Positions 1-64,000 of a stretch of DNA of 64,000 bases are shown here, in pieces. The DNA comes from Catalinimonas alkaloidigena (GTDB taxonomy: Bacteria; Bacteroidota; Bacteroidia; Cytophagales; Cyclobacteriaceae): positions 2,113,001 through 2,177,000 of the forward strand of contig NZ_JAQFIL010000001.1 of NCBI RefSeq assembly GCF_029504655.1, given 5' to 3'. The notes under the pieces are model-generated. The model was given only the letters and a program-made list of their open reading frames with translations, searched no databases and was not told the DNA's origin. Position 1 is the stretch's first letter, and each line of letters opens with the position of its first letter. The position numbers and the translations under genes were made by a program.

Positions 1-3000
1 AACCCTAGTGATATTGCCATAGGAATCAGGTTTCTGGCCTGGCGAGAAGTTTCCAGTATGATTGGAGTAAGGCCCCCGAAAGTTGTGAGCGTGGTAAGCA
101 TAATCGGTCTGAAGCGACGTATACCGGCTTCAAAAATAGCGTCAAACACCGACTCTTCTTTGCTTTTTTTATTCGCATAATCTACCATAATCAGGGAGTC
201 GTTCACTACCACCCCGGATAGTGCGATCACACCCATCAAGCTCACCAGTGAAAGATCATAACCCAAAAGAATATGACCAATGACGGCACCCACAATACCA
301 AAAGGTATGGCTATCATGACGATAAGGGGTTGTATATAATTGTTAAAAGCAATTGCCAGCAGGGCGTAAATGATCATCATCGCCAATGCGAAACCACCCC
401 AGAGGGTCTGGGTTGACTCTCTCATATCCGCCTGGCTTCCCTCAAAACTCCAGGTGATGCCCGGATAATCAGCTCTCAGTTGAGGAAGTACTTCCTGATT
501 CAGTGATTCCAACACCTGGGTCACCGCACTGGCAGGCTCGGCATCCATGCCCACGGTAACTACCCTGCGTCCATTTCTCCTATTGATAGACGTGAACGCT
601 TCGCGCCTCTCTACGGTCACCACATCCAATAAAGGTACTTCGGTGCTGTCCGGTGTGCGAATCAAAAAGTCTTCCAGGTTATAGATATCTCTCCGTTCTG
701 ATAGGGGAAGCTTTACCCTTACCTCCACCTCGTTATTGCCTCTCAGTTGGCGCATGGCCAGGGCACCGAAGAAGGCATTCCTGATCTGTTGCCCTACCTC
801 AGTGGAGGTCAACCCCAGGTTACGGCCTTCAGGCAGGAGTTTAAAGTCAAGCTGTATTTTTCCTTTGTTATAGTTATCATTGACATCACGGGTGTTTGTA
901 AACCTCTTAACTTCCGCTACAAAAGCCTGGCTGGCTTTTTCCAGCACATTGATATCTGAATGGCTGAGGTCCACACTGATGTCCTGGGCGGCACCTCCCG
1001 GTCCACGCTCTGCTTCAAAGGTGATCTGATCAACCCCGGCGATGTCACCAATTTCGTCCCTCCAAAGCTCAATGACCTGCTGAGCTGTCATATCCCGCTG
1101 GTCGGGGGGCTTCATCACAATTTCTATATCAATAAAGTTTTGTCCTCTCACATTGGTTTTAACGCCCTCTGCCACTTTATAAAGCTGATGTTCTTCAAAC
1201 ATCTGAAGGGTAGATCGGGTGATCTGATGGGCTACTTCGGCGGCCTGTACAGGGGTAGTACTTACCGGAAGCCTCACCGCGCCTTCTATTTCATCGGCTG
1301 CTACTTCGGGCATCAGGATGATACCCATATGGTCACTGTAACCATAACCTCCTATCACCACCAGGAGCGTAACGGCAGAGCAGAGAGTAATGTATCGGTT
1401 GGCCAGACAAACCTTAAGCAGCGGACGGTAATATTTGTCTACATATTCTTCAAAGCGTGAAGAAAAGTACCGCTGCCAGCGTCCCAGGTATTTTCCTATT
1501 TTAAAACGGTCTTTTTTTACGCTATGGGCAAGGTGGGAGGGTAAGATAAATAAAGCTTCCAGCAATGAAACTGCAAGTACCATAATGACTACCGCGGGGA
1601 GTGGCCACCAGAATTTACCCGTGGTGCCGGGAAGGAAAAGCAGAGGGACAAAAGCAATAATAGTGGTAAGAATACTGAAAACCACCGGCTTGGCAATGTC
1701 GCGCGTTCCTTTGATGGCGGCATCCATAAAACTATAACCTTGTTGCCGGTATTCATAAATATTTTCGCCTACAACGATGGCATCATCAACTACGATACCC
1801 AGCACGACCAGAAAGCCAAACATGGAAATCATATTGATGCTTACCCCGATCAGCGGTAAGAGTACCATACCCCCGATAAAGGAAATTGCCATGCCCATCA
1901 TCACCCAGAAGGCAAGTTTATATTCCAGAAAAAGGGTGAGAATAAAGAGTACGATTACGATGGCAAGCAGGCCATTCTCAGTAAGTAAGCCCAAACGCTC
2001 ACGATAGTCTTCTGCCCGGTTGCCTTCAATACGGTACTGAACGCCGGGAGGGAGTGAACTTTCATAATCAGCTAAAATTTGCTTAACGGTTTCCTCTATG
2101 TCCAGCGGAGACTGATCGCCTATACGATAGATAGACAACTCTATGGAAGGTTGCTGGTTAAACTGAGAGTGAAAATTTGTCTCTTCAAAGCCATCCTTGA
2201 TTGCAGCAATATCTCCCAATGTAACGGTAGCCCCGGATTCAGCGGAGATGATTTCAATCTTGCTAAACTCTTCAGCCCACTGCTTACGCTCCTTCATGCG
2301 CAGCAGTATTTCTCCGCTATTAGTGGATACATCTCCGGCAGGCACATCTTCGCTGGACTGACGAATGATATTAGCAACCTGTCCCAGCGTAATGTTGTAT
2401 TCACGCAAGCGGTGACGCGGAATCTCTATATGAGTCACATATTCAGGTACATTTCCAAGCTCCACCTGGGTGATATTCTCCTCATTGAGCAGGCGGTCAC
2501 GGAGACGCTCGCCCAGTTTTCTCAGCGTCCAGATATCAACCTCTCCGAACAGGCCAATTTCCATGACATCTCTCTGGTTGGCCTGCAGGCGAACTTCCGG
2601 TTCTTCTATTTCATCGGGAAAAGTGACGATCCTACTAATGGCCTGATCAATGTCCTGAAAGACGTTCATTCGCTCAGCACCGGCTACCAGTTCAATCATG
2701 ACCTCCCCTGAACCTTCGTTGGCGGTAGAAACGATCTCTTTAATGCCCTGTATGCCTCTTACAGCTTCTTCTACCGGCATAAGAATTCCCTGTTCAACCT
2801 CAGCCGGAGCAGCGCCCGGGTATACTACGCTTACCTCCACCATGTCCAGCTGAAACTGGGGAAATACCTCTTTCTGAATATTAGACATGGTCCAGAAGCC
2901 TCCGCCCAATAAAATAAGCATCAGTAAGTTGGCGACCAATGAGTTTTGCGCCATGTAGGCGATAGGACCACTAAACTTTTTCTCGTCTTTCTGCTTTGCG

Positions 3001-3008
3001 TCTTCCAT
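1..3008 (-). CDS. RND efflux permease (HAE-type), 3' end cut by window edge
   Basis: Inner-membrane proton-driven RND pump subunit. Translating the complement from the ATG at 3008 gives about 1002 residues open to the left edge, so only roughly the last 50 residues are missing. A first membrane segment follows the short cytoplasmic start. The TM4 motif [17 protein letters not shown] is seen, with paired Asp near residues 408-409, the usual proton-relay acids. The TM10 segment reads [15 protein letters not shown], so the Lys found there in AcrB (GLSAKNAI) is absent; this variant occurs in other RND branches. The start codon directly abuts the stop of the adaptor gene (3009), and the OMP gene lies upstream, so this is the last visible gene of an OMP-MFP-RND operon. 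Substrate is unknown. Confidence 0.9.
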
Positions 3009-4244
3009 CTAATGCAACCCTCCTGATTGCGATTGAGCCTGATTTTCCATGGTAGTATCGGTATTCGTCTCTTGAACAGATTCGGTTCCTGAGTCTTCAA
3101 GTCTCAGGTCTACACCTTCCGATACCGTTGCAAGATTAGTCTTTACGACCTGCTCGTTCTCACGAATCCCATCCCGGATGTAAGCGTAATTAGCATCGCT
3201 GAAAAGAATGTCTACATCACGTATCTGGAGCTTGTCTTCCTCCATTACCCATACGGTTTCTTCATCCCGTACATAATCCCGGCTGAGCCGGATTACATCT
3301 TCTATCTGCTCGGCATCAATTTGTACTTCTACAAAAGCGTTGATCATCAGCGTAGGTAGTGAGTCATTCTGGTAGGCGAGTGGATCAGGAACAGAAATTA
3401 AAACACGCGCCAGGCGGGTCTGTCCTTCTAGTGCTCCTATAAGCCGGTAAAGGTAACCGGTACGGTATTCATTCTCTCCCCAGGCTTTGCGGTCTCTTAT
3501 CTTTACCATTGAGCCTCTTTCGTCTCCTGAATCGGCAAAAGTAAGCCAGCGGAGGTTAGAAACGGGGACATTCGCGACAACCCAGTATTCAACCATGCCT
3601 ACCAGGCGACCTAGGTTATCGCCCATAGCCACCTGTGAGCCTTCATTTACATTTCTGCTGAGGATGTGTGCATCAAAAGGGGCTCTGATTCTGGTCCTTT
3701 GTAAATTAAGCTCAGCCTGTTTTACAGAAGCACGGGCAGCTTCAACCCTTGCTTTTACAGCATTAAGCTGAGGTTCGCGCAGTACCAGATTTTTGTTCAT
3801 TTCAGCCAGTTCCTCATCTACCAGTTGATAGCCTTTTTGTGCTACATCCTGACGTCCCATTTCTATGTTTAGCTCCGAAATGGCTTGTTGCAGATCACTT
3901 TCTCTCAGCTCAAGCGTATTCCGGTAATCAGCAGGGTCAATCTGAAGCAGCATTTCACCTTTGCGAACAAACCCACCGGGAGTAAAAGCAGGCGAACGGC
4001 TGATGATCTCTCCACTTACCCTGGGGCTAAGCGTGATATCTTTAGAGGGCTGTACTGTGCCCGTAGCTACAATATTAGGTTTGAATGTGCCTTTCCTAAC
4101 TTTGGTTACCTCAACCAGCATGGCTGTCTCTTTGGTAGCGCCGCTGCGTTGCGCAGTAGGTTCTGTAAGGAAAATCAAGCTGGTTACGACTCCTCCAGAT
4201 ATCAAGATAATCAGACAGATGAGTAGTATTTTTTTGTTGCTCAT
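3009..4244 (-). CDS. RND efflux periplasmic adaptor (MFP/HlyD family)
   Basis: Membrane-fusion protein linking the RND pump to the outer-membrane channel. Residues 1-25 form a membrane anchor (KKILLICLIILISGGVV). A barrel-sandwich half-motif (VATGTVQPSKDITLSPRVSGEI) is followed by a coiled-coil hairpin at about residues 95-175, and the second lipoyl half (LQRTRIRAPFDAHILSRNVNEG) closes the domain. The beta-barrel and membrane-proximal domains follow, and the C-terminus is polar (ENQAQSQSGG). The reading frame extends to a TTG at 4265, inside the OMP gene. I prefer the ATG at 4244, four bases after the OMP stop and preceded by an A-rich AAAAGA stretch. The gene ends immediately before the RND start. 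Confidence 0.9.
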   Translation of the reverse strand: MSNKKILLICLIILISGGVVTSLIFLTEPTAQRSGATKETAMLVEVTKVRKGTFKPNIVATGTVQPSKDITLSPRVSGEIISRSPAFTPGGFVRKGEMLLQIDPADYRNTLELRESDLQQAISELNIEMGRQDVAQKGYQLVDEELAEMNKNLVLREPQLNAVKARVEAARASVKQAELNLQRTRIRAPFDAHILSRNVNEGSQVAMGDNLGRLVGMVEYWVVANVPVSNLRWLTFADSGDERGSMVKIRDRKAWGENEYRTGYLYRLIGALEGQTRLARVLISVPDPLAYQNDSLPTLMINAFVEVQIDAEQIEDVIRLSRDYVRDEETVWVMEEDKLQIRDVDILFSDANYAYIRDGIRENEQVVKTNLATVSEGVDLRLEDSGTESVQETNTDTTMENQAQSQSGGLH

Positions 4245-4248
4245 TCTT

Positions 4249-5697
4249 TTAAGATTCGGTTTCAAGCTCCCTTTCTGTTGTAAAGCCTCCGGCCAAAGCT
4301 CTGTAAAGCGCGATACGGTATTCCAGCAGCAAAGAGTTGGCGGTGATGAGGTCTCTGCGTAGCTGTTGTTCCTGGTTCAAAGCAGTAAGGACAGCCAGGT
4401 AATCACTTAATCCATTAAAATATTCAATTTCAAGTTGTTGGTAAGCGCGTGTGGCAAGTTCAACCTGTACCTTCAAAACTTCAATACTTTCAAGTTGTTT
4501 CCTCTCCTGTATCAAAGCGTCCTCTACTTCCTGAAAAGCCACCAGAACGGTTTGTCCGTATTCGTAGAGCCGTTGGTTCTTGACGGCCTGTGTTCTATCT
4601 ACTTCAGCATTTAGTCTGCCTCCATAAAAAAGCGGAGCTACCAGATTTCCTCCCAGTGAATAGGCCCAGTCTTCCAGGAGATTATCAAAATTATTGGCCC
4701 TTAACTGTGCAGATGTTGATATGCTTAATCGGGGATATCGATTGCTGATCGCGGAGGCTACTTCCCGGTCTGATGCCTGTAACAGCTTAAACGCGCTTTG
4801 TACATCAGGACGCCTTGCCAGTAGTTCTGAGGGTATACCTGTATCGGGGAGCGGAGGTAAATCTGGTAGGCTGTCAGGTACATATTCAATTTCGTTTTGG
4901 GCAGGCATACCCAGTAAAACAGCCAACTGATGCTCCAGCACTTCTATCCTGGATTCTGTCTGGATTTTCTGTTCCCGGCTCGCTTCAACCAGCTGCTGCT
5001 GACGTAAGATGTCCACACTTCTGATCTGTCCGCTACCAAACTGTGCTTTGATAAAATCCAGTATTTTTTGATTGGTATTGATCTGTTCATCAATAAGTTC
5101 CAGTTGCTGCCATTCCGCCATGAGCTGATACCAGGTACTGGTGATTTCTGCGGAGAGTGAAATAGACGCTGCCTGATAATCGGCGAATGTAGCCTCGGCT
5201 CTGAATTTTTCCGCCTTAATTAAAGCGCTGATCCTTCCCCAGAGATCTACTTCGTAAAAGGCGGAAAGTCCTAACTGCACATTTTCACCACCCACGAAGT
5301 CTGGCTGAGGACGGTTCAGGCTGCTGCGGATTGACGCTTCAACATCGGGTAGCAGGAATGACGACTGTCGGTCCACCACCGCCTGCGCCTCTTTAAAACG
5401 AAACCAAACAGCTGTCAGATTCATGTTGGTGCCTATGGCCTGTTCTACCAGTGTATTGAGCCGCTGATCATTAAAGCTGGTCCACCATGCATCAGTTGGG
5501 ACTTCTTTTCCGGTATAGGTAAAAGGTTGGGGTGTTTCTACTGGAAGTTTGGCCTGGGTCGTTTTAGGTGAACAGGCAGAAAAAAAAACTATACTCACTA
5601 AAAACATAAAAAATAATAATAAACCTGAAGTGTCAGTACGTAAAAAATGACATACTACTTTGTCAAGCTTCAGCTGTGTACTAGGTTCTATTTTCAT
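4249..5697 (-). CDS. Outer-membrane efflux lipoprotein (TolC/NodT family)
   Basis: Outer-membrane channel of the tripartite efflux system, 482 residues. The hydrophobic stretch ends in a lipobox (FFSAC, Cys 42), so it is probably lipidated as in NodT/OprM-type factors. It has two OEP repeats with long helices, typical motifs such as ARRPDVQSAFKLLQASDREV near the middle, and FYEVDLWGRISAL in the first repeat. The signal segment is preceded by about 25 polar residues, which is long; an internal Met 31 would leave almost no n-region, so the upstream ATG is kept. First gene of the minus-strand operon, four bases before the adaptor ATG. Confidence 0.9.
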   Translation of the reverse strand: MKIEPSTQLKLDKVVCHFLRTDTSGLLLFFMFLVSIVFFSACSPKTTQAKLPVETPQPFTYTGKEVPTDAWWTSFNDQRLNTLVEQAIGTNMNLTAVWFRFKEAQAVVDRQSSFLLPDVEASIRSSLNRPQPDFVGGENVQLGLSAFYEVDLWGRISALIKAEKFRAEATFADYQAASISLSAEITSTWYQLMAEWQQLELIDEQINTNQKILDFIKAQFGSGQIRSVDILRQQQLVEASREQKIQTESRIEVLEHQLAVLLGMPAQNEIEYVPDSLPDLPPLPDTGIPSELLARRPDVQSAFKLLQASDREVASAISNRYPRLSISTSAQLRANNFDNLLEDWAYSLGGNLVAPLFYGGRLNAEVDRTQAVKNQRLYEYGQTVLVAFQEVEDALIQERKQLESIEVLKVQVELATRAYQQLEIEYFNGLSDYLAVLTALNQEQQLRRDLITANSLLLEYRIALYRALAGGFTTERELETES

Positions 5698-6133
5698 AGT
5701 GCTTATTCAAATCATATGTCAGGCAATAGTAAATCTAACCCCTGAACACAAATGATGTTCATAATTTTGGTTGCTGATTGATAATCCTTTTTGCCTGAGC
5801 TTCTTCTGAAAATGTTTTCACTAATGTATAAACTGGATTACTCTATGTCCACAAATTGTTTATTTATAGTGATACATAAAGTAATGATATGTAAAAAACT
5901 GATTATCAAAATGTTAAACCAAATATATAAAGGAGTACTTTAACATAACTTTGAATCTGTGTTCATCTTCCAGTGTTTGCACTCACCATTATTTGAAAAA
6001 AAAATTTCAGAATAGATTTAAACATTATCATATAATTAATTAAAAGTTTTAAATTTTAATGTATAATAATGAGTTGAAATTACCAATTACACATTGGCTA
6101 TGATTTTTTGCTTGAACCTATAGTACGTAAAAT
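5698..6133. other. AT-rich divergent intergenic region
   Basis: 436 bases between the divergently transcribed efflux operon and the ABC/apiose operon. It is strongly AT-rich, with stops in all frames, and no reading frame looks coding. It must hold promoters for both directions. I could not find a convincing match to the Bacteroidetes -33/-7 consensus or a clear operator palindrome. Confidence 0.6.
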
Positions 6134-7633
6134 TTGCAGGAACCAAACTTAGAAATAAAGCAGGTATCAAAGACATTTCCTGGAGTGAGAGCTTTGGATA
6201 AAGTAAGCCTGAATATCATGAAGGGAGAAGTCCATGCCCTGTGCGGTGAGAATGGTGCCGGGAAAAGTACCTTGATGAATATTTTGTCAGGAAATCTCAA
6301 GCCTGATAGTGGTCAAATTTTGGTATCGGGTAAGGAGGTACAAATCTCAAATCAGCTGGATGCACAGGAACTGGGTATAGCCATCGTGTATCAGGAAAGA
6401 AGCCTGGTGGACTCAATCAGTGTTGCTGAAAACATATTTACGAATAATAAGCCCAGGAATCGTTATGGACTGATCAGTTACCGTAAGCTATACCAGCAAA
6501 CCCAGGCGTTGTTAAGCAGCCTTAATTTATCCGACATCAGACCGGAAATGCAGGTAGGTCATTTGTCTGCTGCTATGCAGCAGATGGTTGAAATTGCCAA
6601 AGCTCTTTCACAAAACCCTTCCATACTTATCCTGGATGAGCCTACAGCCTCTATTACAGAAAATGAAACTACCATTCTATTTAAAATCATTCGCAAGCTG
6701 AGGGCGCAGGGAGTTTCGGTGATTTATATTTCGCACCGCATGGCAGAGATTTTTGAGGTTGCCGATCGGGTAAGTGTGCTTAAGGATGGAAAATACCAGG
6801 GTACAAGGCTTGTAAGTGAAACCTACATAGATGAAATCATTCGCATGATGGTGGGGCGAAAGCTGGAAAAGCAGGAGTTCCTCTCGGATGCCAAGCAGGA
6901 TATTGTTTTAGAGGTGAACAGGCTGAGCAGCGCTCGCTTCAGAAATATCAGTTTCCATTTGAAGAAAGGGGAAATCCTTGCCCTCTCGGGATTAGTGGGT
7001 GCCGGAAGAACTGAAGTAGCCCGTACAATCATGGGCGCTGACCCTCTCATCGCTGGAGAAATAGTACTAGAGGGCAAAAAAGTAAAAATAGATCACCCAA
7101 AAACAGCTACAAAACTGGGTATAGGTTACCTGCCGGAAGAAAGAAAGTCCAACGGCCTGTTTCTGGACATGAGCGTAGAGGACAACATTATTTCCGCTTA
7201 CTTACCTTTTGCTGCTGAAAAAGGATTCATCCAAGAGGCAAAAGTGAAAAGGACGGCTGAGGATTACATCAAAAAGCTTCGCATCATCACCCCCTCTACG
7301 CATCAGAAAGTAATGAACCTAAGTGGCGGAAATCAGCAGAAGATCGTGCTGGCCAAATGGCTTTTGCGTCAGCCCAAAGTGTTTATGGTAGATGAGCCTA
7401 CACACGGTGTGGACGTGGGTGCCAAAGCGGAGATTTATGCTATCCTCAAAGAACTTACTCGTCAGGGAGTAGCCATACTCTTAATCTCTTCGGAATTATC
7501 TGAAGTACTGGCGATCAGTGATCGCATCCTGGTGATGTGGAATGGTCAGCTTACTGCTGAGCTAAGCCGTGAAGAAGCCACCGAAGAAGAGATTATGCAT
7601 TATGCCTCAGGAACTAAAACGATGTTTGTCTGA
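6134..7633 (+). CDS. Sugar ABC transporter ATP-binding protein (RbsA/MglA-like, two NBDs)
   Basis: Tandem-NBD ATPase of a carbohydrate ABC importer, 499 residues, the usual RbsA/MglA length. NBD1 has Walker A GENGAGKST, a weak signature LSAAMQQ and Walker B LILDEPTAS. NBD2 has the family's degenerate Walker A (GLVGAGRTE), signature LSGGNQQ and Walker B MVDEPTHGVDVG. The start appears to be TTG: an in-frame stop lies at 6128, and the first conserved residues follow at once. The permease ATG follows after three bases. Its place at the head of an apiose-type catabolic operon suggests the importer carries D-apiose or a related branched pentose; this is inferred from context. Confidence 0.9.
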   Translation: MQEPNLEIKQVSKTFPGVRALDKVSLNIMKGEVHALCGENGAGKSTLMNILSGNLKPDSGQILVSGKEVQISNQLDAQELGIAIVYQERSLVDSISVAENIFTNNKPRNRYGLISYRKLYQQTQALLSSLNLSDIRPEMQVGHLSAAMQQMVEIAKALSQNPSILILDEPTASITENETTILFKIIRKLRAQGVSVIYISHRMAEIFEVADRVSVLKDGKYQGTRLVSETYIDEIIRMMVGRKLEKQEFLSDAKQDIVLEVNRLSSARFRNISFHLKKGEILALSGLVGAGRTEVARTIMGADPLIAGEIVLEGKKVKIDHPKTATKLGIGYLPEERKSNGLFLDMSVEDNIISAYLPFAAEKGFIQEAKVKRTAEDYIKKLRIITPSTHQKVMNLSGGNQQKIVLAKWLLRQPKVFMVDEPTHGVDVGAKAEIYAILKELTRQGVAILLISSELSEVLAISDRILVMWNGQLTAELSREEATEEEIMHYASGTKTMFV

Positions 7634-7636
7634 TCT

Positions 7637-8650
7637 ATGAACAGAGATAAAATAACCCGACTGCTACAGGACAGAGTGTTTACCCTCTCAGTGACCATCG
7701 CCATATTATTCATTGTGTGCAGTATCATCTGGCCTGCTACCTTTCCCACCTTTGACAATATCTCACTAGTGCTGCTCAATCTTTCCATAGAATCAATTGT
7801 GGCGGTGGGAATGATGCTGTTGCTCATTTCCGGTATGTTTGACCTTTCAGTAGGCTCAGTCGTAGCATTTGCCGGAAGCATAGCCGCCTATTTAATGTAT
7901 TGGTACGGCATGTATGTATCCGTAGCGATTCTGGTCGGCTTAGGTTTGGCCGGTCTGATAGGGCTGATCAATGGTTTTTTTGTAGCCAAAGTCGGGATTA
8001 ACCCGCTGATACAGACATTGGCCATGATGGGTATCGTGCGGGGTTTGGCACTTATGGTGGCTGGTGCAGGAATCCAGAATCTACCTGAAGCATTCAACGC
8101 CATAGGGCAATCCAAACTCCTGGGTTTGCAAACACCTGTATGGTTTATGATAATCGTAGTTGCCATATTTAGTCTGCTGGTATCTCGCACAGTCTTTTTC
8201 CGGCAATATTATTATATCGGAGGCAATGAAAAAGCCGCCCGCCTTTCCGGTATCAGAGTAGAGAGGGTTAAGATCATTGGTTTTGTACTGATCTCCTTAC
8301 TGGCTGGTTTGGCGGGTATTCTCCTGGCCTCACGCCTGGGGGCGGCATTGGCTACTTCGGGTAGAGGCATGGAATTACGCGTCATTACGGCTGTCATTCT
8401 GGGAGGGGCGAGTTTGTTGGGTGGCCAGGGTAAGATCATCGGAGCCTTATTGGGTACCATCTTTATGGGGTTAGTGAGTAACATCATGATATTGGCAAGG
8501 GTATCGGGTTATTGGCAGGAAATTGTATTGGGCCTTATCCTGATCCTGGCAGTAGCGGTAGATGTGCTGGCTCAGCGAAGAGCAGGCACTACCCCTCGTG
8601 AATATGTGAAAAGGGCCTCTGAAGTTACACCTCCAAAAGTAGAAGCATGA
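7637..8650 (+). CDS. Sugar ABC transporter permease (RbsC-like, BPD_transp_2)
   Basis: Integral membrane component of the sugar importer, 337 residues. Many hydrophobic helices span nearly the whole length. The RbsC-family region is visible: GMFDLSVGSVVAFAG after the second helix, GLINGFFVAKVGINPLIQTL in the middle, and ILGGASLLGGQGKIIGALLG near the C-terminus. It begins three bases after the ATPase stop. Its own stop overlaps the next ATG (ATGA at 8647-8650), indicating translational coupling to the first binding protein. Only one permease gene is present, so it would act as a homodimer with the double-NBD ATPase. Confidence 0.92.
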   Translation: MNRDKITRLLQDRVFTLSVTIAILFIVCSIIWPATFPTFDNISLVLLNLSIESIVAVGMMLLLISGMFDLSVGSVVAFAGSIAAYLMYWYGMYVSVAILVGLGLAGLIGLINGFFVAKVGINPLIQTLAMMGIVRGLALMVAGAGIQNLPEAFNAIGQSKLLGLQTPVWFMIIVVAIFSLLVSRTVFFRQYYYIGGNEKAARLSGIRVERVKIIGFVLISLLAGLAGILLASRLGAALATSGRGMELRVITAVILGGASLLGGQGKIIGALLGTIFMGLVSNIMILARVSGYWQEIVLGLILILAVAVDVLAQRRAGTTPREYVKRASEVTPPKVEA

Positions 8651-9666
8651 AAATAATACTAAGGTCAATACTCCTGCTGTTTGTTATCCTGTCGGCCTGC
8701 GATCCTAAAAAGGGGGCGCTTTATAAGCAACGTCAGCTGGAAAAGCAACAAACACCGGCAGTGGAGATCAACGAGGATGAAGAGTATGTAATGGTTACTA
8801 CCATCGTCAATTTTCCGATGTATGTAAACCATGACCAGGCTGCTTTCCAGAGGTGGGGCAGAGCAAGAGGCGTAAAAACATCCATACTTGGCCCTTCCGA
8901 ATGGGACGTGCAGGCGCAAATTGCTACCATAGAGCAGGTGATTGGTACAAGGCCAACTGGCTTGCTCATCAATGGCACAGACCCTGCCATTGCCGGTGCG
9001 ATCAATAAGGCTGTGGAAGCCGGAATTCCTACTGTGGTGTACGATTCAGATATCCCCAACAGTGAGCGGCACGCCTTTCTGGGTACCGACTGGTATCAGA
9101 TCGGTAAACTACAGGGAGAGGCCATGGTAGAACTGATAGGGGGAAAAGGGAAGGTCGCTTATATGGGTATACTGGGGATGACCAATATGGAAGCAGGCTT
9201 TCAGGGACTGCTGGATGTCCTGAAAAATTATCCTGAAATTGAAGTGGTAGGCAAATACGATGATGGTTCTGATGTTGAAGAGGCCGCACGTATCACTTCA
9301 GACCTGCTCAGCGCACATCCCGATCTGGCGGGAATCTGTGGTTTTGACGCCATGAGCGGTCCCGGTATCGGCTTATCCATAAAGGAAGCAGGGAAGGCAG
9401 GTAAGGTAAAAGTGACCACTGTGGACTGGGAACCTGAGCACATTAAGCTGGTGCAGGAGGGCGTAATAGACGTTCTGATTGGACAGAAGCGGGAGTTATT
9501 CACCTGGTACGGCGCACAGTTTCTTTTTGACATGGTGCACGATACCAATCCGCTTTCCAGCAATGATGACAAAGCAGGAATCACCAATATTCCTTATTCC
9601 GTAAATACCGGACTACTCAAAATCACCCAGGATAATATTCACCTTTTCATGGAAGATCATAGTTGA
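8647..9666 (+). CDS. Sugar-binding lipoprotein of ABC importer, copy 1
   Basis: Periplasmic binding protein of the Peripla_BP_4 (ribose/galactose type) family, 339 residues. The lipobox LSAC puts the acylated Cys at residue 18. After a charged linker the first domain starts at about residue 45 (EEYVMVTTIVNFPMYVNHD). The sugar-binding motif region LLINGTDPAIAGAI and the hinge/second-lobe segment GICGFDAMSGPGIGLSIKEAG are present. ATG overlaps the permease stop by four bases. The next gene is a close paralogue. Context points to D-apiose or a related branched sugar as ligand; the ligand cannot be read from sequence. Confidence 0.9.
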   Translation: MKIILRSILLLFVILSACDPKKGALYKQRQLEKQQTPAVEINEDEEYVMVTTIVNFPMYVNHDQAAFQRWGRARGVKTSILGPSEWDVQAQIATIEQVIGTRPTGLLINGTDPAIAGAINKAVEAGIPTVVYDSDIPNSERHAFLGTDWYQIGKLQGEAMVELIGGKGKVAYMGILGMTNMEAGFQGLLDVLKNYPEIEVVGKYDDGSDVEEAARITSDLLSAHPDLAGICGFDAMSGPGIGLSIKEAGKAGKVKVTTVDWEPEHIKLVQEGVIDVLIGQKRELFTWYGAQFLFDMVHDTNPLSSNDDKAGITNIPYSVNTGLLKITQDNIHLFMEDHS

Positions 9667-9673
9667 GCTTAAA

Positions 9674-10732
9674 ATGAACAGATGTCTAGCTTACATATCG
9701 CTTTTGCTGCTGTGCTGGAATTGTAATCCGGAAAATGAAGGGCACAACAAGCAAAAGCAGGGGCCTCAGCAGTCAGGGGAAAATTACGCTGACGAAGAGT
9801 ATGTGATGGTGACCACCATCGTTAATTTTCCGATGTACGTAAATCACGATCAGCATGCGTTTACCCGTTGGGGGCAGCACAGAGGGGTCAGGACTTCTAT
9901 TCTAGGTCCTTCCGAATGGGATATTCAGGCGCAGATTGCGACTATTGAACAGGTAATCGGCACCCGGCCTACGGGTTTACTGATCAATGGCACTGATCCT
10001 GCCATCGCCGGCGCTATTGACAGGGCAGTTGAGGCAGGCATACCTACGGTTGTCTATGATTCAGATGTGCCGCAGAGCAAAAGGCATAGCTTTTTGGGCA
10101 CCAACTGGTATGATATGGGCACACTGATGGGAGAGGAGATCGTCAGCCTGACAGGCGGCAAAGGGAAAATCGTGTATCTGGGCATATTCGGGCTTACCAA
10201 TATGGAAGATGGTTACCGTGGGCTAATGGATGTAATCAGTGACTACCCGGACATCAAACTTGTGGGCCGCTACGATGATAAGGCGAATACGGAGATAGCC
10301 GCAAAACTTGCTTCAGATATTCTGGCGGCCCATCCTGACCTGTCAGCTTTTTGCGCATTTACCCCAATGAGCGGATTTGGCTGTGCCCAGACAGTAAAAG
10401 AGGCGGGGAGGGTAGGAGAAGTGAAAGTTACAACCGTAAACTATGAGCCGGAACTTCTGAAATTACTGGAAGAAGGGGTGATCCAGCAGTTGGTCTGCCA
10501 GAAGCGGGAGTTATTCACCTGGTACGGCGCGCAGTTTCTTTTTGATATGGTGCATGATACCAATCCGCTTTCTGTAAATGATGATGTAGCGGGCATCACC
10601 AACGTCCCTTATGCTGTGAACACGGGTACTTTTGCCCTGACAAAGGAAAACATGAGTGTATTTTTAGAAAAGCCTGCGGCATTCCTAAATTTTCCGGACG
10701 CACTACTTGTATATAATAAAGCCTATGAATAA
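9674..10732 (+). CDS. Sugar-binding lipoprotein of ABC importer, tandem copy 2
   Basis: Second binding protein, 352 residues, starting seven bases after copy 1. Long stretches are identical to copy 1, including VTTIVNFPMYVNHDQ, IATIEQVIGTRPTG and KRELFTWYGAQFLFDM, so it arose by tandem duplication. Divergence is concentrated in the second lobe: copy 1 reads CGFDAMSGPGIG where copy 2 reads CAFTPMSGFGCA, and copy 1 VDWEPEH is VNYEPEL here. These changes fall near the expected ligand cleft, so the two may differ in specificity. The signal peptide is hydrophobic with a Cys at residue 14 or 17, an imperfect lipobox. Its stop overlaps the next ATG by eight bases. Confidence 0.9.
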   Translation: MNRCLAYISLLLLCWNCNPENEGHNKQKQGPQQSGENYADEEYVMVTTIVNFPMYVNHDQHAFTRWGQHRGVRTSILGPSEWDIQAQIATIEQVIGTRPTGLLINGTDPAIAGAIDRAVEAGIPTVVYDSDVPQSKRHSFLGTNWYDMGTLMGEEIVSLTGGKGKIVYLGIFGLTNMEDGYRGLMDVISDYPDIKLVGRYDDKANTEIAAKLASDILAAHPDLSAFCAFTPMSGFGCAQTVKEAGRVGEVKVTTVNYEPELLKLLEEGVIQQLVCQKRELFTWYGAQFLFDMVHDTNPLSVNDDVAGITNVPYAVNTGTFALTKENMSVFLEKPAAFLNFPDALLVYNKAYE

Positions 10733-11762
10733 GACCAAAAGATTTGCCGTAATCGGCTGTGGATTTTGGGCGCAATACCAGATTGCTGCCTGGAAAGAAC
10801 TTCCTGAAGCTGAACTGATAGCCGTTTGCGATCAGGATTGCAGGAAAGCAATACAGACCGCCGAGAAGTTTGGCGCAAAAAGGTATTATACTGATGCCCG
10901 GCAACTGTTTGAAAACGAATACCTGGACTATGTAGATATCATTACCAATGTGGAAACACATGCTGAGTTCGTAAAAATGGCCGCTGAATTTGGGGTGGCC
11001 GCGATTTGCCAGAAACCCCTGGCTCCGGACTTAGAAACTGCCAAAGCGATGGTGCAGGCCTGTAATAAAGCGGAGGTGCCCTTATTTGTCCATGAGAATT
11101 TCCGCTGGCAGGCTCCCATTCGTAAGGTCAAAGAGATCATGCAAAGTGGAAAGGTAGGTGAGGTGTTTAAAGGAAAAGTGGCTTTTGTTTCGGCCTTCCC
11201 AGTCTTTGATAATCAGCCCTTTTTGGCTGAAATTGATAAGTTTATCATTGCTGACATTGGCTCCCACGTGCTGGATATCGCAAGATACCTGATGGGGGAA
11301 GTAGATAATTTGCGCTGCCTGACCAGAAGAGTAAATCCGAAAATCAAAGGAGAAGATGTAGCGACCCTGCTCATGGAAATGAGAAGTGGAGCTCATTGTT
11401 TGGTGGAAATGTCTTACGCTTCTATTTTGGAGAAGGAAGCTTTCCCGCAAACCCTCATTCTGCTTGAAGGAAGTAAAGGTTCTATCAGGCTTGAACATGA
11501 TTATGTGATCAAGGTATCCTCAGAAAAAGAAGTGGAGATGATCAGAGTAGCGCCTCCGGTATATGATTGGGTCAATCTGGATTACAATCTGGTGCAATCC
11601 TGTATGGTGGAGCTCAATGGTGATTTTCTGAAGGCCTTTCAGGAAGGCAGGCTAGCTGAAATCACGGGAACGGATAACTACCGGACGATGCAGTTGGTCT
11701 ATGCCGGATATGAGTCGGCAAAAAGTGGAAAGGTGGTAAAAATAAACGAGCCGGAATTTTAA
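10725..11762 (+). CDS. apsD: Gfo/Idh/MocA-family dehydrogenase, likely D-apiose dehydrogenase
   Basis: NAD(P)-dependent sugar dehydrogenase, 345 residues. The N-terminal Rossmann fold has FAVIGCGFWAQYQ. The catalytic-lysine motif of the family appears as CQKPLAPDLETAK (QKP in place of the usual EKP). The C-terminal domain carries DIGSHVLDIARYLMGE, the Asp/His substrate-binding pattern. Reading could begin at a TTG at 10707, but the ATG at 10725 overlaps the upstream stop by eight bases and removes a non-homologous leader. In the published oxidative apiose pathway, ApsD oxidises D-apiose to the lactone. All following enzymes of that route lie downstream, which is the main support for this name; the family alone is too broad. 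Confidence 0.78.
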   Translation: MNKTKRFAVIGCGFWAQYQIAAWKELPEAELIAVCDQDCRKAIQTAEKFGAKRYYTDARQLFENEYLDYVDIITNVETHAEFVKMAAEFGVAAICQKPLAPDLETAKAMVQACNKAEVPLFVHENFRWQAPIRKVKEIMQSGKVGEVFKGKVAFVSAFPVFDNQPFLAEIDKFIIADIGSHVLDIARYLMGEVDNLRCLTRRVNPKIKGEDVATLLMEMRSGAHCLVEMSYASILEKEAFPQTLILLEGSKGSIRLEHDYVIKVSSEKEVEMIRVAPPVYDWVNLDYNLVQSCMVELNGDFLKAFQEGRLAEITGTDNYRTMQLVYAGYESAKSGKVVKINEPEF

Positions 11763-11840
11763 AATGTGTTTCAGCGAAGGTGCTAAGCCTTCACAAATCA
11801 CGACTGAACTTAATCGCTCACTCCAAATCAATAATACGCA

Positions 11841-13100
11841 ATGCCTACAGCAAGATCATTAAAAGCCAGGTACCTGATAGAAACCGCCCATCCCCTAGAA
11901 AAAGCTGCTGAGATGATGGCAGGAGAGCAGTCTTCAGGCACCTTTGTTAAGACGCCAGGCGAAACAGAAATGCTTAAGGAGAAACATGCTGCCACCATTG
12001 AAGGCATAGAGGTATTAGAAGAGTTAGAAGAACCCGCTCTGCCCGGCAGCAGGCCCCCGCGAGGACTATTATCGCCAGTGTATCGCAGAGCCCATGTAGA
12101 CCTGGCCTGGCCACTGGATAATGTAGGGGTTAATTTGTCCAACCTGATGGCTACAGTGGCAGGTAATCTGTTTGAACTATCCCCTTTTTCCGCACTTAAA
12201 TTATTAGACATTACCGTTCCTGAAGCCTATAAAGAAAAATACCCAGGACCAAAATTTGGTGTCTCAGGGACGAGAAAGCTGTGTGGTGTGGAGAAGCGAC
12301 CGATCATCGGCACCATTATTAAACCCAGCGTAGGCCTCAGTCCGGCAGAAACAGCTCAGCAGGTAAAGGTTTTGATAGAGGCAGGACTGGATTTTATCAA
12401 AGATGATGAGCTGATGGGGGACTCACCTCACTCACCCTTTACCAAAAGAGTAGATGCTGTAATGGAGGTTATCAATCAATACACTGAGCTTAGAGGGAAG
12501 AAACCAATGTTCGCCTTCAACCTCAGTGGAGATATAGATGATATGCTTCGTCGCCATGACTATGTGCTTGAAAAAGGGGGGACATGTGTAATGGCCAGCC
12601 TCAATTGGGTGGGTATCAGTGGAATGCATAAATTGTGTCAGCATACCCAGCTACCTATTCATGGGCATCGCAATGGTTGGGGTTTGTTTTACCGTTCAGA
12701 AGACATAGGCATAAGCTTTAAGGTTTTTCATAAAATCTTCAGTATGGCAGGTGTAGACCATATCCATACCAATGGCATCCGGAATAAATTCTGCGAGTCA
12801 GACGCATCGGTGCTTACTTCCATTCGCGCTTGTCTTGATCCCAAGGGAGGGGGCTACCCGGTGATGCCGGTGGTATCTTCCGGGCAGTGGGCAGAGCAGG
12901 CTTATGATACATATCGGCAGATACAGAGCACAGAGCTGATGTACCTCTGTGGCGGAGGAATTACCGCACATCCCGGCGGTATGGCTGCCGGAGTGAAAAG
13001 CATACAGTTGGCCTGGGAAGGTGCTACCCAGGGGAAAACCATTTATGACATGCAGGACCAAAAGGAGATTCAAGAGGCAATAGCGTTTTACGGAGAGTAA
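11841..13100 (+). CDS. oiaX/oiaT: RuBisCO-like protein (form IV), 3-oxo-isoapionate-4-phosphate-cleaving type
   Basis: RuBisCO large-subunit-like enzyme, 419 residues, shorter than form I. Active-site elements align by eye: E29/T34 (EQSSGTF), N109 (AGN), K161 (IIKPSVGLS, spinach K175), and the metal motif K187-D188-D189-E190 (FIKDDE), so Mg and a carbamylatable Lys are retained. H276-R277 (HGHRNG) and the phosphate-site GGG at 371-373 are also kept. Spinach K177 is replaced by Ser 163, loop 6 reads NGIRNKF rather than the GKLEG type, and SGG becomes SGQ, so CO2 fixation is not expected. Neighbouring kinase, oxidoisomerase and lactonase genes point to OiaX (decarboxylase) or OiaT (transcarboxylase/hydrolase). 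Kinase start follows after two bases. Confidence 0.85.
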   Translation: MPTARSLKARYLIETAHPLEKAAEMMAGEQSSGTFVKTPGETEMLKEKHAATIEGIEVLEELEEPALPGSRPPRGLLSPVYRRAHVDLAWPLDNVGVNLSNLMATVAGNLFELSPFSALKLLDITVPEAYKEKYPGPKFGVSGTRKLCGVEKRPIIGTIIKPSVGLSPAETAQQVKVLIEAGLDFIKDDELMGDSPHSPFTKRVDAVMEVINQYTELRGKKPMFAFNLSGDIDDMLRRHDYVLEKGGTCVMASLNWVGISGMHKLCQHTQLPIHGHRNGWGLFYRSEDIGISFKVFHKIFSMAGVDHIHTNGIRNKFCESDASVLTSIRACLDPKGGGYPVMPVVSSGQWAEQAYDTYRQIQSTELMYLCGGGITAHPGGMAAGVKSIQLAWEGATQGKTIYDMQDQKEIQEAIAFYGE

Positions 13101-13102
13101 TC

Positions 13103-14518
13103 ATGACTAAAGCAGCACTTCAAAAAGGAGAGATTTTTTTAAGTTATTACGGTGATGACTTTACCGGCTCTACTGATGTAATGGAGTCTTTGGCATTAAA
13201 TGGCATACCTACTGCACTATTTCTAAAAGCACCGAGTCAGGAAGAAGTAGCGTCTTTTCGGTTAAAGAATCAGATTAGCGGGTCAGCAGAGCGCCTGCAA
13301 GCGTTTGGTGTGGCGGGAATCAGTCGCAGCCTTACTCCCCTAGAGATGGATCATGAATTGCCTGGCATTTTTGAGCATATAAGTAAAGTCCCATCGCGCT
13401 TTTTTCATTACAAAACCTGTTCTACTTTTGACTCATCCCCCGGCATTGGCAATATAGGCCATGCCATTGACATTGCCTTTCGGTACTTTCCCTCGGGCAT
13501 CATACCTCTCTTGATTGGTGCACCATCCCTCAACCGCTTTTGTATATTCGGAAACCTTTTTGCCAGGGTAGATGGGGTTACCTATCGCCTGGACCGTCAT
13601 CCTACCATGTCACGCCATCCGGTAACACCCATGGATGAGAGTGATATCCGCCGGCACTTAGCCAAGCAGACCAAACGTAAAATCCATCATATTGACCTGC
13701 TGGCGCTTGAAAAGAGTGAGCATCTCCAAATAGACTTCATAAAAAAACTGTCCATCGAAGAAGGCGAGTATTTATTATTTGATACGTATACCGAAAAGCA
13801 TTTGAGAAATGTAGGAAAGCTAATCAATCGTTTCAGCCTTGAGCAGCGTCAATTGTTGGTGGGATCTTCAGGGATTGAGTATGCACTATGCCACTATCTT
13901 CAGGAAAACGGACAATTGGAATTACCTCCCTCGCCCAAATCACCCGCTAAAGTACAGGAGCTGATCGTAGTGGGAGGAAGCTGCTCACCACCTACCAAAA
14001 TACAAGTGGAATGGGCCATAGCTCAAGGCTTTGCTGATATCCGTCTAAATACTGTGAAGCTGGTCAATCCGGAGCAGGCGGAATCCGAGATAAATAGGGC
14101 AAAGCAGTTGATGTTTGAGGCGCTGGAAAGAAAACAAAGCTTAGCACTCTATACTGCCTTAGGTCCTGACGACCCTTCAATAGATGCGACAAATAAAGAA
14201 ATGAGCAGGCTACAGAGAAAAGGGATTCCCAGTAGTGCGGTGCTGGCGGGAACACAGGGAAGGTTGCTCCGAGAGGTAATGGAAAAAACTGGTAAAAGAA
14301 GAGTGGTGGTAGCGGGTGGTGATACCTCCGGTTATGTTTCCAGAGCATTAGGGATTTACGCTTTGGAAACGCTTATGCCCATAGCTCCGGGGGCTCCATT
14401 GTGTACCGCTCATTCACACCATCCAGACTTTGATGGACTTGAAATCTGTCTCAAAGGGGGGCAAAACGGTAAGCAGAACTTCTTCGGATCAATTTTACAT
14501 GGAAAAGGTATCAGTTAA
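13103..14518 (+). CDS. oiaK: DUF1537-family four-carbon acid sugar kinase, likely 3-oxo-isoapionate kinase
   Basis: ATP-dependent acid-sugar kinase of the DUF1537 family, 471 residues. The N-terminal substrate domain has YYGDDFTGSTD at about residues 15-25. Mid-protein motifs HYKTCSTFDSSPGIGNIG and GAPSLNRFCIFGN are typical. The C-terminal nucleotide-binding domain has VVVAGGDTSGYVSRALG and PGAPLC. In the apiose pathway OiaK phosphorylates 3-oxo-isoapionate at the 4-position, making the substrate for the RLP. The ATG is two bases after the RLP stop, so the kinase and its consumer enzyme are probably co-translated. Other DUF1537 members act on threonate, erythronate or related acids, so the name depends on the neighbours. 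Confidence 0.85.
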   Translation: MTKAALQKGEIFLSYYGDDFTGSTDVMESLALNGIPTALFLKAPSQEEVASFRLKNQISGSAERLQAFGVAGISRSLTPLEMDHELPGIFEHISKVPSRFFHYKTCSTFDSSPGIGNIGHAIDIAFRYFPSGIIPLLIGAPSLNRFCIFGNLFARVDGVTYRLDRHPTMSRHPVTPMDESDIRRHLAKQTKRKIHHIDLLALEKSEHLQIDFIKKLSIEEGEYLLFDTYTEKHLRNVGKLINRFSLEQRQLLVGSSGIEYALCHYLQENGQLELPPSPKSPAKVQELIVVGGSCSPPTKIQVEWAIAQGFADIRLNTVKLVNPEQAESEINRAKQLMFEALERKQSLALYTALGPDDPSIDATNKEMSRLQRKGIPSSAVLAGTQGRLLREVMEKTGKRRVVVAGGDTSGYVSRALGIYALETLMPIAPGAPLCTAHSHHPDFDGLEICLKGGQNGKQNFFGSILHGKGIS

Positions 14519-14545
14519 AATATTACTCAATCAAAATTTATTAAC

Positions 14546-15376
14546 ATGAAAAAAGTAGCACTTATTGGCGCAGGAGGAAAAATGGGTTGGAGAACTACCG
14601 CTAATTTGCGGGATAACCCTGAATATGAAATGTTTTACCTGGAAGTGAGCCAGCAGGGCATTGACCGCCTGAAAGAAATCGGTATTCAGGTTTCAATACC
14701 TTCAGAAGTACTTCCCGAAGTAGATGTTGTGATACTGGCAGTACCCGATGTGGCGATCAAGAAAATTGCTGCCGACGTAGTGCCACAGCTAAAATCAGAC
14801 GCTATGCTGGTTACGCTGGATCCGGCCGCTCCCTGTGCGGGCCATCTGCCGGAAAGAGAGGATGTAACCTATTTTGCTGCTCACCCATCCCATCCATCTG
14901 TATTCAACTGGGAGCCTAGTGAAAAGTCTCACTATGACTACTTTGGTGGCATAGCCGCTAAGCAGAGTATTGTATGCGCACTTATACAGGGGCCGGAAGA
15001 TCAGTATGCAGTAGGTGAAAAATTATCCAGAGATATGTACAGGCCAGTGGTAAGGGCCCATCGGGTAACCATTGAACAGATGGGTATATTGGAGCCCGCC
15101 TTATCAGAGACTTTTGCCGCCGCAGTAATCACGGTGATGAAAGAAGCCGTAGACACTGTAGTTGAAAAAGGTGTGCCCAAGGAAGCTGCCTACGATTTTT
15201 TCCTGGGACATATTAATATTGAGTTAGCACTGCTGTTTGGTCAGTTGCCGGGTGGGCAGTTTTCTGATGCTGCCATGAAAGCCATTGAGCTGGGAAAGCC
15301 ATTGCTATTTAAGGAAAATTGGAAAGATGTATTTGAGTGGGATAATGTGATGAAGCAGATAAAAGCAATCACGTAA
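14546..15376 (+). CDS. apnO: D-apionate oxidoisomerase-like protein
   Basis: Dinucleotide-binding enzyme, 276 residues. The N-terminus has a Rossmann motif ALIGAGGKMGWRTT. Segments TYFAAHPSHPSVFNWEP and AHRVTIEQMGILEPALSET are characteristic of the phosphogluconate-dehydrogenase-C-terminal-like proteins found next to DUF1537 kinases and RLPs. In the published pathway ApnO oxidises D-apionate while migrating the hydroxymethyl group, giving 3-oxo-isoapionate. It lies 27 bases after the kinase and 44 before the lactonase start. Automatic annotation often calls such genes semialdehyde dehydrogenase. Assignment rests on fold plus the complete neighbourhood. Confidence 0.8.
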   Translation: MKKVALIGAGGKMGWRTTANLRDNPEYEMFYLEVSQQGIDRLKEIGIQVSIPSEVLPEVDVVILAVPDVAIKKIAADVVPQLKSDAMLVTLDPAAPCAGHLPEREDVTYFAAHPSHPSVFNWEPSEKSHYDYFGGIAAKQSIVCALIQGPEDQYAVGEKLSRDMYRPVVRAHRVTIEQMGILEPALSETFAAAVITVMKEAVDTVVEKGVPKEAAYDFFLGHINIELALLFGQLPGGQFSDAAMKAIELGKPLLFKENWKDVFEWDNVMKQIKAIT

Positions 15377-15420
15377 ATCAATGTGTTTCATAATGATTTT
15401 CTGGGCCTAACTTTTTGAGC

Positions 15421-17358
15421 ATGTCAAATCTGAATTTTTCCAAAGAACAGAAATATTACGGAGGGAAAGAGCACCGTCCTCCTAAAATTATCCGGTTGAA
15501 AGCGGGACCCGTAAGCTGTCAGTATGAAAGTGGATATTTACGATATCTGAACGCAGGAGGAACAGAGCTACTGAGGATGATATATCCGGCGGTGAGGGAT
15601 CATAATTGGGGTACAATCGCTCCCCAAATCAGTGATGAAAAGATTGTCGTTAATGAAGATCATTTTGAAATCAGCTACGATTGTCTTTACGAGGGTGGAG
15701 AGGTAGCATTTCAGGCTAAATACAGCATTAAAGGTTCAGCAGATGGAGAAGTAAGTTTTCAGATGGATGGGAGTTGTCTTCAGCCTTTCCGCAAAAACCG
15801 GATTGGCTTCAACCTGCTGCATCCGCCCGAAGCAGCCGGAGCTAAGGTGATTATCGGCCATACCAATGGAGAAGAAGATGAAGGAACATTTCCGCTACAT
15901 ATCAGCCCGCATCAGCCTTTTATGGATATACGGTTTATTCGCTGGCTGCAAAGTGGCTTATGGGCGAAAGTGAATTTTGAGGGGGATATTTTTGAGATGG
16001 AAGACCAGCGCAACTGGACCGATGCTTCGTTTAAAACCTACTCTACACCCTTGGCCATACCTTTTCCGGTGCGCTTAGAGAAAGGAGACAAAATAATTCA
16101 GTCCGTTAAGCTTAGCCTTGAAAGCACTGACTTTAGTAAGCATAACAGCCATGATAAGTCTGTATCCCTGAGCCTGGAAAATGAAAGGTATCCACTTCCT
16201 CAAATAGGTATCGGACAGTCATCAGAAATTAAAGCACTGACAGATAAAGACATTGCTTATTTCAATGAACTTAACTTGTCACATTACAGAGTAGACCTGC
16301 ATTTGAGTCAGGCTGATCTGGAGAAAAACTGGCTGCGTGCGCTGAACGAATCCCGGCAGTTAAATTTACCATTAGCGCTGGCTTTGTATTTCAAAAAAAA
16401 TACAGTGAGAGAATTGGGTGAGCTCAAGGATTTCACGGAAGACCATAAACCCGCAGTTAAACAGCTACTGGTATTTTCAGAAGATCATAAGTCCTCCCCC
16501 TCATCTATGCTAGAACAGGTTCTGCCTGACCTGAGGGACATGTTTCCGGAAGCACAAATAGGGGCAGGGACAGACTGTTTTTTCACCGAGCTGAATCGGG
16601 AAAGAGTCAATCCTGAAGGGCTTGACTTCTTAACTTACTCCATCAATCCACAGGTGCATCAGTTTGACAACCAATCCCTGGTTGAAACGCTGCAGGCACA
16701 AAGCTATACCGTGGAAAGCGCGCGCCAGTTTGCTGGTGGATTACCGATACATATTTCTCCCATAAGCCTGAAAATGCGTTTTAACCCCAATGCAACCGGC
16801 CCGGAGCCGGAATCACCAGAAGGAGAACTTCCTCTCCAGGCAGACAACCGTCAGATGTCACTATTTGCTGCGGGCTGGACTATCGGAAGTATCAAGTACC
16901 TCACAGAAAGCCGGGTATCAGCAGTAACTTATTATGAAACGCTTGGCAGAAGAGGAGTGATGCAAGGTGATCATCATGCCCTGCTACCTGAGAAATTTGC
17001 TGCTGTAAAAGGGATGGTCTTCCCAATATATTGGGTGTTCTACAAACTCTTAAAGGAAAAAGGAATCCAGATCATAAAAACACAAAGTAGTCATCCTCAT
17101 CAGGTGGATGGATTAGCCTGGGAGGTCGGGAATGAGCAGTATATTCTCTTGGCAAATTATCAGGCTTTCGTGATCAGTGTGTCAATTGATAATTGGCCTG
17201 ATCATTTTGAGCAAAAGGTATTAGATGAAGAAAATTTTGAAAAGATGGCGCTTCACTTTGATGATTTCATTTCCGGCGCATGGGCAGAATCAAAGCAGTT
17301 ACTTAAGTTACGTCCCTATAGTATATTTCTTTTAAGAATTAATAGAAATGGTGGCTAG
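15421..17358 (+). CDS. apnL: D-apionate lactonase-like protein
   Basis: Soluble protein of 645 residues with no signal peptide. The first roughly 240 residues are beta-rich. A central region of about residues 260-560 looks like a TIM barrel, with alternating strands and helices such as LSHYRVDLHLSQADLEKNW, LPLALALYFKK and LDFLTYSINPQVHQFD; conserved-looking segments are AVTYYETLGRRGVMQGDHH and LAGGLPIHISP-like loops. A small C-terminal beta domain ends in PYSIFLLRI. The architecture fits ApnL, which opens apionolactone to apionate. The ATG at 15421 is preferred over a TTG at 15415. I recognise it mainly by its place in the pathway; a glycoside-hydrolase-like role cannot be excluded. Confidence 0.7.
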   Translation: MSNLNFSKEQKYYGGKEHRPPKIIRLKAGPVSCQYESGYLRYLNAGGTELLRMIYPAVRDHNWGTIAPQISDEKIVVNEDHFEISYDCLYEGGEVAFQAKYSIKGSADGEVSFQMDGSCLQPFRKNRIGFNLLHPPEAAGAKVIIGHTNGEEDEGTFPLHISPHQPFMDIRFIRWLQSGLWAKVNFEGDIFEMEDQRNWTDASFKTYSTPLAIPFPVRLEKGDKIIQSVKLSLESTDFSKHNSHDKSVSLSLENERYPLPQIGIGQSSEIKALTDKDIAYFNELNLSHYRVDLHLSQADLEKNWLRALNESRQLNLPLALALYFKKNTVRELGELKDFTEDHKPAVKQLLVFSEDHKSSPSSMLEQVLPDLRDMFPEAQIGAGTDCFFTELNRERVNPEGLDFLTYSINPQVHQFDNQSLVETLQAQSYTVESARQFAGGLPIHISPISLKMRFNPNATGPEPESPEGELPLQADNRQMSLFAAGWTIGSIKYLTESRVSAVTYYETLGRRGVMQGDHHALLPEKFAAVKGMVFPIYWVFYKLLKEKGIQIIKTQSSHPHQVDGLAWEVGNEQYILLANYQAFVISVSIDNWPDHFEQKVLDEENFEKMALHFDDFISGAWAESKQLLKLRPYSIFLLRINRNGG

Positions 17359-17580
17359 CGTTATTTACACCTATAAGCTCAATTGGTCCTGTGAAGGCTG
17401 TTGCTGTAGTAAACATAAAATCAACTTATACGTGGCGCTAAGAAGATGATCATTCCATTAGCGGTGAATATCTAGATTTTTTTAGCCTTTCTGATCAGCA
17501 TATCTGCTACTTTAAAAAAACATTCTATTGTATATTAAGTAAGCATTAGTAGATGTTTCATTTTTTAATCAAACAAATAA

Positions 17581-18300
17581 ATGCAAAACCTGGAAAATAA
17601 AACAGCACTGATTACCGGAGGAAGTAAAGGAATTGGCTATGGTATCGCAGCTGCCTTGATGGACAAAGGTATGAAAGTAGCCATCACCAGCCGATCACAA
17701 TCGAAAGCTGATGAAGCCGCATCTGCGCTAAACAAAGCCGGTAAAGGAGAAGCTATGGGTATCGCTGCCGATGTGCGTGACCTAGCGTCGCAGCAAAAGG
17801 CGGTAGACCAACTTTTACAAAAATGGGAAAAACTGGATCTGCTGGTGGCTAATGCCGGCTTAGGTCATTTTGCCTCTATTGAGGAGATGACGGCCGAGCA
17901 GTGGAATGAAACCATAGATACTAATCTCACCGGGGTATTCTATACCATCAAGGCAGGTTTAGATGCGTTGAAGTCGTCAAAAGGATATTTTATTACGATT
18001 TCAAGCCTGGCAGGAACCAATTTTTTTCCCAACGGCTCAGCCTATAATGCCAGTAAGTTTGGGCTAACCGGCTTTACCCAATCCGTAATGCTTGACTTAC
18101 GACAACATGGCATCAAGGTAACGACCATCATGCCGGGTTCAGTGGCGACTTATTTTAACAACCATCAACCCAATGAGCAGGATGCCTGGAAAATTCAGAG
18201 TGAAGATTTGGGGCAAATGGTTGTTGACTTGATGGAGATGCACCCCCGCACGCTGCCCAGTAAAGTAGAGGTACGCCCTACACAGCCGCCTAAGAAGTAA
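17581..18300 (+). CDS. SDR-family oxidoreductase
   Basis: Classical short-chain dehydrogenase, 239 residues. Seen are the cofactor motif TGGSKGIGYG near the N-terminus, the NAG motif (VANAGLGH), the catalytic Ser region (ITISSLAG), and YNASKFG (YxxxK). Arg in TSRS after the second strand suggests NADP preference. It lies 222 bases after the lactonase gene and is followed by terminators, so it may be a separate transcription unit. It could reduce a pathway intermediate, but similar SDRs annotated as 3-oxoacyl-ACP reductase are common in Cytophagales without any link to apiose. Substrate unknown. Confidence 0.85.
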   Translation: MQNLENKTALITGGSKGIGYGIAAALMDKGMKVAITSRSQSKADEAASALNKAGKGEAMGIAADVRDLASQQKAVDQLLQKWEKLDLLVANAGLGHFASIEEMTAEQWNETIDTNLTGVFYTIKAGLDALKSSKGYFITISSLAGTNFFPNGSAYNASKFGLTGFTQSVMLDLRQHGIKVTTIMPGSVATYFNNHQPNEQDAWKIQSEDLGQMVVDLMEMHPRTLPSKVEVRPTQPPKK

Positions 18301-18320
18301 ATTTCACAAGCTTAAACACC

Positions 18321-18358
18321 AGGGAAAGTGTGTTGACAATCATGCTTTCCCTTTTTTT
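18321..18358 (+). terminator. Rho-independent terminator after the SDR gene
   Basis: AGGGAAAG at 18321-18328 pairs with CTTTCCCT at 18345-18352. The stem extends inward by four pairs, two of them G-T wobbles. A run of seven T follows immediately. It lies 20 bases after the SDR stop and is oriented for plus-strand transcripts. Confidence 0.8.
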
Positions 18359-18421
18359 GTTGAATATCAGGCTTTATAAGTTGGTTTTTCCCGACATTTT
18401 TGAGGCAGTATTAAGATAGTT

Positions 18422-18462
18422 ACAAACAAAAAGGTGCTGTAGACAAGCACCTTTTTGTTTGT
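18422..18462. terminator. Bidirectional terminator hairpin between convergent genes
   Basis: A perfect 17-base inverted repeat: 18422-18438 pairs with 18446-18462, with a seven-base loop. The arms carry A-rich 5' and T-rich 3' flanks (AAAAAGG and CCTTTTT), so it can terminate in both directions. It sits between the SDR gene (ends 18300) and the RND gene on the minus strand (ends 18491). Confidence 0.85.
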
Positions 18463-18490
18463 ATGATCTAGATAAAACAATCAATTTTAT

Positions 18491-21400
18491 TTACGCCCGA
18501 TGCTCTGGGGTTTGGTTGGAAGCCTGCAATTCCTGAAGCTTTTTCTTGCCATAGGCCAGGCGGGTGATGGCTACGTAGAGCACTGGTACTGCAAAGATAG
18601 CTAAAAAAGTAGCTGCCAGCATCCCACCAATCACCGTCCATCCGATGGTTTGGCGAGCTACCGCACCAGCGCCACTGGCAAGAACCAGCGGAACCACCCC
18701 TAAAATAAATGCCATAGATGTCATGATAATGGGGCGAAGTCTCAACTTGACAGCCTCCAGGGTTGCCGCAATCAGCTCCATACCTGCCTCAACTCTTTCT
18801 TTAGCGAATTCCACGATCAGAATGGCATTTTTAGCCGCCAAGCCAATCAACGTGATCATCCCTATCTGTGCGTAGACGTTGTTATCCAGTTTAGGCAAAA
18901 ATGTAAGCGCCAGTATTGCTCCGAAAAGGCCTAAGGGTATGGCGAAGAGTATAGAAAAAGGGACAGACCAGCTTTCGTATAATGCTGCCAGAAGTAATAG
19001 TACCAATACAATGGATATTCCGAAAATGATGATGGTACTGTTACCGGCTTTCTTTTCCTCTCTGCTGAGCCCGGAGAAATCGTAGCCAAAACCTGCCGGA
19101 AGCACTTCAGCAGCTACCTCTTCTAAAGCCTGTAGTGCCTGTCCACTGCTATAACCGGGAGCTGCACTTCCATTGATATCGGTAGAGCGGAAAAGATTGT
19201 AGTGGTTGATTACGGGTGCGTTCTCCACGATCTCATATTTGACCAGCGCGCTCAAAGGAATTGCTTTTCCCTGATGGTTCATCACATAAAACTGCTCCAT
19301 ATCACGGATGTCATTTCTGTATGAAGTATCAGCCTGAGCCACTACCCTGAAGTTACGTCCGTAGCGGGTGAAGTCATTGATATACTGGCTACCCATATAA
19401 GATGACATGGTATTAAAAACCTCACCCAGACCTACCCCTAACTTTTTGGCTTTTTCACGGTCTACCTCTACATGATAGCCGGGGGTTTGGGAGGTAAAGA
19501 AACTGTAGGCCATCGCTATTTCCGGCCGTTGGTTGGCAGCAGCTAAAAACTGGTCAAGCACCTGCCCGAATTCATCAATATCTCCCTCTTTTCGCTGTTC
19601 CAGAACAAAGCTAAAACCACCTGACTGTCCGAGCCCGGGGATCGCGGGAGGAGATACTACTACAATATCAGCTTCTTCTATGGAAGCAAACTTTTGCCTG
19701 AGCCTGCTCATGACCCCCTGTAGTTGTTCTGAGGGCTCAGTCCGTTCACTCCAGGGCTTCATCTGGGTAAAGAAGGTCGCACTGTTAGGCTTGAAAGAGA
19801 AATTAATACCATTCAGTCCGCCGATGGCGTTGTAATGCTCTATGGCTGGCATCTCATCTATGATCTTGGCCACCTCTTCCATGACCTCATTGGTACGTGT
19901 GGATGACGCACCTTCGGGAAGCTCTAGTGAGATAAATACCCTTCCTTCATCTTCGGTAGGAATAAAGCCGGTGGGCTTGGTCTGAAATAAGCTAAAAGCA
20001 CCTACATAAATGCAGATCAGTATGATTAATACCAGTGGAGTAGCCTTGATACTTTTTTGTACGCCCACCGAATATCTTTCCGTGGTTTTATTAAACCAGC
20101 GGTTGAAGCGAAGGAAGAATTTAGCCAGACCTTTCGCCTCTTTTTCCGGTTTTGAAGGCTTAAGGATAAGCGTACAAAGAGCAGGAGTGAGGGTGAGTGC
20201 CACAAATGCGGAGATCAATACTGAAATGGCTATGGTGATGGCGAATTGCTGATACAGTCTGCCCACGATACCGGGGATAAAACCCACCGGAATAAAAACC
20301 GCTGCCAATATTAAAGCAATCGCGATAACCGGAGCGGTGATCTCCTTCATTGCCTTACGCGTGGCTTCCATAGGGGAAAGCTTTTCCTCATCAATGTTAT
20401 GCTGTACAGCTTCCACCACTACTATAGCGTCATCTACCACGATACCTATCGCCAGCACAAAGCCAAAAAGCGTAAGGGTATTGATGGTAAAATCCAGTGG
20501 GATAAAAAAGATGAATGTCCCGATAATGGAAACAGGAATGGCAAGTATAGGAATCAAGGTAGCTCTCCAGCTTTGGAGGAACAGAAATACGACCAGGATT
20601 ACCAGTACCAAAGCTTCCAAAAGTGTATTTACCACCTCTTCAATGGAGGTCTCTACCACAGTAGCAGTTTCCATGGAGACCACTGAATTTACGTCGGCAG
20701 GAAAGCCGGCCTCTAACTCATCTAAGGCCTGATACACGCCTTCCGCTGTTTCCAGCGCATTACTTCCCGGGGCCTGGTAGATCAGTAAGATGGAAGCGGG
20801 ATTACCATCCACTATGGTTGTCCTTCCGTAGTCAAATCTGCCGAAGTCAATGCGGGCAACATCTTTCAGGTAAACAATTGAGCCATCAGAGGGGGAGGTA
20901 CGGACGATGATATTTTCAAACTCTTCCTGGGTAGACAGTCGTCCGTTCACCGTAATGGGGTATTCAAATGACTGGGTGGCGAACTGTGGCATGGCGCCGA
21001 CCGTTCCGGCTGCAACCTGCACATTTTGTTCCTGTATGGCAGCATTAACCTCTCTTGCGCTGATGTTATATTGTGCCAGTTTATCTGGCTTAAGCCAAAG
21101 GCGCATGCTGAAGTCCTGACCAATAGCGGTGATATCGCCTACACCGGGAACACGTAAAAGCGCGTCCCTGACGAAGATATTGGTATAATTATCCAGAAAT
21201 TTGATGTCGTGCGTCCCTTTGGGGGAGTAGATGCCTACGATCATCATGATGCTGGGATTTCTTTTTCGTACTGTCAAACCTAGCCTTCTCACTGCTTCCG
21301 GCAGGCGGGGTTCAGCAATACTCACCCGGTTTTGAACATCCATGGTAGCGATGTCCACATCTGTACCAACCTCAAAGGTCACGTTCATCTGCATCTGACC

Positions 21401-21658
21401 GGTACTGGTATTGGTAGAGCTCACATAAGCCATTCCGGGGGTTCCGTTTATTTGCGTCTCTACAGGAGTGGCAACCGTTTGCTCCACGGTTTCCGCGTCG
21501 GCACCGGTATAAATGCCAGATACCGAAACTACCGGCGGGGTAATATCCGGATATTGCGTGACGGCAAGGTTGAGCATGGCAATGAGGCCTACCAAAACAA
21601 TTACTATGGAAATAACCATGGAGGTAACAGGCCTCCTGATAAATACATCTGAAATCAT
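18491..21658 (-). CDS. RND efflux permease, HAE1 family (AcrB-like)
   Basis: Complete inner-membrane RND pump, 1055 residues, typical for AcrB/MexB. It starts with the conserved cytoplasmic FIRRPVTSMVISI and TM1. Pore domains contain QYPDITPPVVSVSGIYTGAD. TM4 has [14 protein letters not shown] (Asp pair near 409-410) and TM10 has GLAAKNAILIVEFA with the relay Lys, so the full classical proton relay is present, unlike the pump at the left edge. The second half carries GFIPTEDEG. It lies 34 bases downstream of the adaptor gene. A role in efflux of hydrophobic drugs, bile-like compounds or solvents is known for the family; the substrate here is unknown. Confidence 0.95.
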   Translation of the reverse strand: MISDVFIRRPVTSMVISIVIVLVGLIAMLNLAVTQYPDITPPVVSVSGIYTGADAETVEQTVATPVETQINGTPGMAYVSSTNTSTGQMQMNVTFEVGTDVDIATMDVQNRVSIAEPRLPEAVRRLGLTVRKRNPSIMMIVGIYSPKGTHDIKFLDNYTNIFVRDALLRVPGVGDITAIGQDFSMRLWLKPDKLAQYNISAREVNAAIQEQNVQVAAGTVGAMPQFATQSFEYPITVNGRLSTQEEFENIIVRTSPSDGSIVYLKDVARIDFGRFDYGRTTIVDGNPASILLIYQAPGSNALETAEGVYQALDELEAGFPADVNSVVSMETATVVETSIEEVVNTLLEALVLVILVVFLFLQSWRATLIPILAIPVSIIGTFIFFIPLDFTINTLTLFGFVLAIGIVVDDAIVVVEAVQHNIDEEKLSPMEATRKAMKEITAPVIAIALILAAVFIPVGFIPGIVGRLYQQFAITIAISVLISAFVALTLTPALCTLILKPSKPEKEAKGLAKFFLRFNRWFNKTTERYSVGVQKSIKATPLVLIILICIYVGAFSLFQTKPTGFIPTEDEGRVFISLELPEGASSTRTNEVMEEVAKIIDEMPAIEHYNAIGGLNGINFSFKPNSATFFTQMKPWSERTEPSEQLQGVMSRLRQKFASIEEADIVVVSPPAIPGLGQSGGFSFVLEQRKEGDIDEFGQVLDQFLAAANQRPEIAMAYSFFTSQTPGYHVEVDREKAKKLGVGLGEVFNTMSSYMGSQYINDFTRYGRNFRVVAQADTSYRNDIRDMEQFYVMNHQGKAIPLSALVKYEIVENAPVINHYNLFRSTDINGSAAPGYSSGQALQALEEVAAEVLPAGFGYDFSGLSREEKKAGNSTIIIFGISIVLVLLLLAALYESWSVPFSILFAIPLGLFGAILALTFLPKLDNNVYAQIGMITLIGLAAKNAILIVEFAKERVEAGMELIAATLEAVKLRLRPIIMTSMAFILGVVPLVLASGAGAVARQTIGWTVIGGMLAATFLAIFAVPVLYVAITRLAYGKKKLQELQASNQTPEHRA

Positions 21659-21692
21659 ATTATGCTAATCAGAAAAAGTCTTAGTCAAAAAA

Positions 21693-22856
21693 TTACTTGC
21701 TGGCTGCTGATGAAGAAGCAGTCTCTTCTTGTTTATTGGCTATCTGTATTCTAGCGCCCTGTCGCAGGCGCTGAATTCCATCTACGACAATCTCCTGTCC
21801 TTCAAAAAGCCCTTCCCGTACGACGATAGATCTCCCAAAACGAGTCCCCAGCATTAGGTTTTGCTGCCTTACAGAGTCACTTTCAATGACCCACACATAC
21901 CTTTCACCCATTTGTTCGGTTACTGCTTTGTAGGGAATCACAAGTTGCTGTCCAATGTCCTGGTTCATCACTTTGACTGTAACGGTCATGCCGGCGATCA
22001 GCTGTCGTTCAGGGTTAGGAAAGCTAAGGCGTAAATTGATGGTTCCACTTTGACGGTCCACAGCCCGGTCAATGGTGCTCAGTGTTCCCGGATAGGGGTA
22101 TGTGCTACCATCACTAAGTTCTATGGTAAAGAGTGAGTCAGGCTGATCGCTTTTATTTTGCATAAGCCGGTTGAAACGCGGAATCTCTTTCTCGTTGATT
22201 ACAAAATCTACGGAAATGGGATCGTCGGATGAAAGCGTATTAAGTAAAGGTTGCCCGGGAGATACCTGGGCTCCAACTCTGACTTGGGAGATACCGACGG
22301 TTCCTGAAAAAGGAGCGTTGATCACTGAATAGGTAAGGTCAGTGGAAGCACTTTCAAGCTGAGCTTTGGCAGAAGCTACCTGTGACCTGGCTGTTTCGAG
22401 GTCGGTACGGGCATAATCTAACCTTTGTGTAGCAATAGCTTCCTGCTCATTCAGCCTTTCGTACCTTTCCAGGTCTTTTTTTACTTTCTCAAGATTGGCC
22501 TTGCTGCTCTCCAGATTAGCCTGAGCCTGTTGGTATGAGGCCTGGTATTTCCTTCGGTCAATTTCGTAAAGTCTTTCCCCTTTTTTTACCTCCTGGCCAT
22601 CTTCTACATAAATATTGGTGATATAGCCTGCGACCTGAGGCCGCAATTCTACCTCATTCAGAGGCACCACGGTTCCGGGATAGGTATCCGTACCAGTCAC
22701 ATCTTCTGAGTTTACGGTATAAGCATTGACCGAAATGGCTTGTAGATCAGCATTTTGTTGCTGTGCGCCACTTGAGTCACCACATGAGGATAATAAAACA
22801 GGAGCAGAAAAGGCTGCGATCAGCCAGTATAAGCTTCTCTTGGTTAAAATGTACAT
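21693..22856 (-). CDS. RND efflux periplasmic adaptor lipoprotein (AcrA-like)
   Basis: Membrane-fusion protein, 387 residues. The lipobox LSSC gives an acylated Cys at residue 25. The first lipoyl half is EVELRPQVAGYITNIYVEDGQEVKKGE, and the coiled-coil hairpin at about 100-175 is rich in A, Q, E and K (YQQAQANLESSKANLEKV). The second lipoyl half is YSVINAPFSGTVGISQVRVGAQV. A beta-barrel and a membrane-proximal domain follow. It sits between the OMP gene (eight bases upstream) and the RND pump, the usual arrangement. Confidence 0.93.
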   Translation of the reverse strand: MYILTKRSLYWLIAAFSAPVLLSSCGDSSGAQQQNADLQAISVNAYTVNSEDVTGTDTYPGTVVPLNEVELRPQVAGYITNIYVEDGQEVKKGERLYEIDRRKYQASYQQAQANLESSKANLEKVKKDLERYERLNEQEAIATQRLDYARTDLETARSQVASAKAQLESASTDLTYSVINAPFSGTVGISQVRVGAQVSPGQPLLNTLSSDDPISVDFVINEKEIPRFNRLMQNKSDQPDSLFTIELSDGSTYPYPGTLSTIDRAVDRQSGTINLRLSFPNPERQLIAGMTVTVKVMNQDIGQQLVIPYKAVTEQMGERYVWVIESDSVRQQNLMLGTRFGRSIVVREGLFEGQEIVVDGIQRLRQGARIQIANKQEETASSSAASK

Positions 22857-22864
22857 CTTAAAAA

Positions 22865-24193
22865 TTAATTGAAGTCAATATTTCCCAATGCTTTTTGTAA
22901 GTCCAGTTTACTTGCAAGCACGTTGTATAGAGCGTTGTAATAATTGAGCTGCGCAGTTCTCAGGTCAGTCTCTGCCAGCACCAGATCCAGATAGGCTTTG
23001 ATACCTTCGTCATATTGCAGCTTGATGATATCATATACCTCTTCCGCTACCTGCATATTTTCCCTGAGCGTCTGCCATTCGATGTAGTCACTCTTATAGC
23101 TTGCCAGTGCAGCCTGATAGTCAGTGTGAATCGCACTTTTTACATCCGATACATTCACTTCCAAACGCTCTTCCTGTAATTGGGCGATCTGCAGTTCCTG
23201 TATTCTTCTTGTCCCCTGGAAGATGGGAAGGCTAAGTTGCAGACCGGCAGCAGAAGTAGGATATGCCTGCTGATAGAGTTGTGACATCTCATCATTCAAA
23301 TAAATCCAGTTGTAATTGGCAAATGCAGAAATGGTGGGCAGGAAGCTCCAGCGGTAATAACTTGTATTGAGCTGTAACAACTGTCTTTGTGTTTGAAGCT
23401 GCTGATATTCTACTCGCTTACTGTATTCAAGCAGCTGTGTGGTATCTATTGCGATATCCTGTGCCATAAGCTCGTAGTCATAAACAAGCTCCAGTTCTTT
23501 GTCAATAGGATAACCCATCAACTCTTTGAGGTAAGCAAATTTAACTCCCAGAGATTCCTGCGCTCTTTTCAGGTCTGCCCGGGTATTGGCCAGGGTGATG
23601 CTGGCCCTCTGGTAATCTGTCTTATCTACCAGTCCGCTACGGTATTGGCTGAGGGCATCATTGTACTGTTTTTCCTGACGGACAATGTTTTCGTCCAGAA
23701 TCTGGAGTTGTTGCCTGGTAAGCAAAATATCGTAGAAGGCCTTACTGACATTTACTACAGTATTGATTTTGCTTTCCTTGGTATTTTGGTCCAACTGATC
23801 ACGTGTGTAGCTGGCCGCTTTTGAAGCCAATAACACATCTCTGCTGTAAATAGTCTGATCGGCTTGCAGAATAATGTTGGAATTGTTTTTTCTTCCGATG
23901 GTGATCAGCTGATCTCCGAAGGCAGTGGTTTGTAACTTAAAATTATGCGAAGCATTATAGCGGGCTGAAATTTGAGGTAGCCAGGCAGAAAGACTTGCCT
24001 TAATTTCTCTTTCCCCGATAGCTTCATCAATGAGTGCCTGCTTTACTGCTGGTTTATGAGATAGGGCATAGTCTACACAGTACGCAAGACTGAACTCCCC
24101 GGCTACGGTATCCGCATTGATCTGAGCTTTTAAAGGAAACATTATACTCAGGAAACCCAACAGAAGTGGTACAAGATCAAAAAAAGTTTTCAT
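22865..24193 (-). CDS. Outer-membrane efflux protein (TolC family)
   Basis: Outer-membrane channel of the second efflux system, 442 residues from the ATG at 24193; the frame extends to a TTG at 24211 that I consider less likely. The N-terminal signal peptide (MKTFFDLVPLLLGF then PLKAQ) lacks a lipobox Cys, unlike the OMP at 4249-5697. Two OEP repeats with heptad-rich helices are visible, for example QYNDALSQYRSGLVDKTDY and QLQYDEGIKAYLDLVLAETD. First gene of the minus-strand operon. Confidence 0.92.
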   Translation of the reverse strand: MKTFFDLVPLLLGFLSIMFPLKAQINADTVAGEFSLAYCVDYALSHKPAVKQALIDEAIGEREIKASLSAWLPQISARYNASHNFKLQTTAFGDQLITIGRKNNSNIILQADQTIYSRDVLLASKAASYTRDQLDQNTKESKINTVVNVSKAFYDILLTRQQLQILDENIVRQEKQYNDALSQYRSGLVDKTDYQRASITLANTRADLKRAQESLGVKFAYLKELMGYPIDKELELVYDYELMAQDIAIDTTQLLEYSKRVEYQQLQTQRQLLQLNTSYYRWSFLPTISAFANYNWIYLNDEMSQLYQQAYPTSAAGLQLSLPIFQGTRRIQELQIAQLQEERLEVNVSDVKSAIHTDYQAALASYKSDYIEWQTLRENMQVAEEVYDIIKLQYDEGIKAYLDLVLAETDLRTAQLNYYNALYNVLASKLDLQKALGNIDFN

Positions 24194-25155
24194 GTACGAT
24201 GATATTGTCAATGATTGATGCTACTGATTGGTTATTGCCTTAATACGTAGCGCTTTGAAGTCACAATGAACGGTCCCACATATCTCCTCTAACGCAGACC
24301 GAATGAATGAACAGGGGCTCATTATGATTAATCTATTGCCTAAGTAATACAAAAAGCAGCTATTCAAAATAGTATGTAAAAAGCACACATTATTGATGGG
24401 TTTACGGTATCATTCGCTTTAGGTTAATGAGTTTTTCAAAAAAAACGATCATTTTTTTAAAATAACACCAATGGCGCAGAAGAATCTATTTGATCCAATT
24501 TAAGCCTGAGTATTAATCGTTAAGCAAGTAGAATTTTACCTATGAAAAATAGCAGATAAACAGCGCAGGCCAGTCCTCAGCTAACGCTCTCTATCAGTCA
24601 AGGATTCATCTTTTTTTCAGGAGGCTGTCGCCGCCATGGTTCAATAGATGATGCTCTTGATCAGCGTGGCGATTAGACATCCTTCTTTTTATTGAGCCGG
24701 GTAGAGCGGGCATGTGCAGAGATACATCCGAATAAATATGGCTTTGATGAAAAATCACAAACCTCTGGCCTCATTGTCAAGGGGGGGGTAACCAACTCAA
24801 TTAGGTTGCAACATATATCAGAAAAAAGTAGTGGCCAATACTGCCGGTGTTGAGGCTGGTCGCCAGGTTGTAACTCTGTCTCAAATCAATATTCAATCAT
24901 TGTAAAGCCTCCCATGTTTGCTGAAAACCGAACGAAGAAACACTGTGTGAACTCAATTTGCTTAAAAAGTACTTAAAATGGTCATGTAACTTAAAGAGTA
25001 CTTGTCTTTATATGATTTTGTGAGAAAAAGCAGTAAATACTCAAATATTCACAATATTAAGTGATAGATTTTTAATATTGTTGCAAAATAATTAAGTTGT
25101 TGAAATACTACTACAAAATCATTTTTTATAACACTACCTATACTACTTCATCAAT
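24194..25155. other. Long intergenic region, no supported gene
   Basis: About 960 bases upstream of both the efflux operon (minus) and a sigma-factor gene (plus). All frames have frequent stops; the best short open stretches are under 40 codons and I do not recognise them. An eight-G run lies at 24781. The last 200 bases are very AT-rich, as expected for a promoter region. No tRNA, hairpin terminator or insertion-sequence end was found. Confidence 0.5.
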
Positions 25156-25752
25156 TTGGAAGACAAACACTCAAATAATGAGCAGGAAATCATAAAAAAA
25201 ATTGCTGAAGGAGATCACCATGCTTTCAGAGAAATTTATGACTGCTACAAAGATTTGCTTTACGGCTACAGTTTCAAGCTTACCAAGTCAAAATTGATGG
25301 CTGAAGAAGCGGTTCAGGAAATATTCATGAAAGTCTGGAATAACAGAAGAAAGCTTAATCCTGAGCTATCTATTAAAGCTTACCTTTACAAAATTACGCA
25401 AAACCATATCTACAATGTCTTAAGAAACGCAGCCTATAGTGACAAACTCAGAGAGCAAATTTTTTACCATCGGCTCAATTCACATTTCAGCACTGAAGAT
25501 CAGGTGATCTATAATGAGCTGGAAGCTTTTAAAGACCAAGCTATTGCCTGCTTACCTGCCAGAAGGCAGATGATCTTCCGGATGAGCCGGGTACAGGGAC
25601 TCAGCCATGAAGAAATTGCCGGTCAACTGGGTATTTCTCAACATACGGTCAAAGATCAGATTGTCAAGTCTCTTAAATCTATCAAAGAATACCTGAAAAT
25701 ACATGCGGATATTGCTGTTAGCATTACGCTCTTGGCTCAGCTTTCTTGGTAA
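25156..25752 (+). CDS. ECF RNA polymerase sigma factor (FecI-like)
   Basis: Sigma-70 region 2/region 4 protein, 198 residues. Region 2 has DHHAFREIYDCYKDLLYGYSFKLTKSKLMAEEAVQEIFMKVW and a region 2.4-type helix (AYLYKITQNHIYNVLRN). Region 4 has MIFRMSRVQGLSHEEIAGQLGIS followed by a recognition helix (QHTVKDQI). No ATG precedes region 2, so the TTG at 25156 is the likely start. It heads a locus with FecR and a SusC that carries an STN signalling domain, so it probably activates the SusC/SusD operon in response to substrate. The FecR gene is about 500 bases further on, an unusually wide gap. Confidence 0.9.
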   Translation: MEDKHSNNEQEIIKKIAEGDHHAFREIYDCYKDLLYGYSFKLTKSKLMAEEAVQEIFMKVWNNRRKLNPELSIKAYLYKITQNHIYNVLRNAAYSDKLREQIFYHRLNSHFSTEDQVIYNELEAFKDQAIACLPARRQMIFRMSRVQGLSHEEIAGQLGISQHTVKDQIVKSLKSIKEYLKIHADIAVSITLLAQLSW

Positions 25753-26255
25753 GCTTCTGCTGACTTTATTATGCAATTGTCCATACTTTCCCCGGCCTGT
25801 GACCTTCTCAAAGGTACATGCATAAATTTTTAGTATTCTCATTATCAAATAATTGCCATAAAATAGCAGCGTTTGTTCTGGTTTTCTTTTATGAAACGGA
25901 TGGAAGATGTATTGCATGAACCATTCATTCCGAAGTCAGGAGCCAGCGGGATCAGGTAACGCCAGTCCTGTTCATTTCGCCAGAGATGCAGATACTTAGC
26001 ATCCCGGGGTGGAACATCCCGTGTGGAACACATAACCCTCTTGGAAATCATAGATTTTAACATTGCCAAGCATCTTTCGTCAGTTGCCACTAGGGGATGA
26101 CTTGATGGCTTATTTTTCCATGACTTGTGAATATACGCTAGCTGGCTTTACTGAACGGGATCAAGAAACAAAAGAAGTCTCTAGAGTAACTGACCCTTGG
26201 GCATAATAAAAAAAAATAAAAAAATTCTCTGCCCGATCGTCCCTCCATCCTACTC
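25753..26255. other. Wide gap between sigma and anti-sigma genes
   Basis: About 500 bases separating two genes that are usually adjacent. No plus-strand gene is supported. A minus-strand open frame at 25845-26090 has no recognisable content. A short two-unit repeat lies at 26003-26031. The final 50 bases before the FecR ATG are AT-rich and may hold an independent promoter. Confidence 0.45.
26003..26031. repeat. Two-unit 14-15 bp imperfect direct repeat
   Basis: CCCGGGGTGGAACAT at 26003-26017 is followed directly by CCCGTGTGGAACAC at 26018-26031. The units match the pattern of the five-unit array at 32685-32756 (CCCG, two to three variable bases, TGGAA, then NAN). It lies in the non-coding gap between the sigma factor and FecR. 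Confidence 0.6.
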
Positions 26256-27311
26256 ATGTGTAATAGGGGTATACTTCAATCATTAAACCCCGGAGCCTTG
26301 GCTAACCCTCAATATATCAAATCATTATTCTACAAATTTCTGGAGGATAGCTGTACTCCTGATGAAATAGAGACCATCATCTACTACCTGAAAAACTCGG
26401 ATGATGCCGCAGGCTTCCCTCGGATAGAGGAAGTGAGGGCAAGGTTGGGGGAGCTTCCCAGAATGAATGCTGACCGTGCTGACGAAATATTTGGTCGGAT
26501 TGTTAGCAGTGAGGCTTTGTTTGCCCCATCTATTGCCGGAAAACCCAAGCCTGACTACCGTTGGCGCTACTGGAGCATTGCCGCCACTTTCCTGGGCTTT
26601 GTATTGCTATCAGGCATGTTTTATTGGTTTTATGCCTCTTCTGACTCCTTACAATATGCTACCACATTCGGGGAAACCAGAAAGATCAGTCTGCCCGATG
26701 GTACAGAAGTGATGCTCAATGCAAATTCAGAGCTTCGTCTATCTGAGTCCTGGCAGGAGCAAGACATCCGCGAAGTATGGCTGGAGGGTGAAGCTTTCTT
26801 CTCGGTAGTGCATACCCAAGATAACAGAAGGTTTCTGGTACATACTGCGGATAATTTTACAGTAGAAGTATTGGGTACACAATTTAACGTCAATAGCAGG
26901 GATGAGAAAGCAACAGTGGTACTGAACTCGGGCAAGGTAAAAGTGAAGACACAAGGGCAGGAAGGTAAGGCCCAATGGGTGATGCAACCTGGTGATCTGG
27001 TAGAATACGAACGTGAAAGCCGGCAAATCAACCAAAAAACTGTGGATACCACCCTCTATACCTCCTGGAAAGATAACCTGTTGCTATTCAAGGATACTCC
27101 TCTTGAAAAAATAGCAGGGCTGATCAAGGATAATTATGGATATGAGGTTGGGTTTGAAAACGACAGCCTGGCACATTTATATTTTACTGGTTCAAACCCT
27201 GCGGATCAACCGGAGCTATTACTCAAAACACTGGCGCGCTCTTTTGACCTCAATATAAAGAGGGAGAATGGGCGTATCACATTGGAAGAAAAGCAGAAGA
27301 ACGCCCCTTAA
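26256..27311 (+). CDS. FecR-family anti-sigma/sigma regulator
   Basis: Inner-membrane signal-transfer protein, 351 residues. The N-terminal cytoplasmic sigma-binding region is about 100 residues (FLEDSCTPDEIETIIYYLKN). One membrane segment follows at about residues 107-127 (YWSIAATFLGFVLLSGMFYWFY). The periplasmic FecR domain has ATTFGETRKISLPDGTEVMLNANS, VWLEGEAFFSV and FTVEVLGTQFNVNSR. The C-terminal DUF4974-like domain (FKDTPLEKIAGLIKDNYGYEV) resembles the STN fold. It is expected to relay occupancy of the STN-bearing SusC at 27369 to the sigma factor at 25156. Confidence 0.92.
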   Translation: MCNRGILQSLNPGALANPQYIKSLFYKFLEDSCTPDEIETIIYYLKNSDDAAGFPRIEEVRARLGELPRMNADRADEIFGRIVSSEALFAPSIAGKPKPDYRWRYWSIAATFLGFVLLSGMFYWFYASSDSLQYATTFGETRKISLPDGTEVMLNANSELRLSESWQEQDIREVWLEGEAFFSVVHTQDNRRFLVHTADNFTVEVLGTQFNVNSRDEKATVVLNSGKVKVKTQGQEGKAQWVMQPGDLVEYERESRQINQKTVDTTLYTSWKDNLLLFKDTPLEKIAGLIKDNYGYEVGFENDSLAHLYFTGSNPADQPELLLKTLARSFDLNIKRENGRITLEEKQKNAP

Positions 27312-27368
27312 GCCGGTATTTGCCGGAAAGCGAATAATAATACATACAACTTAAAAACTACTCAGACT

Positions 27369-30300
27369 ATGAAACACTTTCACCGATGTATCATGTGCAT
27401 CCTTTTTTTGAGTATGCTCTCCTTTGATCTTCATGCGCAGCAACTGGCATCGGCAGCGAAGCTTAACAAGGGGGATGAGCCTCAGCAAAAAGACAAGAAA
27501 GCGCTCTCAGGAGTTATCTTATCTCTGGAGTCGCGTTATAATGTACGTTTCAACTTCAACAGTCAGATTGTCAAAGATAAGTTTGTGGATACTGAATTGA
27601 TGAACAGCCTTCCACATGACAGCCTGCACGTAGTATTAGATCGGCTGCTATCGCCTTTGTCCCTCGACTACGAGAAGATCAGCTCTGAGCACTATGTGAT
27701 TTTTGCTGAACAGAAAGAGGAAACCGGGCTTATGCCCTTACAAAAACAACAGCTGAAGCTACTGGCAGATGGTGGAAAAATACCCAGGCAGGCACTGGTA
27801 GCTGCCCTGGACGATAGGCCCAGTCTTAGTCATGAACGGATGATGGATAAAACCATCAGCGGAAAAATTACTGACGAAGAGAGTGGTGAAGGACTTCCCG
27901 GTGTAAATGTACTGGTAAAGGAGTCCACCGTAGGTACAGTTACAGATATTGACGGTAATTACAAGCTCACCATTGACGATGATGCTAACACCCTTATATT
28001 CTCATCCATCGGCTATACTACGCAGGAAATTGATATTCAGGGACGCTCAGTGATCAATGTGCAGCTCACTCCAGACATCAAGTCCTTGGAAGAAGTAGTA
28101 GTTATCGGTTACGGTGAGCAGAAGAAGGAAAGCGTGGTAGGTTCAATTGTACAGACCTCCGGCGAAGTATTGCAGCAGTCAGGTGGGGTAAGTACCGTTG
28201 GCCAGGCCCTGACGGGTAGAGTACCTGGCGTAATCACGGTTAGTAATACCGGGATGCCTGGAGAGGAAAATCCCGAAATCTACATCCGTGGTAAGAGTAC
28301 CTGGAACGGCAGCGGACAGCCTCTGGTACTGGTAGATGGGGTGGAGCGGAGCATGAACGATATCAACATCAATGATATTGAAAAGTTATCGGTACTTAAA
28401 GATGCTTCCGCTACCGCGGTATTTGGGGTAAAAGGTGCTAATGGTGTAATCCTGATTACCACCAAAAGAGGAAAAAAAGGAAAGCCTCAGCTTTCACTAT
28501 CAGCAAACGCTACGGTAAAAACACCCTCTAAAATTCCTCAGAAACTGGATGCCTACCGGGCTCTGGGTGTGGTCAACGATGCCATAGAGCGTGAGGTGAC
28601 AGGCATAGAAGAGTCATGGGCGGATTACACCCCCCGGGCTGTTATGGATATTTACCGCAATCCGGCGAATCAATACGAGAGAGAGCGCTATCCCGATGTA
28701 GATTGGGCTGATGTGGTGATGAAAGATTTCGCGATGGACTATAATGTCAATCTTTCCGTACGCGGAGGATCTGACTTTGCCAAGTATTTTGGTGCCATCG
28801 CCTATCAGCGGGTAGGTGATATATTTGATGGCTCCGGCTACGACAACGGAAGGAGCTATCAGCCAAATTTCAGCTACGACCGTTTCAACTACCGCAGCAA
28901 CATAGATTTTGACATTACCAGTACCACCCGAGTGTCTGTAAATCTCTCTGGTCATTATGGCATACAGCGCACAATAGGTAACGGAGATATGCGACTGGTG
29001 TATTCCAGCCTTTACGGTATGGCACCCAGCCTGTTCTATCCTATTCACGAAGACGGAACTTACGGTAAAGACCCGGCAAACATCTGGGATACTACCAATC
29101 CTCTTATGATCATGACCAGTAAAGGTTCGGTACAGGAGCATAGGATACAGGTGAATACGGATTTTATTCTGGAACAAAGGTTAGACATGCTGCTTCCCGG
29201 CCTTATGTTCAGAGGGCGTCTGGCTTATGACAATAACTTTAGTGGCCAGGGTGGAGTAAGGGAAAACAATCCCGCAGGCATGGATAATGTGATCTATAAG
29301 CGTTACCTGGATAATGGTGAAGAATTATTCATCACACCTCCCGGCGATAACCAGTTTGACTATGTGATTCAGCCCTGGTACTATGATCCGCTAGAAATCT
29401 GGGCACCCAGCCGCAGGTTATTTTATCAGCTTTCACTCAACTATGACCAGACCTTCGCTGAAAAGCATAATACGACAGTACTGCTGCTCATGAACCGTGA
29501 AGAATATGCTGAGGGGTCCATGTTTCCCCGCTACCGTGAAGACTGGGTAGCCCGGGCTACTTACAATTATGACGAAAGGTACTTTCTGGATGTAAATGGA
29601 GCCTATAATGGTACCGAAAGGTTTGGACCAGGCTACCGCTTTGAGCTCTTCCCTTCCGTAGCCCTGGGCTGGATGGTTTCCAATGAAGCTTTTATGCAGT
29701 CGGCCGGATGGCTGGATATGTTCAAAATCCGTGGCTCTTATGGCGAGGTGGGGGACGATAATGTCTCTGGTCGCTGGGGGTATATTTCCCAGTGGGCTTC
29801 CGGAGGTGCGGCTTATATGAATAATTCCAACCCCTGGGGGCAGCGTTCACCCTATACATTCTATCAGGAAGATGTGATTGGCAATCCCGACCTCCACTGG
29901 GAGACCGCTACCAAAGCCAACCTGGGTTTTGACCTTACCCTCATGAACAATCTGTTTACAGCAAATTTTGACGTCTTCAAAGAAGAGCGTAACGACATTA
30001 TCGTGGTTGGAGATGACAGAAGCGTACCTTCTTTCCTGGGTTTTAAAGCACCTGACCTGAACGTGGGACGCACCCGGGTACAGGGCTTTGAGCTGGCGCT
30101 GGGATTTAACCACTATGTCAATCCGGAGCTGAAGCTTTGGTCCAATGTAGCCTTTACACAGGCAAGGAGCAAAATACTTTACAGGGAAGAACCTGAGCTC
30201 AAAGACGACCACCTCAAAACAGAAGGCTTTCCCATTGGCCTCTATAAAAGACCTATCAATGGAGAACTGATGAGCAGTTGGGATGATGTGTATATGTCGG

Positions 30301-30869
30301 TGCCCCTGGCAAACGATATGCAGTATCGACGTCCGGGCTACTATGACATGCTAGACTTTAATGCCGATGGCCGTCATGATGGTAATACAGACAGTGCGCC
30401 TTATGGCTATCCCCAGCAGCCCATTAATACCTGGAACTGGACCCTGGGGGCCAACTACCATAATCTATCGGTGATGGTACAATTCTACGGTTCCTATAAT
30501 GCTACCAAGCAGCATACTGTATGGGATTTTCACAAATTTACCCCCCTCTATTTTGAGCATAATACGGATTACTGGACGGTAGACAATCCTAATGCCGAAA
30601 CGGTTTTGCCCAGTTGGAAAGGGGGAGCGGCTACCGATGGCTACCGTAATTTTTTTGACGCTTCCTATGTCCGGCTGAAAAACGCTGAGGTCGCTTACAC
30701 CTTCACCGGTGGTTCAGCTAATTACAAAGTATTTGTAAATGGTAACAACCTGTTTTTGTGGTCACACCTTCCGGATGACAGGGAGAGCAACAGAAGTGGA
30801 GATAGCTATGTAAGGGGTGAATACCCCACCTTCAGGCGTTTTAATGTCGGCGTTAATGTAAACTTTTAA
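27369..30869 (+). CDS. SusC-like TonB-dependent receptor with STN domain
   Basis: Outer-membrane TonB-dependent transporter, 1166 residues. After the signal peptide there is an STN/secretin-like signalling domain (about 45-115, LESRYNVRFNFNSQIV), then a carboxypeptidase-like regulatory domain (about 162-240, ISGKITDEESGEGLPGVNVLV). The TonB-box region is EEVVVIGYGEQKKESVVGS. The plug has the SusC signature LVLVDGVERS and LSVLKDASATAVFGVKGANGV, followed by a 22-strand-type barrel ending FNVGVNVNF. The STN domain fits control through the FecR and sigma genes just upstream. The leader AACTTAAAAACTACT precedes the ATG. Substrate unknown; SusD follows after 12 bases. Confidence 0.95.
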   Translation: MKHFHRCIMCILFLSMLSFDLHAQQLASAAKLNKGDEPQQKDKKALSGVILSLESRYNVRFNFNSQIVKDKFVDTELMNSLPHDSLHVVLDRLLSPLSLDYEKISSEHYVIFAEQKEETGLMPLQKQQLKLLADGGKIPRQALVAALDDRPSLSHERMMDKTISGKITDEESGEGLPGVNVLVKESTVGTVTDIDGNYKLTIDDDANTLIFSSIGYTTQEIDIQGRSVINVQLTPDIKSLEEVVVIGYGEQKKESVVGSIVQTSGEVLQQSGGVSTVGQALTGRVPGVITVSNTGMPGEENPEIYIRGKSTWNGSGQPLVLVDGVERSMNDININDIEKLSVLKDASATAVFGVKGANGVILITTKRGKKGKPQLSLSANATVKTPSKIPQKLDAYRALGVVNDAIEREVTGIEESWADYTPRAVMDIYRNPANQYERERYPDVDWADVVMKDFAMDYNVNLSVRGGSDFAKYFGAIAYQRVGDIFDGSGYDNGRSYQPNFSYDRFNYRSNIDFDITSTTRVSVNLSGHYGIQRTIGNGDMRLVYSSLYGMAPSLFYPIHEDGTYGKDPANIWDTTNPLMIMTSKGSVQEHRIQVNTDFILEQRLDMLLPGLMFRGRLAYDNNFSGQGGVRENNPAGMDNVIYKRYLDNGEELFITPPGDNQFDYVIQPWYYDPLEIWAPSRRLFYQLSLNYDQTFAEKHNTTVLLLMNREEYAEGSMFPRYREDWVARATYNYDERYFLDVNGAYNGTERFGPGYRFELFPSVALGWMVSNEAFMQSAGWLDMFKIRGSYGEVGDDNVSGRWGYISQWASGGAAYMNNSNPWGQRSPYTFYQEDVIGNPDLHWETATKANLGFDLTLMNNLFTANFDVFKEERNDIIVVGDDRSVPSFLGFKAPDLNVGRTRVQGFELALGFNHYVNPELKLWSNVAFTQARSKILYREEPELKDDHLKTEGFPIGLYKRPINGELMSSWDDVYMSVPLANDMQYRRPGYYDMLDFNADGRHDGNTDSAPYGYPQQPINTWNWTLGANYHNLSVMVQFYGSYNATKQHTVWDFHKFTPLYFEHNTDYWTVDNPNAETVLPSWKGGAATDGYRNFFDASYVRLKNAEVAYTFTGGSANYKVFVNGNNLFLWSHLPDDRESNRSGDSYVRGEYPTFRRFNVGVNVNF

Positions 30870-30881
30870 ATAAGAGCGGTT

Positions 30882-32696
30882 ATGAAAAACTATATAAAAT
30901 TATTGAGCATGATGTGCCTCTTGTTTATGGTATCCTCATGCGAAGAATATTTGGACAAAACCATAGAGACTAATCTTGACCAGGGAGAGGTGTTTAAGAA
31001 TTTTAACAATGCCCAGGGCTTTGTGGAAGAGATGTACGCGATGGTGGTCAACTACGGTACGGGCACTCACTGGCAGGCCTATATGTGCTATGGCGACGAT
31101 GCAATCGGGACCCAAAACTGGCAGTTTGACTACCGCATTGACCAGGGCATGTACTGGAACTGGATCAGAACCGGAGGCAATGGAATCGGCACTTTTTTCT
31201 ATAATGATAATGCCAATACCAATGATAATTACCCTTTTAACCGTGCTGGTATCTGGCAGAGTAGCTGGGCGGGTATACGCAAAGCCAATATCGCGATTCA
31301 GAATGTTGAGCTGATGGTAGACGCTACCCAGGAAGAGAAAGATGTGATTCTGGGACAGGCCTACTTTTTTCGGGGCTTTTTCCATCATGAAATCATGAAG
31401 TTCTGGGGTCGTATCCCTTACATTGACGAGCCCCTGGGTTCTGAAAAATGGCAGCTACCCCGTCCTGAAACTTTCCAGGAGACTGCCCTGGCTATTGATA
31501 AGGATTTTGAAATGGCCGCTCAACTTTTGCCGGAAGACTGGGATGAACATCCTGCCGGACAGAAAACCAAAGGTGCTAACCAGTTTCGGGCAACCAAAGC
31601 GGCTGCCTGGGCTTTTAAGGGGAAAAATCTGCTCTTTGCTGCCAGCCCTTTGATGATAGAGTCCACCGATCCTTACGAATACGATCAGGAGCTGAGCCGG
31701 ATGGCAGTAGATGCATTTGCCGAGGTTCTGAGATTAGAAGATGCAGGATACCTTGCACTAGCTGATTGGGAAAACTATCAGGATGTGTTTTATTCTTATA
31801 GTGGTACTACCGGCTATGTTTATCCCGGCAGCACTGAATTTATTTTCAGCCAGTCGGGAGATGTGGGTTGGTTTCCCAGATTTCTTTCCCAGGCTTTTCA
31901 GATCGGAAGCCATTGCGAGCAGCGGGATACACAATTTCCTACACACAACTATATCCACCATAATTTCGGTATGGCCGATGGCTTATCTACCGAAGATAGT
32001 CCCAATTATGATCCTGCAAACCCCTGGGAAGGACGTGACCCCCGCCTTTACAAATGGGTAGTGTTAGACGGAGACCAGATGGTAGAAAACCTGGGCGCTG
32101 CCAGTGGCGAAAATGAAGTGCATCGCTATGCTAAGTTTTATGAAGGCGGAGCACATCGCTATCCTGCGGTAGACCTGGGTACTCGTACCGGCTATCTAAG
32201 CAAAAAGTGGTACGCCAGGTCTTTCAACTGGTTTGACAATCAGATTGGTAACTACCTTCCATTCAGGCTGCATATGCGGCTTACCGATGTCTACCTTATG
32301 TATGCCGAGGCAGCCCATGCAGCTTATGGAGCCACGCAAGCTCCATCATCATACCCTCTGACTGCCGAGCAGGCAATCAATACACTAAGAAATAGGGCAG
32401 GGGTAGCGCCGGTACAATTTACCAGCGATGCTCAGAAGTTTATGGATGAAGTTCGTCGTGAGCGTGCCGTAGAGCTGAGCTGGGAAGGCCATCGCTGGAT
32501 GGATCTGAGGCGCTGGCGCCTGGGTGAGCAGGAAAAATACAAGAAAAAGACAGGGCTACGCTTTGATGAAGGACATACTTACTTTATTGAAGAAGTGCTA
32601 CGTACCAAAGTATTTGACGAAAAGCACTACTGGCTGCCTTTTCCTCAGAACGATACCGAATTGTATCCGGGCTTTGAACAAAATCCGGGATGGTAA
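30882..32696 (+). CDS. SusD/RagB-family nutrient-binding lipoprotein
   Basis: Outer-membrane surface lipoprotein partnering the SusC at 27369, 604 residues. The lipobox VSSC gives Cys 20. The SusD N-terminal TPR-like helical region includes ILGQAYFFRGFFHHEIMKFWG. C-terminal RagB features include YLMYAEAAHAAYG, INTLRNRAGV, VRRERAVELSWEGHRWMDLRRW and the typical end NPGW before the stop. The last codons and the stop are part of a tandem repeat array (32685-32756). Confidence 0.95.
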   Translation: MKNYIKLLSMMCLLFMVSSCEEYLDKTIETNLDQGEVFKNFNNAQGFVEEMYAMVVNYGTGTHWQAYMCYGDDAIGTQNWQFDYRIDQGMYWNWIRTGGNGIGTFFYNDNANTNDNYPFNRAGIWQSSWAGIRKANIAIQNVELMVDATQEEKDVILGQAYFFRGFFHHEIMKFWGRIPYIDEPLGSEKWQLPRPETFQETALAIDKDFEMAAQLLPEDWDEHPAGQKTKGANQFRATKAAAWAFKGKNLLFAASPLMIESTDPYEYDQELSRMAVDAFAEVLRLEDAGYLALADWENYQDVFYSYSGTTGYVYPGSTEFIFSQSGDVGWFPRFLSQAFQIGSHCEQRDTQFPTHNYIHHNFGMADGLSTEDSPNYDPANPWEGRDPRLYKWVVLDGDQMVENLGAASGENEVHRYAKFYEGGAHRYPAVDLGTRTGYLSKKWYARSFNWFDNQIGNYLPFRLHMRLTDVYLMYAEAAHAAYGATQAPSSYPLTAEQAINTLRNRAGVAPVQFTSDAQKFMDEVRRERAVELSWEGHRWMDLRRWRLGEQEKYKKKTGLRFDEGHTYFIEEVLRTKVFDEKHYWLPFPQNDTELYPGFEQNPGW

Positions 32697-32756
32697 TGCC
32701 CGGGATAGTAATGCCCGGTATGGAATGTCCCGTATGGAATACCCCGGATGGAATAC
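32685..32756. repeat. Five-unit 14-15 bp imperfect tandem repeat across the SusD stop
   Basis: Five head-to-tail units begin at 32685, 32699, 32714, 32729 and 32743. Representative units are CCCGGTATGGAATGT, CCCGTATGGAATAC and CCCGGATGGAATAC. The first unit encodes the terminal Pro-Gly-Trp and stop of the SusD gene, which suggests the array grew from that coding end. Two further units of the same pattern lie at 26003-26031. Confidence 0.8.
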
Positions 32757-32802
32757 CAAAATACAACCTAATTTATATTCAATCACTTAGTGCAAAACGA
32801 CC

Positions 32803-35676
32803 ATGATATATTCAAAAGTTTTTACCAAAACATTGTTGAGCGGATGCTTATGTATGTTTTGCCTTGCATACCAGGCATACGGACAGGCAAGCGATAATGA
32901 AGGTAAAGTGGAGAAAGTGATAGTGGAAAACAATAGCACCTCAGTCATCGCAAACGATACAATAGACCTGGGATTTACCAAGAAGGGTAGAAAGGAAATC
33001 GTAGGCGCGGTTTCTGCCATACGCCCTGAATCTTACTTGAACTATGACAATACCCAGTGGGTGAGAAATGCCCTGCTGGGACGTATCACCGGCCTGTACG
33101 GAAGTGATAATATTCGCGGCCTGGGCGACGCCATGATCGTAGTTGACGGCATACCCGGCCGATCTATTGACTTGCTTAACTCCGAAGAAATTGAGCAAAT
33201 TACCGTGCTCAAAGATGCTAATGCAGTAGCCCAGTACGGTGCTATGGGCAGAAACGGCGTCATCGTAGTAACCACCAAACGGGGAAGCTCTCAATTTCGC
33301 AGGGCTAATGTAATCGTCAACTACGGGGTGCAAGCACCTGTTTCTTTGCCCAGCTACCTGGGGTCTGCTGACTACATGGGGCTTTTTAATGAAGCCCGGC
33401 TCAACGATGGACTGGATTCAGTGTTTTCACAGCAGCAGATTGATAATTTCCGCAGCGGGGAGAATCCTTATCAGTACCCTGATGTAGATTTTTATTCTGA
33501 CCAGTATCTGAGGCCTCGTACCCAGTATGCCAATGTGCTGGCCGAGTTTTCCGGGGGTAGTGAGAATACCCAATATTACATTAACCTGGGTTACAACAAT
33601 TCAGGTTCGCTGGTCAGACTCAACCCTGATGCCAATGCAGGATCTCATCGCTTTAACGTGAGGGGGAATATTGATTTCAAAGTCAATGATTTTATTTCCA
33701 GTAGCCTGGATGTGGTTTCAGTTGTCAGTAGCACCAAAACCGCTAAGGCTAATCTCCTGCAAGAAGGAATGACCCGTAAGCCGCATATTTTCTCACCCTT
33801 GTTGCCGGTTTCTTTAATTGATACAACCCTCAATGAGGAGCTGAGCGGGCAAGTGGAGGCTGCCAATATTTACAGTGGAAGCTTGCTGGGTGGTTCTCAG
33901 GCTTATCAGGACAACACCCCGGTAGCTGATGTGCTGGCAGGAGGTTATAATGAATATATCTCGCGCATTACCCAGGTCAATAATGCCATAGACTTTGATT
34001 TGAGCCAGCTAGCGCAGGGGTTATCGGCCAAGACCTATATCAGCTTTGACTTTTATAATACCTATGCTTTGTCGGTCAACAATACCTACTCTATCTACGA
34101 ACCTACCTGGAGTAATGAAACCGGGTCTCCTCAGAGCATTGTGGCCCTCAACCGCCTGGGAGATCAGGACAGGAAAGACCTCACCGAGAATGCGAGTACC
34201 CAGAATTTTATTACCCGCTATGGTTTCTACGGCATGCTTACATACGATAAGCAGATTGGAGAAAAGCACAGCTTAAATACTTCTCTGATCGGCTTTGCCA
34301 ACAATATGTACATCAGAAACCAGGCACAGCCACAAAAAAACACGCATGTGGCATTTCAGGCAGCTTACAGCTATGACAATAAACTGCTGCTTGATTTTAG
34401 CGCTGCCTACGTCAACTCAGTTAAACTTCCGGAAGGTAATCGGGGCAAGTTTTCTCCAACCCTCGGGCTGGCTTATGTAGTGTCTGAGGAGAACTTTCTG
34501 GAAAACTCAGCATGGCTCAACTATCTGAAGCTAAAAGCTTCTGCAGGAACGATCAACACCGACTACGGGATTGAAGATTATTTTTTGTACCGCGAAATTT
34601 ATGAACAGAACGGGGGGGGATACAGCTGGGCTGATGGCTTTAACAATGAGTCTACCCGAATACTACAGGGCCGCAACGATAATTTTGGTTTTGAGCAGCG
34701 CAAAGATCTTAATTTAGGTTTTGAGACTATACTCTTTAACAGTCTTTGGATGGAAATGAATGCCTTCCAATCAGACATAGACAAGCAGGTGACCCGACTA
34801 AACAATCAGTATCCATCATACTATGTAGATTTTATGCCGTACAGCAATTATAACCTTGACCGCTATCAGGGTATGGAACTGGGACTCAACTACGCTGACT
34901 ATCTTGGTCAGGTGAGGGTAGACATAGGTGCCAGGGGCATGTATGCCAATTCTGAAAGGATTAGGGTAGATGAGAAATATGATGACGTTTACCAGAACAG
35001 GGAAGGGCAGTCTATTGATGCTTACTGGGGCCTGGAAGACCAGGGCTTTTATGGTGCAGAGGATTTTAATGAAGAGGGCATGCTAAGAGATGGCCTGCCT
35101 ATGCCGGCCTATGGCGATGTACAAGCGGGGGACATACGTTATATTGATCAGAACAAGGATGGTGTCGTCAACGACCAGGATCAGGTCAATATCGGAAGAT
35201 GGAGAGCGCCCTGGACCTACAGTACCAATATGCGTCTTGAGTACAAAGGCTTCAGCCTCTTTGTATTGGGGATAGGAGAAACCGGCCATCAGAATATACT
35301 TGAAGGTGATTATTTCTGGGTAGATGGCGACGATAAATATTCAGATGTAGTGCTGAATCGTTGGACGCCTGAGACTGCCCGGACCGCTACTTTTCCCCGC
35401 CTTTCTTCACAGCAAAACAATAACAACTTCAGGAACTCTACCTTCTGGATGTATGATAATTCCTACTTCAGAATTCAGAGGGCACAGCTTACCTATAAGC
35501 TGCCGCGGGCTTGGGTGAACAATATCAACATGGAACATATCAGTGTGTATGTAGCTGGTTCTAATCTGGTAGAGTTTGCCAGACATAAGGAGAAAAGGCA
35601 ACTGGCTGGCCTTAGCTCCGGGTTTTTTAGTACAATGTACCGTAGCTTTTCCGTAGGTCTGAGAGCTAAGTTTTAA
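32803..35676 (+). CDS. Short SusC-like TonB-dependent receptor without STN or carboxypeptidase-like domain
   Basis: Outer-membrane transporter, 957 residues, about 200 shorter than the SusC upstream. A signal peptide (LLSGCLCMFCLAYQAYGQ) is followed by only about 50 residues before a plug-like region (VGAVSAIRPESYLNYDNTQ). The SusC plug signature is present: MIVVDGIPGRSIDLLNSEEIEQITVLKDANAVAQYGAMGRNGV is the corresponding segment. The barrel ends in the expected FSVGLRAKF. There is no carboxypeptidase-like domain and no STN domain, so it cannot signal through FecR in the usual way. SusD follows after 17 bases. It may import a second form of the same substrate. Confidence 0.92.
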   Translation: MIYSKVFTKTLLSGCLCMFCLAYQAYGQASDNEGKVEKVIVENNSTSVIANDTIDLGFTKKGRKEIVGAVSAIRPESYLNYDNTQWVRNALLGRITGLYGSDNIRGLGDAMIVVDGIPGRSIDLLNSEEIEQITVLKDANAVAQYGAMGRNGVIVVTTKRGSSQFRRANVIVNYGVQAPVSLPSYLGSADYMGLFNEARLNDGLDSVFSQQQIDNFRSGENPYQYPDVDFYSDQYLRPRTQYANVLAEFSGGSENTQYYINLGYNNSGSLVRLNPDANAGSHRFNVRGNIDFKVNDFISSSLDVVSVVSSTKTAKANLLQEGMTRKPHIFSPLLPVSLIDTTLNEELSGQVEAANIYSGSLLGGSQAYQDNTPVADVLAGGYNEYISRITQVNNAIDFDLSQLAQGLSAKTYISFDFYNTYALSVNNTYSIYEPTWSNETGSPQSIVALNRLGDQDRKDLTENASTQNFITRYGFYGMLTYDKQIGEKHSLNTSLIGFANNMYIRNQAQPQKNTHVAFQAAYSYDNKLLLDFSAAYVNSVKLPEGNRGKFSPTLGLAYVVSEENFLENSAWLNYLKLKASAGTINTDYGIEDYFLYREIYEQNGGGYSWADGFNNESTRILQGRNDNFGFEQRKDLNLGFETILFNSLWMEMNAFQSDIDKQVTRLNNQYPSYYVDFMPYSNYNLDRYQGMELGLNYADYLGQVRVDIGARGMYANSERIRVDEKYDDVYQNREGQSIDAYWGLEDQGFYGAEDFNEEGMLRDGLPMPAYGDVQAGDIRYIDQNKDGVVNDQDQVNIGRWRAPWTYSTNMRLEYKGFSLFVLGIGETGHQNILEGDYFWVDGDDKYSDVVLNRWTPETARTATFPRLSSQQNNNNFRNSTFWMYDNSYFRIQRAQLTYKLPRAWVNNINMEHISVYVAGSNLVEFARHKEKRQLAGLSSGFFSTMYRSFSVGLRAKF

Positions 35677-35693
35677 TCATAAATACAGCAGCA

Positions 35694-37403
35694 ATGAAAC
35701 TATTTAAATACATATTTATCATAAGCCTGGCGGGAAGTATAGCTTGCGAAGAGCTCATTGAGCCGGTAGATGAAAATGCCCTGGGTGAAGATCGTCTCAA
35801 TTATGACCCCGCATTCGCAGAGGGGGTATTGATGAATGCCTATAACGATCTTATTAACCAGTATACGTTTACCGGAGTAGGCACTGATGACGCTGTAACT
35901 AATGATCTGAGCAGCGGTTTTCGCCGCATCGCGGTAGGGGAGTGGACAGCACAGTACAGCCCACCCAGCCGCTGGGGTAAGTATGAGTCCATATTTTACA
36001 TCAACAAATTTATCCCTACCATTGAAAATGTGCAGTGGAAGCGTGACCCCGAGATCAACGAACTCTTTAAGCAGCGCCTCCTGGGTGAGGCGCTGGCGCT
36101 GAGAGGCTTACATCATTTATACATCCTTCGGGCGCATGCCGGAAAAGGGCGTTCAGGTGAGTTGCTGGGCATTCCTTACTTTACCGAATTTGTAGCATCA
36201 GACGGAGATTTTAATGTGCCCCGTCTTGGTTTTGAGGAGACGGTCAACGCGATTAACGCGGATTTCAATGGCGCTCTGGAGTTGCTGCCCATGGACTATA
36301 CCGATGATATCGCTGGTCCACCGCCTCCATATGAAGCTTATGATCCTGATGCCTATAAATTTGTATTTGGTTCTAATAACAACCTCCGCATCAGCGGAAG
36401 GCACATCAAAGCCTATCAGGCAAAGCTTGCTCTGCTGGCTGCCAGCCCCGCTTTCCTCAACGGTGGTGGCGATTATTACCAGCAGGCTGCAAGCCAGGCC
36501 GCTGAACTTATCAATGACATCGGTGGTATCGCCGGACTGGACCCCGAGGGGCTGGAGTTTTATGATGATGATGGAGACAAGAATCTTAGCGAACTTCTCT
36601 GGAGAAGCTCGGTATACAGATCCTCCTGGTTGGAAGAAAATCAACTTCCCCCCTCGCTAAATGGTGATGGCAGGGTAAACCCTTCTCAAAGCCTGGTAGA
36701 TGCCTTTCCTATGGAAAATGGCTACCCCATCACTGATCCCGCTTCAGGCTACAATGCAAGTAATCCTTACGAAGGCAGGGACCCCCGTTTGGCTAAATAT
36801 ATTCTCTATAATGGAAATGAGATCGGAGGTAATACCATTTATACCGGTAGAAGAGCGGGTATAGATCGTGTTGACTCTATCGCCCAGAAATCTACCCGCT
36901 CAGGTTATTACCTCAAAAAGCTGTTGAGGCCAGACGTGGTGATCAGTTCTGACGGCTCAACCACCGACCAGGAGCGTTACAATATCTTTCTGCGCTATAC
37001 CGATATCTTCCTGGTATTTGCCGAGGCTGCCAATGAGTTGGGTGGGCCTGATTTTATGGTAGAGGGCATGAGTGCCCGGCAGGTGATTTCTGCTATTCGT
37101 CAGCGGGCGGGTATTGCTCAACCAGATGCTCATTTACAATCAGTCAATTCAACAGAGGCCATGCGTGCACTCATTCGTAATGAGCGAAGGTTGGAACTTT
37201 GTTTTGAAGGACACCGCTTCTGGGACATGCGGCGCTGGAAACTTGACCTTAATGAAGACATAAGCGGAGCTTTCTATAATGGCAACCAGTACGTTCCTAT
37301 CGCAGTGGAGCCCCGCCAGTTTGGTGAACGAGCTTTTTACGGACCAATCCCCCAGTTTGAAACTGTGAAATTTAGCAATCTGGAACAAAACGAAGGTTGG
37401 TAA
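35694..37403 (+). CDS. SusD/RagB-family lipoprotein, second pair
   Basis: Surface lipoprotein partner of the short SusC, 569 residues. The lipobox SIAC gives Cys 18. The helical segment LLGEALALRGLHHLYILRAHAGKG, the C-terminal FLVFAEAANELGG, ISAIRQRAG and RNERRLELCFEGHRFWDMRRW, and the terminal NEGW are typical of RagB/SusD. It has little close similarity to the SusD at 30882 beyond family motifs, so the two pairs are unlikely to be a recent duplication. Confidence 0.94.
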   Translation: MKLFKYIFIISLAGSIACEELIEPVDENALGEDRLNYDPAFAEGVLMNAYNDLINQYTFTGVGTDDAVTNDLSSGFRRIAVGEWTAQYSPPSRWGKYESIFYINKFIPTIENVQWKRDPEINELFKQRLLGEALALRGLHHLYILRAHAGKGRSGELLGIPYFTEFVASDGDFNVPRLGFEETVNAINADFNGALELLPMDYTDDIAGPPPPYEAYDPDAYKFVFGSNNNLRISGRHIKAYQAKLALLAASPAFLNGGGDYYQQAASQAAELINDIGGIAGLDPEGLEFYDDDGDKNLSELLWRSSVYRSSWLEENQLPPSLNGDGRVNPSQSLVDAFPMENGYPITDPASGYNASNPYEGRDPRLAKYILYNGNEIGGNTIYTGRRAGIDRVDSIAQKSTRSGYYLKKLLRPDVVISSDGSTTDQERYNIFLRYTDIFLVFAEAANELGGPDFMVEGMSARQVISAIRQRAGIAQPDAHLQSVNSTEAMRALIRNERRLELCFEGHRFWDMRRWKLDLNEDISGAFYNGNQYVPIAVEPRQFGERAFYGPIPQFETVKFSNLEQNEGW

Positions 37404-37443
37404 TGCACTGCAAATGAAATCATATAACTTAAAACTACTTACC

Positions 37444-38478
37444 ATGAGCTATAAAAATATCATCGCAGCATTATTGATCCTGTTGCTTGCCTCTTGTAAT
37501 AACCAGGAAATCATCTATCCGGATTATGCTACCAAGGCAGGTTATTTTCCTTACCAGACCCCCATCCGTACCCTTATCCTGGGCAAGTACGAACAGGGTA
37601 TCAATGAGAATGACAATGAGCAGCGTTTTGAAATCGGTATGACCATGAGTGGTGTATATGAAAATAATGAGGACCGGAGGGTACATTTTGAGCTGGATAA
37701 CAGCCTTTTGGATAATGTAGCCAACGTACAGGCTTTGTCTCAGGAGTACTATACCATAGAAACCGAAAGCCCACTTACCATTCCTGCCGGCGATACCAAA
37801 GGAAGGATCACAGTCCAGTTAAACAATGCTTTTTTTAACGATTCGCTCTCCTTTGCCCCTCAGGGAGAAGTAAACTACGTGGTTCCAATACGGCTTACTC
37901 AGTTAGAAAACCTGGACACTTTACTTTCAGGTGAAAGCGTAGTGGAAAATCCTGATCCCGTTGACCCCTCACACTGGAATGTGCTGCCTCAGGACTATAC
38001 GCTTTACGGCATTAAGTTCATCAACAAATACCACGGACATTATCTGCGCAGAGGTGTGGATGTGATGACAGATGCTTCTGGAAATGTAGTGGAAAACGAA
38101 TATCATAGTGAGTATGTAGTAAAAGATGAAGTAGTAATGGTAAGCACTTCTGGTCATCAGTCGGTAACACTGGAAAATACAGTGAGAAGAGGTGAAAAGT
38201 CAAGTCCCGGTAACCTTCTTTTGGAATTGGTGTTTGGCAATGATGATCAGTGCAGTATTCGCAGTGCTGAAGGTGACCCTTATAATATCAGCGGCAGCGG
38301 TACATTTGTGGAAGAAGCCGATGAATGGGGCGGTAAAGCCAGGGATGTAATCTACCTGGATTATAACTATACCGATGCTGCCAACAACGAAACCCATGCG
38401 GTAAAAGATACGCTGGTCATACGTGACCGGGCAGTAACCTTTGAGGAATTTGCCATTGAACTAAACGAAAATGAGTGA
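37444..38478 (+). CDS. DUF1735/DUF5627-type surface lipoprotein
   Basis: Lipoprotein of 344 residues, last gene of the SusC/SusD operon. The lipobox LASC gives Cys 18. The N-terminal half (YFPYQTPIRTLILGKYE, then IGMTMSGVYENNEDR) matches the DUF1735/BT_3987-N pattern. The C-terminal half (YHGHYLRRGVDVMTDASG onward) resembles DUF5627. Proteins of this layout accompany SusC/SusD pairs and probably bind glycan at the surface. An ATG at 37414 is possible, but the ATG at 37444 directly follows an AACTTAAAACTACTT leader very similar to that before the SusC at 27369 and gives a canonical signal peptide, so I prefer it. Confidence 0.8.
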   Translation: MSYKNIIAALLILLLASCNNQEIIYPDYATKAGYFPYQTPIRTLILGKYEQGINENDNEQRFEIGMTMSGVYENNEDRRVHFELDNSLLDNVANVQALSQEYYTIETESPLTIPAGDTKGRITVQLNNAFFNDSLSFAPQGEVNYVVPIRLTQLENLDTLLSGESVVENPDPVDPSHWNVLPQDYTLYGIKFINKYHGHYLRRGVDVMTDASGNVVENEYHSEYVVKDEVVMVSTSGHQSVTLENTVRRGEKSSPGNLLLELVFGNDDQCSIRSAEGDPYNISGSGTFVEEADEWGGKARDVIYLDYNYTDAANNETHAVKDTLVIRDRAVTFEEFAIELNENE

Positions 38479-38636
38479 ATTAGCATATTCTTTGGTCCTG
38501 AAGGCTGGTAAGTACAATGGACAGCTTACTTCTAGTAGCCGGATGAATAGCTTGGCTGGTTTGACAAGTGGTTTTTCAATTTGTGTACATTCTCACTACC
38601 AGGCGGAGAAGTAATCATACCTATCAAATAAAATTC

Positions 38637-38684
38637 AGTTATGTTCTCTTTGGTAAAATACTAAAGTGAACATAACTTTTTATT
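38637..38684 (+). terminator. Rho-independent terminator of the SusC/SusD operon
   Basis: A 15-base inverted repeat with one mismatch: 38637-38651 pairs with 38663-38677, with an 11-base loop and the T-rich tract TTTTTATT directly after. It lies about 160 bases after the last gene of the locus. Confidence 0.8.
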
Positions 38685-39519
38685 ACCAGCACTTTCTTCT
38701 TTTTACTTACATCGATGACGGCGTCTTTTTCACCTGTCAAAGAGCTTGAAAGTTTCATATGAGTATTGATCAAGCTTACCAAAAGCATACACTAGCCCCC
38801 GAGATAGGTCAGTATAACTTCAGGGAAAAAGATAAGCTTAGCGTCCCGATTCAAAAATAGCTTTTCCTAAGTCTTATACTTTTGCCCACGAATGATAAGC
38901 TTATGGCGAAAATCCCCTCCAATAATCACTAAGCGCCTCTTTACTTATTTTAATAAGAGCAGAACCAATCATGTTTGTCTCTTCTGCATCACAGGCTTTG
39001 CTTTGTGAGCTGCTTATGCTTAAATTGCTGAAGGTCAGAGATTTATTTTCGCTACCGATGGGGTGTTAATAATCACTCTTCCCGCAAATGGCTAGTCCCG
39101 GAAAAAGTGAGTGCCTGTAGATTTACAAAAGTATTATTCGGCCCCTGAGGGGGATGCGCGTAATTTTAAGTGATGGATACAGGAAAAGGTCCATACGTCT
39201 TTAAAGCCGTTAAAATGGCAGCATACCCATACTGAAAAGCAAGTTTTTTAGCTGTCAAAGGGTAGGAAGGTGGCGAAAGTATGCATCTGATCGGCGAAGT
39301 CAGCGATGAGGGGCAAGCTTCTCCTATTATTAAAGAGTGGTCATTAAGGCAGGCTAATATTTGGCCAGACAATGAATTTGATGAGGAAAGTATGATCATT
39401 CTTGTCCTGCGATAGCAAAACTTACATATACAAATAAAAATTTGATAATGTGTTTTGAATATTTACCCTTATTTTTTTAAGATTATAAAATTATTGCTTT
39501 TTAATCTGATTGAACCTCA
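38685..39519. other. Intergenic region with possible degraded coding remnants
   Basis: About 830 bases between two regulatory loci. No intact gene is supported. On the plus strand, 39173-39415 reads in one frame as MDTGKGPYVFKAVK... to ...DEESMIILVLR, interrupted by TGA and TAG, and looks protein-like. On the minus strand about 57 open codons end near 38900 (...KISKEALSDYWRGFSP). Neither is recognised. They may be decayed genes or chance. The last 100 bases are very AT-rich and probably hold the promoter of the sigma gene. Confidence 0.4.
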
Positions 39520-40122
39520 ATGAAAGACCAAACTAAGCAGGAAATTCTCGATAATTATAGCTTGGTAAAACGTTTGCGGAAGGGAGAAAGATCTGCTTTT
39601 GAAGAGGTGTTCTATAACTTTTGTACCCCACTGAAACACTTCGCTGTCCAGGAGCTTAAAAGTGAGGAACTGGCTGAAGACGCGGTACAAGAGATTTTTT
39701 GTAAACTATGGATAAAAAGAGAAAGTCTGGAGCCAACGCTTTCTATTAAAGGTTTTCTCTTCACCTGTCTTAAAAATCATATCTTAAACATTATCAGAAC
39801 CCGTAAAAACGAAATTCTGAAAAACTACAGTTTTGCTAAAGCTCAACCACAGAGCTTCAATAGCACAGAGGATACTGTGATCAGCCAGGAAATTCAATCC
39901 AGGATCAACCAGGAAGTTAGCCAGCTTTCTGAGCTCAAAAAAAATATTCTTGAGTTAAGTATTTATAAAGGCCTGTCCAACGAGCAGATTGCCAACGAAC
40001 TGGATGTATCTATCAATACTGTAAAAATGTATCTTAGCCAGTCATCTCGCAGGCTTCGCCAGTTGATTAGCTTACATGGCATCAAGCTGTTATTTTTTTC
40101 TCTTCTTGATATTATGCTCTAA
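39520..40122 (+). CDS. ECF RNA polymerase sigma factor (FecI-like), second locus
   Basis: Sigma factor of 200 residues. Region 2 has ERSAFEEVFYNFCTPLKHFAVQELKSEELAEDAVQEIFCKLW and the region 2.4-type GFLFTCLKNHILNIIRT. Region 4 has LELSIYKGLSNEQIANELDVSINTVKMYLSQSSRRLR. The hydrophobic C-terminus (GIKLLFFSLLDIML) is typical of Bacteroidota FecI-type sigmas. It precedes FecR by 92 bases and the STN-bearing SusC at 41318, forming a complete transenvelope signalling set. It is distinct in sequence from the sigma at 25156. Confidence 0.93.
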   Translation: MKDQTKQEILDNYSLVKRLRKGERSAFEEVFYNFCTPLKHFAVQELKSEELAEDAVQEIFCKLWIKRESLEPTLSIKGFLFTCLKNHILNIIRTRKNEILKNYSFAKAQPQSFNSTEDTVISQEIQSRINQEVSQLSELKKNILELSIYKGLSNEQIANELDVSINTVKMYLSQSSRRLRQLISLHGIKLLFFSLLDIML

Positions 40123-40180
40123 TCGGTTTTTTTAAAGCGCAAATTTTTTTTCAAATTCTTATATACGATTAAGGATTTGC

Positions 40181-40215
40181 TGTGTAGTATATAATAAAAA
40201 GCAAAATACTACACA
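40181..40215 (+). promoter_or_regulatory. Perfect 10 bp inverted repeat ending at the FecR start codon
   Basis: TGTGTAGTAT at 40181-40190 and ATACTACACA at 40206-40215 are exact reverse complements with a 15-base AT-rich spacer. The last base of the right arm is the A of the FecR ATG. In RNA it could fold into a hairpin masking the initiation site; in DNA it could be an operator. There is no T-run after it, so it is not a simple terminator. Confidence 0.5.
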
Positions 40216-41174
40216 TGAGAAGGCCCTCATCCGATATCCTTGAACGCTATTTTGAGAATCTCTGCAGCCCTGAAGAGGCAAAACGAGTCCTTGAATGGCT
40301 GGCTACTCCTGAGGGGCAGACATATTATGCTCATCGACTGGACGAAAAAATACAATCATATGCCCAGAACTCTGATTTCCATGTCGGAAGTCAAAATGAT
40401 ACTTATCTGCTGAACAAAATATATCAGAAGATAGGCAGGGAAGAAAAAACGGATTCCAAGAAACCACTACTCAGATACTGGGTCGCCGCGGCTATCAGTA
40501 TGTTGCTGATGAGTTCCTTGCTATTGCTTCTGCTTCAGCCAAATACGGTAGAGGTAGAAACTGCTTTTGGCGAAACCAGAGAAGTTGAACTGGGTGACGG
40601 CTCTATCGTTTTTCTGAATGCCAATTCCACTCTTAGCTACTTTCCGGATCAGCCCCGAGAAATCTGGTTGGAGGGCGAAGGTTTTTTTGAGGTACAGCAT
40701 ACCAGAGATGATGCTCCTTTTAAAGTGCACACAGCGGATCTGGTCGTAAGTGTGTTGGGCACTAAGTTCAATGTAAATACCCGAAGAAAAAAAACGGATG
40801 TAGTCTTAAGCACCGGTAAAGTAAGGCTGGAACTGCCCGAAAATAAGAAAGAGAAAAGTATGCTGATGGAGCCGGGGGATAAGGTAAGCTATTCGCTTGA
40901 GGAAGATAAAATTGAGAAAAAAGTTGTCAACCCTGAGTTCTATAGCTCCTGGAGAAAAGGAACAGTTGTCTTTGATCATACGCCTTTAAGAGAAGTGTTT
41001 CAGCTTATGGAAGACACCTACGGAATTAGTATTGAAATCCAGGATCAAACACTACTTAATAAGGAAATGAATGCGCAGGATGTAATAAGAGATCTGGAGG
41101 TGATGATGACCCTTGTTGAAAAGACCTTTGACATCAATTTAATCAAAGAGGATAATAAAATTTATTTGGAATAA
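40215..41174 (+). CDS. FecR-family anti-sigma/sigma regulator, second locus
   Basis: Membrane signal-transfer protein, 319 residues. The N-terminal cytoplasmic region has LERYFENLCSPEEAKRVLEWL. One membrane segment lies at about residues 91-112 (VAAAISMLLMSSLLLLLLQ). The periplasmic FecR domain has ETAFGETREVELGDGSIVFLNANS, EIWLEGEGFFEVQH and LVVSVLGTKFNVNTR. The C-terminal DUF4974-like part is FDHTPLREVFQLMEDTYGI. It probably receives the signal from the STN domain of the SusC at 41318 and acts on the sigma at 39520. Confidence 0.93.
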   Translation: MRRPSSDILERYFENLCSPEEAKRVLEWLATPEGQTYYAHRLDEKIQSYAQNSDFHVGSQNDTYLLNKIYQKIGREEKTDSKKPLLRYWVAAAISMLLMSSLLLLLLQPNTVEVETAFGETREVELGDGSIVFLNANSTLSYFPDQPREIWLEGEGFFEVQHTRDDAPFKVHTADLVVSVLGTKFNVNTRRKKTDVVLSTGKVRLELPENKKEKSMLMEPGDKVSYSLEEDKIEKKVVNPEFYSSWRKGTVVFDHTPLREVFQLMEDTYGISIEIQDQTLLNKEMNAQDVIRDLEVMMTLVEKTFDINLIKEDNKIYLE

Positions 41175-41317
41175 AAAAAACTGCCAACCCAATCATATTG
41201 ACCCTGAATTCGCCTTGCATTCATTTTCAGAAATCAAAGCGAACATAGTAGACATGCCAGGGTGAATAGTCAGATTGGTAGTTTAGGGATATACTGTGTT
41301 TAATTAATTCTAAAACT

Positions 41318-44300
41318 ATGCAAATCAAACCTAAAAACAAACCTCCCCAATCCGGGAGGAGCAAATGGCTAAGTATGTTGTGTTTACTCAGCTTGGGATA
41401 TATGATTTTTGTATCCAACAGTCTGGAAGCGCAAAACCTTGCTTTTAGCACTTTCAAAAATAATAATCCGAGTGAACAACGATCCAAAAAGCTTTCTGAA
41501 TTTTTAAATGAGCTTGGCGACACCTATCAGATAAAATTTGTCTATGAAAGTGGACTGGTAGATGACAAAGTGGTTCTGGAGTCAGTAGGTGCTGAAGCCA
41601 GTGAAGAAAAGCAGAATAAAAGTTTAGAGGAACGTCTGGCTGAAGTACTGAAGCCTTATCAGCTAACTTACGAAAAGGTGTACGATAATTACTACATCAT
41701 TCAGCGTATAAAAGATAAGGAAGAAGCTAACAACCTGATCCAGAAAATCATTGATTCTCAGGCAGAAGAAAGCGGCAAGCCTGATAACTTAGCAGTACAG
41801 CAAATTTCCCCTCAGCTAAACGCTCAGATCAAGGTATTAGAGCAGACGATTTCCGGTAAAGTAACCGACGAAAATAACGAAGGAATACCTGGAGTTAATA
41901 TCGTGGTGAAAAATACAAGTAAAGGTACAGTTACTGATATTAGCGGAAACTATAGGTTAACAGTTAGCGACGATGCCAGCACTTTAGTGTTTTCTTCAGT
42001 GGGCTATTCTTCGGAAGAAGTAGAAATTGGCGGACGTTCGGTAATCAATGTTCAGATGTTACCGGATATTCAGTCTTTGTCGGAAGTAGTGGTAATCGGG
42101 TACGGTACGCAAGATAAAAGAGATGTAACCGGTGCAATCAGCTCGGTAGAAGCTAGCGAATTTGAAGGAGAACCCATCTCTAACATCACCCAGGGCTTGC
42201 AGGGAAAAGTAGCTGGTGTAAACATTACTTCTGGTAGCGGCGCACCCGGAGGAAATATGCTGGTACGTATCCGTGGTAATAGTTCTGTACTGGGTAGCAA
42301 CGACCCTCTGTATGTAATAGATGGAGTGCCAATTCAGGCGAGCACAGAAGGAAGTACTAATTTGCTCTCTACGCTCAACTCAGGAGATATTGCTTCAATA
42401 GAAGTGCTTAAAGATGCATCTGCCACCTCTATTTACGGTTCTCGTGGTAGCAATGGGGTAATCCTGATCACTACCAAGCAAGGTAAAAGTGGAAAAAACC
42501 TTATAGAGTTTGAGACCTCAATGGGTGTCAGAGAGATTACCAGGCAGCTGGAAATGCTGAATAGTCGTGAGTTTGCCCAAATTGCCAATGATCGTAATAT
42601 TAATGATGGACTTGATCCTATCTTTAACGAAATAGATACCCTGGCTAATATAAATACGGATTGGCAGGATGAAATCTTCCGTTCAGGTATCATTCAAAAC
42701 CATACCCTGAGGTTTTCCGGTGGTAATGAAAAAACAAAGTTCTCAGTGTCTGGTAACTACTTTGACGAAGAAGGAATTATCATAGGGTCTGACTTCAAGA
42801 GAGGATCTTTACGGATGAACTTAGATCAGGAACTGACTGATAAATTCAACTTATCGTCTCGTTTGTTTATTTCACGTTCAGTAAACAATGAGGTAAGTGA
42901 CAACAGCATCTTACAAAGCGCGCTCCAAGCTCCTCCATTTTTCCCTGTAAAATACGAAGACGGAACTTATGTAAGTGGCCCTACGCTCAAACAGTTTCCT
43001 TTTAGCCCAAGTACCAGTGACAACCCTGTAGCTGAAGCGGTAGAGCAACTGAATAAAAGAAGGTTTGACCGTGTACTTGGTAATGTAACTGGTAGTTATG
43101 AGCTGATGGAAGGGCTTAATTTTAATGTGTTGTTAGGAGTGGACCATGTGGGAACAAAAAGAGACCTGTACACGCCACGTATACTGGAAGCCGGCCTTCC
43201 CTCGGGTAACGGGACTAAAGGGTACTTTTCAAATACTTCTTTCCTGAATGAGAATACCATAAACTATGACAAGCAGATCGGCGAGAATGATAATTTAAAC
43301 ATAACAGCAGGATTTACCTGGCAAACAGAAGCCAGAGAATCACTAGTAAGTTCATCTAGCGGCTTTGTAAATGACGACTTGCAAAATGAAATACTAGGTG
43401 CCGGAGAGTCCTTTTCTGCTCCCGAAACCGAATATTCTGACTGGACTCTAATTTCATGGCTGGCTAGAGTAAACTACTCGCTTAACGATAAATATTTGTT
43501 TACAATTTCTGGTAGAGCGGATGGTTCTTCAAGATTTGGAGAGAATAATAAATGGGGGTATTTTCCTTCTGGTGCCTTTGCCTGGAGAGCTTCTGATGAA
43601 AATTTCATCAGGGATAACTTCAGCCAGATTTCTAATCTGAAATTAAGAACCAGCTACGGCTTCTCCGGTAACCAGGCTATTACGCCTTACCAGACGCTAC
43701 AACAGTTCCAAGATGTTAATATGACTTTTGGTGAAGCACCAGCTACTGGCTTTGCTGCCACTAACCTTGGTAATCCCGACTTAAAATGGGAAACCACGCG
43801 TGAATTCAACGTAGGCCTGGAGTTAGGATTGTGGGAACATCGTCTGTGGCTTAATGCTGACTACTATGTAAAAAATACGGATGACCTCCTGGCAATAGTT
43901 AACATACCGCCTACTTCTGGTTTTACTTCTAGTATTCAGAATATTGGATCAACACGTAATGAAGGGGTAGAGCTACAAATCGGCGCGGACCTGATCAGAG
44001 GAACCAACCTGAACTGGGATCTGAGTGTAAATGCTTCTCATAATAGTAATACTGTTACAGAAACTGCTGGTGGTCAGGACATTATTGTGAGAGCAGTAGA
44101 CATTAACGGTTCTGCTAATATTGTACGCGAAGGAGAGCCTCTTGGCGCATTCTACGGGTTAAAAACGGATGGCCTTACCGAAGATGGTATGTTCAATTAT
44201 GTGGATGATAATGGTGATGGAGAGGTTAATGGAGAAGATCGTGTTATTTTGGGAAGCCCTTATGCCGACCTGTTCTATGGTATGTCTACTAATGTAAGTT

Positions 44301-44767
44301 ATAAGAACCTTTCATTACGTGTGTCATTACAGGGAGAATTAGGCAAAACTCTTTGGAATAACAACAGGTACCTATTTATGAATTCATTCCACAGAGGTGC
44401 CAACCAGCTTAAGGAGGTATTCTATGAAAGATGGACACCTCAAAACCCTGATCCCAATGCTCCATATCCTAAGTCTACCTCCGGGCTGAATCAGGAGCCA
44501 TCTGACTGGTACCTGGAAGATGCAAGTTACCTTCGTGTTCAGAACATCATGCTAAATTACAGCCTGCCTGTCTCCAGACTTAATATATCTGCATTGAGTT
44601 CTGCCAGTGTTTATTTAAGCGCTCAGAATCTGATTACAATTACAGGTTACAGCTGGTATACCCCTGACGTGAACAACTTTGGCACTGGTGATCTGAGAAT
44701 TGGTATTGACCAGAGAACATATCCGGCAGCAAGAACGATTACACTAGGTTTAAAAATAGGGCTTTGA
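41318..44767 (+). CDS. SusC-like TonB-dependent receptor with STN domain, second locus
   Basis: Outer-membrane transporter, 1149 residues. The signal peptide (WLSMLCLLSLGYMIF) is followed by an STN domain at about 45-130 (LSEFLNELGDTYQIKFVYE) and a carboxypeptidase-like domain at about 178-255 (ISGKVTDENNEGIPGVNIVV). The TonB-box region is EVVVIGYGTQDKRDVTGAIS. The plug has PLYVIDGVPIQ and IEVLKDASATSIYGSRGSNGV. The barrel ends in TITLGLKIGL. Its stop overlaps the SusD ATG by one base, so the pair is translationally coupled. Substrate is probably a sulfated compound, judging from the sulfatase downstream. Confidence 0.95.
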   Translation: MQIKPKNKPPQSGRSKWLSMLCLLSLGYMIFVSNSLEAQNLAFSTFKNNNPSEQRSKKLSEFLNELGDTYQIKFVYESGLVDDKVVLESVGAEASEEKQNKSLEERLAEVLKPYQLTYEKVYDNYYIIQRIKDKEEANNLIQKIIDSQAEESGKPDNLAVQQISPQLNAQIKVLEQTISGKVTDENNEGIPGVNIVVKNTSKGTVTDISGNYRLTVSDDASTLVFSSVGYSSEEVEIGGRSVINVQMLPDIQSLSEVVVIGYGTQDKRDVTGAISSVEASEFEGEPISNITQGLQGKVAGVNITSGSGAPGGNMLVRIRGNSSVLGSNDPLYVIDGVPIQASTEGSTNLLSTLNSGDIASIEVLKDASATSIYGSRGSNGVILITTKQGKSGKNLIEFETSMGVREITRQLEMLNSREFAQIANDRNINDGLDPIFNEIDTLANINTDWQDEIFRSGIIQNHTLRFSGGNEKTKFSVSGNYFDEEGIIIGSDFKRGSLRMNLDQELTDKFNLSSRLFISRSVNNEVSDNSILQSALQAPPFFPVKYEDGTYVSGPTLKQFPFSPSTSDNPVAEAVEQLNKRRFDRVLGNVTGSYELMEGLNFNVLLGVDHVGTKRDLYTPRILEAGLPSGNGTKGYFSNTSFLNENTINYDKQIGENDNLNITAGFTWQTEARESLVSSSSGFVNDDLQNEILGAGESFSAPETEYSDWTLISWLARVNYSLNDKYLFTISGRADGSSRFGENNKWGYFPSGAFAWRASDENFIRDNFSQISNLKLRTSYGFSGNQAITPYQTLQQFQDVNMTFGEAPATGFAATNLGNPDLKWETTREFNVGLELGLWEHRLWLNADYYVKNTDDLLAIVNIPPTSGFTSSIQNIGSTRNEGVELQIGADLIRGTNLNWDLSVNASHNSNTVTETAGGQDIIVRAVDINGSANIVREGEPLGAFYGLKTDGLTEDGMFNYVDDNGDGEVNGEDRVILGSPYADLFYGMSTNVSYKNLSLRVSLQGELGKTLWNNNRYLFMNSFHRGANQLKEVFYERWTPQNPDPNAPYPKSTSGLNQEPSDWYLEDASYLRVQNIMLNYSLPVSRLNISALSSASVYLSAQNLITITGYSWYTPDVNNFGTGDLRIGIDQRTYPAARTITLGLKIGL

Positions 44768-46287
44768 TGAATAAGGCTTACAAAACTTCAATGACCATGA
44801 AAATACATACTGATATATATAAGCTCTGCTCAGTGTTTCTGCTGACAGTACTATTGTCTTCATGCGGAGAAGAACTTCTGCAGGAAGACCCGCGAACCTT
44901 TCTTTCTAAAGAAACTATATTTACTTCCAGAGAGGGAGCAATAGCAGCTACCACTGGTGTTTATAGCCCACTCAAGGGACAGAACCTTTATGGGTGGTGG
45001 CTGTTAGGCAATCTGGAAATGTTTTCTGACTATATTTACGGCAGAGGGAGCCAGTCACCTGCCGGAACCTATCAGCTGGATGCTACCAGTGTTATTCGTA
45101 TAGGTAATATCTGGCGAGGAGGCTATAATGTGATCAATCGTGCCAATACCGTTATTTATGAGCTGGAAGGCAATGATATTGAAAATGTAGATGAAGAGCT
45201 CAAAAATCGTTTGATAGGTGAATCCAAATTTTTAAGAGCACTCGCCTATTTCCACCTGGTACGTCTGTTCGGCGATGTGCCGATACGTGTCACTCCAGAG
45301 ACACAGGACTTTGCCATTGGTCGTTCTCCCGAATCAGAAGTATATGATCTGATTATAGAAGATTTACAATTTGGAGAGCAGAATCTGCCGGCAAGTTACT
45401 CTGCTTCAGAAATAGGCAGAGCTACCAAATGGGCGGCAAGTGGACTGCTGGCTAAAGTCTATCTTACCCGTGGACAGTGGAGTGAGGCAGCTGCTAAAGC
45501 TAAAGAAATCATGGACTCCAATGAGTTCAGCCTGGTAGAGGTTGAAGTGCCTGAAGATTTTCAGCAAATCTTTGGCCCGAGTGTACTTACGCATTCAGAG
45601 GAGATATTTTCTTTAAAGCACGATAATATTGACAATTATGACTTTCAGCCTCTTTGGTTAATGCATCGTTCAGGCTCAGGCTATTCGGTAGGAAGAAATG
45701 CACATGCCTGGTACGGTAATCTGGACTCCTGGTTAGGCGGATGGGTAGATGAGCTGGATGGCACTGACCTCAGAGCAAAAGACTGGTTGTATAACGGCCC
45801 GGAGGATGAGAAGTACCTGAGTCCTGAAATTCCTATGCTCTTTAAGAAGTTCAGAGACACTGAGTCTGAGTTTCCCAGCAATGACTTTCCGGTACTTCGC
45901 TATGCAGAAATTCTTTTAATTTATGCGGAAGCTGAAACTTTGGCCAATGGCGCACCTACCGCTGCTGCTTACGAGGCTGCTAACCAAATCAGAAGAAGAG
46001 CACATGGCAGAGACCTGAATACCGCTGATGCTGAGATAGACTTTGCAGCAGGCTTAAATGCTGAGCAGTTTCAGGAAGAACTATTGCTGGAGAGAGCTAA
46101 GGAGTTTGTGATGGAGGGTAAAAGATGGTATGACCTGCTGCGTACTGGTAAAGCGCTGGAAGTAATTGGTAATGCAGGGGCCATAAAAGCCAATATTGAG
46201 GAAAGACACCTGAAATGGCCTATCCCGGCAGAAGAGATTGACAATAATGAAGCCATGAGTCAGGATAACCAGAATCCCGGATGGTAA
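44767..46287 (+). CDS. SusD/RagB-family lipoprotein, second locus
   Basis: Surface lipoprotein partner of the SusC at 41318, about 506 residues. The lipobox LSSC follows a hydrophobic stretch (SVFLLTVLLSSC). Several in-frame ATGs (44767, 44791, 44797) could start it; the first overlaps the SusC stop (TGATG). SusD features are NRLIGESKFLRALAYFHLVRLFGDVP, LLIYAEAETLANG, ANQIRRRAHG, LERAKEFVMEGKRWYDLLRTGKA and the terminal NPGW. A terminator hairpin follows, before the sulfatase. Confidence 0.95.
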   Translation: MNKAYKTSMTMKIHTDIYKLCSVFLLTVLLSSCGEELLQEDPRTFLSKETIFTSREGAIAATTGVYSPLKGQNLYGWWLLGNLEMFSDYIYGRGSQSPAGTYQLDATSVIRIGNIWRGGYNVINRANTVIYELEGNDIENVDEELKNRLIGESKFLRALAYFHLVRLFGDVPIRVTPETQDFAIGRSPESEVYDLIIEDLQFGEQNLPASYSASEIGRATKWAASGLLAKVYLTRGQWSEAAAKAKEIMDSNEFSLVEVEVPEDFQQIFGPSVLTHSEEIFSLKHDNIDNYDFQPLWLMHRSGSGYSVGRNAHAWYGNLDSWLGGWVDELDGTDLRAKDWLYNGPEDEKYLSPEIPMLFKKFRDTESEFPSNDFPVLRYAEILLIYAEAETLANGAPTAAAYEAANQIRRRAHGRDLNTADAEIDFAAGLNAEQFQEELLLERAKEFVMEGKRWYDLLRTGKALEVIGNAGAIKANIEERHLKWPIPAEEIDNNEAMSQDNQNPGW

Positions 46288-46300
46288 TCCAATAATATAA

Positions 46301-46350
46301 AATCAGGCAATATGTCTGCAACAGCGCATACTGCCTGATTTTCATTTTTT
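46301..46350 (+). terminator. Terminator-like hairpin between SusD and sulfatase genes
   Basis: A 14-base inverted repeat with one mismatch: 46301-46314 pairs with 46327-46340, followed by a T-rich tract (TTCATTTTTT). It begins 13 bases after the SusD stop. It may attenuate read-through so that SusC/SusD are expressed above the downstream enzymes. Confidence 0.75.
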
Positions 46351-46371
46351 CTGATTAAGATTTCTGAAAAT

Positions 46372-47913
46372 ATGATTTGCATGAACAACTTTCTGAAGCT
46401 AAAAGCACCATCTTTAGGATGGCTGACAGCACTTATCCTGATTTTTTGCATACACTTACCTTCCAAAGCACAGAAAAGTTCTAAGCCCAATGTGCTGATC
46501 ATTTTAGCAGATGACATGGGGTATGGCGATTTGCAATCATTCAATGATGAATCTTTAGTGCCTACCCCCAATCTGGATCAACTGGCCTCAGAAGGTATTC
46601 GCCTTACCGATGCCTATTGCCCGGTATCTGTATGTTCACCCTCTCGCTATGCCCTCATGACGGGTACCTACCCCTGGAGAAGCAGAAAGAAAAAAGGGGT
46701 GATGGCCAACTATGAACCTTCCATGATAGAATCCAGCCAGCTTACTTTACCCGAGATGCTTCAGCAGGCAGGTTATCATACGGCAGGTTTTGGCAAATGG
46801 CATCTGGGTACATCATTTCCTACCCTGGACGGAGAAAAACCTGCTGGCTACGGTAAGTTTAAGGCAGAAAATAATGGAGCAAACTTAGATCTGAGCAAAC
46901 CGGTACACGATGGTCCACTGGATCATGGCTTTGACCGTTGGTTAGGTTTTAGCTGTGCCAGTGAATGCTGGATACTGGACGATAACGAAATTATGGGAGC
47001 TATCGGACACGATTTGTACACCATTGAGTCTACCCCAAATAAAGATCACATTAAAGAAATACCCTTAGAAGATTACCTGCCCTACATTACTGAGCATTCT
47101 ATCTCATACCTGGAAGATTACGCAAAAAGTGAGCAGGACAAGCCTTTCTTTCTTTATTATGCGCCCTATGTGCCGCATATACCCTTATCAGTTAGTCAGG
47201 AGTTCAGAGGCAAAACACCAGCCGGTTTATATGGAGACTATGTGCATGAGTTGGATCACTATGTAGGTAAGGTCTTGAAGCAACTGGATGATCTGGATCT
47301 TTCCGACAATACCATTATCATATTTGCCAGTGACAATGGCTCACAGTTTAAAGGTACCAGCAAAAAAATGGATATGACTTCTGCCAGCAATAGCCCGGCA
47401 GATAACAAAGGAGAAGTTGAAGACAAAGACGCCCATCAGCCGAATGGTAAACTCAGAGGCACCAAATGGACCCCCTGGGAAGGTGGGGTAAGAACACCTG
47501 TAATCGCTCGCTGGCCCGGTCAGTTTCCTGAAGGTGCGGTAAGCTCCGAGCTTTTTGCTCTCAATGATGTAATCGCTACACTGGCAGCTATTATTGAATA
47601 CCCTTTGTCATCAGATCAGGCAGTGGATAGTTATGATCTATTGCCCGTGCTGAAAGGAGAAAAAAAACAACTTAGAAAAGAGGTAGTAATTCAAGCCAGC
47701 GATGGTACACTGGGCCTCCGGTCAGGAGACTGGAAATATATTGGAGATGGTAGGTTCAAAACCCGCTCTAAGCAAAATACGAAAGGAGAGCTTTACAATT
47801 TGTCGGAAGATATATCAGAAGCTAACAACTTATACAAAGAACAGTCAGCACTAGCAAAACAACTTGAAGAACGACTTGGCGAAATTATCAGAAGCCAGAA
47901 TAGCAATCGTTAA
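46372..47913 (+). CDS. Secreted sulfatase (S1 family, formylglycine type)
   Basis: Type I sulfatase, 513 residues, hydrolysing sulfate esters in the periplasm or at the surface. A signal peptide covers about residues 1-34 (LILIFCIHLPSKAQ). Metal-binding acids are in LIILADDMGYGD (D47, D48). The active-site signature CSPSR starts at Cys 88, which needs conversion to formylglycine. GFGKWHLG, FFLYYAPYVPHIP and IFASDNGSQ are further conserved blocks. C-terminal LRSGDWKYIGDG is typical of arylsulfatase A-like proteins. No sulfatase-maturating enzyme is in the window. Its place after SusC/SusD suggests a sulfated glycan or sulfated metabolite as substrate. Confidence 0.94.
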   Translation: MICMNNFLKLKAPSLGWLTALILIFCIHLPSKAQKSSKPNVLIILADDMGYGDLQSFNDESLVPTPNLDQLASEGIRLTDAYCPVSVCSPSRYALMTGTYPWRSRKKKGVMANYEPSMIESSQLTLPEMLQQAGYHTAGFGKWHLGTSFPTLDGEKPAGYGKFKAENNGANLDLSKPVHDGPLDHGFDRWLGFSCASECWILDDNEIMGAIGHDLYTIESTPNKDHIKEIPLEDYLPYITEHSISYLEDYAKSEQDKPFFLYYAPYVPHIPLSVSQEFRGKTPAGLYGDYVHELDHYVGKVLKQLDDLDLSDNTIIIFASDNGSQFKGTSKKMDMTSASNSPADNKGEVEDKDAHQPNGKLRGTKWTPWEGGVRTPVIARWPGQFPEGAVSSELFALNDVIATLAAIIEYPLSSDQAVDSYDLLPVLKGEKKQLRKEVVIQASDGTLGLRSGDWKYIGDGRFKTRSKQNTKGELYNLSEDISEANNLYKEQSALAKQLEERLGEIIRSQNSNR

Positions 47914-48003
47914 AAAAATAACCTGCTACTCTTACGATGACCATACTGCTCAATCATTATATCTTTATTATCTTTATAAGCACTACTAAATCACTTCCTA
48001 AGT

Positions 48004-49704
48004 ATGATACACTCAGCACTTAAGCAAATCTTATGTTTTGCACTATTCATAACGGCATTATATGCCTGCAATAGCCCTACCGCAGAAAAACAGGAGGAAA
48101 AAGGTGAAACTTACAATGCAGACGTCATCGTTTATGGTGGTACGTCTGCGGCAGTAACAGCAGCGGTACAGGTAGCTCGTATGGGCAAATCAGTAATTAT
48201 GGTTTCACCGGATACCCATCTGGGAGGTTTGTCTTCGGGTGGCCTGGGATTTACTGATACCGGTAAAAAAGAGGTGATAGGGGGGTTATCCCGTGAGTTT
48301 TATCACAGAGTTTACCAGGAGTACCAGAAAGAGGACAGCTGGAAGTGGCAGAAGAAAGAAGAGTATGGAAATGTAGGTCAGGGTACGCCAGCCATTGATG
48401 GTGAAAACAGAACCATGTGGATTTTCGAGCCGCACGTAGCTGAAAAAGTATTTGAAGATTTTGTAAAAGAGTATGACATTCAGGTTTATCGTGATGAATG
48501 GCTCAACCGTGAAGGAGGGGTAACTAAAGAGACTGGAAGAATTACCAGCTTTGAAACCCTGAGCGGAAAACTATTTCAGGGCGATATGTTTATTGACGCT
48601 ACCTACGAGGGCGACCTAATGGCAGAAGCTGATGTAAGCTATCATGTAGGTAGAGAAGCAAACAGTATGTATGATGAAGAATGGAATGGCGTGCAGACAA
48701 ACGTCTTTCATCATGGACATCATTTTAAGTCTGACATAGATCCTTATGTAGTTCCCGGTGATTCTACTTCTGGCCTGCTGCCTTATATCTCTTCTGAGGC
48801 TCCCGGTGAAAAAGGCTCAGGCGATGACAAAATACAGGCATATTGCTTTCGTATGTGCTTATCCAACCATCCTGATAATAGAGTTCCTTTCCCCCAGCCT
48901 GAAGGTTATGATCCGGCCAACTACGAATTACTGGCCAGAGTATATGATGCGGGCTGGAACGAAACATTCAATAAGTTTGATGCCATCCCTAATCGTAAAA
49001 CAGATACTAACAATCATGGTCCCTTTAGTACGGACTTTATTGGTATGAACTACGATTATCCTGAGGCTTCATACGAAAGAAGAAAAGAAATTATCAAAGA
49101 GCATGAAGATTACCAAAAAGGCTTAATGTACTACCTGGCCAATAATGAAAATGTGCCTGAAGATGTAAGGGAAGAAATGAGCCAATGGGGTCTTGCTAAA
49201 GATGAGTTTACTGATAATGGCAACTGGCCGCATCAAATCTATGTGCGGGAAGCCAGAAGAATGCAGGGTGCTTACGTAATGAGCGAGCAAGATGTGTTAA
49301 TAAAAAAGGAAGTCCCTAAACCTGTAGGTATGGGCTCATATGCTTTAGATTCACATAATACCCAACGTTATATAACTGAAGAAGGCTATGTACAGAATGA
49401 AGGAGATATAGGCGTAAAGCCTCCTGAGCCATACAGCATTGCCTATGAGTCATTAGTACCTAAGAAAGAAGAGTGTGAAAACCTGCTGGTACCTGTTTGT
49501 GTTTCCAGCTCTCATATTGCTTTTGGTTCTATTCGTATGGAGCCTGTGTTTATGATTTTGGGTCAGAGCGCAGCTGCTGCGGCAGTACTGGCACTGGAGA
49601 ATGAGGTAGCGGTGCAGGAGCTGGACTATGAAATACTGAAAAAGCAGTTATTAGAGGACGAACAAAAGCTTACTTTAGAAGACAGTCAACTTGCCAGTAA
49701 ATAA
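48004..49704 (+). CDS. Lipoprotein FAD-dependent oxidoreductase (PF12831-like), copy 1
   Basis: Exported flavoprotein, 566 residues. The lipobox LYAC gives Cys 22, so it is likely membrane-anchored outside the cytoplasm. A dinucleotide-binding motif lies at about 39-68 (ADVIVYGGTSAAVTAAVQVARMG). Further family blocks are HLGGLSSGGLGFTDTG, FIDATYEGDLMAEADVSYHVGRE, VREARRMQGAYVM and the C-terminal SSHIAFGSIRMEPVFMILGQSAAAAAV. Such FAD-dependent oxidoreductases are frequent beside sulfatases and glycan genes in marine Bacteroidota and Planctomycetota; the reaction is mostly uncharacterised. No Tat motif is visible, so FAD would be inserted after Sec export. The stop overlaps the next start (TAATG). 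Confidence 0.87.
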   Translation: MIHSALKQILCFALFITALYACNSPTAEKQEEKGETYNADVIVYGGTSAAVTAAVQVARMGKSVIMVSPDTHLGGLSSGGLGFTDTGKKEVIGGLSREFYHRVYQEYQKEDSWKWQKKEEYGNVGQGTPAIDGENRTMWIFEPHVAEKVFEDFVKEYDIQVYRDEWLNREGGVTKETGRITSFETLSGKLFQGDMFIDATYEGDLMAEADVSYHVGREANSMYDEEWNGVQTNVFHHGHHFKSDIDPYVVPGDSTSGLLPYISSEAPGEKGSGDDKIQAYCFRMCLSNHPDNRVPFPQPEGYDPANYELLARVYDAGWNETFNKFDAIPNRKTDTNNHGPFSTDFIGMNYDYPEASYERRKEIIKEHEDYQKGLMYYLANNENVPEDVREEMSQWGLAKDEFTDNGNWPHQIYVREARRMQGAYVMSEQDVLIKKEVPKPVGMGSYALDSHNTQRYITEEGYVQNEGDIGVKPPEPYSIAYESLVPKKEECENLLVPVCVSSSHIAFGSIRMEPVFMILGQSAAAAAVLALENEVAVQELDYEILKKQLLEDEQKLTLEDSQLASK

Positions 49705-51374
49705 TGAAATTGGTCAAAATATTTTTTCTTTCCTTATTAGGTGTACTTACGCTAGCCTGTAATACACCTCAGAAAGCGCAGGAGAACACTGCTCAAACTT
49801 ATGATATTGTCATCTATGGGGCTACTTCCGGAGGTATAGCTGCCGCTATTCAGGCTTCCCGCATGGATAAATCGGTCATTTTAATTGAGCCATACTTAAG
49901 AATAGGAGGAATGACTACCGGTGGTTTGGGACAAACCGATATCGGAAATAAAAGTGCCATTGGAGGTATTTCCCGAGAGTTTTACCAGAACATCCGCAAG
50001 TATTACGAGGACCCGGCAAACTGGGAATGGCAGGACAGGCAGGCTTATCAGGACGGCGGACAAACCCGCACCGAGGAAGGAGAAAATGCCATGTGGACTT
50101 TTGAGCCTTCGGCGGCCCTTGATGTGTATGAAGAAATGATCGCAGCTGAAAATATTGAGCTGGTAAAAGGCAAAAAGCTGAACCGGGAAGATGGCGTGAC
50201 TAAAGAAGGTGCCCGCATTACTGCCATTGAAATGGAAGACGGGACGACTTACAGCGGAAAAATGTTTATTGACGCTACTTATGAAGGCGATCTGATGGCT
50301 GCTGCCGGACTGAGTTATTATGTAGGACGTGAGCCAAACAGCATGTACGGAGAGACTTATAATGGAGTCCAGATGCTGGAAGGGCATCAATTTCCGGATG
50401 GCGTTGATCCCTATGTCACTCCCGGGGATCCGGATAGTGGCTTGCTTTGGGGCATCAGCGATGCATCGCTGGCAGCGCAGGGAAGTGGTGACGATCTGGT
50501 ACAAGCCTACAATTTCCGCATCTGCCTGACCAATGATGAGGAAAACAGGATTCCTGTCACCAAGCCTGAAAATTATGATAGCAGCCACTATGAGTTGCTG
50601 GCTCGTCTTTTTGAAGCACAGCCCGATATGAGGCGTATCAACCAGTACTTTATCTGGAGCCTGATGCCCAATGACAAAACGGATATTAACAACCGGGGAG
50701 GCTTCTCCACTGATATGATCAACTGGAGCCATGACTATCCTGAAGCCACCTATGCCGAGCGTGATTCCATCATCAAAGCACATGAGGATTATACCAAAGG
50801 CTTACTCTATTTTTACGCCACTGACCCTCGTGTTCCCGCTGTACTGCAGGAAGAAGTAAGTCAGTGGGGATACCCTAAAGATGAGTATCAGGAAAATGGC
50901 AACTGGTCGCCACAGCTCTATGTGCGGGAAGCCCGCAGGTTAATCGGTGAATATGTGATGACCCAGGCCAACTGCGTTGGCGAAGAAGAAATTGATGATC
51001 CGGTAGGTTTGGCAGCCTATACCATGGATTCGCATAACTGCCAGCGAATCGTGACTGGTGAAAACGGAGATTTTCAGGTAAAAAATGAAGGGAATGTGGA
51101 AGTTGGTGGTTTTCCACCTTATCCAATTTCTTATCGCTCCATCATTCCCAAGCAGGAAGAAGCTACCAATCTGCTGGTGCCGGTCTGTTTATCTGCCAGC
51201 CATATTGCTTTTGGCTCCATTCGTATGGAACCAGTATTCATGGTGCTGGGCCAGTCTGCTGCAACTGCTGCCGCGCAGGCAATAGATGCGGACGTGCCAG
51301 TACAGGAAATAGACTATAATGCTTTAAAAAATACATTGGAAGAAGACCAGCAGCGATTGAAACATGAGGGGTAA
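49704..51374 (+). CDS. Lipoprotein FAD-dependent oxidoreductase (PF12831-like), tandem copy 2
   Basis: Paralogue of the preceding gene, 556 residues, overlapping it by one base. The lipobox LTLAC gives Cys 19. Matching blocks are YDIVIYGATSGGIAAAIQASRM, GGMTTGGLGQTDIG, FIDATYEGDLMAAAGLSYYVGRE, VREARRLIGEYVM and SASHIAFGSIRMEPVFMVLGQSAATAA. The protein similarity extends over the full length but the DNA has diverged, so the duplication is not recent. The pair probably acts on related substrates or in sequence with the sulfatase. It is the last gene before a terminator. Confidence 0.87.
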   Translation: MKLVKIFFLSLLGVLTLACNTPQKAQENTAQTYDIVIYGATSGGIAAAIQASRMDKSVILIEPYLRIGGMTTGGLGQTDIGNKSAIGGISREFYQNIRKYYEDPANWEWQDRQAYQDGGQTRTEEGENAMWTFEPSAALDVYEEMIAAENIELVKGKKLNREDGVTKEGARITAIEMEDGTTYSGKMFIDATYEGDLMAAAGLSYYVGREPNSMYGETYNGVQMLEGHQFPDGVDPYVTPGDPDSGLLWGISDASLAAQGSGDDLVQAYNFRICLTNDEENRIPVTKPENYDSSHYELLARLFEAQPDMRRINQYFIWSLMPNDKTDINNRGGFSTDMINWSHDYPEATYAERDSIIKAHEDYTKGLLYFYATDPRVPAVLQEEVSQWGYPKDEYQENGNWSPQLYVREARRLIGEYVMTQANCVGEEEIDDPVGLAAYTMDSHNCQRIVTGENGDFQVKNEGNVEVGGFPPYPISYRSIIPKQEEATNLLVPVCLSASHIAFGSIRMEPVFMVLGQSAATAAAQAIDADVPVQEIDYNALKNTLEEDQQRLKHEG

Positions 51375-51428
51375 GTAGTTTTCTGCCGGTAGAAGTTCAA
51401 AGTAAATCAAACCGCGTATTTATGAGAG

Positions 51429-51462
51429 GCCAAATTCTTGAAAAAGAGTTTGGCTTTTTTTT
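51429..51462 (+). terminator. Rho-independent terminator after the oxidoreductase pair
   Basis: GCCAAATTCT at 51429-51438 pairs with AGAGTTTGGC at 51445-51454 (one G-T wobble), with a short A-rich loop and a run of eight T after it. It lies 55 bases after the last gene of the sulfatase locus. Confidence 0.85.
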
Positions 51463-51629
51463 AACAAATAGAAATAAAATTAAGCAGGGACATTAGGATG
51501 CTATTCATGGAAGCGGCATGGACAAGCAGCAGATGATCTGTAAAGAGAGGTTACAGGCTTTTCATATATCCCCTCCTTATAGATAAAAACTTATGGGTTG
51601 AGAAATGGATCAGGATGAAGGTCTGTTAA

Positions 51630-51821
51630 TGGGTAACCGCTACTGATCAGCATGGAGCAACAGCCAGTGATGAAGAGGTAATTAACAGCTACAAAGTTCA
51701 CCTCAACCCATCCGGTACTTATTTGATCATTGAGAAACAGAATAAGGCTACTCAGATTCAGTATTGCAGAATCCTGGATAAAAAAGGAAGTGTCATCAGG
51801 CATTGTAAATTAATACGGTAA
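51630..51821 (+). pseudogene. Remnant of a T9SS-secreted protein (PKD end plus C-terminal sorting domain)
   Basis: An open stretch of 63 codons ending in TAA and preceded directly by an in-frame TAA, with no start codon at its head. It begins WVTATDQHGATASDEE, which resembles the last strand of a PKD domain (compare TVTDNQGATDTDE in the gene at 52208). It continues VHLNPSGTYLIIEKQ and ILDKKGSVIRHCK, the pattern of a Por-secretion-system tail (NP near the start, then D..G). It looks like the last part of a lost cargo gene. Too short for a family match to be certain. Confidence 0.5.
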
Positions 51822-52207
51822 AAGATTTTTACCTGGATATCAGCTTTCTAACATCCGGGACATATATATAATTGACTCATTTTAGCGCATGAAAAAAGCA
51901 ATATTCAGATCGTAAAAAGATAGCTTTTAAGCTACAAACAGTACCGCTAAAAACTATACAGACACATCGTATCAGCGCTAATTTTATGAGAGAATTATTG
52001 TTAATATTTTTAACAATACTTCATTTATTTGCTTAATTTACTCTGATTAATAACTATTTCATCAAGCAAGCTAAAATAGTTATGAGGATACTTTTTTAAA
52101 TTAAACTTTTGAGTTTGAAATATTACTTTACCAAGTGTGATATAAGGCTCTGAAGATATTTGGATTTTTTTAATAGAGATTGCTATACAACTTAAAACTT
52201 TTAAAGA
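51822..52207. other. AT-rich upstream region, no gene seen
   Basis: About 390 AT-rich bases between the remnant and the large Kelch gene, with stops in all frames. It should contain the promoter of the gene at 52208. The leader just before the ATG (CAACTTAAAACTTTTAAAGA) resembles the leaders before the SusC at 27369 and the lipoprotein at 37444. Confidence 0.45.
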
Positions 52208-55200
52208 ATGAGAACAGCTCTACTTTTTACCTGTGGCATTTTGCTTGCCCTGGTTCATTGCCCACTTTCTAGCTATGCAGAACCTGAATCAAAATCAGCC
52301 TCCGAATATTTATTTGTTCCGACGATAAATGCTGGTCAGGAATTTAATGTTGTGGAAGGTAGCCCCACCGGCACAGTGGTGGGTACTGTTGCCGCCACAG
52401 ATGCAGAGGGAATTTCGCAGTTTGCAATCATTGAGGCTGAAGCTTTAAGCACAGGTGTACCTCCTAATGATGCTCCAGTGAATGCTTTAGCTTTGTTTGA
52501 TATAGATAATAATGGAACTATCACTGTCAATGATCCGACCTATCTGCTAGCGGTTGTAGGACCGGTTATTCTCACCATAGAAGTAAGCAATTCGCAGGGA
52601 GATAAAGCAACAGCTGATGTACAGATCAATATTGATGACGCCATAGTTCAGCCTTCATTGAGCCAGGGTTTGTCCTGGTCAGCGGGGACGCCCCAACCGC
52701 TTGGAAACAGCGAAGGCCAGTCTGAAATTGTGAATGGCAAATTATATTCATTCAGCGGTTTTGATATTGAAAAAAGGCCGGCTTATACCCCCACCGAAAG
52801 AGCTTATGTGTATGATCCTCAAACTGAAGCATGGACATTACTCAGCCCCATGCCTAAAATGCATCCTAATTCCGCACATGGTGGGGTGACACATGCCGGA
52901 TTTACTACCGATGGTACCGACATATATTTTGCCGGAGGCTATGCTGCCAATGCTAATGGCAACGGTCAAATCTTCGGTACCAAGTACGTTTACAAATATC
53001 TCGTTGCCAGTGATACTTACGAGCGCCTGCCCGATCTGCCCATCGCCAGGTCAGCCGGAGGCCTGGAGTATATAGATGGTAAGCTTTATTATTTTGGTGG
53101 TACCAATGTAGCCCGTACTGAAGATCAGGGGGACCTCTTTGTGCTTGATTTGAACAATATGAATGGCGGATGGACGAACCTTACCGCCAGCCCCATGCCC
53201 AATCCCCGGAATCACCTGGGGTCAGCTGTGGTAGACGGGAAATTGTATGTCGTAGGTGGTCAGCATGAGCAGGATGGTGACCTGACCACACAAGACGATG
53301 TACATAGGTTTGATCCGGCAACAGGTATCTGGACAAAAGTCACAGACCTTCCGGATATTGAGGAGGTTCCCAGTAACCTAAGCCCTGGTAAAGGTCATAT
53401 CACCAACTCTACATTTGTGTATGACGGTAAAATTTTTGTGCTGGGAGGTGAATATAAATTCTTAGGGCCATACTCAAAATCTGTGATGGCTTATGACCCC
53501 GCTACCGACGAATGGACAAGATACTCTGATATGCCTACCGTACGCTCTTCCGGTATAGCGGGCGTAGTCAATGGGGTTCTTTATTACTCAACAGGGAGAA
53601 ATTCTTCAACCACTTATCAGGCTACCATTGGCCCTCCTACAACCCAGGAGGGAGTCTGGCTGGAAGCTGAGTGTGGGGAGGTAGGAAGCAACTGGAAAGA
53701 AGTATCTGATGAAGAAGCATCAGGTGGAAGCTATGTGGTAGTACCCAACCTGAACAGCTATAGCCCCCCTTCCGACATAGCGGCTAATCGGGTAAGGTTT
53801 AGTTTTTCTCTGGAAGATGGCGGTGATTATCATATGTTTGCCAGATTAAGAGCGCCTTCCAGTGGAGACGACTCCTTTTACATTCGCGTCAATGGAGGAA
53901 GCTGGGTGCAGTGGTGGCAAAACATCACCACGGGTAGTAGTTTTAACTGGAATGAGGTGGTGGGTAGCCCATTATCGTTAAACGCAGGTAATAATATCAT
54001 AGATATAGCTTATCGTGAAAATGGCGCCCAACTGGATAAGCTGCATTTGAACCAGAGTGGCTTCACCCCGGGAGGGATAGGTGATGATGCCAGTAACTGT
54101 GATGGAAACTCAGGAAATAAGGCTCCCAGCGCGCAGTTCACCGCAGATCCTGAGTCAGGACAAGCTCCGCTGAGCGTGAATTTTGACGCAAGTGACTCCT
54201 ATGATGATCAGGGAATAGTAAGTTACAGCTGGGATTTTGGTGATGGAAACGCAGGAAATGGAGAGACCGTCAGTCATACTTATGAAGAAGCAGGAGATTA
54301 TACAGTTAAACTTTCCGTAGCCGATGCTGAAGGCTTGAAAAGCGAGACTACTATGAATGTCTCAGTTGAATCTCCCAACACTGCTCAGGGCATATGGCTG
54401 GAAGCAGAATGTGGTGTACTTGGTTCAAACTGGAATGAAGAAGCTTCGGGTGAAGCCTCCGGAGGGAATTATGTGACCATTCGCCCCGGACTGAACAGCC
54501 ATGGCTCAGCACCAAATGCCAGCAACAGTCATGTCAGCTTTTCTTTTACAGTAGAAGAGGCAGGAACATATCAGATGCATGCCCGTGTACGTGCTCCTAC
54601 AGGAAGTGATGATTCCTTCTGGGTAAGAATAGACGGAGGGAATTGGTCTCAGTGGAATATTGGCCCGCGTACCGCAGTCTTTGCCTGGCGTACCGTAGAT
54701 GTTTTATCACCGGATTTCAGCGCCGGAAGTTCTCATACGCTGGATATTGCTTATCGGGAAGATGGTACAGACCTAGACAAACTTCATATAAGTGCAGATG
54801 GAGGTACCCCGACAGGCACGGGTGAAGCCGCTACCAATTGTGGTGGTGGAAGCAACCAGGCACCAACGGCAAATGCGGGAGGTGATATTACTGTCACAGA
54901 CAGCGATGGAAATGGAAGTGAAAATGTGACTCTGGACGCAAGTGAGTCTTTTGATAATGATGGCACCATAACTAGTTATAGCTGGCATGTGAATGGTACA
55001 GAGGTAGCAATGGGAATTACAGCCAGTATTAATGTTCCGGTAGGCACAACTATTTGCACACTCACAGTGACTGATAACCAGGGAGCTACTGATACGGATG
55101 AGGTTACGGTAACAGTTAACCCAGCCAGCGTAGGTGGTAGTGAAATATGGCTGGAGGCAGAATGTGGTGTACTTGGTTCAAACTGGAATGAAGAAGCTTC

Positions 55201-55891
55201 GGGTGAAGCTTCAGGGGGTAGTTATGTGACCATTCGCCCCGGACTGAACAGCCACGGCTCAGCACCAGATGCCAGCAACAGTCATGTCAGCTTTACTTTT
55301 ACGGCAGAAGAGGCAGGAACATATCAGGTGCATGCCCGTGTACGTGCTCCTTCGGGAAGTGATGATTCCTTCTGGGTACGAATAGACGGAGGGAATTGGT
55401 TTCAGTGGAATATTGGCCCGCGTACCGCAGTCTTTGCCTGGCGTACTATAGATGTATTACCACCGAATTTCAGCGCCGGTAGTTCTCATACGCTGGATAT
55501 TGCTTATCGGGAAGATGGTACAGACCTAGACAAGCTTCTTATAAGCACCGATGGAAATGTTCCCAACGGATTTGGAGAGTCTGCTACCAATTGTGGAGGA
55601 GGTACAAACCAAGAAGCAGAGTTAACCTCTATCAATATATTTCCCAACGCTATGGAAGAGAGCCCTTATTTGAACGTGCATAGTACAAAAGAATTTGGAA
55701 AGACGGTGAGTGTTACTTTGCTTGACCAGGCAGGTAAAACGGTTATGGAACATGTAAGGGTGACGAGAGCTACAAATACACAGCTCACCTTAGATTTTTC
55801 AGAAATGCCTTTGGCGCAGGGTATCTACATACTTCGCATTACCGAAAACAGGAATGAGCCTCCACAAATGATAAGGTTCATCAAAAGGTAA
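52208..55891 (+). CDS. Large T9SS cargo: Kelch propeller, PKD domains and three carbohydrate-binding-like modules
   Basis: Secreted multidomain protein, 1227 residues. After the signal peptide, a cadherin-like region lies at about 35-145. Kelch repeats at about 155-480 carry paired Gly and Trp (KLYVVGGQHEQDG, KIFVLGGEYKFLG). A module of about 145 residues occurs three times, at about 483, 728 and 978; each starts WLEAECG.(.)GSNW, contains EASGG.YV and DDSF..R..GG.W, and ends DIAYRE.G..LDKL. This resembles CBM6/CBM35-like modules. PKD domains separate the copies (SYSWDFGDGNAGNGE; SYSWHVNGTEV). The last 85 residues are a T9SS sorting domain (INIFPNAMEESPYLNV, then GIYILRITENR). No catalytic domain is recognised, so glycan adhesion or a Kelch-type oxidase/epimerase role are both open. 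Confidence 0.88.
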   Translation: MRTALLFTCGILLALVHCPLSSYAEPESKSASEYLFVPTINAGQEFNVVEGSPTGTVVGTVAATDAEGISQFAIIEAEALSTGVPPNDAPVNALALFDIDNNGTITVNDPTYLLAVVGPVILTIEVSNSQGDKATADVQINIDDAIVQPSLSQGLSWSAGTPQPLGNSEGQSEIVNGKLYSFSGFDIEKRPAYTPTERAYVYDPQTEAWTLLSPMPKMHPNSAHGGVTHAGFTTDGTDIYFAGGYAANANGNGQIFGTKYVYKYLVASDTYERLPDLPIARSAGGLEYIDGKLYYFGGTNVARTEDQGDLFVLDLNNMNGGWTNLTASPMPNPRNHLGSAVVDGKLYVVGGQHEQDGDLTTQDDVHRFDPATGIWTKVTDLPDIEEVPSNLSPGKGHITNSTFVYDGKIFVLGGEYKFLGPYSKSVMAYDPATDEWTRYSDMPTVRSSGIAGVVNGVLYYSTGRNSSTTYQATIGPPTTQEGVWLEAECGEVGSNWKEVSDEEASGGSYVVVPNLNSYSPPSDIAANRVRFSFSLEDGGDYHMFARLRAPSSGDDSFYIRVNGGSWVQWWQNITTGSSFNWNEVVGSPLSLNAGNNIIDIAYRENGAQLDKLHLNQSGFTPGGIGDDASNCDGNSGNKAPSAQFTADPESGQAPLSVNFDASDSYDDQGIVSYSWDFGDGNAGNGETVSHTYEEAGDYTVKLSVADAEGLKSETTMNVSVESPNTAQGIWLEAECGVLGSNWNEEASGEASGGNYVTIRPGLNSHGSAPNASNSHVSFSFTVEEAGTYQMHARVRAPTGSDDSFWVRIDGGNWSQWNIGPRTAVFAWRTVDVLSPDFSAGSSHTLDIAYREDGTDLDKLHISADGGTPTGTGEAATNCGGGSNQAPTANAGGDITVTDSDGNGSENVTLDASESFDNDGTITSYSWHVNGTEVAMGITASINVPVGTTICTLTVTDNQGATDTDEVTVTVNPASVGGSEIWLEAECGVLGSNWNEEASGEASGGSYVTIRPGLNSHGSAPDASNSHVSFTFTAEEAGTYQVHARVRAPSGSDDSFWVRIDGGNWFQWNIGPRTAVFAWRTIDVLPPNFSAGSSHTLDIAYREDGTDLDKLLISTDGNVPNGFGESATNCGGGTNQEAELTSINIFPNAMEESPYLNVHSTKEFGKTVSVTLLDQAGKTVMEHVRVTRATNTQLTLDFSEMPLAQGIYILRITENRNEPPQMIRFIKR
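54392..54801 (+). repeat. Intragenic module repeat, second copy
   Basis: A block of about 410 bases coding the second carbohydrate-binding-like module. It matches 55145-55554 at a constant offset of 753 bases with only scattered differences (roughly 9 in 10 bases or better by eye). The first module, from about 53656, is clearly related in protein but much more divergent in DNA, so copies two and three come from a recent duplication or conversion. Confidence 0.85.
55145..55554 (+). repeat. Intragenic module repeat, third copy
   Basis: Partner of 54392-54801, coding the third module. Differences include several non-synonymous changes, for example Gln-Trp-Asn context SQW against FQW and LHISADG against LLISTDG, so the copies have begun to diverge in sequence. 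Confidence 0.85.
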
Positions 55892-55899
55892 ATTTAGTT

Positions 55900-55939
55900 G
55901 AATAACGTCTGCTTGGAAACAACCGGGTAGACGTTATTC
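55900..55939. terminator. Hairpin between convergent genes
   Basis: A perfect 11-base inverted repeat: GAATAACGTCT at 55900-55910 and AGACGTTATTC at 55929-55939. The right arm covers the stop codon of the minus-strand ABC permease (55934). There is only a short T tract after it on the plus strand (CTTTTC), so termination strength is uncertain. Confidence 0.55.
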
Positions 55940-58591
55940 GCTTTTCAGGGCCTCTACCGGATTGGCTCTGGCGCTTGCAAATGTTTTGTAGCTTACCGTT
56001 AAAAATGAGATAAGTAAAAGTATCAGTCCGGGAATGAGAAATAAGTCAATGCCCAGGCCAACTTTGTAAGCATAATTCTCAAGCCAGGCTTTCCCTCCGA
56101 TGATGATAGCCGGAACAGCAAGTCCAATGGCGATCAGCAGTAGTATCAGGTACTCACGAGACAAGAGTATCATCAGATGTCCTACACCAGCTCCCAGCAC
56201 TTTACGGATACCAATTTCCTTAATGCGCAAAGTGGCAGAGTAGGAGACAAGTGCGAACAGCCCAATGCAGGCAATGAAGATTGCGAGTGCTGAAAAGGCT
56301 GAGAACAGATTCCTAAACTGAAGATCCGCCTGATACTGTCGGTTAAAGGCATCATCTAAGAAAAAGTATTGAAAAGGGTCGTCTGGATAAATCTGCTGAT
56401 AAGCGTCTTCAATGTGAGCAATACTTTCATCAATATCCGACATATTCATTTTGATAGAAAAATAAGCACCATAATATCTATCCACTGTAAATAAGATTGG
56501 TAAATGAGTAGTTTTGAGCGAACTCCAATGTATATTTTCAACTATCCCTAATATTTTCAAGGTATCACCAAAAACCAGAAGATGCTTATTAAGTGCTTCT
56601 TCAGGTGAACCTAATCCGTAAGTTTTTACAGCTTCTTCATTGAGGATGAGCCACTCATAATTAGATATTTCAGCAGGCAATTCTCTTTTAGCAAGGTACT
56701 TCATATCATAAGTGTCAGTGATATAGGAATCTGTAAAAATTACCATTCCTTCTTTGGCAGCACTTTCTGGCTCACCCAATTTTCGGGCGTTCCAGCCCCC
56801 CATGTATCCTCTGCCGGGAATGTGACTGGTGCCGCTGATAGAAGTAATAGTATGATGCTGTAGCACTTCTGTTTCAAAAGTTTCAAACAGTGATATCAAA
56901 GCCTCTTGTCCATCCTGGATGGCTACGCGAGGTCCATTTACTATCAAAATTCTTTCCAGTTCAAAACCCAGATCCTGATCCTTCATAAAAGTGATTTGCT
57001 GGTACACCAGATAGGTGCCTGAAATGAGCAATACGGACATCAGAAATTGAAAGGCAATCAACCCTTTTCTCAGACTAAAGCCTCTTCCCGGACTGATGGT
57101 GATGAATTTGAGTACCTTGAGTGGGTTAAAAGAAGGCAACACAAAAGACGGGTAAATGCCGGAGAGTAATGTTCCAAAAAGGATGATCAGAAAAAAAGCA
57201 GCCCAAAATTCCGGGATTTGCAATACATTGAAAGTAAGCTCAATTCCAATGATGTTATTAAGCACAGGCAAAGAAAAATAGGCAATCCCAATAGCTATTG
57301 TTCCGGCGGTCAGGTTGATCATACATGATTCCACCATAAACTGACTGATTAACTGATTTTTCAATGCGCCAATAGTTTTGCGCACGCCAACTTCTTTGGC
57401 TCTTTGCATGGCATGTGCCGTTGAGAGATTAATGTAATTGACCCAGGCCATCATGAGGATGAAAAGCCCAATCATAGCAAAAAAGCGCACATTTTGTATG
57501 TTACCCGGACTGCTCGCCAGGTCTTTGGGAAAATTTGATCTCAGGTGGATATCAGTGAGTGGCTGAAGTCCGATTTTCCAGTAAGAATCAGATTTTGACA
57601 AGCCCTCGCCCACATGACGGCTAACAAGCTGGTCAAGCTTTTCATTGAGATTGTCTGCTTGAACTTCATCATTAGTTTGTATATAAGTCACAAAACGCTC
57701 CCAGTCCCAGCCATCATCATGATTTTTGAAGGGGCCGTAACGGCTAAGTAGATAATCAATGGGCAAAAGAAAATCAAACTGTAGATGAGTGTTGGCGGGT
57801 AAAGCTTCCAGCACACCACTCACAGTAAAACTTCCGCTCAATACTCCGGCACTGATCTCTATCGTTTTTCCTAGGGGATTGCTGTCGCCAAAATATTTGA
57901 TTGCCATTGCTTCGGTGAGCAGAATATTGTGTTGCTCATTGAGGGAGGTTTTTGCCAGGCCTTGCTTGAGAGGAAAGCTGAACATTTCCAGAAAAGCACT
58001 GTCTACGTACCATATCCTACCTTCCTGTTCCTGATATTTTTCATCACTTTCAGGATTGATGACTGTCATGCCTATATCATCAGGGTAGACACGCACAAAA
58101 GTTTCTACTCCCGGAATTTCTGCTTTTGCCGTTGGACCAAGTCCATATGTGGTGTAAACGCCTGTACCTAAATTCTCTCCATTCCGAATGGTAGTTTGCG
58201 TAAGGCGGTAAATATTTTCCGCATCCTCATGAAACTTGTCATAGCTCAACTCAAAATGAATGTACTGATAGATCAACAGGGCAACTCCCATGCCTACCGC
58301 TAGCCCGAGAATGTTGATGGCAGAGTAGAATTTATGCCGAAGCAGAACACGGGTGCTTATGTTAAAGTAGTGTCGGAACATGGCAGGTTGGGTTAAGTAT
58401 ATGTGAGGGAAAGAGCGAATAAGTGAAGGACGAAAAAGTCCAATTACCTGAAAAAAATATTTCCATTGCACAAAACGAAGCTCTTCATCTTTATTTCGCT
58501 GATACATCTCTTCCAGATCTCCTACAATTTCATCATAGTAATCAGGATGGCAGAACCATCGGAAGAGGCGTTGGGCAAAGCGTTTGATCAT
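55934..58591 (-). CDS. FtsX/MacB-type ABC permease with N-terminal permease-prefix domain
   Basis: Membrane protein of 885 residues. The first about 75 residues (RLFRWFCHPDYYDEIVGDLEEMY) form the permease-prefix domain seen only in PadR-linked members. A MacB periplasmic core-type region follows TM1 (about 100-350), then an FtsX domain (RAKEVGVRKTIGALKNQLISQFMVES). A second core and FtsX half end the protein (RIKEIGIRKVLGAGVGHLMILLSREY). No ATPase gene is adjacent. Such permeases are highly duplicated in Cytophagales and are often called antimicrobial peptide or macrolide exporters without proof. The ATG overlaps the PadR stop by four bases. Confidence 0.92.
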   Translation of the reverse strand: MIKRFAQRLFRWFCHPDYYDEIVGDLEEMYQRNKDEELRFVQWKYFFQVIGLFRPSLIRSFPHIYLTQPAMFRHYFNISTRVLLRHKFYSAINILGLAVGMGVALLIYQYIHFELSYDKFHEDAENIYRLTQTTIRNGENLGTGVYTTYGLGPTAKAEIPGVETFVRVYPDDIGMTVINPESDEKYQEQEGRIWYVDSAFLEMFSFPLKQGLAKTSLNEQHNILLTEAMAIKYFGDSNPLGKTIEISAGVLSGSFTVSGVLEALPANTHLQFDFLLPIDYLLSRYGPFKNHDDGWDWERFVTYIQTNDEVQADNLNEKLDQLVSRHVGEGLSKSDSYWKIGLQPLTDIHLRSNFPKDLASSPGNIQNVRFFAMIGLFILMMAWVNYINLSTAHAMQRAKEVGVRKTIGALKNQLISQFMVESCMINLTAGTIAIGIAYFSLPVLNNIIGIELTFNVLQIPEFWAAFFLIILFGTLLSGIYPSFVLPSFNPLKVLKFITISPGRGFSLRKGLIAFQFLMSVLLISGTYLVYQQITFMKDQDLGFELERILIVNGPRVAIQDGQEALISLFETFETEVLQHHTITSISGTSHIPGRGYMGGWNARKLGEPESAAKEGMVIFTDSYITDTYDMKYLAKRELPAEISNYEWLILNEEAVKTYGLGSPEEALNKHLLVFGDTLKILGIVENIHWSSLKTTHLPILFTVDRYYGAYFSIKMNMSDIDESIAHIEDAYQQIYPDDPFQYFFLDDAFNRQYQADLQFRNLFSAFSALAIFIACIGLFALVSYSATLRIKEIGIRKVLGAGVGHLMILLSREYLILLLIAIGLAVPAIIIGGKAWLENYAYKVGLGIDLFLIPGLILLLISFLTVSYKTFASARANPVEALKSE

Positions 58592-58926
58592 GTATATTTG
58601 AAGTCAAACGCGATTTTGGGGATTGCCCTCCATAGCTTCAGGCGTATGTCTTTGTTTTTCTGTAAAGCCTGTTTGCCAAAGGCGGTAATGGTATAATATC
58701 GTTTGGGCTTGCCTCCTCGCTGTGCATTGAATTCACCCTCACGTGATTCCAGATATCCCTTTTTTTCCATTCTTTTTAAGGCTGCCTGTAATGCTCCCAC
58801 ACTCACATTTCGTTGTGCCTTTTCTTCTATCGCATCCTTGATCGCTCCGCCATAAGCCTCATCATAGAGCACCCCAACAGTAAGTAAAACGATCTCTTCA
58901 AATTCACCCATTGGATATGTTTTCAT
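58588..58926 (-). CDS. PadR-family transcriptional regulator
   Basis: DNA-binding protein of 112 residues. The winged helix has LLTVGVLYDEAYGGAIKDAIEEKAQRNVSVGALQAALKRMEKKGYLESREGE, with the recognition helix at about 44-56, and the wing GKPKRYYTITAFGKQAL. The C-terminal dimer helix is short, as in the compact PadR subgroup. It overlaps the permease ATG by four bases, so it almost certainly controls this operon. Paired direct repeats upstream (58971-59023) are candidate operators. Confidence 0.92.
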   Translation of the reverse strand: MKTYPMGEFEEIVLLTVGVLYDEAYGGAIKDAIEEKAQRNVSVGALQAALKRMEKKGYLESREGEFNAQRGGKPKRYYTITAFGKQALQKNKDIRLKLWRAIPKIAFDFKYT

Positions 58927-58970
58927 TCAGATAATTATCGTTAGTCTTAAGTCAATTATCAATCTCTTGT

Positions 58971-59023
58971 TTGTAGTATTGTAATAAAGAAAACAATGAG
59001 TCAATTTCCTAATTGTAGTATTG
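58971..59023. promoter_or_regulatory. 11 bp direct repeats upstream of padR, candidate operator
   Basis: TTGTAGTATTG occurs at 58971-58981 and again at 59013-59023, exactly 42 bases apart, about four helical turns. Both copies lie in the non-coding region upstream of the PadR start at 58926. The spacing suits two dimers on one face of the helix. No experimental or family motif is claimed. Confidence 0.45.
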
Positions 59024-59059
59024 ATAAATATTGATATTTTTCGTGCCTTTATCTGATAC

Positions 59060-59092
59060 AAAAAAATAGCATCATCTATTGATAATGCTATT
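59060..59092 (-). terminator. Terminator for the hydrolase-fold/phosphoribosyltransferase operon
   Basis: AATAGCATCATC at 59065-59076 pairs with GATAATGCTATT at 59081-59092 with one mismatch and a four-base loop. On the minus strand it is followed by a T run (A run at 59060-59066 on the plus strand). It lies about 30 bases after the stop at 59121. Confidence 0.75.
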
Positions 59093-59120
59093 GTTGAGCA
59101 ACATAATTCCTAAGCCTTAT

Positions 59121-59765
59121 TTAAAGGTGTCTAATGAACCATTCCTTACTGAGGCCGATTACTTTTTCTAGAGCAGACTCCGTTTCAAAGCCTTTACCCG
59201 CATCACGAATGACTTCCATTTTTGATGAAGTGTTGAAGTGTGGCAATGATTTTTCATGCTGGACGACATTTGCATTGTCCATATCGCCACAAATAAACAA
59301 GAGCGGTATATCTATCTTCTTCAGCGCATCAAAAGCCAGATCCGGACGTCCACCTAAAGACACTAATGCATTGATTTTATTTTCTACATTAACTACTGCT
59401 TCAAGGGCAGCGGCTGTCCCACTACCATAACTTAATAAGCCGATGCTCAGATGTTCCGTTTGGGGATTTTCTCCTGCCCAGTTTCTTATATCAGTAATTC
59501 GCTCAGCCTGTTTGTAGATATCCATGGCTTCAGCAGGGGAATCAGCCTCATCCGCTGTAAGCAAGTCTACGAATAAAGTAGCAAAGCCATAATTTTGAAA
59601 CCTTTCCGCGATCTTAAGAAATCGTTTGTCCTGTGTTGCTTTTCCATGTTCGTCTACAAAAAGAATGATGGCCTGACTCTCTTCGGGAATCAGGAGCTTG
59701 CCGGAAAGTACTCTGTTTTGCGAACTGATATTTATACTATCGTTAAATGAAACTGACTTTTCCAT
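59121..59765 (-). CDS. Dienelactone-hydrolase-fold protein, probably catalytically inactive
   Basis: Alpha/beta-hydrolase-fold protein, 214 residues, closest to the C-terminal half of phosphoribosyltransferase-hydrolase fusions such as mycobacterial Rv0571c. GGRPDLAFDALKKIDIPLLFICGDMD is the family's well-conserved core, keeping the Asp at about 163. The nucleophile elbow, usually GASTG, reads SYGSG here, with Gly 114 at the Ser position. The usual THLFEE segment reads GKGFET, with Lys 191 at the His position. Two of three catalytic residues therefore appear lost, from my remembered family pattern. It lies 20 bases after the phosphoribosyltransferase gene. Confidence 0.8.
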   Translation of the reverse strand: MEKSVSFNDSINISSQNRVLSGKLLIPEESQAIILFVDEHGKATQDKRFLKIAERFQNYGFATLFVDLLTADEADSPAEAMDIYKQAERITDIRNWAGENPQTEHLSIGLLSYGSGTAAALEAVVNVENKINALVSLGGRPDLAFDALKKIDIPLLFICGDMDNANVVQHEKSLPHFNTSSKMEVIRDAGKGFETESALEKVIGLSKEWFIRHL

Positions 59766-59785
59766 AATATGAATACTTTAAAAAA

Positions 59786-60394
59786 TTACGAGTTTAATAT
59801 TGAAATAACCTCTTCATCATTTACCTGATGAAATTCCTCATAAAACTGACTTATTGCCGAAAAATTTTCTGGACATTCTAATACAACACATTCATCTACC
59901 GCTTCACTGATTTTCTTTACGCTTTCCGGAGGTGCCACAGGGACAGCTACTACAATTTTATCAGGCTTTTGTTTTCTTAACAGTTTGATCGTAGCCATCA
60001 TTGTATTTCCTGTAGCGATTCCGTCATCTACCAATATGACTGTATATCCTCCCCAGGCAAGGCAATCCTTCTTACCTGTATATTTCTCATAACGTTCACG
60101 AAGAAGCCTTCTTGTCTCTTCAGCTTTTTCGTTGAAGTATTTTTCAGGGATGCTAAGCTTGCTAATGGCAACCTCACTATCCATACTCACAGCACCCACT
60201 GCCAGTTCAGGATTTCTGGGATGACCAATTTTTTTTGTCATAACCACATCAAAAGGCACTGAAAGCTGATCAGCTATAATCTTGGCCATAAGCACCCCTC
60301 CCCGAGGAATACCTAATACAATAAGTTTATCCTTCGGTAGGTGCTTCAACTTTTGACCTAAATCAATAGCGGCTTCTTCACGGTTATTAATCAT
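59786..60394 (-). CDS. Phosphoribosyltransferase-family protein
   Basis: Type I PRTase-fold protein, 202 residues. The PRPP-binding loop VILVDDGIATGNTM is canonical at about residues 117-130. The N-terminal region has LIVLGIPRGGVLMAKIIADQL and MTKKIGHPRNPELAVGAV, typical of the group fused to dienelactone-hydrolase domains in actinobacteria. Here the two halves are separate adjacent genes. The frame reaches a TTG at 60415; the ATG at 60394 fits the family start better. Substrate base is unknown for this group. Confidence 0.88.
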   Translation of the reverse strand: MINNREEAAIDLGQKLKHLPKDKLIVLGIPRGGVLMAKIIADQLSVPFDVVMTKKIGHPRNPELAVGAVSMDSEVAISKLSIPEKYFNEKAEETRRLLRERYEKYTGKKDCLAWGGYTVILVDDGIATGNTMMATIKLLRKQKPDKIVVAVPVAPPESVKKISEAVDECVVLECPENFSAISQFYEEFHQVNDEEVISILNS

Positions 60395-60669
60395 TTTCCA
60401 AAAAATTATCGTCAACTAGTTTAAAAAATGTTTTACTCTGTACATTATTATACAAGCAAGAAAGGGCTTAAGTTTACTATTTTTTGCAATAGGTCAGAAG
60501 GGATTGAGAAAATGCGCTACATTAACATTCCAAAGGCAACTATTTGAGATGTACAGTGGCGATAAATCAGTGCTTAATAATTTTTGAGATATGCTTTTTT
60601 TTAGCTGAATAGGGCCTTTTGTTTTTGGCTTACAAAGCTTGAGAATTTAAATAATGAAAACCAAAAAGT

Positions 60670-60957
60670 ATGCAGCACGCTATTAAACAGGAAGAAAAAG
60701 AGAGTAAAGGGAGCTTTTATATTGAAAAGGAGGCAAGTCGAGTGGCAGAGATGACGTATTCCAAAGCAGGAGATGCCATGATCATCATAGATCATACCGA
60801 AGTAGATGACGCTCTGAGAGGTACAGGAACGGGAGAGGCTCTTGTAGAAGCAGCAGTAAGCTGGGCAAGAGAAAATAAGAAAAAAATTATGCCACTATGC
60901 CCTTTTGCTAACTCAGTTTTTAGGAAGAATCCCTCATATCAGGACGTATTGAAATGA
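60670..60957 (+). CDS. Small GNAT-fold N-acetyltransferase (YjdJ-like)
   Basis: Compact acetyltransferase of 95 residues (Acetyltransf_CG type). The acetyl-CoA loop is RGTGTGEALVEAAVSWARE, followed by KKIMPLCPFANSVFRKNPSYQDVL, which matches the family end closely. The front half gives strands GSFYIEKE, AEMTYSK and MIIIDHTEV. These minimal GNAT proteins have no well-established substrate. Single gene between a minus-strand operon and a convergent MFS gene. Confidence 0.9.
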   Translation: MQHAIKQEEKESKGSFYIEKEASRVAEMTYSKAGDAMIIIDHTEVDDALRGTGTGEALVEAAVSWARENKKKIMPLCPFANSVFRKNPSYQDVLK

Positions 60958-61002
60958 CATTAGTTAGTATGCTAGCTGAGCAAATTCAGTAATGTAATTT
61001 CA
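60950..61002. other. Inverted repeat overlapping the GNAT stop
   Basis: TGAAATGACATTA at 60950-60962 and TAATGTAATTTCA at 60990-61002 are reverse complements with one mismatch and a 27-base spacer. It lies between convergent genes and may act in termination, though it has no T run. Confidence 0.35.
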
Positions 61003-61061
61003 TACTCATCACTTTTAAAGAATCAATTCTTAAGACTGTTGGTGAATACGAGCACAAATCC

Positions 61062-62309
61062 CTAGGCTTTTGCTACCTGCTTTTTCTGGCTTTCGGTTGC
61101 ACGAATGGCTACCCAACTCATGCTGGTAATCAAGCCGATGGCTGCAATGGAGGCGATTAAAGTAGCATTGGGGTTTCTTTCCATACCAAAACCTATAATG
61201 ACTGGCCCAACGGCCGAGGCAAGCACCATCAGGGTAGTGGTCATGCTTTTGATAGCACCCAGATGACGTACACCGTATATCTCAGCCCACAATGAAGCAC
61301 TGGTAAGGCCACTTAAACTAGCCGTTATGCCCGCCAGTATCATATAAATCATCGCCAGCCAGGGATGATTGCCCAGTAATAAAGTCCCCAGTCCCAGAGC
61401 AATGGGCAGAAGATAAAAAATAAAGACATTGCGGGAAGAAAAACTGTCTATCAGGCTTCCGGCAATAAAATTGGTGCTGATCCGGGCTATTCCAAAGCCT
61501 ACAAAACAACTGGCCATCCACTGCATGGTCCAACCTTTGGCTTCAGCCAGTAAATTCTGATGAATAAAGATGCCGGTAATAAAGAGAGGCAAAAAGATCA
61601 GGCCGGGAACCAACATATAAAACTTCCAGTCACGCAAGACCTCTTTGCGGGTAGCATTTTGAACGGCTGGTTCGTCCGTCGTTCTTTTTTGCTGCGCAGG
61701 ATCAGTCTTCTGAGGCACATACTGAAAAGGGTTGTTACTTTTGACCAGCATTATAGCCGTGGGCACAAATATGATCAGCGTAGCTGCTGCGAGAATTTGC
61801 CAGGTAGAAGGCCAGCCAAAGCTTTGTATCAGATAAATGATGACTACCGGCATGAAGGACTCTGCGATAGGCAAGCCCATGCTGGAGAGGGATAAAGCTT
61901 TACCCCGGGTGAGGTCAAAATAACGAGCGATAGAAGTAGAGCCAATCAATACCATCATGCCCTGACCAAAGAAGCGCAGGACTAGCATTCCAAAAAAGAG
62001 AATCAGAGTATTAGCAGAGAAAGAAGTGAGAAGGCAGGCAAGGGATAAACCTATTCCTGTGATCACACTGAGGTTGCGCAGGCGAAACTGATCAATAAGC
62101 TTACCGGCAAAGGGGAGTATCATCGCACTGCATACCGTAGCCAGACCATATATCAGACTGAAAGAGCTGTTGGTTACTGACAGGCTATCCACAAAGTAGG
62201 GTACAAACGTACTGATCAAGAAAGTCTGGCCCATGCAGGAGAAAAAATAGTGCAGCATGCCGTAGCCTAGATAATCAGGATAGCTACGTGCCAGGCGGAT
62301 GTAATTCAT
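61062..62309 (-). CDS. MFS transporter
   Basis: Major facilitator permease of 415 residues with twelve predicted membrane segments and a hydrophilic central loop (about 195-220, with QKTDPAQQKRTTDEP). First-half features are MILPFAGKLIDQFRLRN (motif A-like position) and GQGMMVLIGSTSIARYF. The pattern recalls monocarboxylate/oxalate-formate-type and nitrate/sugar MFS carriers, but the substrate cannot be told. It stands alone, divergent from nothing obvious, with the Gre-like gene 92 bases upstream on the same strand. Confidence 0.88.
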   Translation of the reverse strand: MNYIRLARSYPDYLGYGMLHYFFSCMGQTFLISTFVPYFVDSLSVTNSSFSLIYGLATVCSAMILPFAGKLIDQFRLRNLSVITGIGLSLACLLTSFSANTLILFFGMLVLRFFGQGMMVLIGSTSIARYFDLTRGKALSLSSMGLPIAESFMPVVIIYLIQSFGWPSTWQILAAATLIIFVPTAIMLVKSNNPFQYVPQKTDPAQQKRTTDEPAVQNATRKEVLRDWKFYMLVPGLIFLPLFITGIFIHQNLLAEAKGWTMQWMASCFVGFGIARISTNFIAGSLIDSFSSRNVFIFYLLPIALGLGTLLLGNHPWLAMIYMILAGITASLSGLTSASLWAEIYGVRHLGAIKSMTTTLMVLASAVGPVIIGFGMERNPNATLIASIAAIGLITSMSWVAIRATESQKKQVAKA

Positions 62310-62400
62310 AAGCTCTTTTGTGGTTTGGCCTTTGGTAAAACAGTTGAAAAAAATAAATAAGCAGCTAAGCTGGCTTAAAGTTCCTAAAAATGCTCTTTAA

Positions 62401-62868
62401 TTAAAATATTTGCAATATTTCATGCGTTTTGTTTTGAAAACCCCCTGTTTCTCCTGCTTTTTTTCCTTTCAGTGCTAATCCCAGAGGAGTATCGATAGAG
62501 ATAGCAAAGTATTCCTCGCCTTCCAGAAGTAAACGTCCGGCACTGATGGCAATATACAGCTTCAGATGATTGGTAACCACCAGTGCTCCTCTGTCTACCG
62601 ACTGTTTTGGCTGATCGGTACGAATCATCTGCAGGCTTTGCTGCTCATTTAATACTTCATGCATTTGTCGGCTGAGCTTTTCAGTTTCCAGTTGCATCAT
62701 CGCCCTGCCGGTCTCATGCTTGTCCCCTGCGCTGCTCTTGGTTTCCTGATTGGCGGCATCCTGTGCCTCTTTCAGGGCTGTTTTGATGTCTCTCAGTCGC
62801 TTTTCTAAACTGTCTTCGCAAGCCTGATGGAGCTTTTGCTTAAGGAGTGTGGCTTTTTGCTGATTCAT
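62401..62868 (-). CDS. GreA/GreB-like protein
   Basis: Soluble protein of 155 residues. The N-terminal part is a coiled-coil hairpin with the motif QDAANQETKSSAGDKHETGRAMMQLE, and the C-terminal part has ISIDTPLGLALKGKKAGET, the FKBP-like end of Gre factors. It is longer in the linker than GreA. Bacteroidota homologues are often mislabelled 3-oxoacyl-ACP synthase. The frame extends to a TTG at 62913; ATG 62868 (MNQQKATLLKQKL) is preferred. It may modulate RNA polymerase, but lacks proven activity. Confidence 0.78.
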   Translation of the reverse strand: MNQQKATLLKQKLHQACEDSLEKRLRDIKTALKEAQDAANQETKSSAGDKHETGRAMMQLETEKLSRQMHEVLNEQQSLQMIRTDQPKQSVDRGALVVTNHLKLYIAISAGRLLLEGEEYFAISIDTPLGLALKGKKAGETGGFQNKTHEILQIF

Positions 62869-63090
62869 GGATATGGAAGTGAAATAATGTGCTACATGCT
62901 TTAACCCTGACAAAAGTATATAATTATGCTCATCAAAGTATCAAATAAAAAGGATGCAGGCTCTTATAAACAATTATGCGTCATGCCGTCAGACATCTTA
63001 ACCGGAATAAAAGTTTATTTCTTGATAAGTGTGATATTTAGCATTGGCAGATGAATAATGAATTAAGGCATATGTATAAATTGATTTTTC

Positions 63091-63621
63091 ATGAAGTCAG
63101 AAGGTCAGCAAACCGTCTTTATCAAGGCTATGGAAGCACAAAAAGGCATCCTTTACAAGATTGCCAGCGCTTATTGTCATGATGAGGAAGACAGGAAAGA
63201 CCTGATACAGGAGATTATCATCCAGCTATGGCATGCCTTTCATAAATACGATAGTCGCTACAAGATGTCTACCTGGATTTACTGTATTGCCCTGAATGTA
63301 TCCATTTCATTTTATAAAAAGGAAAAGAGAAGAACACAGATCCTGCATCCTATGGCTCGTGGGAGCATCATTTTTACAACTGAGAATAGTTCATCAGAGG
63401 AAATTAAGCCTGATCTCAGGAGGTTACAGCAGTATATCGCAGAACTGCGTGAAATTGACAAAGCTTTGATCATACTTCACCTGGAAGGCCATGATCATCA
63501 GGAGATTGCCGAGATAATGGGTATCACTACTAGCAATGTATCCAGCAGGATCTTAAGAATTAAAGCACGCATAAAGCAGAAGTTTCAACAGTTAAGCAAA
63601 CACAAACATGAACGACATTGA
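63091..63621 (+). CDS. ECF RNA polymerase sigma factor
   Basis: Sigma factor of 176 residues. Region 2 includes KGILYKIASAYCHDEEDRKDLIQEIIIQLWHAFHKYD and STWIYCIALNVSISFYKKEKRR. Region 4 includes ALIILHLEGHDHQEIAEIMGITTSNVSSRILRIKARIKQ. It is not FecI-like; the pattern fits Bacteroidota sigmas paired with a small membrane protein. The next gene overlaps it by 14 bases and is interrupted by a stop codon. Confidence 0.92.
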   Translation: MKSEGQQTVFIKAMEAQKGILYKIASAYCHDEEDRKDLIQEIIIQLWHAFHKYDSRYKMSTWIYCIALNVSISFYKKEKRRTQILHPMARGSIIFTTENSSSEEIKPDLRRLQQYIAELREIDKALIILHLEGHDHQEIAEIMGITTSNVSSRILRIKARIKQKFQQLSKHKHERH

Positions 63622-64000
63622 ACTCAACAAACTTTGGAAAAGTCAGGACGAAAAACTGGATCAGTTGCTGATGATCAACCAGGAACTCCTGAAAGAAACG
63701 ATCCGCAATAAAGCCAACACGACCTTAGCCAGGGCTAAGTCTGCCAAATAACTGGGCATCATACTGGGTATAGCCTGGATACTGTTTCTGGATACGCTTT
63801 TCATCCTGGGCTGGCGGTCAGGCAGTATTTTTTTTACTGTTTCGGTAGGGGCGATTTCGCTATGTACCAAAACCGCTTTGCTCACCTATATTTATCATTT
63901 GGTGTTGATTCAAAAGGCCAGTTGTGCGGATACCATTGTGGATATGCAGCAGAAAATTGCCAAGATCAAAACTTCAAGTATACAGGTATTACGCATAGTA
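63608..64000 (+). pseudogene. Sigma-linked membrane protein interrupted by in-frame TAA, cut by window edge
   Basis: The frame starts at ATG 63608 (MNDIELNKLWKSQDEKLDQLL), overlapping the sigma gene by 14 bases. It reads 47 residues, then meets TAA at 63749-63751. The same frame continues without another stop to the window edge, with two hydrophobic segments (LGIILGIAWILFLDTLFIL and FFTVSVGAISLCT) and a polar tail. This is the layout of small membrane partners of ECF sigmas in Bacteroidota. One substitution would restore the gene, so it is a recent nonsense mutation, a sequencing error, or a site of read-through. Confidence 0.75.

Follow-up and report, generated by a model that had tools for sequence, protein, structure and literature searches.

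The nine plus-strand genes at positions 6134 to 17358 of the window, a 64,000-nucleotide stretch of the Catalinimonas alkaloidigena genome, raise the question of which sugar they serve and how its breakdown ends. Judged from the sequence, the cluster very probably imports and breaks down apiose, a branched plant sugar. The genes probably form an operon by which a Catalinimonas-type bacterium uses D-apiose oxidatively, with the RuBisCO-like protein (RLP) acting as an OiaT-type enzyme. Family and profile annotation of the window confirmed all nine genes, in the order given by a preliminary description of this DNA (Table 1). The spacing of two to seven bases reported there applies to part of the cluster, where neighbouring genes overlap by 4 and 8 bases or stand 3, 7, and 2 bases apart, but wider gaps separate ApsD from the RLP (78 bases), the kinase from ApnO (27 bases), and ApnO from ApnL (44 bases from the ATG). 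The ATG at 15421 agrees with the length of 645 amino acids listed for this protein. The downstream SDR gene (17581 to 18300) was rejected as an operon member on account of a 222-base gap and of a related locus (L068) in which the gene after ApnL encodes a Na/H exchanger. A promoter scan returned 28 sites where shuffled sequence gave 23.3. Terminator-like sites were rarer than in shuffles (5 versus 12), and one 12-pair terminator-like site lies at 18321 to 18352.

Table 1. Genes of the putative apiose cluster, with window positions and supporting evidence
Feature	Position	Strand	Evidence
RbsA-type sugar ABC ATPase	6134-7633	+	TTG start; two ABC_tran domains; 38% to R. etli apiose-locus ATPase; linked in relatives
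RbsC-type permease	7637-8650	+	BPD_transp_2; 34% to R. etli permease
Binding protein SBP1	8647-9666	+	Peripla_BP_4
Binding protein SBP2, SBP1 paralogue	9674-10732	+	Peripla_BP_4; 65% identity to SBP1
ApsD-like Gfo/Idh/MocA protein, putative D-apiose dehydrogenase	10725-11762	+	43% to R. etli ApsD; 5uhw, E 8e-95
RLP, probably OiaT-type	11841-13100	+	Identity, model score, tree, residues
DUF1537 kinase, OiaK-like	13103-14518	+	SBD_N and NBD_C; OiaK model 437 bits; 41% to R. etli OiaK
ApnO-like oxidoisomerase	14546-15376	+	PGDH_C; 49% to R. etli ApnO; 5t57, E 7e-88
ApnL-like D-apionolactonase	15421 (ATG) or 15415 (TTG) to 17358	+	NF049900, 329 bits; 30% to R. etli ApnL

The five enzymes are homologues of the oxidative D-apiose pathway set, namely ApsD, RLP, DUF1537 kinase, ApnO, and ApnL. 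The steps and enzyme names of this pathway are reportedly those of Carter et al. 2018. The best solved relatives are 5uhw for the ApsD-like protein, with the next structure at E 2e-22, and 5t57 for the ApnO-like protein. In the refutation check proposed in the preliminary description, the kinase did not group with threonate or erythronate enzymes, scoring 437 bits with the OiaK model, 168 with the 3-oxo-tetronate kinase model, and 63 with the D-threonate kinase model, and catabolism of threonate or erythronate was rejected on these scores. The earlier assignment of the enzymes to the apiose pathway holds, and the best curated models for the RLP, the kinase, and ApnL are the apiose ones. The OiaK model (NF042436) has a cut-off of 700, which the window kinase misses, as do the R. 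etli OiaK from that organism's own apiose locus (473) and the Microvirga protein (575), so this cut-off is narrower than the role. The ApnL model (NF049900, cut-off 750) gives 1050 for R. etli and 899 for Microvirga, while the window protein remains below it, near the scores of the relatives L068 (338) and L060 (342). Since the OiaX cut-off of 700 is missed as well, the proteins are best described as homologues in the same roles rather than proven equivalogs.

Families, homology, gene order, co-conservation, and the clade and residues of the RLP are observed directly here; the individual reactions and the imported ligand are inferred from what is published on the chemistry of homologous enzymes. 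The ABC importer and its two paralogous binding proteins would carry apiose across the inner membrane. ApsD would convert D-apiose to its lactone, ApnL would open the lactone to D-apionate, ApnO would oxidise and rearrange D-apionate to 3-oxo-isoapionate, and the DUF1537 kinase would phosphorylate the latter. The RLP, as an OiaT-type enzyme, would then remove the carboxylate and re-add it to the neighbouring carbon as in RuBisCO, with cleavage to 3-phosphoglycerate and glycolate. The pathway can fairly be called complete, as had been proposed, for its enzymes alone and on condition that the RLP is an OiaT. The term does not extend to the glycolate step, as no protein of the genome reaches the GlcD cut-off of 568 expected of a bona fide glycolate oxidase; two long fused proteins score 140 and 123 bits.

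Homologues of ApsD, ApnL, ApnO, and OiaK are encoded together with an OiaX/OiaT homologue, and this set recurs in relatives, which excludes a chance grouping. The loci compared came from 29 genomes chosen mainly by score, not at random, plus 7 from another search, a subset of all matching genomes. RLP, kinase, and ApnO are adjacent in 15 Cytophagales loci (window included), with ApsD in 13/15 and ApnL in 13/15, where weak Gfo/Idh/MocA matches of 21 to 24% in L083, L084, L087, and L067 (the last by Pfam only) were not counted as ApsD. In 6 of the 15, the same stretch also holds a PF13204 apiosidase-family gene, a count made with an HMM whose seeds included some of the genes that were then counted; Pfam independently called the apiosidases of L060 (two), L075, and L078. 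BT1012 is a member of this family (PF13204/GH140). The window had been described as lacking a glycanase that would release apiose, and PF13204 is indeed absent from it, but the genome carries four PF13204 genes elsewhere, unlinked to the cluster, two of which are 59% and 58% identical to two in the L060 cluster. Such enzymes, encoded elsewhere in the genome, may free the apiose. The genome G301, of the same genus, is without an RLP. A protein of 272 to 277 amino acids occurs in five of the 15 loci, with a xylose-isomerase-like TIM barrel recognised by Pfam in L060 and L078 and no NCBIfam match at 1e-10.

A rival reading is that the enzymes act mainly on a branched or tetronic sugar acid other than those of apiose breakdown. 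Homologues of the RLP and the DUF1537 kinase are indeed present in loci that have no ApsD, ApnO, or ApnL, and the missed curated cut-offs point the same way, but the presence of all three of those homologues in the cluster, the low scores of the tetronate and threonate kinase models, and the linked PF13204 genes make this reading very improbable. The importer is less securely tied to apiose. As described previously, RbsA/RbsC-type genes and two binding proteins are present, while apiose as their ligand is a looser attribution: the importer proteins are 28 to 38% identical to those of the R. etli apiose locus, the binding proteins 28 to 31%, which falls short of close homology, so that apiose import can only be inferred. 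SBP1 is closest among solved structures to 3c6q/2h3h (E 1e-42) and more distant from R. etli 5ibq (E 1e-12), whose ligand is reported to be apiose. These distances, the nearness of SBP1 to other sugar-binding proteins, and the 338-amino-acid permease of another family that replaces the importer in 5 of the 15 loci would fit a version in which the catabolic genes serve apiose but the importer handles a different pentose or a wider set of sugars, with a new ligand acquired by one of the binding proteins. SBP2 itself is found in L069-L071 and absent in L068. We consider such an importer rather unlikely, given that the ABC genes accompany the enzymes in both arrangements observed: they lie upstream of them in L068 and in L069-L071, and downstream of ApnL in L060 and L061 (another family).

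Whether the RLP is an OiaX or an OiaT had been left undecided, and the evidence now favours OiaT. The protein is 42% identical to the R. etli OiaX versus 55 to 56% to the Microvirga and Rhizobium Q54 RLPs, which are relatives of JGI-named OiaT proteins. Its score of 422 bits with the OiaX model (NF042437) is similar to those of JGI-named OiaT proteins (457 and 444), while the R. etli OiaX scores 784. Classical RuBisCO and methionine-salvage RLPs were considered and rejected. In the tree of 123 rows, which includes L161 (the same record as L072) and lacks L196-L202, the window RLP falls on the OiaT-named side of a 100/99 branch. That name is automated (7 of 120 among the matches listed, most others being named RuBisCO large chain), and the link to OiaT runs via JGI-named proteins and relatives, among them those of Ancylobacter and Microvirga, not via a Xanthobacter sequence. 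The RuBisCO carboxylation residues E60, N123, H327, and S379 (RuBisCO numbering) are kept in the window RLP, as its E29, N109, H309, and S346, and lost in 6/6 OiaX sequences.

Under the opposing interpretation, the pathway would be the same but the RLP, as an OiaX, would decarboxylate its substrate to L-erythrulose 1-phosphate, which housekeeping or unlinked isomerases would convert to erythrose 4-phosphate. OiaX is the only close NCBIfam model for the RLP, the genome holds two RpiB-family genes, and the lack of TIM and RpiB genes beside the RLP is weaker proof of OiaT than it seems, being shared by 4/6 OiaX loci in the stretches examined (L177, L179, and L180 annotated, L176 unannotated). Strain LCG007 of the Rhodobacteraceae, whose cluster is of the OiaX type, moreover grows on D-apiose (PMC11747546). 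An OiaX nevertheless seems improbable in view of the identity, the missed cut-off, the position across the 100/99 branch, and the four residues; the single TIM-family gene of the genome would also leave an OiaX ending with no isomerase of its own. The retained and lost residues may further serve as a test to tell transcarboxylating from decarboxylating RuBisCO-like proteins.

The cluster is mostly an ordinary new member of a pathway described before in other bacteria. The R. etli CFN42 p42f locus likewise combines ApsD, ApnL, ApnO, DUF1537 kinase, RLP, and a sugar ABC importer, but has OiaX, TIM, RpiB, DhaKL, and DUF2291 genes that the window lacks, whereas the window differs in RLP type, importer, and a second binding protein. 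The window RLP sits on the same side, by clade, residues, and score, as the OiaT-type branch of the Xanthobacter autotrophicus RLP. D-apiose degradation I acts on the same sugar by an isomerase step followed by a kinase and transketolase, and no gene of that route lies in the window cluster. The OiaT-type assignment in Xanthobacter is credited to Carter et al. 2018 (PMC6302742). LCG007 shares the lactonase, dehydrogenase, oxidoisomerase, and kinase, and differs in its 3-oxo-isoapionate-4-phosphate decarboxylase (OiaX) and its phylum (PMC11747546). Another study describes degradation I in Pectobacterium and E. coli, with a D-apiose isomerase or a putative oxidoreductase replacement, and lists Bacteroides and Clostridia among the users of apiose (PMC13001218). 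The present loci place an apparently OiaT-ending oxidative route, with a different importer, in a set of Cytophagales, and several clusters hold apiosidase-family genes, so that the path of cell-wall apiose can be traced from the glycan into central metabolism.

The sister RLPs point to a possible new route for another rare plant sugar. They belong to a fixed four-gene unit of RLP, kinase, PF01177, and PF01758, which is present in 20/20 of the Bacteroidota loci read that are without ApsD, ApnO, and ApnL. With midpoint rooting, these RLPs fall on the OiaX side of the tree although all four residues are kept. Over 135 RLP loci (L161 dropped as the same record as L072), GH127 occurs in 16/36 loci with the PF01177 gene and 1/99 without it, as counted with a PF01177 HMM seeded from six four-gene loci and a GH127 HMM seeded with some genes later counted, four GH127 being Pfam-called independently. 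Fisher p values for the linkage tests were 0.027 (twice) and 4.5e-10, and overstate independence because the loci are related. The association suggests catabolism of aceric acid, and the open-licence literature, as far as accessible, yielded no description of such a route via the four-gene unit. The PF01758 sodium symporter would import aceric acid, the PF01177 Asp/Glu racemase-family protein would isomerise it to a ketose, and the kinase would phosphorylate the ketose for the RLP to split into 3-phosphoglycerate and lactate, an analogue of the OiaT products 3-phosphoglycerate and glycolate. We tentatively propose, at somewhat less than even confidence, that RLP and DUF1537 kinase are reused together as the closing steps for different branched sugar acids from the pectin rhamnogalacturonan-II, ending apiose use in the window clade and aceric acid breakdown in the sister Bacteroidota clade. 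If this is true, aceric acid would gain a catabolic route, and the RLP/kinase pair a second role on the same pectin.

All nine genes named in the preliminary description were found on the plus strand of the window, within a genome of 7.9 Mb. Several overlap or nearly abut, as that description held, but three gaps measure 27 to 78 bases. Its assignment to the oxidative apiose pathway proved sound, the five pathway enzymes all having homologues in the R. etli CFN42 p42f locus. The nearest solved structures are 5uhw for the dehydrogenase (by a wide margin over others) and 5t57 for ApnO, while ApnL has no relative among solved structures. The kinase does not group with threonate- or erythronate-type enzymes, a possibility raised earlier: its best curated kinase model is OiaK, far above the tetronate and threonate kinases. 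Window proteins fell short of the curated OiaK, OiaX, and ApnL cut-offs, as R. etli OiaK does of its own; we therefore claim roles, predicted from sequence, and not equivalog membership for the kinase, the RuBisCO-like protein (RLP), and ApnL. Judged by eye, ORFs that resemble components of RND efflux pumps lie on either side of the cluster, and another stretch holds ORFs resembling two sigma/anti-sigma/SusC/SusD sets, a sulfatase, and two FAD oxidoreductases.

Locations of features (L numbers denote individual loci) and protein identity to the R. etli CFN42 p42f counterpart
Feature	Location	Identity
Nine-gene apiose cluster	window 6134-17358, plus strand	
ApsD		43%
RLP		42%
Kinase		41%
ApnO		49%
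ApnL		30%
ATPase		38%
Permease		34%
Binding proteins		28-31%
RND-like ORFs	window 3009-5697 and 18491-24211, minus strand	
Sigma/SusC/SusD-like ORFs	window 25156-51374	
Four-gene unit	L003:11992-16683, L062-L067, L082-L087, L196-L202	
272-277-aa protein	L060:11794-12612; also L061, L075, L078, L079	
Haloarchaeal RLP locus	L024:8998-12499	
GH127-like gene near RLP genes	L002:8166-12519, L134, L135, L140, L141, L144, L158-L160, L162, L163	

The cluster is a further, mostly ordinary member of a published pathway. We found no description of the pathway in this lineage in open-licence papers, and apiose use is already credited to Bacteroides in a passage of PMC13001218. What gives the finding value is how the RLP is assigned and how the cluster contrasts with a second, four-gene unit.

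Two RLP reactions for apiose, decarboxylation (OiaX) and transcarboxylation/hydrolysis (OiaT), are given in a passage of PMC6302742. The window RLP scores 422 against the OiaX model, near two JGI-named OiaT proteins (457 and 444) and far from R. etli OiaX (784); it shares 55 to 56% identity with the Microvirga and Rhizobium Q54 RLPs. The name OiaT is borne by 7 among the 120 matches listed for an Ancylobacter query, most named ones being RuBisCO large chain. In a midpoint-rooted tree of 73 rows, the RLPs of full-pathway Cytophagales form one group (support 99/96) and share one side of a 100/99 branch with four OiaT-named rows, the opposite side holding six OiaX rows (100/100) together with 13 rows from the four-gene unit. 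Alignment with RuBisCO-family proteins of relatives places equivalents of K175, K201, D203, E204, H294, R295, and K334 (RuBisCO numbering) in the window RLP, as well as E60, N123, H327, and S379. At the latter four positions all six OiaX rows carry D, G, Q, and G/C, whereas the other rows keep E (123/123), N (123/123), H (122/123; one gap), and S (121/123; one gap, one A). This pattern fits the chemistry: CO2 re-addition would be expected to need carboxylation residues, and plain decarboxylation would not.

By analogy with R. etli, an OiaX product would want a TIM-type isomerase; the window genome holds one TIM-family and two RpiB-family genes. Against this argument for OiaT, the OiaX loci L176, L177, L179, and L180 also lack TIM and RpiB genes in the stretch covered. 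The OiaT reaction would yield glycolate, and it counts against OiaT that no GlcD scored above cut-off in the window genome, where two long proteins have GlcD-like parts (140 and 123 bits).

The window RLP query matched 11/291 genomes of the order, 34/295 of the family, and 125/395 of the phylum, its own genome counted each time; besides the latter, seven of the phylum matches show 51 to 53% identity and all remaining ones at most 37%. Among the protein matches listed, an RLP of Catalinimonas sp. 4WD22 shows 85% identity to that of the window, and Tunicatimonas pelagia has an ApnL-like protein. A further genome placed in the same genus as the window genome carries the cluster (L068), and the RLP query found no match in a third genome of that genus, G301. 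Neighbourhoods of up to 20 kb, some stopping at contig ends, were read in 29 genomes. In 15 loci, the window included, kinase and ApnO genes adjoin an RLP sharing 57% identity or more with that of the window, ApsD being present in 13 and ApnL in 13; L069-L071 hold only importer, ApsD, and RLP. RbsA/RbsC accompany the enzymes in the window, L068, L060, and L061, and also in L069-L071, and are replaced by a 338-aa permease (Ureide_permease/Sugar_transport in L075) in L075, L077, L078, L079, and L081. The ABC system is linked to the pathway yet exchangeable, with apiose as putative ligand. Of the 15 full-pathway clusters, all from Cytophagales, five also encode a 272-277-aa protein, absent from the window, which Pfam reads as a xylose-isomerase-like TIM barrel in L060 and L078. 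A Halalkalicoccus plasmid carries RLP, DUF1537 kinase, ApnO-like protein, and GntP permease. In L023, L026, L027, and L028, RLP-kinase pairs lie next to TRAP or ABC transporters and SDRs, with pyruvate kinase also nearby in L023 and L027; neither ApnO nor ApnL is present, and these loci probably serve a different acid-sugar route.

Genes of the PF13204 apiosidase family, to which Bacteroides thetaiotaomicron BT1012 belongs (PF13204/GH140), occur in 6 of the 15 loci. They are interspersed with pathway genes in L060 (two), L075, L078, L079, and L080, whereas in L072 the gene precedes ApsD by some 3.4 kb. BT1012 is named as the beta-apiosidase for rhamnogalacturonan-II (RG-II) in a passage of PMC7939467. 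For this family, the preliminary description was right that the window encodes no apiose-releasing glycanase: the four PF13204 genes of the genome (a simple division gives about 0.01 for every 20 kb) all lie outside it. Those in L004 and L006 are 59% and 58% identical to the two of the L060 cluster, and in L171 one has TonB receptor and SusD-like genes close by.

The four-gene unit (RLP, DUF1537 kinase, PF01177 racemase-family protein, PF01758 symporter) occurs in all 13 Cytophagales loci whose RLP is 49 to 52% identical to that of the window, and these lack ApsD, ApnO, and ApnL. Seven phylum-search loci share the gene order, which makes 20/20 for the unit among the Bacteroidota loci read that lack the three enzymes. 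The unit is absent from the window genome because this has a single RLP. Among 135 RLP loci, GH127 genes accompany 16 of the 36 with a PF01177 gene of this kind and 1 of the 99 without (L002); ApnO shows the reverse (3/36 versus 66/99), and ApsD is found in 0/36 (L196-L202 checked separately). Within Bacteroidota, four-gene and full-pathway loci differ in GH127 (6/20 versus 0/15) and PF13204 (1/20 versus 6/15), although the split is not clean, PF13204 also occurring in 4/36 PF01177 loci (L135, L140, L149, L196). The GH127 member BT1003 works on RG-II as an aceric acid hydrolase, the remaining characterised members being mostly beta-L-arabinofuranosidases, according to sections of PMC10850190 and PMC5698469. 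The Rufibacter unit lies near pectinesterase and GH28 genes, and those of L063 and L200 near rhamnosidase-like genes.

We regard the unit as a candidate aceric acid pathway. With aceric acid in its ketose form, the 1-phosphate would match the OiaT substrate except that CH(OH)CH3 replaces CH2OH, so that, by analogy, OiaT chemistry would be expected to give 3-phosphoglycerate and lactate; that the PF01177 protein might catalyse the aldose-ketose step is a guess. GH127-like genes near RLP genes also occur in Sphingomonadales/Erythrobacteraceae, Acidobacteriota, Chloroflexota, and others; in L002 one lies directly upstream of RLP and kinase, among galactosidase, fucosidase, and sialidase-family genes.
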